In this document: in pieces, positions 1-33,274 of the stretch
Layout of the letters: each line of letters starts with the position of its first letter
Position numbering within the stretch: position 1 is the first letter of the stretch
Assembly: GCA_030614715.1 (NCBI GenBank)
Contig: JAUWTM010000025.1
Coordinates: 1-33,274, forward strand
Direction: 5' to 3'
Origin: Planctomycetota bacterium
Lineage (GTDB): Bacteria > JAJVIF01 > JAPKYR01
DNA length: 33,274 nucleotides
Translations under genes and position numbers: made by a program
Notes under the pieces: generated by a model
Database searches by the model: none
What the model was told of the DNA's origin: nothing
The model's input: only the letters and a program-made list of their open reading frames with translations

Positions 1-2170
1 CATTAGTATTAAGTCCAATTTCTGCCCTCAGCAATTCTGATTCGACTTCAGATTCAGTTTCCCCCAATTCATTGAATGATGTTTTCGCAATCTCAAAGTG
101 TTTCTTAGCTAATTCCCATTCCATTACTGTTCTGTATAACATGCCTAAATTACGATGTCCTAATGCAACGCCAAACAGATCATTTATATTCTTACATGCT
201 TTAATGCATAATTTTGCAGCCCGTATTGCATCGTTTACACGGTAGTAATGATGATTGATGAATTGTGGCAGAAACATTGTTATAGTTCCAATGTTAGTTA
301 GTTTATCATCTTTATGTGCACGCCTGTGCAATTCTGTCATTGTTAACAAATTCCAAATGTTACCCTCAATAATTTCGAGCCTAGGTATTATATGCCTTAG
401 TTGACCAGCCGTTAAAAACGTGTACCATAATCCAAGCGTTTCTGAATACAAATCACAGATTCTATTATAATACGTTACCGTCTTATCTTTGTTTAATAAT
501 CTACTTGCATATGAACAAATAAAAGGGAATGTATGGAAATGCGTAAATTCCTCATATACATCCCTCTCAAGTATTGAAAGTCTAATTAACCAAGTAATAT
601 CATTTTTCCATTCTTCTCCCCATATAAATGCAAGACTTTCAGGGATTTCACCTGTGAGCTCATCAAATAATACACCCGATATTTCTTCGTGAGGAATTAA
701 ACTGAATATACCTAATAGCTCTAGTAACCTTGCATCTTTTTGCTTAAGCAGATCGATGGATAACTGAAGTGACAATTCATAACTAAGTTCTGGAGTTAAT
801 TCTGCTTCTGGTATAGCTTGATGCTGAAGCAGCTTTTCTCTGTTTTCATTTAAATCCTGAATTAGCTCCTCTAACGTACGATGTTCGAGCAAGGGTGCAA
901 TTAGCTTAATTGCATGAGGGTGGCCTGATAAGTAATTTAATAACGGCGCTATTTCTGAATAATCATATTCGTCAAGCTGGATTGGGGCAACATTCGAGAA
1001 CAATTCATATCCTTCGTGAGGGTTCAATCTCCTCAAATCAATAATCTTTTCTCCTGCAATTTCCAATGGCTGTCTTGATGATAACAATATCTTGACGTTT
1101 ATTGTATTCGACAAAATAGATTCAATATACTCAATAAAACCAGCATGAATTTCATTAATTATATCATCGCAATTATCAAGTACTAATAACACATCGAGCT
1201 CTCTTAAAGCACCGATTAACTCATCAGTATCATTAGCTGGCAATCCCATTGCCTGTGAGATTGTGGCAGTAACAGCCTCTGGGCTTTTAGCTCCTTTTAA
1301 TCTGACCAAACAAGAACCATCACTTACCAAACATCTAGCATGCATGTATTTAGCAGACTCTACACTGAGGGAAGTTTTTCCAATACCTGGTATCCCTTTA
1401 ATAGTTACCAGTCGATTATCAATTAAAAGAGATACAATCTTGGCAATTTCATGGTGTCGACCAACGAAATTAGAAATAGTTGGCAAGTTCGATTGAGGTA
1501 GTTCTTTAGATAAATCAACAAACTCACCATTATTCAATTCATCATACACCACGTAATCGTGGGCATCACTTTCAGGAAGCAAAATGAATTTATCTGCTTC
1601 AATAGTCGAATTATCAGTATGGGGATCAGAACTTACCGCCGCTACACCCATTTCAAATGCTTGCTTAACAGTATTCCCAGATAATAGAGAAAGATAAAAA
1701 TGCCGTGTAAACACAATCGCAGCCCGATCATCAATGCTTTGAGTTACTTCGACAGAAACAACATGCGGAACACCAGCTTGGTTGAATACTTCACCAATAG
1801 TTTGTGATTTACATGCACTCACAAACGCAAACTTGATTTGGCAGTCATTGCCAGCAGTTAAAATAGTTTTCAAACCATCTGGAGTAATAACTTGACCCGA
1901 ACCAGCACCATCTTCAAAGAGGAGTCCGTCTAAATCACCGTGACCACTAAAATGTAGGGCTTTACACCCAAGCGTGAGAACCTTCAATAGTATATCAGTT
2001 GTAGCATATTCGAACAGAATCCTGATATCTTTGCCAACCTCAGTCATACTGTCAATTAATAACCTTTTCTCGTGATTAAAGTTCAATCTATCAACGGCGG
2101 TTATTTCCCCGTCACCATGACGAAAGACTTGGGGTTGAGAACATAAAATTGCTAGATCTATTTGGCTCAT
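1..2170 (-). CDS. CHAT protease - NB-ARC ATPase - TPR protein (STAND family), C-terminus beyond window
   Basis: The frame is open from ATG at 2170 to the window edge (723 codons, no stop seen). Residues about 1-200 form a CHAT (caspase-like) domain with the catalytic pair His77 in HFSGHGD and Cys120 in FVSACKSQ. An NB-ARC-type ATPase follows: FVGR near 246, P-loop GIPGIGKT with Lys265, Walker B LLVLDNCDD, and the sensor stretch ILLSSRQPL. The region after about 600 is helical, and LGHRNLGMLYRT with its flanks looks like TPR. This is the STAND plan: a sensor array, a nucleotide-driven oligomerisation switch and a protease effector, probably cytoplasmic. It starts 13 bases after the helicase stop, so it is probably cotranscribed with the DISARM-like genes, with a weak AAAGG ribosome site 11 bases upstream. 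It is far more AT-rich than the helicase gene (line 1141-1200 is 30% GC), suggesting separate acquisition. The domain calls are firm; a defence role is inferred from family and position. Confidence 0.9.
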   Translation of the reverse strand, partial: MSQIDLAILCSQPQVFRHGDGEITAVDRLNFNHEKRLLIDSMTEVGKDIRILFEYATTDILLKVLTLGCKALHFSGHGDLDGLLFEDGAGSGQVITPDGLKTILTAGNDCQIKFAFVSACKSQTIGEVFNQAGVPHVVSVEVTQSIDDRAAIVFTRHFYLSLLSGNTVKQAFEMGVAAVSSDPHTDNSTIEADKFILLPESDAHDYVVYDELNNGEFVDLSKELPQSNLPTISNFVGRHHEIAKIVSLLIDNRLVTIKGIPGIGKTSLSVESAKYMHARCLVSDGSCLVRLKGAKSPEAVTATISQAMGLPANDTDELIGALRELDVLLVLDNCDDIINEIHAGFIEYIESILSNTINVKILLSSRQPLEIAGEKIIDLRRLNPHEGYELFSNVAPIQLDEYDYSEIAPLLNYLSGHPHAIKLIAPLLEHRTLEELIQDLNENREKLLQHQAIPEAELTPELSYELSLQLSIDLLKQKDARLLELLGIFSLIPHEEISGVLFDELTGEIPESLAFIWGEEWKNDITWLIRLSILERDVYEEFTHFHTFPFICSYASRLLNKDKTVTYYNRICDLYSETLGLWYTFLTAGQLRHIIPRLEIIEGNIWNLLTMTELHRRAHKDDKLTNIGTITMFLPQFINHHYYRVNDAIRAAKLCIKACKNINDLFGVALGHRNLGMLYRTVMEWELAKKHFEIAKTSFNELGETESEVESELLRAEIGLNTN

Positions 2171-2183
2171 TGTTAGGTGCCTT

Positions 2184-5100
2184 TCATTGATTCAGCCTAA
2201 TTTGATATATTGCAGCAATCTCTCTGACAACTCGATCCGGATTCTTCAGGATCTGCCTGCCCCAATACACCAGAACAGTCCAAGCCTGCGTCTGGAGGTA
2301 GTTGCGCTTCGACGAATCACTCTCAAGTGTGTCACGGTCGCCATGGTATTGATACCCGTCACAGAATATCGCAATCTTCTCGTCCGGGTATGCGAAATCA
2401 GGTACAGTCACCAGCCTATCTTCTTCCCTAACTTCGAACTGGGCAACCGGTTCCGGTAAACCTGGGAACGCTCTCATCGCTTCCAGCAGAGCAACTTCAA
2501 TCGGACTTTCCGGTGTTCCCCCAACTTCACGATTCCGCTCCTCCAGGTTTTGTTTGAGCGCATCTGCACCCTTATTAACCATAACAGTCTCGACCACTGG
2601 GCTTGATTCACCGGCAAGCTGGAACAGAACCGATCTTACTGATTCCTTATCGAATAACCCGTGAAATCTTTGGTTACCGTACCTTTTCAGACATCTGTAA
2701 CAGGACCGGGAGCATTCATGTCCGAACAGACGATCATAAGCGCTCTGGGCGACTTGTGGCAGGTTCTTCGCTAACTCTTCCAGATATCCTGCACCACCAG
2801 GAGTTGATTCATACAGAATAATCTGTGGACCGAGTGAGTTCGGGCCTTTTCTCCTAACGAAAGAGCCGACTTCCCCAACTTCAACCTCGAGCAATAATGC
2901 AGATCCCAGTAATAATGCCTCTGCCAGGGTCCTCATAAAGCTGTTGCTGACATCAGAATCCGGTGATTCTCCTGGTGGATAAGGAACCGATACGACAAGA
3001 ATATCAGTAGTAAATTCATATCCCAGTACCACATCCCTGATAGTCCCGTTGCAGAACTTAGAATGCCACTCGTCCCAGCGATCGGCTTCTTTAGGTTTAT
3101 CGATAGGATCAAATCGACGGTGCCTGCCACAATCACTGCAAAGGCTGAATCGCTCACCTTCAGGTGAATCGTGTGTCTGTCTGCCCCAGTTTGTAACTAG
3201 AATATCTGCACCACGCCTGTGTTCGAGTGGTGCAAACGGATACTTGTACAGGTCACATTTCGTTTCACCTTTTTCGATCAGCGATTCTTTCAAAATGAAA
3301 TATGCACGATCCCGTGCTTCCTCATCGGCTGTGATCTTCGTTTGTTCCTCAGCCTCGAAGTTATCAAGGAAGGCTACCTGTGTGCCCATCTCAATCAGGT
3401 TACTGCAAGTGGGACAGGAATTACGTAATTGTTCAAGCGCAGTATCACAATGCCTGCAAAAGTAGAACTGCTTTGTTCGACCTGAGGTATCCAGGTCCGA
3501 TTTATCAGTCGGTTTAAACCTGTCGCCTTTCGGACTTCCGTATATCGCCCTTATTGACCGTAGCTTTTTATTGTTCGCATACACGAGATTGCCGGGAGCA
3601 AATTCTCCCAATGCCACGATGGCTGATCTTCTCAGCGTCGGTGTATCCTCAACGCCCGGATCAAGTGAAAAGACATCAGTCGGGAACTGGTACGACGGCA
3701 GCAATCCTGTTGTGGCTAGATAATTCAGGGTGTACGCACTTCGTTTATCCGAGGTAATCTCACGGTAAGCACGCATCCTGGCACCTGCTTTTTTCATGTC
3801 ATACTTTGAGGAGCCGACAGTAGCGAATTCCTTAAATTCTGCATCGAGCCTCAGAACCTGAGCCCACCAATCATCAAGAACACCTTTAACTGACGATCTG
3901 AAACCTTTTAGAATCGACCTTGCATAATTCTCATCGTAAAGCGTCGTTCGACCTTCAGCGAGATCCTGTTTAAATAATGTGACAAGCGACTGAGCGCATT
4001 CGTCCTCTCGTTCCTGGATTTCCTCAGCAATTAATTCGACCTTGTCATCCTTGAAGTTCTGTGGCTTTTTTATATTATCCACGAAATCTTTCATCAGTCG
4101 AGGAAGCTGGGCGTCTAATAGTTCAAGCAAATAAGACCGTAAATGCCTGTCAACAATGCGAGGATTATCAAGTCTGACATTCGGCGGTTTGAATAAACCT
4201 GATATTAACCACTCAGGACGCTCGAATGCGTGTCGATCATGTGGACCTGCACCGCAGTAAGTCGTGACGAATCCGATCCTCAACCGCCGACCTGCACGAC
4301 CGATCCGCTGGGCGTAATTTGCAGGTGTCGGGGGAGCATTCCTGAGAACTACTGTGAGTAATGGCCCAATATCAACTCCCAGCTCCAGGGTTGGCGAACA
4401 TACAAGGATTTCGAGTTTTCCTTCCTTGAAACTTGTCTCACGCTTTGCCCGAACCTCTGCACTAATTTGAGCAGTGTGTTCCTCCAACCGCAGCCTCTGT
4501 GGAGGTCGATCCGTGTAAAGATTAACGTAATAATTATCACGATTAACCGGTTCGGGCTCCAGCATTCCCCGTTTGCATGATGCAGTCGGACATGTCACGA
4601 ACTCGTACGCCCTCCAGACCTTACAAGCCGGACATCTGTACCCACTCTCGGGTTTCACAAGGCGTATCATATTTCGCTGGACCTGGAATCGTTTCAGATC
4701 AGCGGGAATTCCCTTGAACGGCAATTTCTTGGGGACCTCAAGCAATCCGTACTTTTCATCGACGAGGAGCTTAAATGTATCCCTGACAAATCTATCAGCT
4801 GCGTCAAGGCCGCAACCAAGGGCTCTGGCAGTTAGCGCCTGTGGACCAGGCATCCTTCCCTTACCAGAGTCACGAACAATCGCACGGAAGTTCTTCTTCA
4901 GAGTCTGAGGTCGATCAAACGCATACACCATCGGCTTCAAATTCTGGACCTGATCAGGAATACTGAGATGAAATGGTTCCAGAGCAAGCTGTGTGTACGG
5001 GCTCTTATCCAGATTCAACCATTCCTGGAAGAAAGTGAAATTAACCGCACGCTGACGTCTTAGAATATCCAGTAACGCACGTACTAAATCCTTACCAACA

Positions 5101-7370
5101 TCCGGTGTTGTCCCAGCAGCCTCGCATATCTCGATGAAATCCGGATCTTCTGCTATATCATCCAGGTAATCATAACTAAGAGCGACCAGCCCAAGGTTCT
5201 CTAATGATAAACGCAGGTGTGTCGGACGGCAGAATTCCGATGCAACTTCATGCGACAGCACGGTTAGCCAGTTTTTCTCGACCGATTTACCTGGTCTGTA
5301 CTTGATAATCCCCAGCTCCTTGAATCCATCAAGGAGTTTATACGGCAGTTCTTCAATGCCAATCCCATCTTCCGATTCCCTCACGTACTTTTCAATGAGG
5401 TGCCGGATCACGAATTGTCTCTGCCTGTGCCGGGAATATCCGGACTGATGAGCTGCATCCTGACGGTTATCAGCGAATACGAGAAGTTTACGATCATCGT
5501 CTTCGAGTCGATCCAGATGCGGAGTCATTAACATGGAAACTGAGGATGCAGTACCGGTACGTAACGGTGAAATAATCTCCCGCCTCGTTACCCGTGACCC
5601 ACACGCAGGACAGGAATGCCCCTTGCCCTTTTTCATTCGATATTCAACAGCATCACCATCGCAGTTGTCGCAGGATTTACTGTCGGTAATTCGAGCACAT
5701 TTCGGGCATATAAAAACTCCCTCCAGCCCATCATCGATATGTGCAGGAGGTGTCATGCCGGGAAGGAATTCAGAATCTTCCTCGTCGTCTTCTGATGAAT
5801 CTGCCGCATCAGCAAACACATTGACATGTGGTGTTAAAAACCTGGTGAATCTCTCGTCGCTAACCCACCCACTGTCCGGAATCAGTTGAGGAGATCCCTC
5901 ATACACTTTAACCTTAACGAAATCCTGACCGCACGTGCGACAAAGGGCCGCTGGCATCGCCCTTGATCCACATTCAGGGCATGTATCGGACCCATGCTGA
6001 ATGAGCTTCCTACATTCGGTGTTTAAACAAATATTGACGTCATAAATTCCATGACAGAAAAGATGTAATTTCGGCCTTAACCGGGGTGGATGTTCATCAT
6101 CACCGATACTTCCCAGCAGCAGATACGCTTCAACTTCACGTTCAACCTTTTCCAGGCTGAAATCTTTACGGTCCGGGAACGTTTCCCTGACCTTATTCGC
6201 CATGTCCTGTACAGATTTCGGTTTCGCCAGCTCATCTTCGAGGAGCAATACCAACCGATTACCTCGAAGGGCAGCCTTGATTCGTTCAGTCAAGTCACCC
6301 GTTCCCGACAATGGTTTCCCTAATAGTTTTGCGGCTAGATTCTCGATCCGTTCTGAGTCGTCAATCGATAAATCTCTCAGTTCCGAATCGGTAATATCCG
6401 CAGGTGGAGGTGTCCAGTCCGGCACTCCCTCGGGATCCGGGATCTGATACCTTTCGACAATAATGTGCTCAGGCTTGAACTTCTCACCGAATAGGTCAGA
6501 GCCAAACTTTGCGAGGCTTATTATTCCCTCCTCGCCTTCTGCAACGGTCGCCGATGTTCCAATCCCGATCAGTTCACCGGGATCAAGTTCACAATGGGCT
6601 TTCAAACGCCTTATCAAGCATGCGATTTCAGTCGCCAGTGCTCCTCTGTATGAATGAATCTCGTCCAGAACCAGGTATTTCAGGCTTTTCGTGAACAGGT
6701 GGCGATCTTCAGACCGGATTAGCAGGAATTCGAGCTGCTTATAGTTGGTCAAGAGGATATCCGGTGGATCTCTCCGTATTTGTTCCCTCGTAATCCGCTC
6801 AACGCCTTCTAGTGGTGGTTCTGTTAGCGATGAAGAGATCGTGTCGGAATCTCCTGTGTATAAACCGAAAGTAATCGGTAACTCAGTATCACGTAATAGC
6901 CGTCTAAGACGCTCTAACTGGTCGTTAGCGAGGGCGTTCATAGGGTACATCAGCAGGGCTTTGACACCCTTGCCACGGTTCTTCAAACAGTAATCAATCA
7001 CCGGCAGAAGGAAACATTCAGTCTTACCAGAACCAGTACCGGTCGTGACCATCATCGGATCGCCTTCGCTCGAAATGCGGAAAGCTCTCTCCTGATGAGC
7101 GAAGAGTGGGTAATCACCGAATGCCCAGTGTGCGTTTACCAGGGATGGATGAGCGATGCCTTCGTTCACTAAATCGGCAAGCGTTTTTCCAGTTTCAAAA
7201 TCCCTTGCAAGCGTAACGTACGGTCCCTTGATGACGACGTCCGCACTCTGAAGGTGATTCTCGAACTGTTCATTCAGACCAGGATCGAGAAAACTGTACG
7301 ATGTCCGGAGGAATCGCTTGTACTCTTCGATAATATGTCTGACGCAACTGACCGCTGCCTCTGATGCCAT
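2184..7370 (-). CDS. DISARM-like DEAD/DEAH helicase with DUF1998 and C-terminal Vsr/DUF559-like nuclease domain
   Basis: A 1728-residue SF2 helicase. Motif I TGTGSGKT is at 110-117, motif Ia MYPMNALANDQ at 141-151, DEIH at 236-239, motif III TSAT near 272 and motif VI QRIGRAGR near 1020. At least four Cys pairs between 439 and 590 and more later indicate zinc knuckles. The phrase FADNRQDAAHQSGY is typical of large DUF1998 helicases. DUF1998 lies near 1500-1570 (PGGAGY, then CSRSCYRC). The last 130 or so residues carry SPIE, VPDFAYP and CDGYQYHG followed by VLVYWG, a pattern of Vsr/DUF559 endonuclease-like domains. In class 1 DISARM, helicase (DrmA), DUF1998 protein (DrmB) and PLD nuclease (DrmC) are separate; this chain appears to combine the first two and add a different nuclease. 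DruE of Druantia is the alternative relative. The start has AGGTGG upstream; the gene follows the methylase by 33 bases. Confidence 0.85.
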   Translation of the reverse strand: MASEAAVSCVRHIIEEYKRFLRTSYSFLDPGLNEQFENHLQSADVVIKGPYVTLARDFETGKTLADLVNEGIAHPSLVNAHWAFGDYPLFAHQERAFRISSEGDPMMVTTGTGSGKTECFLLPVIDYCLKNRGKGVKALLMYPMNALANDQLERLRRLLRDTELPITFGLYTGDSDTISSSLTEPPLEGVERITREQIRRDPPDILLTNYKQLEFLLIRSEDRHLFTKSLKYLVLDEIHSYRGALATEIACLIRRLKAHCELDPGELIGIGTSATVAEGEEGIISLAKFGSDLFGEKFKPEHIIVERYQIPDPEGVPDWTPPPADITDSELRDLSIDDSERIENLAAKLLGKPLSGTGDLTERIKAALRGNRLVLLLEDELAKPKSVQDMANKVRETFPDRKDFSLEKVEREVEAYLLLGSIGDDEHPPRLRPKLHLFCHGIYDVNICLNTECRKLIQHGSDTCPECGSRAMPAALCRTCGQDFVKVKVYEGSPQLIPDSGWVSDERFTRFLTPHVNVFADAADSSEDDEEDSEFLPGMTPPAHIDDGLEGVFICPKCARITDSKSCDNCDGDAVEYRMKKGKGHSCPACGSRVTRREIISPLRTGTASSVSMLMTPHLDRLEDDDRKLLVFADNRQDAAHQSGYSRHRQRQFVIRHLIEKYVRESEDGIGIEELPYKLLDGFKELGIIKYRPGKSVEKNWLTVLSHEVASEFCRPTHLRLSLENLGLVALSYDYLDDIAEDPDFIEICEAAGTTPDVGKDLVRALLDILRRQRAVNFTFFQEWLNLDKSPYTQLALEPFHLSIPDQVQNLKPMVYAFDRPQTLKKNFRAIVRDSGKGRMPGPQALTARALGCGLDAADRFVRDTFKLLVDEKYGLLEVPKKLPFKGIPADLKRFQVQRNMIRLVKPESGYRCPACKVWRAYEFVTCPTASCKRGMLEPEPVNRDNYYVNLYTDRPPQRLRLEEHTAQISAEVRAKRETSFKEGKLEILVCSPTLELGVDIGPLLTVVLRNAPPTPANYAQRIGRAGRRLRIGFVTTYCGAGPHDRHAFERPEWLISGLFKPPNVRLDNPRIVDRHLRSYLLELLDAQLPRLMKDFVDNIKKPQNFKDDKVELIAEEIQEREDECAQSLVTLFKQDLAEGRTTLYDENYARSILKGFRSSVKGVLDDWWAQVLRLDAEFKEFATVGSSKYDMKKAGARMRAYREITSDKRSAYTLNYLATTGLLPSYQFPTDVFSLDPGVEDTPTLRRSAIVALGEFAPGNLVYANNKKLRSIRAIYGSPKGDRFKPTDKSDLDTSGRTKQFYFCRHCDTALEQLRNSCPTCSNLIEMGTQVAFLDNFEAEEQTKITADEEARDRAYFILKESLIEKGETKCDLYKYPFAPLEHRRGADILVTNWGRQTHDSPEGERFSLCSDCGRHRRFDPIDKPKEADRWDEWHSKFCNGTIRDVVLGYEFTTDILVVSVPYPPGESPDSDVSNSFMRTLAEALLLGSALLLEVEVGEVGSFVRRKGPNSLGPQIILYESTPGGAGYLEELAKNLPQVAQSAYDRLFGHECSRSCYRCLKRYGNQRFHGLFDKESVRSVLFQLAGESSPVVETVMVNKGADALKQNLEERNREVGGTPESPIEVALLEAMRAFPGLPEPVAQFEVREEDRLVTVPDFAYPDEKIAIFCDGYQYHGDRDTLESDSSKRNYLQTQAWTVLVYWGRQILKNPDRVVREIAAIYQIRLNQ

Positions 7371-7403
7371 AAATCCACCTGCTGTTGTATAGTGTTACAT
7401 TCT

Positions 7404-10400
7404 TTAGTTTTGTTGTGTCACTTCACTGAATATTTCACCCGTTTCATTCCATGCATTTAACATTGTATTCAGAGTTTGATTAAAGAAACTCCTTTTTCTG
7501 TTAAAAACTGGGAACGTATTAATTATGTATTTCATATCCTCATGGCTAAGTCCCAATAGTCCAGCACATTTAAGGTTCATCTCACACATTAATATATTAT
7601 ATTCTTGAAAATCATATATTGCTCGTTTGCTATACTCAACATGTAAAATTGGCACATCCGGTATGCTGGTGATATTACTTATTCCTGGTAAAGCACAATT
7701 CTCAATCAAGTAGTTACTGACTTGCATGCCGCATACTCTTAGCCTAACTTGGTAGTCAAACACCATTGAATTTAAATACACCGTAAGCGGAACTTTCAAT
7801 TTATTCGTAATATTGATACCTGTCAATGAGTGTCCAAATACTGAACATTCTGGCAAAATTGATGCAATCATTGTCCTTTCATCAGTATTACGAGCTGGAC
7901 CTCTAAACACGACCTTAGGTTCCATTGAAGGCAAACGTGAATACTTATTCTGATGCGATTCTAAGTTTAACCAACGCATGAGCGGTTTATATTCAAGAAC
8001 AAACTGGTGTATGTGAGCATCTTGGTAAACAGGCCAAAAACCTTTCTCAGCCATACGTGCCCGTGTTTCATCAAAATCACAAGGAATTTCACCAATAATC
8101 TGCTTAACAGAAAACAGTTTTCCAGTCCTTGGGTCAGTCCATAGGTCTTTGTCCCCCGTCATATGATAATCTGAATAAAAACTGGCATTCCAGGTATTAT
8201 CACCTGTGTCGCCAAGACGAGGTCGAGCAGTAATAATGTCTTTGAGGATTCTCTGATCCTTGGAGCTCTTGTACTCTAGGAAAGCATAATTCCCTGGTGA
8301 AAAGTGCTGAATTTCATCCTTGTTTAAAATAACCATGAAGTTTGGCAATGGATTCAAATGCATTTTTAAGTCTTGCATCTCGTTACGCATGAAACAAGCA
8401 ATAAAATCACCCGTAGTAGTATTTGTCTTTTGAAAGACCAAACAAACAAATCTGTAACTTGAATGAATTGGAAAGATCTTTAACCGGTTTTCAAATCCAA
8501 AGAAACGGACGATTGATGTACTATTTAAAATGAGATATCTAATTCCTGTACAACCTTCATTATTATAAGTTGCTGAGGGAACTAAATATCCGACATAACC
8601 TTCCTTAGAGCATAAATTAAAAGCCAATTCAATGAAGAACTTAAAAAGATCTGGGTCACCGCCAGTCTTTTTGCCATTAATAGTCCAAGTATTGTGAGGA
8701 TAAACTCCACACTTTTTGAGATAGGTTGCTGTTTGTTTTATTGTCGCTTGATAAATTGAAAACTCACCTTGCAGGTTTCCATATCTTGTCTCAAGCTGCT
8801 TAATACGAATATTAAGTTCTTCGCCAACATAATTCCGAATTAAAACATCAGCAATACTGTAGAATTCCTTCTTGTCTGGTTTAACCTTATCCCACGGAGG
8901 ATTCCCTATGATGGCATCGAATCCTGAATTTTCGCCTAGGAACACCTCAGGATACTCAAGTTCCCAGTGGAAAAACCGCTCCCGATCCTGGACTTCTTTG
9001 AACTTCATGTACCACGGCTGTTTCCTGACCTCATCCTCCAGCGGGGCAACATCACCACGCTGTTTCATGATTCCCCATGATGCGAGAACCTCGAAATTAG
9101 CCCAGATATCCTCAAGCCCGAATATCGATGCACACCGCAGATCGAACAGGAGCCTAGCATTCTCGACAAGCTGTCGTGACTGTTCAGCAAGGTGTTTCTT
9201 ATATTTGATTTCATCAACAGTCTCAGGTCTGAAATCCCCGTTATCTGGTCGGACATCGATCAGCCGCCTCTGGTGAGCAGCCTTCTGGATATTGTCCATG
9301 AAAACACCCGTATAAAGTCCGAGCTGTGCCTTTTTATTGAGAGCCTTCTTCTTGAAAGGTATCGGTGGATCGCTGAATCGATTAGTCCAGGTCCCGATCA
9401 GTGAATTACCACACCTGATGTGATGGTCGAAATAACTTAGCGGCCTGTCTCCGGCAAGAGATTCAACCCACAGCGCAACTCTTGCCAGCATGACAGCTGT
9501 CGGATTCAGGTCGACCCCATAGAGACATCTCTCTGCGATCCTGCGTTTACACCATGCACGTGCAATTGAACCGGACGCTCGAGCCTGGCTGTCAGGTGAC
9601 CCCCAGTCAGTGTCCCATTTTTCACCTGTCTCAACTGCCCTGATCTTAAAATCTGGCGGTCCACTGTCCCCGTGTTCCTTCACATACGCCTTATGAAGCG
9701 CCTGTCCGAGGAATCGCATTGCACCAATCAGGAAATGACCGCTGCCAGTTGCAGGATCGCACACTTTCAAAGATTCGATCTGTGCGGGAGATTTACCCTC
9801 CACCAGCGGACCCAAGGCATGTTTCACGATGTCATCGACAATTGCCTCGGGAGTATAATAACTCCCACTTCCTTTTCGTGCTGAACCCGGAACGAACAGA
9901 AAATCACCCAGCTCGAAACGACGTATTAAGCGGCACGTCGCTCCCTTTTTGATACTTTCAGCTTCATCGTCCGGTGCATTTTCTAGATCGTCGTCAATTG
10001 CACTCAGGTCAAGTTCCTCGACATCGAAATCATCATCGTCTTCATGTTCGGGATGCAGGCTGGCGGCTTCAGTACCCTCGACAATGGAATAATCACCCTT
10101 AACCACGAGGTTCTTGGTTTCGACAAATCTGACGACCTCATGAGGATCTATGGAGTAGTTTTTACCCGAGACACGGATCTCGATCAACGTCCTGTCCGCA
10201 ATCTTTGGTTCATACTCCAGAAGCCCCTCGTAAACTGATCCTAGTTGCTCAATACCCAGTTCCCTGAAACTGACACGCTCTCGTCCGATTCCCCTGCGGG
10301 GAGATGTTGTTGCAAGCAACAGGACCAGACCGGCAATTGTACGGTCATCCAGTTCAGCCTCAGCAAGAACCAGACCATCAGGAGTAGTTTCAGAGAAGAA

Positions 10401-11450
10401 ATCGCCACCACGAGGGGGAATATTCTCGTGTTCAGGGATATTCAACAGGCCCTTATCGTAAACCCGGAACAAGGCAACCAGGCGCCCCCAGAACCGTTGT
10501 CTATTTTCAGGAAGATCATCCAGGTTGTAGCGGTATAACTGTTCAACCAGGTAAGACAGGGAGTAACTCTCGAAGTAAATATCGTGAGCGAGAAGTTTCA
10601 CGAACCACGCTTCTGCATACAGAATGAACAACAACCGATAAAGACACAACAGCGCAGCATCCCGATACAATCGCAGGTCATCCTGTGACGGATCAAATTC
10701 AAGACCAGCTTCCCTGGCACGATCCCGTTTATCCTCAATAAGGGCACCAATCAGTTTTTCAGCCGAAGTAAATACAGCCCGTTTCAGGTCATCCGAGACT
10801 TTTTCGGCATGAGCACGACTTTCAACCTCGATAGCATCAATTTCTTTTAGCCCTTCGTCATTGGGGATGAAAGTGTCGAGCCGGAACAACAACCGGGCAG
10901 CAGCGAATGATTCACCATCATCATCTTCCAGGCACCCATCAACATTAAGCTCAATGTAGGCACCCTTAGGCCCCTGACCACGTCGACGAATCAACCGGAC
11001 AGACTTATCGTTTACCATCAGACCATAATCAAGACGATTTTCGTCTAGGACTTTTTCGAGCCTGTATTTCGGAGCATCCTTTTTTCGGGATGTTGTAGTT
11101 TCAAACGGTTGACCAGAGTCACCAATGAACACAAACAAAACAGGACGTTTATTTTCTGAAGCAGCAGCTGTATCGCCGTAAAGCGGATAAATACCTTCTT
11201 CCCCGTCACCCATGTAATAGCCGAGAATATCTCGCAGTAAGGAATTGGCATACCGGTCACGAAGAACTGCGGATTTGAGATCCCGTCCCTCAACCCTCTG
11301 ATGCAGTTTTTTCAACTGCCAGAATGTTTTCACATCTTCCTTTCTGAACAACTTTCGCTTCGAGCCTCTGCCGGTGCCTCGTCCGAAAATAGTGCCCAGG
11401 TAGTAGTCCGAGAAGAATCCCTGTCGGTTATGGAGGTGTTTAAAACTCAT
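7404..11450 (-). CDS. drmMI: N6-adenine DNA methyltransferase, DrmMI/PglX-like, 1348 aa
   Basis: Class I SAM-dependent adenine methylase. Motif I DPATGSGHFL starts at Asp565, the acidic motif GVDLNP follows about 100 residues later, and catalytic motif IV NPPW is at 850-853. The long N-terminal region (1-520) is like that of PglX/DrmMI and type IIG proteins, but I see no convincing nuclease active site in it. Residues after 855 should hold target recognition. The ATG overlaps the helicase stop (ATGA, 11447-11450), implying translational coupling, with GGGGGTGG just upstream. In class 1 DISARM the methylase marks host DNA so that phage DNA is treated as foreign. The composition changes abruptly at motif IV: the DNA encoding the front of the protein is about 50% GC (line 9421-9480, 52%), the DNA encoding the back is far more AT-rich (line 8521-8580, 30%), which suggests replacement of the recognition half. 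Confidence 0.85.
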   Translation of the reverse strand: MSFKHLHNRQGFFSDYYLGTIFGRGTGRGSKRKLFRKEDVKTFWQLKKLHQRVEGRDLKSAVLRDRYANSLLRDILGYYMGDGEEGIYPLYGDTAAASENKRPVLFVFIGDSGQPFETTTSRKKDAPKYRLEKVLDENRLDYGLMVNDKSVRLIRRRGQGPKGAYIELNVDGCLEDDDGESFAAARLLFRLDTFIPNDEGLKEIDAIEVESRAHAEKVSDDLKRAVFTSAEKLIGALIEDKRDRAREAGLEFDPSQDDLRLYRDAALLCLYRLLFILYAEAWFVKLLAHDIYFESYSLSYLVEQLYRYNLDDLPENRQRFWGRLVALFRVYDKGLLNIPEHENIPPRGGDFFSETTPDGLVLAEAELDDRTIAGLVLLLATTSPRRGIGRERVSFRELGIEQLGSVYEGLLEYEPKIADRTLIEIRVSGKNYSIDPHEVVRFVETKNLVVKGDYSIVEGTEAASLHPEHEDDDDFDVEELDLSAIDDDLENAPDDEAESIKKGATCRLIRRFELGDFLFVPGSARKGSGSYYTPEAIVDDIVKHALGPLVEGKSPAQIESLKVCDPATGSGHFLIGAMRFLGQALHKAYVKEHGDSGPPDFKIRAVETGEKWDTDWGSPDSQARASGSIARAWCKRRIAERCLYGVDLNPTAVMLARVALWVESLAGDRPLSYFDHHIRCGNSLIGTWTNRFSDPPIPFKKKALNKKAQLGLYTGVFMDNIQKAAHQRRLIDVRPDNGDFRPETVDEIKYKKHLAEQSRQLVENARLLFDLRCASIFGLEDIWANFEVLASWGIMKQRGDVAPLEDEVRKQPWYMKFKEVQDRERFFHWELEYPEVFLGENSGFDAIIGNPPWDKVKPDKKEFYSIADVLIRNYVGEELNIRIKQLETRYGNLQGEFSIYQATIKQTATYLKKCGVYPHNTWTINGKKTGGDPDLFKFFIELAFNLCSKEGYVGYLVPSATYNNEGCTGIRYLILNSTSIVRFFGFENRLKIFPIHSSYRFVCLVFQKTNTTTGDFIACFMRNEMQDLKMHLNPLPNFMVILNKDEIQHFSPGNYAFLEYKSSKDQRILKDIITARPRLGDTGDNTWNASFYSDYHMTGDKDLWTDPRTGKLFSVKQIIGEIPCDFDETRARMAEKGFWPVYQDAHIHQFVLEYKPLMRWLNLESHQNKYSRLPSMEPKVVFRGPARNTDERTMIASILPECSVFGHSLTGINITNKLKVPLTVYLNSMVFDYQVRLRVCGMQVSNYLIENCALPGISNITSIPDVPILHVEYSKRAIYDFQEYNILMCEMNLKCAGLLGLSHEDMKYIINTFPVFNRKRSFFNQTLNTMLNAWNETGEIFSEVTQQN

Positions 11451-14400
11451 TTGCCACCCCCAACAGGGAGTATGAACAGGGCGCTGATCGCCTGTGGTGG
11501 ATCTGGGTCGAAGATCTTTACGAACGACTCAAGCTCATCTTTACGTTGTCCGATTTCCATTTTCACCGCTTCACGTCGTGCATCAAAATCGAGCTTCCGT
11601 CGTTTCTCCTCGAACACAAATAGTGCCTGCTCTTCCCTGAATTTGGCAGCGGCAAGTTTCTCGTCCTCATCAATTTCCTTAAGTCGATCCTCCTCGAAAG
11701 TTTCCAGATCGTCGAGGAGCGCTTTTGCTTTTTGCTTCCTTATTTCGATTAGTTCATCCCGCCGGTTATCCAGCCTGGAAATCGCCTCATCTTTTGCCTT
11801 ATCCAGGAGAGCTACAAAACTTGTCTCGAACAATTCCCGGATATTCGCCAGATCAGCTTCCCCAGGATTTGATCTATCTGTGAATAGGTCGTTATCGGCC
11901 TCTGGGGACAGCATGTTTTCCTCGATATCGATTGAAACCGGTTCGATCCTTTCTTCGATCAACTCAGGATTGCCTTCGTATCCCTCGGCAAGGATTCTTG
12001 AGATAAAAGTAAACAAAACCCGTGGCGATTTAACCTTATCGGATTCCCGTGCCGCCAATCTCCGTGGCGCATACTCAATATCGTCAGAATAAACCTGGAC
12101 CAGTCGCTGTCTGGCTTCGGCACTTATAGCCTTCACCAGAGGATGAATAGGAGTGATAAACTCAACATCGGCTGGCTTGGTTTTTATCGCAACTGATCGC
12201 CTGCACGTAACTTTCGGGTAGAATCGATCTACATTCGGTCCCCTGAAACGCCTTGGAACCTGGATCGTGTAAACGCCTTCATCGTTCACCGGCATCATGC
12301 TGTCACCCAGTATGGCTTGCAGGTGTGACTCCAGGTTCGCATCATCGCCGATTAACGGTTCGGACATCTCCAGGAACTTTTGTAGGTCCTCAATTTCCTT
12401 CGTGACATCGACTCCGGAAACGAGTAACGGCTGGACATTATTAATGTATTCTGCGGTTCTGTCCTCAAAGACATGTTCGTAATTGTCAGCCTCTTTTTCA
12501 GGATCAGCGGTTTCCCCGTCAAGTGCAGTTAGTCTGTCTTCGATACCCGATCCGATGGCAATTCCCAGGATATCAGGCGTCGAAATGCGATCTGACTGCA
12601 TGGTTTCGATTTTCCCTGCCAATCGATTCAGGACGTTGTCCTCGGGGGTATCGGGAAAGTACAAATACTTGATTATGGGCTGTCTATCCTGTCCATACCG
12701 ATCAACACGACCATTACGTTGCTCCAGCCGGTTTGGATTCCAGGGCAATTCAAAATGTATTATTCGCCTGCAGTGATGCTGGAGGTTCAAACCCTCGCTG
12801 GCCGCATCGGTAGCTAAAAGAATTCTCTTGGTTGGTAATGCGAAATCCTCCTGCACTCGCTTCCGCCTTTTCAGAGTCATACCACCACGAAGTACAGACC
12901 ATGTTCCCCTGAACTTGTCATCTCCTTCCAGTGCAGCCTTGATAGCTTCCAGAGTATCGATGTACTCAGTGAATACTATAACTTTTTCAGTTTCATCATC
13001 GTCCAGAACCCAGTGAAGTTCATCAAGTAATGCCTTTATTTTCGGGTCCTGTTCGGGAAGGGATTTAAGTTTTTTCCGTATTCGGCGAACAATTCTGGCT
13101 TCTGATTTTCGGGACTTTTCATCCTCCGGGACAGATGACCTGATTAACCGTTGAGCTATCCTTTCGGCTGTAACCTCGGACATTGGCAGATCAGCCTGAA
13201 TATCCCTGATTTCAGTTTTTTCCGGCTTCTCTTCCCTTTCTTCAACTTTACTGAGAGCTTTTAAACGATTCTCAAGTGTCCGTTCAAGTGCAGCCCTGGA
13301 GGAGAGCATCCTTTTTTTTACGATCTGCATAGCAAACGAAATCAGGTGCTGGTCATCGGAATCGAGGGCTGACTTCGTAACTTTTGAGCAGTAGCTGGAG
13401 ACCTCCCTGTAAAACGGGAGTTCAGTTTCAGGATCGAGATTAACCGGTATGCCGGTGACTTCACGCTTATGGAATGCATCAACGAGATTCCCGTCCTTGT
13501 CCTTTTTCTTAATCTGTGACTTCAGCCTGCGGATTCTCGCACGCTCGATTCGCTCTGTTCTCCTTTCGATATCACCCACGAGTGTAGCTGCGGTAGGTTC
13601 AATGTATTCGATTAGAGACCTGAATGAGTTCTGATAACCGTTATGCGGTGTGGCTGTTAAGAGTAACAACCCACGTGATTTCCTGGCTATCTCAATACCC
13701 AGATTTGTCCGTTTTGTCCGGTACGGATTTTGCGGTGTCCCCGATTCTGACAGGTAATGAGCTTCGTCTACAATAATCAGATCCCAAGGTCGTTGGAAAA
13801 CCTGGTCGAGAATGTTCCGCTTTTTTATGTACTCGACCGATGTCAGTATCCTCGGCAGATTCTGCCATGGATTTACGCCTGCCGGAAGTGAGGTCTGGAC
13901 TCGTGATAATCCCGATGCATTCTCAATCATCTCGAATTGGAGATTGAACTTATCGTACAGTTCATCCTTCCACTGATCGAGTAATCCCGGTGGGGAGATT
14001 ATGAGTATCCGTTTCGCCCGGTTCCTCGAGAGCAATTCCAGAATGCACAATCCTGCCTCGATAGTTTTGCCAATACCCACATCATCAGCGATCAACAACC
14101 GAGGACGGGGTTTCGATAAGATCCGTAACGAGGGAGCCAGCTGATAGGCTTCTAACTCGACCCGTCCGAAAAGTGCTCCGTATAGGTTGCCAATTTCCTT
14201 GACTGTACCCATTTCAAGGGCATCGTGGCTATTCCACCATTGAGTTATTGGCGAAAAACCACGTGGATCGAACCTCAGGTCCTTTACAGGCAATTTCTGG
14301 AGAATGTCAGGGGGAGATACGATTGAAATCGCTTTTCCACCATCGAGAGTTTTAATCTTGAAAAGGAATTTACCGTCCTCAAGTTTCTTGGATCCCTGGA

Positions 14401-14458
14401 GGATGCATAGTCCCTCACGGGATTTAACTCGATCTCCGATGGAAAAACCTGAAGGCAT
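11447..14458 (-). CDS. drmD: SNF2-family helicase/ATPase, DrmD-like, 1003 aa
   Basis: SF2/SNF2 translocase, first gene of the defence operon. Walker A ADDVGIGKTIEAG has Lys131, DEAH is at 231-234, motif III is LTATPH, and motifs V-VI read TDAASEGLNLQ and RLEQRNGRVDRYGQ. The last 150 or so residues are a charged coiled coil rich in Glu, Lys and Arg. I place the start at ATG 14458 (protein begins MPSGFSIGD), which has GGGAGG seven bases upstream; an in-frame TTG at 14470 would put the ribosome site inside the gene. Length and architecture fit DrmD of class 1 DISARM, and the partner overlap with the adenine methylase supports this. Similar helicases occur in other restriction-like loci, so DrmD is a family-level call. 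It presumably moves along DNA to help distinguish or process incoming phage DNA. Confidence 0.85.
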   Translation of the reverse strand: MPSGFSIGDRVKSREGLCILQGSKKLEDGKFLFKIKTLDGGKAISIVSPPDILQKLPVKDLRFDPRGFSPITQWWNSHDALEMGTVKEIGNLYGALFGRVELEAYQLAPSLRILSKPRPRLLIADDVGIGKTIEAGLCILELLSRNRAKRILIISPPGLLDQWKDELYDKFNLQFEMIENASGLSRVQTSLPAGVNPWQNLPRILTSVEYIKKRNILDQVFQRPWDLIIVDEAHYLSESGTPQNPYRTKRTNLGIEIARKSRGLLLLTATPHNGYQNSFRSLIEYIEPTAATLVGDIERRTERIERARIRRLKSQIKKKDKDGNLVDAFHKREVTGIPVNLDPETELPFYREVSSYCSKVTKSALDSDDQHLISFAMQIVKKRMLSSRAALERTLENRLKALSKVEEREEKPEKTEIRDIQADLPMSEVTAERIAQRLIRSSVPEDEKSRKSEARIVRRIRKKLKSLPEQDPKIKALLDELHWVLDDDETEKVIVFTEYIDTLEAIKAALEGDDKFRGTWSVLRGGMTLKRRKRVQEDFALPTKRILLATDAASEGLNLQHHCRRIIHFELPWNPNRLEQRNGRVDRYGQDRQPIIKYLYFPDTPEDNVLNRLAGKIETMQSDRISTPDILGIAIGSGIEDRLTALDGETADPEKEADNYEHVFEDRTAEYINNVQPLLVSGVDVTKEIEDLQKFLEMSEPLIGDDANLESHLQAILGDSMMPVNDEGVYTIQVPRRFRGPNVDRFYPKVTCRRSVAIKTKPADVEFITPIHPLVKAISAEARQRLVQVYSDDIEYAPRRLAARESDKVKSPRVLFTFISRILAEGYEGNPELIEERIEPVSIDIEENMLSPEADNDLFTDRSNPGEADLANIRELFETSFVALLDKAKDEAISRLDNRRDELIEIRKQKAKALLDDLETFEEDRLKEIDEDEKLAAAKFREEQALFVFEEKRRKLDFDARREAVKMEIGQRKDELESFVKIFDPDPPQAISALFILPVGGGK

Positions 14459-14521
14459 AAATCCTCCCAACCTTAGCTAGATCAACATTACTGTCTGACT
14501 AAAAGGGTTCCTCAGAATTGC

Positions 14522-14551
14522 ATTGTAACACTTGGGCACCAGCTGTGTGAA
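14522..14551 (-). promoter_or_regulatory. candidate promoter of the DISARM-like operon
   Basis: On the minus strand TTCACA (14546-14551, 5 of 6 to consensus), an 18-base spacer and TACAAT (14522-14527, 5 of 6) lie 64 bases ahead of the SNF2 gene start. No other pair as good was seen between 14459 and 14617. It is a visual match only. Confidence 0.45.
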
Positions 14552-14624
14552 TCTGAATGATGTTTAAAACCTGCGTATAGTCAATTTTCTGGATTGGATA
14601 ATTCAGTGATTAATGCCATTTCTT

Positions 14625-14657
14625 CGGACCGAGTGGGGGCCCCCGAGCCTCGATCCG
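14625..14657. other. strong GC-rich hairpin downstream of the 79-residue gene
   Basis: CGGACCGAG (14625-14633) pairs with CTCGATCCG (14649-14657), nine pairs including one G-T. The loop contains the self-complementary GGGGGCCCCC (14635-14644). It lies 10 bases past the stop of the minus-strand gene ending at 14667, so it could end transcription or protect an mRNA 3' end, but no clear T run follows on either strand. Confidence 0.45.
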
Positions 14658-14666
14658 GATCACTCA

Positions 14667-14906
14667 CTACATATTACTGGTCTCACACAACTGGATGGTC
14701 CTCTCTTCTTCCAGCAATACTACTGTTTCCTTAACCACCTCCTCGAACTCAGCAACAGAATCGAAGTCATCCAGAAAAATGTAATGATCGGTAATAAGGT
14801 GACGTTCGCCTCCAATCCTGGCTGCAAATTGCCCATCGCCTGTCTGGATATTCTCAGCCCTGATTGTGGCAGGTTCCGAGATTTGATTGTTTTTTGATCT
14901 ATTCAT
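14667..14906 (-). CDS. small hypothetical protein, 79 aa
   Basis: I do not recognise this protein. The start at ATG 14906 is chosen because AAGGAG sits eight bases upstream; an upstream in-frame ATG at 14969 would overlap the preceding gene by 44 bases and lacks such a site. The sequence begins MNRSKNNQISEP, then has a short beta-rich centre (GDGQFAARIGGERHLITDHY) and an acidic helical end (FEEVVKETVVLLEEE). No membrane segment or metal site is visible. It follows the DUF5131 gene by 19 bases on the same strand and is probably its operon partner. It may be an accessory or binding partner of the DUF5131 protein, which is inference from position only. Confidence 0.65.
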   Translation of the reverse strand: MNRSKNNQISEPATIRAENIQTGDGQFAARIGGERHLITDHYIFLDDFDSVAEFEEVVKETVVLLEEERTIQLCETSNM

Positions 14907-14925
14907 GTCGAACTCCTTTTGTTGA

Positions 14926-15666
14926 TTACCAGGTGTCGGGATATTCCTTTCGGATGCCATCCCATCCACTGTTAGCCTTCACGAACCGTGGAATCTCGAC
15001 ACGGTTGTTTTCCAACCATTCCATTGTTGCTGGCGAGACCGGCGTAGGATTAATCCCGCTAAGACCTCCAATCGTGATCCATGCAACAGGCGTCGGGATC
15101 ATCGGTGCTTCATCGTCTTGCCATGGTTCAAGACTCATCCAAACCTTATCAGCCGGAACGTGCTTTAGGATCTCCGTCAAGCGTTCCTGCAACTCCCGAT
15201 TGTTTGTGGCTGTAAATCCGCAGTAGACGTTGTCAGGCCACGGTCCGTATCGGAACCATGCCGGATTCTTCGTAAGTAGCAGACAAATGTGTTTGGGATT
15301 CTCACCGGCGAATTCCCTCATCGCATCTGCTATGTCCTCGGGTTCGACTGTTAGGCTTGATCCGAATATGCGCCAGGCCCACTCTCCGCCAACGTCTCCC
15401 ATGTCGTTGAGGAAGAGAAATTTCTTCTTCCCGCCAATTGGTCCCACCCTATCAGGATGGTAAGTCGGCTCGAAACCGTACGGATACGACCGGTGTCCCT
15501 GTAGTCTACCGTTAAGCACCATTGTTCGTGCATAACAGTACGGGCACCTGTGCCTGCACCCGGTGATAATGTTCAGGACGTATCCTGCACGTCCGGTGAT
15601 CTCTTCCGAGTCACGGATGTAGTCGATTTTCGTCCTGTGGTAACTTTTAATAGTAGTGTTGGGCAT
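14926..15666 (-). CDS. DUF5131 / phage Gp37-Gp68 family radical-SAM-like protein
   Basis: A 246-residue protein with a CxxxCxxC cluster near the N-terminus: Cys37, Cys41 and Cys44 in NIITGCRHRCPYCYARTM, the signature that holds a 4Fe-4S cluster in radical SAM enzymes. Further phrases (FLFLNDMGDV, LLLTKNP, VWMSLEP, WITIGGLSG) match the DUF5131 family, known from phages, plasmids and genomic islands, often next to a three-Cys-motif partner protein. That partner is not visible here. The reaction is unknown. ATG 15666 follows AAGGAGG with ideal spacing. The gene sits between the DISARM-like operon and a mobile-looking noncoding stretch, which fits an accessory island. The family call is secure; a role in defence or nucleic-acid modification would be conjecture. 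Confidence 0.85.
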   Translation of the reverse strand: MPNTTIKSYHRTKIDYIRDSEEITGRAGYVLNIITGCRHRCPYCYARTMVLNGRLQGHRSYPYGFEPTYHPDRVGPIGGKKKFLFLNDMGDVGGEWAWRIFGSSLTVEPEDIADAMREFAGENPKHICLLLTKNPAWFRYGPWPDNVYCGFTATNNRELQERLTEILKHVPADKVWMSLEPWQDDEAPMIPTPVAWITIGGLSGINPTPVSPATMEWLENNRVEIPRFVKANSGWDGIRKEYPDTW

Positions 15667-16267
15667 TTTGCCCTCCTTGTTTTATGGGATAACGTTGGCT
15701 TGTAGCCTTTAACGTCCCCTATTTTTATCAATCAAATACCGATATATAAATACATGTCCTGCTGATGTCGCAGGGTGAGGGGGAAGGACTCCGTAAAGGC
15801 CACTCACTGAGGTTTTCTGCTCTCAAACCACCCAATTTATCCACAATAAACCGGAAATATATCCATTTGTCCTTGCGCTTTATCCCGATATTCAGAGGCT
15901 TGTGCTCTATGCGAAATGACTATGAGGACGTGCGGTTTAAAAAAACCATTCCCATATCACACCTATAACCCATTATTTAATGCATGTCCTTCAGTGGGAG
16001 CATAGCGTGAGGAGCCGTAGCACTCTCTATCGTGAGGTGAGGTGCCTGGTTGAGTCAGATGCGACATGAATGAGGAGGTCAAACACGGAATTACATTGCC
16101 GAACCGGACATAAAAATCCACAACTTCGACGGGGTGCGAGTAATCTAACAGCTCGGAATGGTTACTGTCCAGAGATGGTGTCTTTCTAAGAACTCAGATC
16201 GGATTGTACTGCGACCAGTGCCGGCGGGTACCTATTTTCAAGGGAAACGGCCCACGATCCTAAGAAT
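15667..16267. other. noncoding stretch, possibly containing structured RNA remnants
   Basis: About 600 bases in which I find no convincing gene. An ATATAAATACAT element at 15744-15755 is shared with 18075-18086. Around 16011-16055 AGCCGT is followed by a GCAC...GTGC hairpin and GGTT, and GTGCGAG stands at 16133-16139. These recall pieces of group II intron RNA, but no reverse transcriptase is present and the match is weak. It may be intron debris or an unrelated structured RNA. A short open frame at 15765-15968 on the plus strand has no coding character. Confidence 0.3.
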
Positions 16268-16281
16268 TCAGTGAATGTCCG

Positions 16282-16317
16282 AAAACTGCCCAGTTTTCCG
16301 TAAAACTGGCCAGTTTA
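16282..16317. repeat. two tandem 16-base palindromes, 20 bases centre to centre
   Basis: AAAACTGCCCAGTTTT (16282-16297) is followed by AAAACTGGCCAGTTTA (16302-16317). The second holds a perfect 14-base palindrome AAACTGGCCAGTTT. Their centres are 20 bases apart, about two helical turns, as expected for paired dimer-binding sites. They lie just past the end of the gene at 16381-17148, so a role as 3' hairpins or recombination sites is also possible. Confidence 0.6.
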
Positions 16318-16380
16318 TAGGTGATATCGCCCATTGTTTGCCATGCCGGTTTATTGAGCTGATCACATGGATTCGTGGGG

Positions 16381-17148
16381 CTAGTCCAATAATAACCCCG
16401 AATTCTTCTTTTCCTGACTCAACATCTCCTTTTTGCTGGGTAATCGAGGCCATCGCACTGGCTTTAGTCGGTCGTAATGTATATGTACAGGCTCAAGGAC
16501 AAAGTAGTCATCGGGTAGTATAAAGTTTCTTTCACAGGTGGGACAGTCCGAATTCTCAAGCTTTACAAGTTCATCATGCCACTCACTGACATGTGGATTT
16601 TTCACTTTTACACGCCACTGGTGGCCACAGCGAAAAGTAACATATTCATGGTGTTTAAATTGCTTATACAGCAACCTTGGTTTCGATTGTGTCCACCTCC
16701 ATTCCCTACCTGTATGCTGTCGGTACGCATGGTCTGGCCGAAGGAAAATTAGGTTCTCCGGAACTCCCTGAGGTGGATCTAGCACACCAGTATAACACCA
16801 GATCTTCAGTGGAATATTCATGTTATCTAACGCATTTATAGATCTTGTACGCATTGTGTTACCGAAGATTATCGCCACTTTAATTTGTCCCTCATGCATC
16901 CAGACGATGTCGAGTCTGGCCCGTTTCCCGGAGACTATATCTGTTCTGTAAACACCCGTCGAAAAGTCAAATCCAAACCGACCACAAGCATTTTCAAGCA
17001 GCTTTGTCATGCCCTTTCTCGCTTTAATCGGATGCTGCGTATTTCTCGTCACACGTTTCATACAACCTTCAATCGCAAACCGAATATCAAATAATCTCAC
17101 TTGGCCACGACAACCAATTACAGCTCTCTCTGGTGTTGCGCCGTTCAT
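16381..17148 (-). CDS. uncharacterised protein with possible degenerate nuclease core and zinc-ribbon Cys/His
   Basis: I do not recognise the family. The start at ATG 17148 has GGGAG eight bases upstream; the longer frame from 17175 lacks one. It gives 255 residues. Residues 75-110 (KRARLDIVW, then IKVAIIFGNT, then RTRSINALDN) have the strand-turn-strand form of PD-(D/E)XK folds, with Asp80 in place, but the expected Glu-x-Lys is absent, so if related it is likely inactive. CGH at 174-176 and CPTC at 202-205 suggest one zinc site. The C-terminus is Lys/Arg/Pro-rich. It stands alone, with more than 200 bases on both sides. An inverted repeat lies in its leader (17167-17199). Confidence 0.6.
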   Translation of the reverse strand: MNGATPERAVIGCRGQVRLFDIRFAIEGCMKRVTRNTQHPIKARKGMTKLLENACGRFGFDFSTGVYRTDIVSGKRARLDIVWMHEGQIKVAIIFGNTMRTRSINALDNMNIPLKIWCYTGVLDPPQGVPENLIFLRPDHAYRQHTGREWRWTQSKPRLLYKQFKHHEYVTFRCGHQWRVKVKNPHVSEWHDELVKLENSDCPTCERNFILPDDYFVLEPVHIHYDRLKPVRWPRLPSKKEMLSQEKKNSGLLLD

Positions 17149-17166
17149 TGTATTTTCTCCCGTTAC

Positions 17167-17199
17167 TTCGCACATCCTGTTATTTCCGAGGCGTGCGAA
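17167..17199. promoter_or_regulatory. inverted repeat in the leader of the 16381-17148 gene
   Basis: TTCGCAC (17167-17173) and GTGCGAA (17193-17199) are exact reverse complements separated by 19 bases, starting 19 bases ahead of the start codon. This could be an operator or an mRNA stem that affects translation. TTGACG lies further upstream on the minus strand, but I find no good -10. Confidence 0.4.
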
Positions 17200-17387
17200 A
17201 TGTTCACTATTAGATTTCGGGCGTCAAAACAAGAGTATTGAGCACCCGGCTGATTCAAGTTACCTGAATCAATCGGAAAACCAAAACAATTCTTACTGAT
17301 CCCCCTCGTGGAAGCCCGTCAGCTAGGTGAGCTGGCTAGGAAAGGGGGTGTGCGCATACGACGCACTCACTTCAGCGATGTAGGCGG

Positions 17388-17499
17388 TGTGGCGGTGTGG
17401 CGATGTGGCGGTGTGGCGATGTGGCGGTGTGGCGATGTGGCGGTGTGGCGGTGTGGCGATGTGGCGGTGTGGCGATGTGGCGGTGTGGCGATGTGGCGG
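17388..17499. repeat. tandem octamer repeat TGTGGCGR, 14 copies
   Basis: Fourteen perfect copies of TGTGGCG(G/A) run without a break. The last base alternates G and A, giving a 16-base higher-order unit, except at 17436-17451 where two G forms are adjacent. A degenerate copy follows (TGCGGTGA). Because the unit is eight bases, every frame through it codes a low-complexity eight-residue repeat, so the open frames over it are artefacts. It lies between two minus-strand gene groups. Confidence 0.95.
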
Positions 17500-17577
17500 T
17501 GCGGTGAGGGTACTTTTGTCTGAAATAAATATAACCCCAAATCTCGCGGTTCGCAAGGTGTCAAAGGTGATTTTCCC

Positions 17578-17790
17578 TCATTTATCCCTGTCTGGGAGCT
17601 TCAACGTAACTGCTCTCGGTTTGAATAGCTCGGGATACTCTGCCTCATACCTGGCGACCAGCATGTCGATCAGTATATCCCATAGCTCATCCTCATCGGC
17701 TTTCGACATCGGTTCATCCGAGTTGACTGCCTTGAACGTGAACCTGCCTGCACGGTAACCCTTCCGTTTCGGTTGAATGTTATCGGTCAT
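17578..17790 (-). CDS. small uncharacterised protein, paralogue of its upstream neighbour (70 aa)
   Basis: Unknown family. It aligns with the preceding gene product along its length: MTDN with MADKN, GRFTF with GRFTF, PMSKADEDE with PMTEAEYEH, and MLVARYEAEYPELFKP with MIARAYAADHPELFQP. I start it at ATG 17790, which AAGGTGA precedes, because this matches the paralogue's start; a longer frame reaches 17862 but would lie inside the neighbour. It overlaps the neighbour's stop by 11 bases, so translation is probably coupled. The fold looks like two short strands then an amphipathic helical hairpin. The pair may form a heterodimer; that is inference. Confidence 0.75.
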   Translation of the reverse strand: MTDNIQPKRKGYRAGRFTFKAVNSDEPMSKADEDELWDILIDMLVARYEAEYPELFKPRAVTLKLPDRDK

Positions 17791-18001
17791 CCGATTCACC
17801 TTCACCTGGATCACGGTCGGGTGTGTTCTGTGGTTGAAATAGTTCGGGGTGATCGGCTGCATATGCCCGTGCGATCATTTTAGCAAGGAGGCTTTCAGCA
17901 TGCTCATACTCCGCTTCCGTCATCGGGGTGGATGATATTTCACTTATGAAAGTGAATCTTCCTTTTTTGCTGGTCCTGAATATGCGGTTCTTGTCAGCCA
18001 T
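17780..18001 (-). CDS. small uncharacterised protein, first of a tandem paralogous pair (73 aa)
   Basis: Unknown family, homologous to the gene that follows it. Start at ATG 18001 is supported by GGAGGAG seven bases upstream; the longer frame from 18076 would place this site inside the gene. It has a basic N-terminus (NRIFRTSKKGRFTF), a central PMTEAEYEHAESLL helix, the shared HPELFQP motif and a charged Asp/Glu/Gly-rich tail that the paralogue lacks. It is about the size of antitoxins, small transcription regulators and element-borne accessory proteins, but no motif decides this. A 17-base palindrome 78 bases upstream (18079-18095) could be an operator. Confidence 0.75.
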   Translation of the reverse strand: MADKNRIFRTSKKGRFTFISEISSTPMTEAEYEHAESLLAKMIARAYAADHPELFQPQNTPDRDPGEGESDDR

Positions 18002-18078
18002 GATTATCTCCTCCAGGATTGGTTCAAGTAGGATATCAAAATCAGGTAGTAGGTGACTTGAATAGGTTGCTAGCATAT

Positions 18079-18095
18079 AAATACATTCTGTATTT
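18079..18095. promoter_or_regulatory. 17-base palindrome, candidate operator for the paralogous pair
   Basis: AAATACATTCTGTATTT has perfect 7-base arms around TTC and lies 78 bases ahead of the first gene of the pair. It overlaps ATATAAATACAT (18075-18086), which also occurs 78 bases ahead of the DUF5131 gene (15744-15755). The symmetry suits a dimeric repressor. Confidence 0.4.
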
Positions 18096-18224
18096 GGATG
18101 AGTTCTAACCAGCTTGCCGGGGGTACCGGGGACGGGAGATACCGAGGGCTCGGAGACCCAGGTTGAGTTCGGTCACATTGGCCTGTGTGATGCATGAAAT
18201 CAGGGTTTTAACGAAATCCAACAG

Positions 18225-18274
18225 CCTGCTTTGGGAGCAGGAGGCCGAGAGTTCGAATCTCTCCTCCCCGACCA
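18225..18274 (+). pseudogene. 3' half of a tRNA-Pro(UGG) gene, 5' half missing
   Basis: The anticodon arm is CCTGC-TTTGGGA-GCAGG with anticodon TGG. Then come AGGCC, the T arm GAGAG-TTCGAAT-CTCTC, the 3' acceptor strand CTCCCCG, A and encoded CCA. The expected 5' acceptor strand CGGGGAG and a D arm are not found upstream. A perfect 3' half without a 5' half is the usual mark left when an element integrates into a tRNA gene. An antisense open frame over it is an artefact. Confidence 0.8.
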
Positions 18275-18449
18275 GTATCTGCGAAGTCGATCTATCCCGA
18301 ATCGGATTGCGGGTGCTTATCGTTCCCGGATTTATGTGTATCGTCTGGATTTCGGACATACTTGAAGTAGCCCATGATCACGGTGAAGACCAATCCAATT
18401 CCGACAGCCAGAACCGCTATCGTCGGAGCGAACACGAAGCACCATCCTA
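18268..18449. repeat. direct repeat copy 1 (182 bases, about 97% identical to 19654-19835)
   Basis: Starts at CCGACCAG, the tRNA 3' end, and stops at CCATCCTA, six bases before the radical SAM stop codon. I count only about five substitutions against copy 2 and no gaps. More diverged similarity continues leftward through the tRNA-like sequence. Confidence 0.95.
18292..18449 (-). pseudogene. C-terminal remnant of the membrane protein gene at 19678-20259
   Basis: Inside repeat copy 1, the last 52 codons plus stop of the membrane protein are preserved, from the segment CFVFAPTIAVLAVG to the ending HKSGNDKHPQSDSG. The 5' part, start codon and promoter are missing, so it cannot be expressed as that protein. 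The near-identity shows the duplication is recent or maintained. Confidence 0.85.
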
Positions 18450-18454
18450 CTTTA

Positions 18455-19363
18455 TTAATCTAATCCATAAACCTGCCTTGGTGCGAGATATTCTGGAAAT
18501 TTATCCAGCAGGGATCGACGGACTGTATAACATAAATGGCAGGCACTGACATATTTTTCATCGTGCTTTACACCATATTTTTCTGCAAGAAGAGCTGGCC
18601 CACCTTTGAGTAATGGACCACAGATCGGGTGTGATTCGGCGTCGTAATTCATAATCAATGTTGATAGCGGTATCTCAAACATATTGCCAATTACCAGTCC
18701 CTGACAGAGATGAACAAATCCATAAGGATCAATGTGAACTCTTCCAGGGTTCCTGAGTTTCTCCCCAGTGCACTCTGTGAATTCATCATAATTCCTTCCC
18801 GGTAATCCATCCATTAGTTTCTCAACTGCCCTTCCTTTAAGCAAAGCTCCCCCTCCCATTACCGGCTCTCCTTTGCGATCTGTTTTCTCCGTATCAATCT
18901 CAGGCCTCTCAATGCAGATCGAACCAACCGGCATACCAAGTTTTTCAGCCGCTGCTAATGCAATTTTGGCTGGTGGATCTCTCTCCTCCCCGTAATGAAG
19001 CCTGTCGTCACTTATGCTTAAATCGGCCAATCCAAGATCACAAAGGGGGCTCAACCAGCGTTCGGCTGCTTCTCCGGAAGTTGCCCAGTATGCATTTGTC
19101 ACAATCCCGGTTTTAAATCCCATTTTGTGCGCAAGTCTGATTCCCTCCAGCATTAATGAGTAAAACAGAAAGGGCTCACCACCTTCAAAATATACCCATT
19201 CGATCGTTCCAATTTTAACCAGTTCATCGAGTACCGCTTTTATTTGATCTAAAGTAAAAGTACCCTTTGCACGTGGACTGGCATATACAAAACAATGGTC
19301 GCATTCCATGCTGCATTTATAAGTGAGGAATAAGTGAATTCCGGTTGGGAAACTGGTGCTCAT
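18455..19363 (-). CDS. radical SAM protein with SPASM-like C-terminus
   Basis: A 302-residue radical SAM enzyme. The cluster motif is CSMECDHC with Cys17, Cys21 and Cys24, followed by FEGGEPFLF, the usual GGEP SAM-binding motif, and VTNAYWA. The C-terminal part has scattered Cys (HLCQG, PICGP, SACHLCY) as in SPASM/twitch domains that bind extra Fe-S clusters in peptide-modifying enzymes. Substrate unknown; no precursor peptide is evident beside it. I start at ATG 19363 because a promoter -10 (19388-19393) lies between it and the longer GTG frame from 19405. The gene is bounded on both sides by copies of the tRNA-Pro 3' end and membrane-protein tail, so it appears to have been inserted or captured. 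Confidence 0.85.
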   Translation of the reverse strand: MSTSFPTGIHLFLTYKCSMECDHCFVYASPRAKGTFTLDQIKAVLDELVKIGTIEWVYFEGGEPFLFYSLMLEGIRLAHKMGFKTGIVTNAYWATSGEAAERWLSPLCDLGLADLSISDDRLHYGEERDPPAKIALAAAEKLGMPVGSICIERPEIDTEKTDRKGEPVMGGGALLKGRAVEKLMDGLPGRNYDEFTECTGEKLRNPGRVHIDPYGFVHLCQGLVIGNMFEIPLSTLIMNYDAESHPICGPLLKGGPALLAEKYGVKHDEKYVSACHLCYTVRRSLLDKFPEYLAPRQVYGLD

Positions 19364-19387
19364 TTTACTGGTTGATACTCCATATTT

Positions 19388-19417
19388 ATTATATATCAAC
19401 AACACTCATTTCTACAA
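19388..19417 (-). promoter_or_regulatory. candidate promoter of the radical SAM gene
   Basis: Minus strand TTGTAG (19412-19417), 18-base spacer and a perfect TATAAT (19388-19393), 25 bases from the chosen ATG. It argues against the upstream GTG start, which would overlap the -10. Confidence 0.5.
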
Positions 19418-19606
19418 AACCGTCAGTGAATCCTCTTTAATTATCGTGTTTTTTTATGGGGTGACGGTCGGTGACATGCACGTTCAGAGTGGAGGTCTGA
19501 GAGGCCTGGAAGGGATACAGGGCCTTATTCAGCTTGTCACCGGTACCCCGATTACGGATTAAAGACGAGATATAGATCTAAAACAATAACTGGTTGTCCC
19601 CTTTTC

Positions 19607-19660
19607 CCTGCATTGTGGGCAGGAGATCGACAGCTCGAATCTCGTCACAGTGGCCGACCA
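19607..19660 (+). pseudogene. decayed second copy of the tRNA-Pro 3' half
   Basis: Aligns with 18225-18274: CCTGC, TTG, GCAGGAG, CGA, TCGAATCTC and CCGACCA are shared, but the anticodon loop is changed (ATTGTGG), the T stem no longer pairs cleanly and a few bases are inserted before the end. It cannot make a working tRNA. Confidence 0.6.
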
Positions 19661-19835
19661 GTATCTGCGAAGTCGATCTATCCCGAATCGGATTGCGGGT
19701 GCTTATCGTTCCCGGATTTATGTGTATCGTCTGGATTCCGGACATACTTGAAGTAGCCCATGATCACGGTGAAGACCAATCCAACTCCGACAGCCAGAAC
19801 AGCTATTGTCGGAGCGAACACGAAGCACCATCCTA
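19654..19835. repeat. direct repeat copy 2
   Basis: Matches 18268-18449. Here the repeat covers the tRNA 3' end and the 3' end of an intact membrane protein gene, so this is likely the original arrangement and copy 1 the derived one. Confidence 0.95.
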
Positions 19836-20259
19836 TGCTGTAAAACAGAGTGAATATTCCCCCCAGAAGCATGCCCTCCGCGACCACCTTAAGCTTGCTG
19901 GAGTAAATCAGGCCTGCAGCAGTAACTATAACCGCGATTAACATGGAGATTAACGCCACGGGTATAGCCTGCGCTTCAATCTTTTTATCGAATTCCCTTT
20001 CCAAATCTTCGATGCTTGCATCCCACTCACGGTACGCCGCACGATCGGCTTCATACTCCTGCATCCTTATTACCGCTTCCCCCTCGCCGAGGTAATTCAG
20101 TTCTTCCGATGAAGGGGGTCTTGGTAATTCTTCATACCGCTCGACACCCGGGTATTCATCATTCCATTCAGGTGAGGGGAACCAAGCAGCCATAGCCCAG
20201 ACCACAAACATACAGATAAGAAAACCGAGGAAGATAGCGTACAGTACTCTCTGGAACAT
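19678..20259 (-). CDS. membrane protein, unknown function, 193 aa
   Basis: I do not recognise the family. One hydrophobic segment lies at residues about 5-27 (YAIFLGFLICMFVVWAMAAW). A charged middle of about 80 residues, rich in Glu, Arg and Tyr, follows. Then come probably three more segments in the last half (VALISMLIAVIVTAAGLIY, GGIFTLFYSIGWCFVF and VLAVGVGLVFTVIMGY), ending in a hydrophilic tail. It has a strong GGAGGTG ribosome site and its own promoter (20280-20307). Its 3' end abuts the tRNA-Pro-like remnant and is duplicated at 18292-18449. Confidence 0.75.
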   Translation of the reverse strand: MFQRVLYAIFLGFLICMFVVWAMAAWFPSPEWNDEYPGVERYEELPRPPSSEELNYLGEGEAVIRMQEYEADRAAYREWDASIEDLEREFDKKIEAQAIPVALISMLIAVIVTAAGLIYSSKLKVVAEGMLLGGIFTLFYSIGWCFVFAPTIAVLAVGVGLVFTVIMGYFKYVRNPDDTHKSGNDKHPQSDSG

Positions 20260-20279
20260 GATTACACCTCCGGAACATA

Positions 20280-20307
20280 ATTATACGTGCATATCTCCAC
20301 TTCTCAA
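20280..20307 (-). promoter_or_regulatory. promoter of the 19678-20259 membrane protein gene
   Basis: Minus strand TTGAGA (20302-20307, 5 of 6), 16-base spacer and perfect TATAAT (20280-20285), 20 bases ahead of the start codon, leaving a very short leader containing GGAGGTG. Confidence 0.6.
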
Positions 20308-20410
20308 GTAATTGGAGAGCGATATCAGCAGATGGCCACACACTGCTGAGATTGCTTGCCGCTTGACGGGGGAAGTATCATGGAACTGCTGCATTATTCC
20401 CGGACTGGTT

Positions 20411-20740
20411 CTACCAGCAGCCGTCCCATAGGTGCTTGGCCAGGAACACGTCACGTATGCCGATTGCAGTGCGCACGTCTGGACTGTTGTTGCATGACGG
20501 GTCGGTTGGAGTAAAATCTACCGTTCTGCTAAAGTCGCCTGAGATATATGCATTCCCAATATGGTCCGTCGCGACCCCAAAGCCCTCGTCATGAGAAATA
20601 CCACCCCAGGTCAGTGCCCAGACGAAGTCGCCCGATGAATCGAACTTGCTCAGGAAAACATCATACGAGCCATTCGAGGTTTGCGGATCGCCACCGGGGG
20701 TACGCCCTGAGCATATTCCAATTGCTACTTCCCGACTCAT
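20411..20740 (-). pseudogene. fragment of an SBBP-repeat beta-propeller protein
   Basis: 109 residues with about one and a half SBBP repeats (YDVFLSKFDSSGDFVWA, then GGISHDEGFGVATD, GNAYISGDFS and DVFLAK). Such proteins are normally several hundred residues, secreted and made of many repeats. Here there is no signal peptide, the frame begins mid-repeat and it stops after DGCW. No good ribosome site precedes it. It is best read as the remnant of a larger gene. Confidence 0.65.
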
Positions 20741-20844
20741 CCCCGGTGGCGGGTTCTTATTTCATAATGTTAGATGCCAGACAAGACGTAGTCGATGGAG
20801 AACCACCATGAAACGTTGGAGACTTATCACCAGCGTGCATATTT

Positions 20845-20878
20845 AAAAAAAAGGGGACGCCGGTTGAATGGCGTCCCC
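20845..20878 (-). terminator. rho-independent terminator of the lipoprotein gene
   Basis: Perfect 9-base stem GGGGACGCC/GGCGTCCCC (20853-20861 with 20870-20878) and an 8-base loop, followed on the minus strand by eight T residues (20845-20852). It lies 42 bases past the stop codon of the gene ending at 20920. Confidence 0.92.
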
Positions 20879-20919
20879 GTAAATTACATTGGCTAATTGA
20901 CAATAATATAGAAACAGTC

Positions 20920-23445
20920 TTATAGCACCGAAAATTCTCCGTCGTTAACAAGCCCACACGTGGTGGGTGGGACAATTGGACCGGGCATCGGCGCTCCTAT
21001 CATGAATCCCCCGAGGTTCTGGGCCGCGGTGAGCGGATCCATACCTTCGAGTGCCTGGTTCACGTCCTGCGAGAATACGCCCCACGTGTAATCACCGGGA
21101 GGCAAGAACTCATCGACGATCATGGACCCGGTATACATGCCGTCCTCGGCTGCAGCATCGCCGTGAGTGCCATCGTCGAACATTTTGAGTGCCACAACCT
21201 GGACCACCTGGTACTCCAGCATTTTCCTTGAGATGCTGGTGATCATGTATGCGTCAGTGTTTGCATACGCTTCGGTCGCACCCATCAGGGCTGCTGTCAC
21301 GACCAGCACTTCGCCGGTAACAAATTCCGTCTGATTGATCTGGACCTGTCGATCCGTGTTGTAATGGATGTTTATGAACGGCTCGATAACACTGTATTGA
21401 TACGAGTTGCCATCGGTTATGCGGGTAAATTCCCACTGTACGGTGCCGGTGAAGGGCTGTCCAACGACTGGAGGCATATCGTAAGTCGCCTGCATCGTGA
21501 CTGTCTCCTGGATGGTAACCTCGGTCGGCAGCGGTAAGGTGTTTTCTTCACCGCGCCTGAATGGATCGATGACGTCGGCGGCAATTGCTCCGCCACCTGC
21601 GACAGCTAAGCCGGTGTTAATTTTTTCACCGGCGTCGTCGAGGTAGTCGCTTCCGCATGCCTCAACTACACCATCGATGACCATGTTGATGCCGGCGCCA
21701 ATGACCACCCCGATTCCGATAGCTTTCCACCATGGATCCTCGAACGGTAACTCCGAGAACTGGCCCGGGAAAGGCAGGACCGGATCCATCGTCCACATGA
21801 GTGATGTGGGAGCCGAATAATTCTGCAGCTCGGGACCATATGTGAAATTGAGCCATTGCGTCGTGATTGTCCCCTGGGGGATTGTATTCGTGAACTGACC
21901 GTACCCGGTTTCCTGGTATGTAGCCACAAATGCATTGCGTGTAATTTCACTGTTTTCGAATCCCGGAGCGTTAAGACTCAACGTAAATACATGCTTGGCG
22001 GGAGGCGTGACAGAAAAATCGGCTGAGAACAAGCCCATTACCGACGCTCCCGGAGGAATGTCACCGAAAATATAGTGAGACTCGACTGGAACGATTCCAG
22101 ATACAGGTTCGAAGATCAGCTCACCCTCGACTCCTGGAACCAATACAGATCCATTGTTTCTGACGAACAGACCTATTTCCTGTACACCAATACCGGTATC
22201 GAACAGACCGTCGGTGTTCATAAGGCCTGAAACGGGGTCGATCGAGAACGGCCTGTAATCGATAATCATGTCCATCTGCTCGACAGCAATTGGCGAGACT
22301 GTCACGGTGTCCATTGCAATCATTGAAATAGCTTCGCCATACATCGGATTATCGGTTGGCAGAAGTCCGCCGATCCAGGCCTCTCCGTACGTTACCGGAT
22401 CAGTTACTGTCACAGTCAATGTGAAAGCATCGCTGGAATCCAGAGTCACCGGGATATCAGAGAAATTGTACAGCGAGCTGTAGGCAGTGGTGCCGGGACC
22501 TGCGGGAATTCCTGACACAGGCGCGATAATCGATCCAGCCTCAATGCTGACATCGGCCGCATTGCCCTGCCAGTCCCAGACCTCGGCCTGAAGACTGAGA
22601 GTGCCGCCGCCTGATCCACCCGAGTACCACAAGCTGTTCTCGGTCTCTGTCAGAGTCAGGCACACCGCTTCCTGGTTGTTAGCGGTAGTGAGAGGGAAAT
22701 CTGCAACCTCGAAAGGCGCATCGCCGTCCGGCTTCGCCCAGTTAGCGTAGATGGAGTAATTGAAAGCAAGGAAGGGGTATGAGACATTGTTCCAGTCGAG
22801 GACGTAATGCCTTGTCAGTGAGTTCGGGCCTTCGCTGAAGACACCGCGCATGGCCGCGTTTGCTGGAATCGCCATGAACTCGACAAGGTTATCGGTGGCT
22901 TCCAGTCCGTCAGCGAAATACTTGAATCCAGCCATACCCTCGTAGTTGATAACGTCGTCCTTCGTACCCAGTAGGCCGTCGATGTATCCCAGCGGGACGT
23001 CCTTGAAATATTCCGGGCTGGTCAGGATGGTATAGCCATCTGTGTTGGCAACCTCCGGACCGTAGACAACGCCTCGTGTGTCGAAAATCTTTAATTTCGT
23101 GTTGGGAATTGAATGGGTGATAATCACATCCACTTCCACCGTCTTCGCCACTGAGTCAATGTTGAGATTGCTGATGTTCAATCCCTGGAGCGTCGGGGGC
23201 TCAAGGAATCCGAGGACATTCAGAATCAGGTCGGCTGACCGTAACGGGACAATATCCGCAGTCCCGGTGTCCGGGTCAATTACCACCTGCCACTGTCCAA
23301 GCAGCAGGATTCCACCGACTGCTTCTTCGGCTGTTCTCAGTTCATCCTGTGGAACCACCGGGTTTTCGTTTTTACTGGTTGAGCAACTGAAAATAAGTGT
23401 AGCGAGTAACAAACAACATATTACAGAAACTGCTGGTCTGACCAT
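20920..23445 (-). CDS. large secreted lipoprotein, unknown function, 841 aa
   Basis: Start at ATG 23445 with GAGGAGG upstream; the longer frame to 23484 would bury this site. The N-terminus MVRPAVSV then a hydrophobic run to LIFSC gives a probable lipoprotein signal with Cys21 as lipidated residue. The rest is beta-rich, with Ig-like or adhesin-like strands, a Gly/Ala-rich hydrophobic patch near 590-650 (GIGVVIGAGINMVIDGV, GLAVAGGGAIAADV) and near the end DGTHGDAAAEDGMYTG, an acidic motif found in secreted proteins of several uncultured phyla. No enzyme motif is seen. Probably anchored at the cell surface or in the periplasm; it is transcribed alone and closed by a strong terminator. Confidence 0.8.
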   Translation of the reverse strand: MVRPAVSVICCLLLATLIFSCSTSKNENPVVPQDELRTAEEAVGGILLLGQWQVVIDPDTGTADIVPLRSADLILNVLGFLEPPTLQGLNISNLNIDSVAKTVEVDVIITHSIPNTKLKIFDTRGVVYGPEVANTDGYTILTSPEYFKDVPLGYIDGLLGTKDDVINYEGMAGFKYFADGLEATDNLVEFMAIPANAAMRGVFSEGPNSLTRHYVLDWNNVSYPFLAFNYSIYANWAKPDGDAPFEVADFPLTTANNQEAVCLTLTETENSLWYSGGSGGGTLSLQAEVWDWQGNAADVSIEAGSIIAPVSGIPAGPGTTAYSSLYNFSDIPVTLDSSDAFTLTVTVTDPVTYGEAWIGGLLPTDNPMYGEAISMIAMDTVTVSPIAVEQMDMIIDYRPFSIDPVSGLMNTDGLFDTGIGVQEIGLFVRNNGSVLVPGVEGELIFEPVSGIVPVESHYIFGDIPPGASVMGLFSADFSVTPPAKHVFTLSLNAPGFENSEITRNAFVATYQETGYGQFTNTIPQGTITTQWLNFTYGPELQNYSAPTSLMWTMDPVLPFPGQFSELPFEDPWWKAIGIGVVIGAGINMVIDGVVEACGSDYLDDAGEKINTGLAVAGGGAIAADVIDPFRRGEENTLPLPTEVTIQETVTMQATYDMPPVVGQPFTGTVQWEFTRITDGNSYQYSVIEPFINIHYNTDRQVQINQTEFVTGEVLVVTAALMGATEAYANTDAYMITSISRKMLEYQVVQVVALKMFDDGTHGDAAAEDGMYTGSMIVDEFLPPGDYTWGVFSQDVNQALEGMDPLTAAQNLGGFMIGAPMPGPIVPPTTCGLVNDGEFSVL

Positions 23446-23796
23446 TTTTGGCCTCCTCGGGTCCGTTTTTATGTTAAGAGCCACCAGTTGCAGTTTGGTG
23501 CCCGTCCGTTGGCTCTTTAACTACAGTAAAAGTGAGCACACTCGTACTGAAATGTCAGATCAGATAACAATACTTTAATTAACTTAAATCGTGAAACTTG
23601 CACTAACCAGATGCCTCAGGCTAAATACGTTTTACCATGCCGTTCAGCCATGGTCAAGCATATTTGGATATATTTTGTTAACAGATCGTTAGCCATGATG
23701 CCAGCTGGTATAAAATTTCGGTATTCAGGAGTTATATTACTTGAATGACGCCGTAACTGTCAACATATTACGGTAAAAAATTCGTTAATACCGGGG
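23446..23796. other. intergenic region without a recognised feature
   Basis: About 350 bases between the lipoprotein and hydrolase genes, both on the minus strand. It is AT-rich around 23560-23600 and should hold the lipoprotein promoter, but I find no clear -35/-10 pair, no terminator and no gene. Confidence 0.6.
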
Positions 23797-24594
23797 TCAG
23801 GATGTTGTCACCTGATTTTTGAGAATCTCGTAGAACCCGTCCCTGGCCTGTGTTTCAAGCCATGGGGTGTGTCCGCAGTTACGGAGAAGGGTAAACCGGA
23901 AGTCTTTCAGCCTTGATGAGAGTGGATCCTTCACTCCGTCGGCTGGATGGGGATCGTAGTCGCCGTGGATCGCCACGACCGGACATTTTATATCATTTGC
24001 TAAAGTGAGGAGCTCCCCGCACTTTCTTAAATTCTCAGCGTCGGTCCAGACTGACTGAAAAATATCTCCGCTGCCGCCAACAAGGTCGGATTTTCCAGGA
24101 TCGGACGGCATAGGATCGTACACGTCTGTCTTTTCGACCAGTGCTCCCAGCCTGGCCAACGAAACGTCACGGTCGACTGAATCGGGATCGACCAGAGTTT
24201 GTATGAGCGACGTAAACTCAGCACGTTCTTCGTCGCTGAGGCGATTCAAACGGTTCTCGCGGGTAAGATCACCGTATTTGCTCTCAAACCCGCCACTTCC
24301 AACGAGAATCAATTTACTGACCAGTTCCGGATACTTTGCCGTAACGATGTAGCTCAGCCACGCGCCCCATGAAAAGCCGATCAGCGTGACGGGTATGTCA
24401 CCATGCTCTTCGAGGACGGTTTTCAATTCATCGACCTGACCATCGAGAGTGGACGCTGTCTGTATCGGTTCGAGGACTCCGCAGATGGTCGATAATTCAC
24501 GCGCAACGGGCGCCATTTCACCACCCGCACCGGGACCTCCATGGATTACAGCAACGCTGTAAGGTGGATCTCCGTATTTTCTAAGGTTAAGCAT
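23797..24594 (-). CDS. alpha/beta hydrolase, 265 aa
   Basis: Alpha/beta-hydrolase fold with oxyanion-hole motif HGGPG (18-22), nucleophile elbow GFSWGAW with Ser75, probable acid Asp214 in HGDYDPHP and His242 in CGHTPW. HGGPG is common in proline-iminopeptidase-like and related hydrolases, but the substrate cannot be told. No signal peptide, so cytoplasmic. The start lacks a good ribosome site, and the gene diverges from the nucleotidyltransferase gene with 75 bases between them. The catalytic residues appear complete. Confidence 0.85.
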   Translation of the reverse strand: MLNLRKYGDPPYSVAVIHGGPGAGGEMAPVARELSTICGVLEPIQTASTLDGQVDELKTVLEEHGDIPVTLIGFSWGAWLSYIVTAKYPELVSKLILVGSGGFESKYGDLTRENRLNRLSDEERAEFTSLIQTLVDPDSVDRDVSLARLGALVEKTDVYDPMPSDPGKSDLVGGSGDIFQSVWTDAENLRKCGELLTLANDIKCPVVAIHGDYDPHPADGVKDPLSSRLKDFRFTLLRNCGHTPWLETQARDGFYEILKNQVTTS

Positions 24595-24669
24595 CTGGTG
24601 GTGTCTATTGAATCATCGTTTGCCAGTTATGTCTTGTAAGCTACAACCATAAAGAATACCATTATCGTA

Positions 24670-25401
24670 ATGGATGTACCTGTATCAATCCAGCCAACAT
24701 GTAAAGCCTTCATCGACGGTCTCCGGGCCGTGCTTGGTGACAAGCTTCACAGTGTCTACATTAACGGTGCGGTTACCTTTCCTGAAACAAAGCACTACGG
24801 GGACTTAGATTTTCATGTAATTCTCAACGATCCGTTAACCGACGGGGAAAAATCAGATCTTCTCGATCTTCACAAGGTCCTCGCACGCGACTTCCCTCCC
24901 CTCGGCGCTGAGCTGGACTGCCATTATATACTTCTCGAGGATGTGCGGGGTTCGTCGCCGCCAGAACATCAACTGGTCGACGGTGTCAGGGACGAAGCCT
25001 GGGCGCTGCACCGTGAGCACATGCGTGCCGGACGGGTATTTATCCTTCACGGACCCGATCCGGTGGTGATTTTTCCGGCACCGTCACGACCCGAGATCGA
25101 TTACGCACTGCAGGGAGAGCTGAATTATGTTAGGGACCATCTCGATATTCACCACGCATATTGCGTCATGAACCTGTGCCGCCTGATGTACAGCTACGAG
25201 ACCCGCGACGTGGTCACATCCAAGGCGGCGTCGGGTGTCTGGGCAAGGGAAAAATTCCCACAATGGGTAGAACTCATCGATGCGGCAGTAAAGGCGTACG
25301 CGGGTGAGGCCACTGATCAAGACAGGGAACTGATGGTATCGCGAGTACATGAATTTTACAAATTCGCGTGCGACAGGATTAACCTCGGCCTCAATACGTG
25401 A
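24670..25401 (+). CDS. AadA-like nucleotidyltransferase (DUF4111-type C-terminus), 243 aa
   Basis: The N-terminal half has the nucleotidyltransferase core: NGAVTFPE then HYGDLDFHV with metal ligands Asp45 and Asp47. The C-terminal half has NLCRLMYSYETRDVVTSKAASGVWA, like the helical domain of aminoglycoside adenylyltransferases (AadA). It may adenylylate a small molecule; resistance is not established because many chromosomal homologues have unknown substrates. The usual GS...SD spacing is altered (GA instead of GS). No good Shine-Dalgarno precedes the ATG. Confidence 0.7.
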   Translation: MDVPVSIQPTCKAFIDGLRAVLGDKLHSVYINGAVTFPETKHYGDLDFHVILNDPLTDGEKSDLLDLHKVLARDFPPLGAELDCHYILLEDVRGSSPPEHQLVDGVRDEAWALHREHMRAGRVFILHGPDPVVIFPAPSRPEIDYALQGELNYVRDHLDIHHAYCVMNLCRLMYSYETRDVVTSKAASGVWAREKFPQWVELIDAAVKAYAGEATDQDRELMVSRVHEFYKFACDRINLGLNT

Positions 25402-25445
25402 TAAAATCTACTTGAAGGAACCCGGCATTACACAAGGCATTCACG

Positions 25446-27251
25446 ATGACACATAACGGTTACACCGGGATGGAGCTTTTTCGACTGTCGCCAAACACGG
25501 GCCAGGCGCTCACACGTCTGAACGTGCTCGAGGGCCAGGTCCTTCACGGCCGTGTTTATAAAATGGACTCGTACGGTGGCGGCCGGGTCGGCGGAGCAAC
25601 GGAAGGGAAAGTAGATTCCGGCGGTATCGCGAAGATCGCTCTCGGAACCATGCTAATCGATGCGATCGTGTCGAAATCGATCTCCGAAGGCTCGAAAGTC
25701 CAGCTCGAAGTGGTAAAGGCCAGCGGTGAAAATTTCATTCTCAAGCTATTGTCGATCGATGGGAAGCAGATCGCAGGATCCAATTCTTTGCCGAACGGTC
25801 AGAAATCGGATGTCGCAGAATTTACCGCAGGACCGTTCAAGCAACCGGCAGCAGACACTCAGTCGAAAAGCCTGAATGCACTTCTCAACGAGGGTGTAAG
25901 CGAGAAAGCGCAGGTGGTAACAAGGTCAAGCCTTGTAAACCTGCCCGATCCTGCGAACCTCCCAAAGCAGGTAATCCAACTGATAAAGGCCGCGGTTAAC
26001 GAGGGATTCATAAAACCGGAGGGCTTCACAACCAGCGGCAGCGCAATACGCGGCGCACTCAGCCAGTCACTTGCCGAATTCGGCTCTGCAATCAGCCAGT
26101 TAAGCCAGAATGCACCAACAGCCGCGAAAGGGGTCATCCAGTCGCTTGACTCAATGGTTCAGACACTCCGGCCATTGGTACAATCACTTCCGTCAGGCGA
26201 TGTTGTCATTGGAGACTCCAGTGCAAAGGTCGCAGGAGTTCTAACCGAACACACGGCATCCCTGAAGTCAATCAACCTGCCAGCACAGGCAGAATGGCAA
26301 ACAAACGTCACTGGAACACAACCGCAACAGGGCCAGCCGGCAGGTACCGCGACATCAGGACAACCTGCAGCCGCAGTATCACCCCAAAGCGGCACTGAAT
26401 CGACCCAGCAACCGGTACAGGTCCCGGAACAAATCACTCAACCCGGTATTCCGGTCGCGGACGCATCCTCAAAGGGACTCCCGCCTGCTCCGCAGGCACC
26501 CCTGCCGGCAGGGACATCGCAACCTCAGACCGCAACAGGTCAACCGGCAGTTGAATTAATCAAAACTGAAGGTACGACAGGTCAGGAGACGGAGGTAATA
26601 CGCGGCGGCAGCCCGACACACGCCACCCGAAACATTCTCCTTGGCATGAGGGTACTCGGGATGCTTGCGGAACGGATGTCGCGGACACCCGGACTCAGAA
26701 TTGAGGATTCATCTGTATTCTCATCGCAGGCGTCCCGCATATCGAACCTGTCGAACGCGCTCGAGGGCGCGATGCTCGCACCACTGATTACCCAGGCGTA
26801 TGAATCACCCGACATGATCCCACGGTTACTTATTTCGCTACTGTTTCCGGGAGGTAACGGTGAATTTGCGGTACTTCAACCGGGTCGGGACGGCTCCGGA
26901 ACGGAGGGAGATGCAGGACGTGATGAGGGCGATGAAAGGGGAGTCCGTACAACGGGCGTGATACGTTTAACCACACCTGCGCTGGGTGAGCTTGGTGTCA
27001 GGCTGGATTATCGCGAGGTCGAGGACGAAAAATTTGTCTCCGGAATCTTCTCGGCAAGGGGTGACGCTGCGGTTGAGATCAAGGCATCACTTCCTGAGCT
27101 TGAGACTGCACTCGATGCAAGGGGAATCACGATCGGTGACGGTTTCATTGTCAGGGAACTGGCTGAACCCAAAGTTGACGACCGGAACGGCGATGAGGAC
27201 GAGAAGATAAATTCTCACGGTTCACAGGGAGGGCTGGACATAAAGGCATGA
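25446..27251 (+). CDS. FliK-like protein (flagellar hook-length control family), 601 aa
   Basis: The C-terminal part (TTPALGELGVRLDYRE to the last IKASLPELETALDARGI) matches the Flg_hook C-terminal domain of FliK, which in flagella flips the export specificity of FlhB. The first 130 residues form a beta-rich domain, then a long Gln/Pro/Ala/Thr-rich linker (about 280-380) typical of molecular-ruler proteins. The stop overlaps the start of the next gene by 4 bases; that gene encodes a FlhB C-terminal homologue. The pair matches the arrangement of ylqG-ylqH in Bacillus. GC is high and like ordinary genome. Confidence 0.75.
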   Translation: MTHNGYTGMELFRLSPNTGQALTRLNVLEGQVLHGRVYKMDSYGGGRVGGATEGKVDSGGIAKIALGTMLIDAIVSKSISEGSKVQLEVVKASGENFILKLLSIDGKQIAGSNSLPNGQKSDVAEFTAGPFKQPAADTQSKSLNALLNEGVSEKAQVVTRSSLVNLPDPANLPKQVIQLIKAAVNEGFIKPEGFTTSGSAIRGALSQSLAEFGSAISQLSQNAPTAAKGVIQSLDSMVQTLRPLVQSLPSGDVVIGDSSAKVAGVLTEHTASLKSINLPAQAEWQTNVTGTQPQQGQPAGTATSGQPAAAVSPQSGTESTQQPVQVPEQITQPGIPVADASSKGLPPAPQAPLPAGTSQPQTATGQPAVELIKTEGTTGQETEVIRGGSPTHATRNILLGMRVLGMLAERMSRTPGLRIEDSSVFSSQASRISNLSNALEGAMLAPLITQAYESPDMIPRLLISLLFPGGNGEFAVLQPGRDGSGTEGDAGRDEGDERGVRTTGVIRLTTPALGELGVRLDYREVEDEKFVSGIFSARGDAAVEIKASLPELETALDARGITIGDGFIVRELAEPKVDDRNGDEDEKINSHGSQGGLDIKA

Positions 27252-27535
27252 CGCTCAGGGACGACATACGGAGATCCATCGCTCTCGGTTACGACCCGGA
27301 GTCGAACCGTGCGCCGAAGGTACTCGCCAAGGGCCTCGGTCCGATCGCGGAGGCGATACTGGCAATCGCCCGGAAGCACGAAATCCATATCCACCAGGAC
27401 GCTGCACTCACGCGGTCATTGTACGTACTGGAGCTTGGCCAGGAGATCCCGGATGAATTTTACATAGCGATCGCGGAGGTACTCGCGTTCGTGTACCGTG
27501 TGGATACGAAACTGAGAAAGAAGAAGGGGATATAA
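27248..27535 (+). CDS. FlhB C-terminal-domain-like protein (FlhX/YlqH type), 95 aa
   Basis: It corresponds to the cytoplasmic domain of FlhB/EscU alone: APKVLAKGLGPIAEAIL, ARKHEIHIHQDAALTRSLYVLELGQEIPDEFYIAIAEVLAFVYRVD. The NPTH autocleavage site and the membrane domain are absent, as in FlhX/YlqH proteins. In bacteria that carry it, it can partly substitute for the FlhB C-terminus in export switching. Translation is coupled to the FliK-like gene through an ATGA overlap, so the two likely work together. A basic tail ends it. The family is secure; whether a full flagellum exists cannot be seen from this window. Confidence 0.85.
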   Translation: MTLRDDIRRSIALGYDPESNRAPKVLAKGLGPIAEAILAIARKHEIHIHQDAALTRSLYVLELGQEIPDEFYIAIAEVLAFVYRVDTKLRKKKGI

Positions 27536-27580
27536 TCGGGGCGGCACCTTCTTTTAACTAATCTGTCTTAAATATAAAAC

Positions 27581-27608
27581 CTTTCACAGGGACATGGCAT
27601 CCTATAAT
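27581..27608 (+). promoter_or_regulatory. candidate promoter of the 27663-30101 lipoprotein gene
   Basis: Perfect TATAAT (27603-27608) with CTTTCA (27581-27586) 16 bases upstream. The -35 is weak. It lies 54 bases ahead of the start codon, which follows AGGGG. Confidence 0.4.
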
Positions 27609-27662
27609 CCGTATTGCCGATATGTAACAATCGAGTAAATCTGTAACACCCAGGGGATTCTC

Positions 27663-30101
27663 ATGTTATCAAGGCAATTTTCAGTTTTCCTGCTGGCTGC
27701 TGCTGTTTTAGTACTCACATCAGGCTGCATGTTTTCGTTATCGAAGGGAATCGACAGTAAGCAGCAGGAGGATAATTTTATACCGTCAGGGAATTTCCTT
27801 CAGTCGACATATCCCGCCACCGTCCATTCAACAATTATCGAGCCTGACTGGTACGAACCTGAGGAACCACCCGATCCACTGATGATTCCGCGCATTTTGC
27901 GTCCTCTCACGGATGGACGAATTCTGCTGGCGTCGTTCCCAGACTGCTTCTACTTCGATGCTGAAGGCACTCAAATTGACCAGGTAAGACTTGAGAAACC
28001 GTTAAGGGAGATGGTCGAGGCAGTTACGGAATTCAGGATCAGGAGCAACCACCATTACGATAATCGAAGTTTCATCGAGGTGGTCACCCAGTTCGAACCG
28101 GGGAACCTGTACGGCATAACAGCCAACTCTGACGGGAAAGTATGGGCCTGGTTTGTCGACGATTGGTTCAGGGAGGGACATCTCTGCGAGTGGGCACCGG
28201 ACGGTACGATACTCAAACTCTACAGTTCACGTATCCTTGGAGTTTCGGGTGAAGATTCGAGAGGTGAACGCATCTGGGTTTCACCCTTCATGCTCTGTGA
28301 CAATGAAAGAGTGATTGTTTACAGCACTCAGGGCACCATTACGGTGATCTATGATTATGGAGTTAACATCAATCGGGGCAGGCCGGACAGGAGCCGTGCT
28401 ATTCCGACATCTGGCAGGTTGTACAACGATTTAATTTACTCCTGCTTACCATACAGACGAGTCAGAATCACGGAAATAGTCCCGGAGCCTGAAGAGCCGC
28501 ATTCAAATTGGGAGGAGATAGAAAATGGAGGCCTATACAGGTATAGGTTCGTGATAACTCCACCGGACACCAACTTTCCATGGGGAATCGGACTGATGCC
28601 GAACGGGAGCAGGATAGAGTTCTGGAGGGAGGAAATATACGAATCGGAATGGGATGAGGAAAACCAGCTCCCCAATGAGACCTGGACAGCCGTCAATGCC
28701 GAATTGATTGAATATGACAGTGAAGGCGATGAAATCGAGCGTCTTCCATATAATTCACTCGCCCATAATGACGGGAACCCGCTTGATCCGTTCGATTCTT
28801 CAATTTTCGACTGTATCGAACTGGACGATGGTTGGCTGATGTTTAATCCATGCGAGGACGGTCAACCTGCATCTGCTTTGCTGGTCGATCGGGAGTTAAA
28901 TGACACGACGGTAATAGAATTCATGCCCAGAATCGCTACGGAGGTATCGGAACCGACATCGGTAATCGTGACGTCGGAGCAGGGCACCATCGAGGTTGGT
29001 TTGACAGCGGACATGAGCATCCTGGGCAATGACCTGCATCCGTGTGGGAACGGTTACGTCGCGATTGACCAAACCGGTACGAAATCCCTCACACTCTCAT
29101 ACGACATGGAAATTCTCGATGTGATCAATCTCAGGGAATTTATTGGCGATGCTCAGAATGCATCATCGAAAATATGCTGCCTTGATTCCAATGGTACAGC
29201 TTACGTATACAACCAGACGGAAGGTACGATTGCAGCTGTCAGCCGCGATGGTGACATCCTGCGCGAGTATGAGGTTAATTACTGCCAGGAACCCGCTGGT
29301 GGATGGTATCCGTACGGTTCCAACAGCTTCATGGGATACACAGACCCTCTGAATTTTGAAATCGATTCTCAGGACAACCTCTGGATATACAGCTCTGACC
29401 ACATCAGGGTTTTTAACGTCGAGGGAGAACTCATCAGAATCTTCAAATTCCACGATCGCGAACCCATCGTTTCTTTACTTGGTGATGGTACTCTTTATTA
29501 TGATGAACAAGCCCTGATACCCGAGCATTACGAAGTACCGCCAATCGAGCTTGACCACGATATTCCTGACAGGATTATCTTCCCGCCGGTAAACAACCAT
29601 GGGACAGCATTCGCTGTATTAACCAGCGATGGCTGGATTATCATATACGATCCCGAAGGGAACGAGGTGCACAGGATAGATGAGTACATTCTCAGGGAAG
29701 AGGAACGTCCCGAGATCTCACCCGAGGACATGGAAAATCCGTTCGGTCCCCCTGTAATACGCAGGTATGGCGGTCATAGATATTTTATAGGTCCTGACGG
29801 TTACTTCTACTATTTCAACGCACATCCCAATCCTGGAAATTACGATCTCGCGAAATTGATTGCTTATGATCCCGAAACGGGGGATGAAATTAACATCGAT
29901 GTATACGATTTCCCGTACCGTGGGTGGACCGACAATTTTTCATCAGTTGGACCCATTCCCGGCTGGCGTCCGAACGGGATCTGGGTGGATATGTACAACC
30001 GTCTGGTGATCTACGATTACGGTTCGATCTGGATCTACCCGCTGAGGGATGATGACCCGCTTGAGCCGTATGATTTTATTGTAGAGGAAGCACTGGGCTA
30101 A
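27663..30101 (+). CDS. large secreted lipoprotein, probable beta-propeller, 812 aa
   Basis: The signal peptide MLSRQF then FLLAAAVLVLTSGC has a lipobox (LTSGC) with Cys22. The mature part is rich in Asp, Glu, Trp and Tyr with recurring strand-turn units such as DGRILLASFPDCFYF, DSQDNLWIYSSDHIRVFN, DGWIIIYDPEGNEVHRID and MYNRLVIYDYGSIWIY, which resemble NHL/SMP-30-like propeller blades. No catalytic site is evident. Probably located at an outer surface. It has AGGGGA before the start, stands alone, and converges with the kinase cassette 22 bases downstream. Confidence 0.75.
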   Translation: MLSRQFSVFLLAAAVLVLTSGCMFSLSKGIDSKQQEDNFIPSGNFLQSTYPATVHSTIIEPDWYEPEEPPDPLMIPRILRPLTDGRILLASFPDCFYFDAEGTQIDQVRLEKPLREMVEAVTEFRIRSNHHYDNRSFIEVVTQFEPGNLYGITANSDGKVWAWFVDDWFREGHLCEWAPDGTILKLYSSRILGVSGEDSRGERIWVSPFMLCDNERVIVYSTQGTITVIYDYGVNINRGRPDRSRAIPTSGRLYNDLIYSCLPYRRVRITEIVPEPEEPHSNWEEIENGGLYRYRFVITPPDTNFPWGIGLMPNGSRIEFWREEIYESEWDEENQLPNETWTAVNAELIEYDSEGDEIERLPYNSLAHNDGNPLDPFDSSIFDCIELDDGWLMFNPCEDGQPASALLVDRELNDTTVIEFMPRIATEVSEPTSVIVTSEQGTIEVGLTADMSILGNDLHPCGNGYVAIDQTGTKSLTLSYDMEILDVINLREFIGDAQNASSKICCLDSNGTAYVYNQTEGTIAAVSRDGDILREYEVNYCQEPAGGWYPYGSNSFMGYTDPLNFEIDSQDNLWIYSSDHIRVFNVEGELIRIFKFHDREPIVSLLGDGTLYYDEQALIPEHYEVPPIELDHDIPDRIIFPPVNNHGTAFAVLTSDGWIIIYDPEGNEVHRIDEYILREEERPEISPEDMENPFGPPVIRRYGGHRYFIGPDGYFYYFNAHPNPGNYDLAKLIAYDPETGDEINIDVYDFPYRGWTDNFSSVGPIPGWRPNGIWVDMYNRLVIYDYGSIWIYPLRDDDPLEPYDFIVEEALG

Positions 30102-30123
30102 CTAGATTAAGAGGTTCGTGTTG

Positions 30124-31419
30124 TTACTGGGACATGGTTTTATTGAACGTATCTAACCACTCTGCAGAAGGGGCGATGTTTCCAGCAATTCCATCATCTC
30201 CAACTTTATTCATAATTAAAAGCTGATATGCAAGAGCATTTATTAACCACTTTTTAATGAATCTTTGTTGTACTTCTTCTCCTTCCAGTTTGTTGATTAG
30301 TTTACCAACGCTGTTAATAGTATATAAAAAATGCTTGTTCGCAGCAGTGCAGTTATTTTGACTTTCTGCCCATGAACCAATTTCTGATGCACTTCCTCCA
30401 CTTACCAACTTACTTAACAGCACATCGCTGTACGGAGTCCTTCCATCGAGTATTTCTAACATGCCGTGACTCTGTATTTCATTTAGATCTGTCTCGCTTC
30501 GTAATTCTGCAATTACATTATGTGTGTATAGGTGAGGAAGCGCAATTCCTCCACCACGATCTAAAAATCCTTCATGCGATAATCTCCTTATACTTTGAGA
30601 TTGACCTGTTGCAAAGCTATTTGCACCGCTTGCTGCACATACTGATCCAAATACATCAGCAAAATTAATTATAATATTATTAAAACCACTTTCATTAGCA
30701 GCCCTTGTAAGATACAAATATGCTTTGTTTACAATCTCGTTTGTCTTAAAAGGATGATTTGCATGAGTCTGGGATACTACAATATATACTCCATCCGTTT
30801 GCTCAGTTGATCTTGATGCAATTTGGTCAATAATGGTATCTAGAAACCCAGCAGAATCAAAAACAGTTTCATTTAATACTGCCTCATCAATTGCGATTGT
30901 AGCTAATGCAGGTTGTGCAATGTCATCCTCATCTAAGATCTTTAGGCATATATCTAGCCAATTAGCTTGGATTTCAGCTTCATCCTCTCTTTCTGTAATA
31001 AGAGGCATTGGTAGAATAATATGCGTGCATCCGTTCCGAGCCTGAAATTGTATTGCTTCATTGCAAAGATTGATAATTTCGTCATCTTCTTCCGGTACAC
31101 TACCAACCCAATTTTCTTCGGTATAATCCTCTAACAATTTTATCCAATCAGAAATTTTTTGTCCTTCTTCCCCAAAAGTTGGTGCATCACCATTATTAAA
31201 CCATTTATAACTAGATAATTTGGCACAAGTTTTAGTGCATTCAGCTTCATCTAATTGTGCTAAATATACTTGAGGATCTAATAATACTCGTTGAAAATCG
31301 ACATTGCCTGCATTCTTTAATCGTTCAGAATGATTGTATGATGGTAAAATTACAATTCCATGACAATTATCGAATTCTCTGGCAAAATTCCATTTGTAAC
31401 CAACGTTTAGTAAAAACAT
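30124..31419 (-). CDS. uncharacterised alpha/beta protein, last gene of the nuclease-kinase cassette (431 aa)
   Basis: I do not recognise it. The start ATG 31419 has AGGAGGGG just upstream, 10 bases after the kinase stop. Strands and helices alternate: GIVILPSY, RVLLDPQ, THIILPMPLI, LATIAIDEAV, GVYIVVSQTH and NIIINFADVFGSVCAASGANSFATG, as in a TIM barrel or Rossmann-like fold; LLDPQ and the late Gly/Ser-rich FATGQSQSIRRLS are reminiscent of tRNA-guanine-transglycosylase-like barrels, but I cannot confirm catalytic residues. The last 130 residues look helical. Its place after a nuclease-like gene and a kinase gene suggests it is the kinase's partner or target, or the sensor of the module. AT-rich like its partners. 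Confidence 0.7.
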   Translation of the reverse strand: MFLLNVGYKWNFAREFDNCHGIVILPSYNHSERLKNAGNVDFQRVLLDPQVYLAQLDEAECTKTCAKLSSYKWFNNGDAPTFGEEGQKISDWIKLLEDYTEENWVGSVPEEDDEIINLCNEAIQFQARNGCTHIILPMPLITEREDEAEIQANWLDICLKILDEDDIAQPALATIAIDEAVLNETVFDSAGFLDTIIDQIASRSTEQTDGVYIVVSQTHANHPFKTNEIVNKAYLYLTRAANESGFNNIIINFADVFGSVCAASGANSFATGQSQSIRRLSHEGFLDRGGGIALPHLYTHNVIAELRSETDLNEIQSHGMLEILDGRTPYSDVLLSKLVSGGSASEIGSWAESQNNCTAANKHFLYTINSVGKLINKLEGEEVQQRFIKKWLINALAYQLLIMNKVGDDGIAGNIAPSAEWLDTFNKTMSQ

Positions 31420-31429
31420 TTTTCCCCTC

Positions 31430-32236
31430 CTAGAATGTCTTAATCCGATCAACAATGTCAGTAGGTCGATTGGCCGGTATTACATTCATCATTTCCTTAA
31501 TCAAAATTATTAATCTGTCCTGTAAATCAGTTCTTAAAATATCAATTGTATCACTTATCGAGTATAAACCTAATTGCTGTTTCAAATTATAAGGGTGTTG
31601 TTTACATGCCAAAGTATACATTGTAACACCTAATGAAAATATGTCAGAATGAATTGTTAGATTTTTTCTTCCCCTAGCTTGTTCTGGTGACATATAACCA
31701 AGCGTCCCAATTACTTGAACTCCCATTGTTAAGGCCGTTAGATCCAAATGTCTAGCTACACCAAAATCCCCAAGTACAAATATGTCATCAGCATCAAGAA
31801 ATATATTACCTGGCTTAATATCTCTATGCACAATTCTAGATTTCCAAAGATACTCAATAGCCGATCCCATTGCCAATCCGAGTTCGTGTAATTCCTTTTC
31901 ACTTATCTGAATAGCACCCTGAGTAAGGAATGCAGTTAAATCACCACCGGGCATATACTCATATGCGACCAAAAAGCATTCATATCCTTCTATAGAGATT
32001 TTACACGAATCAATTACAGAGACTAGATTTGGATGATTTGCTGTCTTAAGGAACGTTAGCTCACGATCGACACGATTGTCATCGATCTGTGGTTTAAATA
32101 CTTTAAATGCAACTGTTTCACCATTAAGTGTACCTCTAAAAACAGCACCTTGAGCTCCAGCATCTATATATGATGTAATATCATAACCATTCGGTGCAGC
32201 TGCTTGAACTTTATCTAGAAGCCCGTTCGGGTTCAT
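31430..32236 (-). CDS. Ser/Thr protein kinase (Hanks type), 268 aa
   Basis: A complete kinase domain with all key residues: glycine loop DAGAQGAVF (26-33), Lys45 in VAFKVF, Glu59, HRDIKPGN with catalytic Asp139 and Asn144, DFG Asp157, GTLGYMSPEQA activation end and HSDIFSLGV. There is no extra sensor domain or membrane segment, unlike PknB-type kinases, so it is cytoplasmic and probably controlled by its partners. ATG 32236 is taken as start; an in-frame TTG two codons upstream is the alternative and no strong ribosome site is visible. It follows the nuclease-like gene by 8 bases. Similar small kinases occur in several phage-defence systems. Confidence 0.92.
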   Translation of the reverse strand: MNPNGLLDKVQAAAPNGYDITSYIDAGAQGAVFRGTLNGETVAFKVFKPQIDDNRVDRELTFLKTANHPNLVSVIDSCKISIEGYECFLVAYEYMPGGDLTAFLTQGAIQISEKELHELGLAMGSAIEYLWKSRIVHRDIKPGNIFLDADDIFVLGDFGVARHLDLTALTMGVQVIGTLGYMSPEQARGRKNLTIHSDIFSLGVTMYTLACKQHPYNLKQQLGLYSISDTIDILRTDLQDRLIILIKEMMNVIPANRPTDIVDRIKTF

Positions 32237-32244
32237 TTTCAATG

Positions 32245-32946
32245 CTAAGAAATTGATTGCAGAATTCTAGAGACAACAAATTCCCTGCGCCAATCAAAAC
32301 AAGTATTAAGTTTTGATAAGATTTCAACATTATAACGAATTTTATTCGTTATATATAGACCTACACCATTTGTTTCGAAATATTGTTTAGACTTTAATGC
32401 TGGTTGTGCATAACTAGCAGGTAAAACAACATAAGATTCATCAGCAAAAATTTTATACCCAGCCGCTTGCTTTAGAGCAGATGACCAATTTTGCAATTTA
32501 GCTTCGAATGCAATTATGTTAATCGAATTCGGCCATGTATTAGCTAAAGAAATTTTCCCTCCCTTACTACTGGTAATTAAATTCCAACCAATCAATTTAT
32601 CAAGTTGGCCGTTGCGGAGCCCTGCCTTGTTTAAACCACTCCTCTTTTCAAGAATATCTATACGTGTTGCACCATAACGTCTTAATAAGGATAGTATCAC
32701 ACACTCATTAATGTTAAGAGTGCCTGGAAATGAAGTTAAATCATTTCCCTTTATTGATAGGGCAACAACAAGATCGGCGATAATGTTACCAACCGTGACT
32801 TCTCTTTGCAGCTTCCACGCAAGACCTGACTCATCAAGGTCTTTAGTTAAGAGTCGTTGAAAATTATTAAGAAAGTCCACTTCAGTTTCTGGCGGTATCC
32901 TGCCATACAGTTTACTTCCATTACTCTTATTAGTTAAATAAATCAT
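32245..32946 (-). CDS. PD-(D/E)XK nuclease-like protein with inserted winged helix (233 aa)
   Basis: Residues 46-62 (LQREVTVGNIIADLVVA) and 143-155 (NIIAFEAKLQNWSSA) form a PD-(D/E)XK core with Asp58, Glu148 and Lys150; Gln160 follows in the next helix (ALKQAAGY), and YVVLP supplies a later strand. Between the two motifs residues about 80-140 look like a winged helix (ECVILSLLRRYGATRIDILEKRSGLNKAGL, then WNLITSSKGGKISLA), suggesting DNA or RNA recognition built into the nuclease. It is the first gene of the cassette, with a good promoter upstream (32978-33006) but no clear ribosome site. It could be an effector nuclease or, if catalysis is lost, a DNA-binding regulator; the intact triad favours a nuclease. 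Confidence 0.8.
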   Translation of the reverse strand: MIYLTNKSNGSKLYGRIPPETEVDFLNNFQRLLTKDLDESGLAWKLQREVTVGNIIADLVVALSIKGNDLTSFPGTLNINECVILSLLRRYGATRIDILEKRSGLNKAGLRNGQLDKLIGWNLITSSKGGKISLANTWPNSINIIAFEAKLQNWSSALKQAAGYKIFADESYVVLPASYAQPALKSKQYFETNGVGLYITNKIRYNVEILSKLNTCFDWRREFVVSRILQSIS

Positions 32947-32977
32947 TTGGAGTCGTAGAACCCTGATGCTATTCTTT

Positions 32978-33006
32978 AGTATAGTATTAAGTTCTTACAA
33001 ATGCAA
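32978..33006 (-). promoter_or_regulatory. promoter of the nuclease-kinase cassette
   Basis: Minus strand TTGCAT (33001-33006, 4 of 6), exactly 17 bases, then TATACT (32978-32983, 5 of 6), 31 bases ahead of the first start codon. All three genes are close-packed downstream, so this likely drives the whole cassette. Confidence 0.6.
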
Positions 33007-33027
33007 ATAAATTATATAAATTCTATC

Positions 33028-33274
33028 CTACAACCCAAGCCACGTGAGAAGTCTTGACATTAGTTCCACTTTCGTGTTGTCGCCGGAGCCGTCGACCAGT
33101 CCTGCGAATTCGAAGCTTACCCCGACTGTTCTATAGGTTCCGGAATCATGCGCGACGACCGCGCCGAACCAGTCCTCGCCGTATGCCGACATAACCTTGT
33201 ATGCACCGGCACCCGACTCAAAAATATGGTCCGGGAACGCGGAATCACCGGCGTATGTAAACTGCATGCCTTCC
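33028..33274 (-). CDS. C-terminal end of a secreted protein, start beyond the window
   Basis: The frame is open to the window edge; 81 residues are seen. It ends with RTVGVSFEFAGLVDGSG, then TKVELMSRLLTWLGL and a stop. This type of ending (a VxFxFxGLxDG strand followed by a short helix ending in WLG) is found at the C-terminus of large extracellular proteins and peptidases in several bacterial phyla. The enzyme type cannot be told from this piece. GC is higher than in the neighbouring cassette, so the cassette's upstream border lies near 33010. Confidence 0.65.
   Translation of the reverse strand, partial: EGMQFTYAGDSAFPDHIFESGAGAYKVMSAYGEDWFGAVVAHDSGTYRTVGVSFEFAGLVDGSGDNTKVELMSRLLTWLGL

Follow-up and report, generated by a model that had tools for sequence, protein, structure and literature searches.

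The window, the whole 33,274-nucleotide stretch of DNA analysed here, forms the start of contig C153 (G000:C153, from base 1) in a 4.29 Mb bin (254 contigs, 87% complete). Judged by its sequence, the three-gene core of the operon at this contig end is an ARMADA system in the ArmA-ArmB-ArmC order, the rarer one, with an ArmC that sits on a deep branch. The gene behind armC encodes a CHAT-NB-ARC protein and is probably a defence gene in its own right that arrived later than the core, possibly carried on the operon transcript. A locus that looks like DISARM is thus placed in ARMADA, and a deep ArmC branch is added to that system. The locus also illustrates how deceptive close, operon-like spacing can be within a defence island, given that a Septu pair in a related locus and the CHAT-STAND gene here both lie a few bases behind armC.

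Simple longest-ORF calls give four minus-strand ORFs (14470/14458-11447, 11450-7404, 7370-2184, and 2170 to the window edge), spaced by an overlap of 4 and then by gaps of 33 and 13 bases. These coordinates agree with those of an earlier sequence-only reading, and the domains it had named (SNF2 helicase, adenine methylase, DUF1998 helicase-nuclease and CHAT-STAND) are borne out by Pfam and PADLOC profiles. For ArmA, the ATG at 14458 is a preferable start to the TTG at 14470, with GGGAGG ahead of the ATG. The features are as follows.

11447..14458, minus strand: ArmA-like SNF2 helicase of the BrxHII/RapA/DrmD type (PADLOC, Pfam, motifs), with an alternative TTG start at 14470
7404..11450, minus strand: ArmB-like adenine methyltransferase of the PglX/DrmMI type (DrmMI, Eco57I, N6_Mtase, motifs)
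2184..7370, minus strand: ArmC-like YprA-family helicase with a fused DUF1998/MZB region and a C-terminal PD-(D/E)xK (DUF559-type) nuclease (DruE1, MZB, DUF559, trees)
2171..2183, minus strand: 13-base gap between ArmC and CHAT, where base composition steps
1..2170, minus strand: CHAT-NB-ARC (STAND) protein, N-terminal 723 aa, running off the contig edge, with an apparent continuation at C188 27319-27979
14522..14551, minus strand: promoter-like match upstream of ArmA, at chance level (motif scan against shuffles)

The last of these had been proposed as the single candidate promoter of the operon. The site (14551-14522) matches the promoter pattern at 10/12; since positions 1-16500 hold 29 such sites and shuffled sequences hold 27.0 (sd 5.2), the match is no evidence of a promoter, and we do not retain that claim.

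In passages of the published description, three proteins define ARMADA: a helicase of the BrxHII kind, a methylase resembling PglX, and a YprA-like helicase that has a fused DUF1998 and ends in a Vsr-type nuclease; ArmC is further described there with a BrxA-like domain, zinc modules and a MarR-like insert (Bell et al. 2025, PMC12458937). By PADLOC, Pfam and NCBIfam assignments, the three core proteins fit the three-protein definition. ArmA, with PADLOC matches to DrmD (446 bits) and BrxHII (325 bits), SNF2-rel and Helicase_C domains in Pfam, and the motifs GIGKT at 132 and DEAH at 235 (numbered from the TTG start), is a BrxHII/RapA-like helicase. ArmB is a PglX-like methyltransferase with both the NPPW (at 850) and the SAM motif (DPAxGSG, at 565); it matches DrmMI at 345 bits and BREX-1 PglX at 42.5 bits, the latter under that profile's cut-off, and carries N6_Mtase/Eco57I domains. 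ArmC joins DEAD, Helicase_C, MZB (the DUF1998 region) and DUF559 in one protein of 1728 aa. Its best PADLOC match is Druantia DruE (DruE1 506 bits, as against 52 bits for DrmA); MZB (40 bits) and DUF559 (25.8 bits) score above their cut-offs, and MTES_1575 (31.4 bits) and Vsr (20.4 bits) below theirs. By these profiles it is a YprA-like helicase with a fused DUF1998 and a C-terminal nuclease of the Vsr type. Within ArmB, the last third (7404-8750, minus strand) has a GC3 of 0.31-0.35, compared with 0.45-0.51 in the preceding part. A swap of the target-recognition region for an unrelated domain is not supported as the cause, as the identity of about 50% to the L037 protein held to residue 1200.

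The core had initially been called DISARM-like. The kinship stands, through the DrmD and DrmMI matches; the identity does not, because the DUF1998 region and the nuclease are fused and the helicase is DruE-like, which places the core in ARMADA. Membership in DISARM was therefore rejected: helicase and DUF1998 do not occupy separate genes, and no PLD nuclease DrmC was found by Pfam among the four operon proteins and eight other proteins of the window. It could still be argued that the core is a divergent class 1 DISARM with DrmA and DrmB fused, as the best PADLOC matches of two of the three proteins are indeed DrmD and DrmMI. We consider this hardly credible, given that the third protein prefers DruE over DrmA by the bit scores above, has a nuclease domain of its own and groups with ArmC of the ARMADA type (in trees built without any DISARM row), and that the operon proteins include no PLD DrmC.

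To place ArmC, genomes were scanned with an ArmC alignment, and the best 80 of 581 relatives were taken. Among these, the ArmC proteins of five loci (L033-L037) are 45-49% identical to that of the window, and the remaining 75 of the best 80 of 581 reach at most 34%. An ArmC fragment in genome G364, with 40% identity, probably belongs to the same branch. Among the best 80 of 581, the genomes that carry the branch bear the labels Clostridiales, Aminicenantes, Acidobacteria, Thermoflexus and Rhodocyclales. In all trees, full local support unites the window ArmC with those of L033, L034, L035 and L037. Rooting on YprA places this group on the side of Type I at a local support of 96, as a deep separate branch, in a FastTree phylogeny of 58 hand-picked rows, six of them YprA outgroup rows, that carries local support values and no bootstrap. 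In midpoint-rooted trees, from one of which ArmC shorter than 1400 aa (L036 and others) was excluded, it lies on the opposite side from Type I. Within the branch, L034 and L037 are the only loci in which a 3' flank of at least 1 kb follows an ArmA-ArmB-ArmC set; L035 has such a flank with ArmA/B out of view, and several branch members lie on short contigs.

The core is also found on plasmids, where its three genes co-occur in haloarchaea, Thermus, Deinococcus, Chloroflexota and cyanobacteria. ArmA-ArmB precede ArmC, in some cases with intervening genes, in Haloquadratum, Natrinema, Allomeiothermus, Thermus and Chroococcidiopsis, and ArmC comes first in Chlorohelix and Deinococcus. A Pseudanabaena plasmid (L026, 11563-23491) holds two facing ArmC-like genes with ArmA and ArmB homologs and no CHAT. 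Single-protein scans of viral contigs with ArmC and the CHAT protein, whose reach covers close relatives only, found none.

The fourth gene encodes a CHAT domain (31.9 bits, cut-off 24) and an NB-ARC domain (28.5 bits, cut-off 23.5) in Pfam. The His77/Cys120 pair pointed out in the sequence-only reading is present and is conserved in the sole full-length homolog found (G294, 30% identity), which also shares the P-loop GxPGIGKT; the frame is open. The gene is interrupted by the contig end. However, bases 1-29 of the window are identical at 28/29 positions to the last 29 of contig C188, where a minus-strand frame carries on in phase for 219 aa at 33% GC (the overlap reads RAEIGL-N/H-TN). As such, C188 appears to supply the missing part of a protein of about 930 aa, through a join inferred across an overlap with one mismatch. 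The larger ORFs that come next on C188 are convergent, with small minus-strand ORFs of 89-144 aa inside or overlapping them, which makes CHAT the apparent last gene. An AlphaFold model computed from the sequence alone has a mean pLDDT of 34, too low to be of use. The homolog in L165 matches TPR in PADLOC, and the window's cut copy matches no TPR family in Pfam. Beside the L165 homolog lies a gene (11971-13236, minus strand) for a 421-aa protein with a hydrophobic, by eye membrane-like C-terminal tail and no Pfam match, a possible substrate of the protease.

Outside the operon, other genes with a defence character were observed. At 30124-32946 (minus strand) lies a low-GC trio (GC3 0.24-0.26) of a 233-aa protein, a Ser/Thr kinase (Pkinase at 4e-41; mads6/PD-T4-6 in PADLOC) and a 443-aa protein without a Pfam or PADLOC family, which looks like another acquired defence module. 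Across the seam, C188 (L175) encodes a HEC-06/Orf5-like protein at 6127-8676 (plus strand) and a ShosA/PsyrA-like gene with a small partner gene at 10679-12276 (minus strand), so that the far side, too, looks like a defence island. The window further holds a DUF5131 protein upstream of the operon (14926-15666, minus strand) and a protein with an AadA_C domain (44 bits; 24670-25401, plus strand).

We then asked how often a CHAT gene accompanies the core. For this purpose, a CHAT profile was built from 26 CHAT regions and that of the window; it recovered 55/56 held-out sequences in four half-splits, as well as the G294 homolog, which lay outside the training set, at 2.7e-11. ArmC is present in 106 of 107 loci examined (the exception being L069; the 106 are not de-duplicated, and L026 was checked apart). 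In a profile search of the fetched flanks, CHAT was found beside none of the other ArmC genes (0/106 loci), nor did it appear among all ORFs of at least 80 aa in the loci collected at that stage. At least 1 kb of 3' flank is available in 81/106 loci; 63 of these 81 also contain ArmA or ArmB, and in 23 of the 63, ArmA/B stand solely before ArmC. ArmA/B are out of view in 36/106 loci, some of which may be Druantia or other kin. On the other hand, 21 of the 49 genomes searched whole (drawn from the best 80 of 581) contain CHAT genes somewhere; CHAT is therefore not rare in ARMADA genomes, yet is unseen beside armC. The words "CHAT", "caspase" and "NB-ARC" occur nowhere in the main text of PMC12458937, whose supplementary tables may list a CHAT neighbour.

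Conversely, matches to the CHAT protein at 1e-12 were found in 17/385 other genomes, and full CHAT and NB-ARC coverage in G294 alone; since two best candidates were scored per genome, further homologs may have been missed. The 19 kb around the G294 homolog contain no ArmA, ArmB or ArmC; the phylum-level search around G294 covered two genomes. A plasmid tblastn with the CHAT protein returned 120 records, none at 80% query coverage; among the 30 rows listed, nearly all span NB-ARC onward, and three cyanobacterial ones (Tolypothrix, Microchaete; 22.6% identity) extend into CHAT. Counted by recurrence in these loci and flanks, the link between CHAT and core that the sequence-only reading had drawn thus fails. 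Its remark that a caspase-like STAND protein is an unusual neighbour is right. Composition points the same way: GC3 is 0.29 in CHAT, 0.47 in ArmC, 0.42 in ArmB and 0.49 in ArmA, and the change falls where ArmC gives way to CHAT. Because GC drops in the last third of ArmB as well, composition alone is no proof of separate arrival.

The position behind armC is occupied by varied genes in other loci. Of the 23 loci with ArmA/B before ArmC, 10 have a following ORF on the same strand and no more than 50 bp away, and the identified ones are of several unrelated kinds. Profiles find ArmD-like helicases in L024 and L079, and we read those of L025, L062 and L110 from sequence as ArmD-like too; L042 has a DUF6361 protein, and L056 and L202 have co-directional ORFs without a class. 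In L045 (15925-18132, plus strand), an AAA_5 protein, presumably of the McrB type, overlaps armC by 4 bases, which fits a reported link of such cassettes to McrBC. In L037, a Septu-type pair, PtuA1 at 518 bits and PtuB1 at 205 bits, starts 9 bp behind armC (15245-17141, plus strand) and has a GC3 of 0.37-0.41, compared with 0.49-0.65 for the ArmC of that locus. This PtuAB pair resembles the CHAT gene in lying directly 3' of an armC of the window's own branch; its proteins are, however, unrelated to CHAT-NB-ARC, and the position thus accepts different passengers. Since Septu is a defence system in its own right, such adjacency does not show one machine. In 7/23 loci (L023, L034, L039-L041, L092 and L112, by crude ORF calls) the next ORF lies on the opposite strand, suggesting that the core can persist without a fourth gene. 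A "3'-5' exonuclease" of Thermus/Allomeiothermus was considered as a new partner and rejected as ArmD-like, on UvrD/GajB-type matches in L024 and a RelE-like start read after passages of PMC12458937.

A precedent for a functional fourth gene comes from Type II ARMADA. In passages of PMC12458937, its fourth gene, ArmD, is a RelE-like toxin fused to an NTPase (RelE-GajB) and is essential, deletion abolishing defence; the E. coli system requires all four genes and most motifs tested. Because ArmD is essential in the same slot, a protein that likewise joins a toxin to an NTPase could belong to the system here, with translocation or DNA breaks activating the STAND module and the protease either serving as effector or providing back-up cell death. 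The 13-base gap on the same strand fits an operon, the CHAT gene is apparently the last gene before the convergent ORFs on C188, and the window's ArmC branch is thinly sampled (L033-L037 among the best 80 of 581, and the G364 fragment). We nevertheless regard this reading as rather unlikely, in view of the 0/106 count, the closest homolog without ArmA/B/C nearby, the composition step and the opposite-strand neighbours in 7/23 loci (crude calls). Moreover, protection by the E. coli Type II system is reported, in those passages, to be non-abortive: propidium iodide uptake was minimal, and no signs of a metabolic shutdown were seen. The same report weighs against the proposal, made from sequence, of restriction backed by a suicide protease, for which adjacency is the one observation offered. 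A broader version, in which the slot 3' of armC is a docking place for exchangeable effectors (ArmD, Septu, CHAT-STAND) that are transcribed together with ARMADA, touch it and receive its signals (DNA ends or stalled translocation), seems to us improbable. If it were true, no earlier ARMADA would have had a caspase-like effector gated by a STAND module, and a functional slot would make ARMADA a modular effector platform.

Alternatively, the CHAT gene might belong to the defence island without any relation to the operon, driven by a promoter of its own and either silent or without a part in defence. Other low-GC genes nearby (window 30124-32946; C188, L175 10679-12276), as in an island of mixed origin, are compatible with this. 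It is nonetheless very unlikely, as the frame is open, His77/Cys120 and the P-loop are common to the G294 homolog, and the motif scan of 1-16500 shows nothing promoter-like at 2170-2300 on the minus strand. We favour CHAT-NB-ARC as a separate defence unit behind an ARMADA operon, because of the GC3 step, the CHAT-free flanks, the G294 homolog without ArmA/B/C, the Septu pair in the L037 slot and the mixed slot occupants.

As for function, ARMADA most likely acts on phage DNA directly and would clear it by methylation, translocation and nuclease cutting. The CHAT-STAND protein most likely works by itself, as a sensor-protease of the sort that papers on conflict systems propose: in passages of PMC10907252 and PMC8195603, caspase-like peptidases and repeat-bearing STAND NTPases are proposed to act through regulated cell death. 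It would sense an infection cue through its C-terminal repeats and, once bound to ATP, oligomerise, which would switch on the CHAT cysteine protease; cleavage of a host or phage protein might then stop growth. None of these steps would require the ARMADA proteins.

With the CHAT/caspase STAND conflict proteins of those passages, the fourth gene shares the pairing of a caspase-like peptidase with a STAND NTPase; the passages themselves do not feature ARMADA (PMC10907252, PMC8195603), and the C-terminal part of the gene lies outside the window. The core shares DrmD and DrmMI homologs with class 1 DISARM but, instead of separate DrmA and DrmB genes, has both in one 1728-aa protein that is DruE-like and carries its own nuclease. 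Type II ARMADA, by passages of PMC12458937, is likewise ordered ArmA-ArmB-ArmC and likewise has a fourth gene with a toxin domain and an NTPase; the window differs in having CHAT-NB-ARC instead of a RelE-GajB ArmD, and an ArmC on another tree branch. In Type I, according to those passages, the YprA gene is usually first, and the order ArmA-ArmB-ArmC is given only for many archaea and cyanobacteria, so that the window departs from it in gene order, in the deep separate branch of its ArmC and in the CHAT-NB-ARC gene behind. It nevertheless shares with Type I the BrxHII-like helicase, the PglX-like methylase and the YprA helicase with a fused DUF1998 and a C-terminal PD-(D/E)xK (Vsr-like) nuclease, and rooting on YprA helicases, unlike midpoint rooting, also puts its ArmC with Type I.
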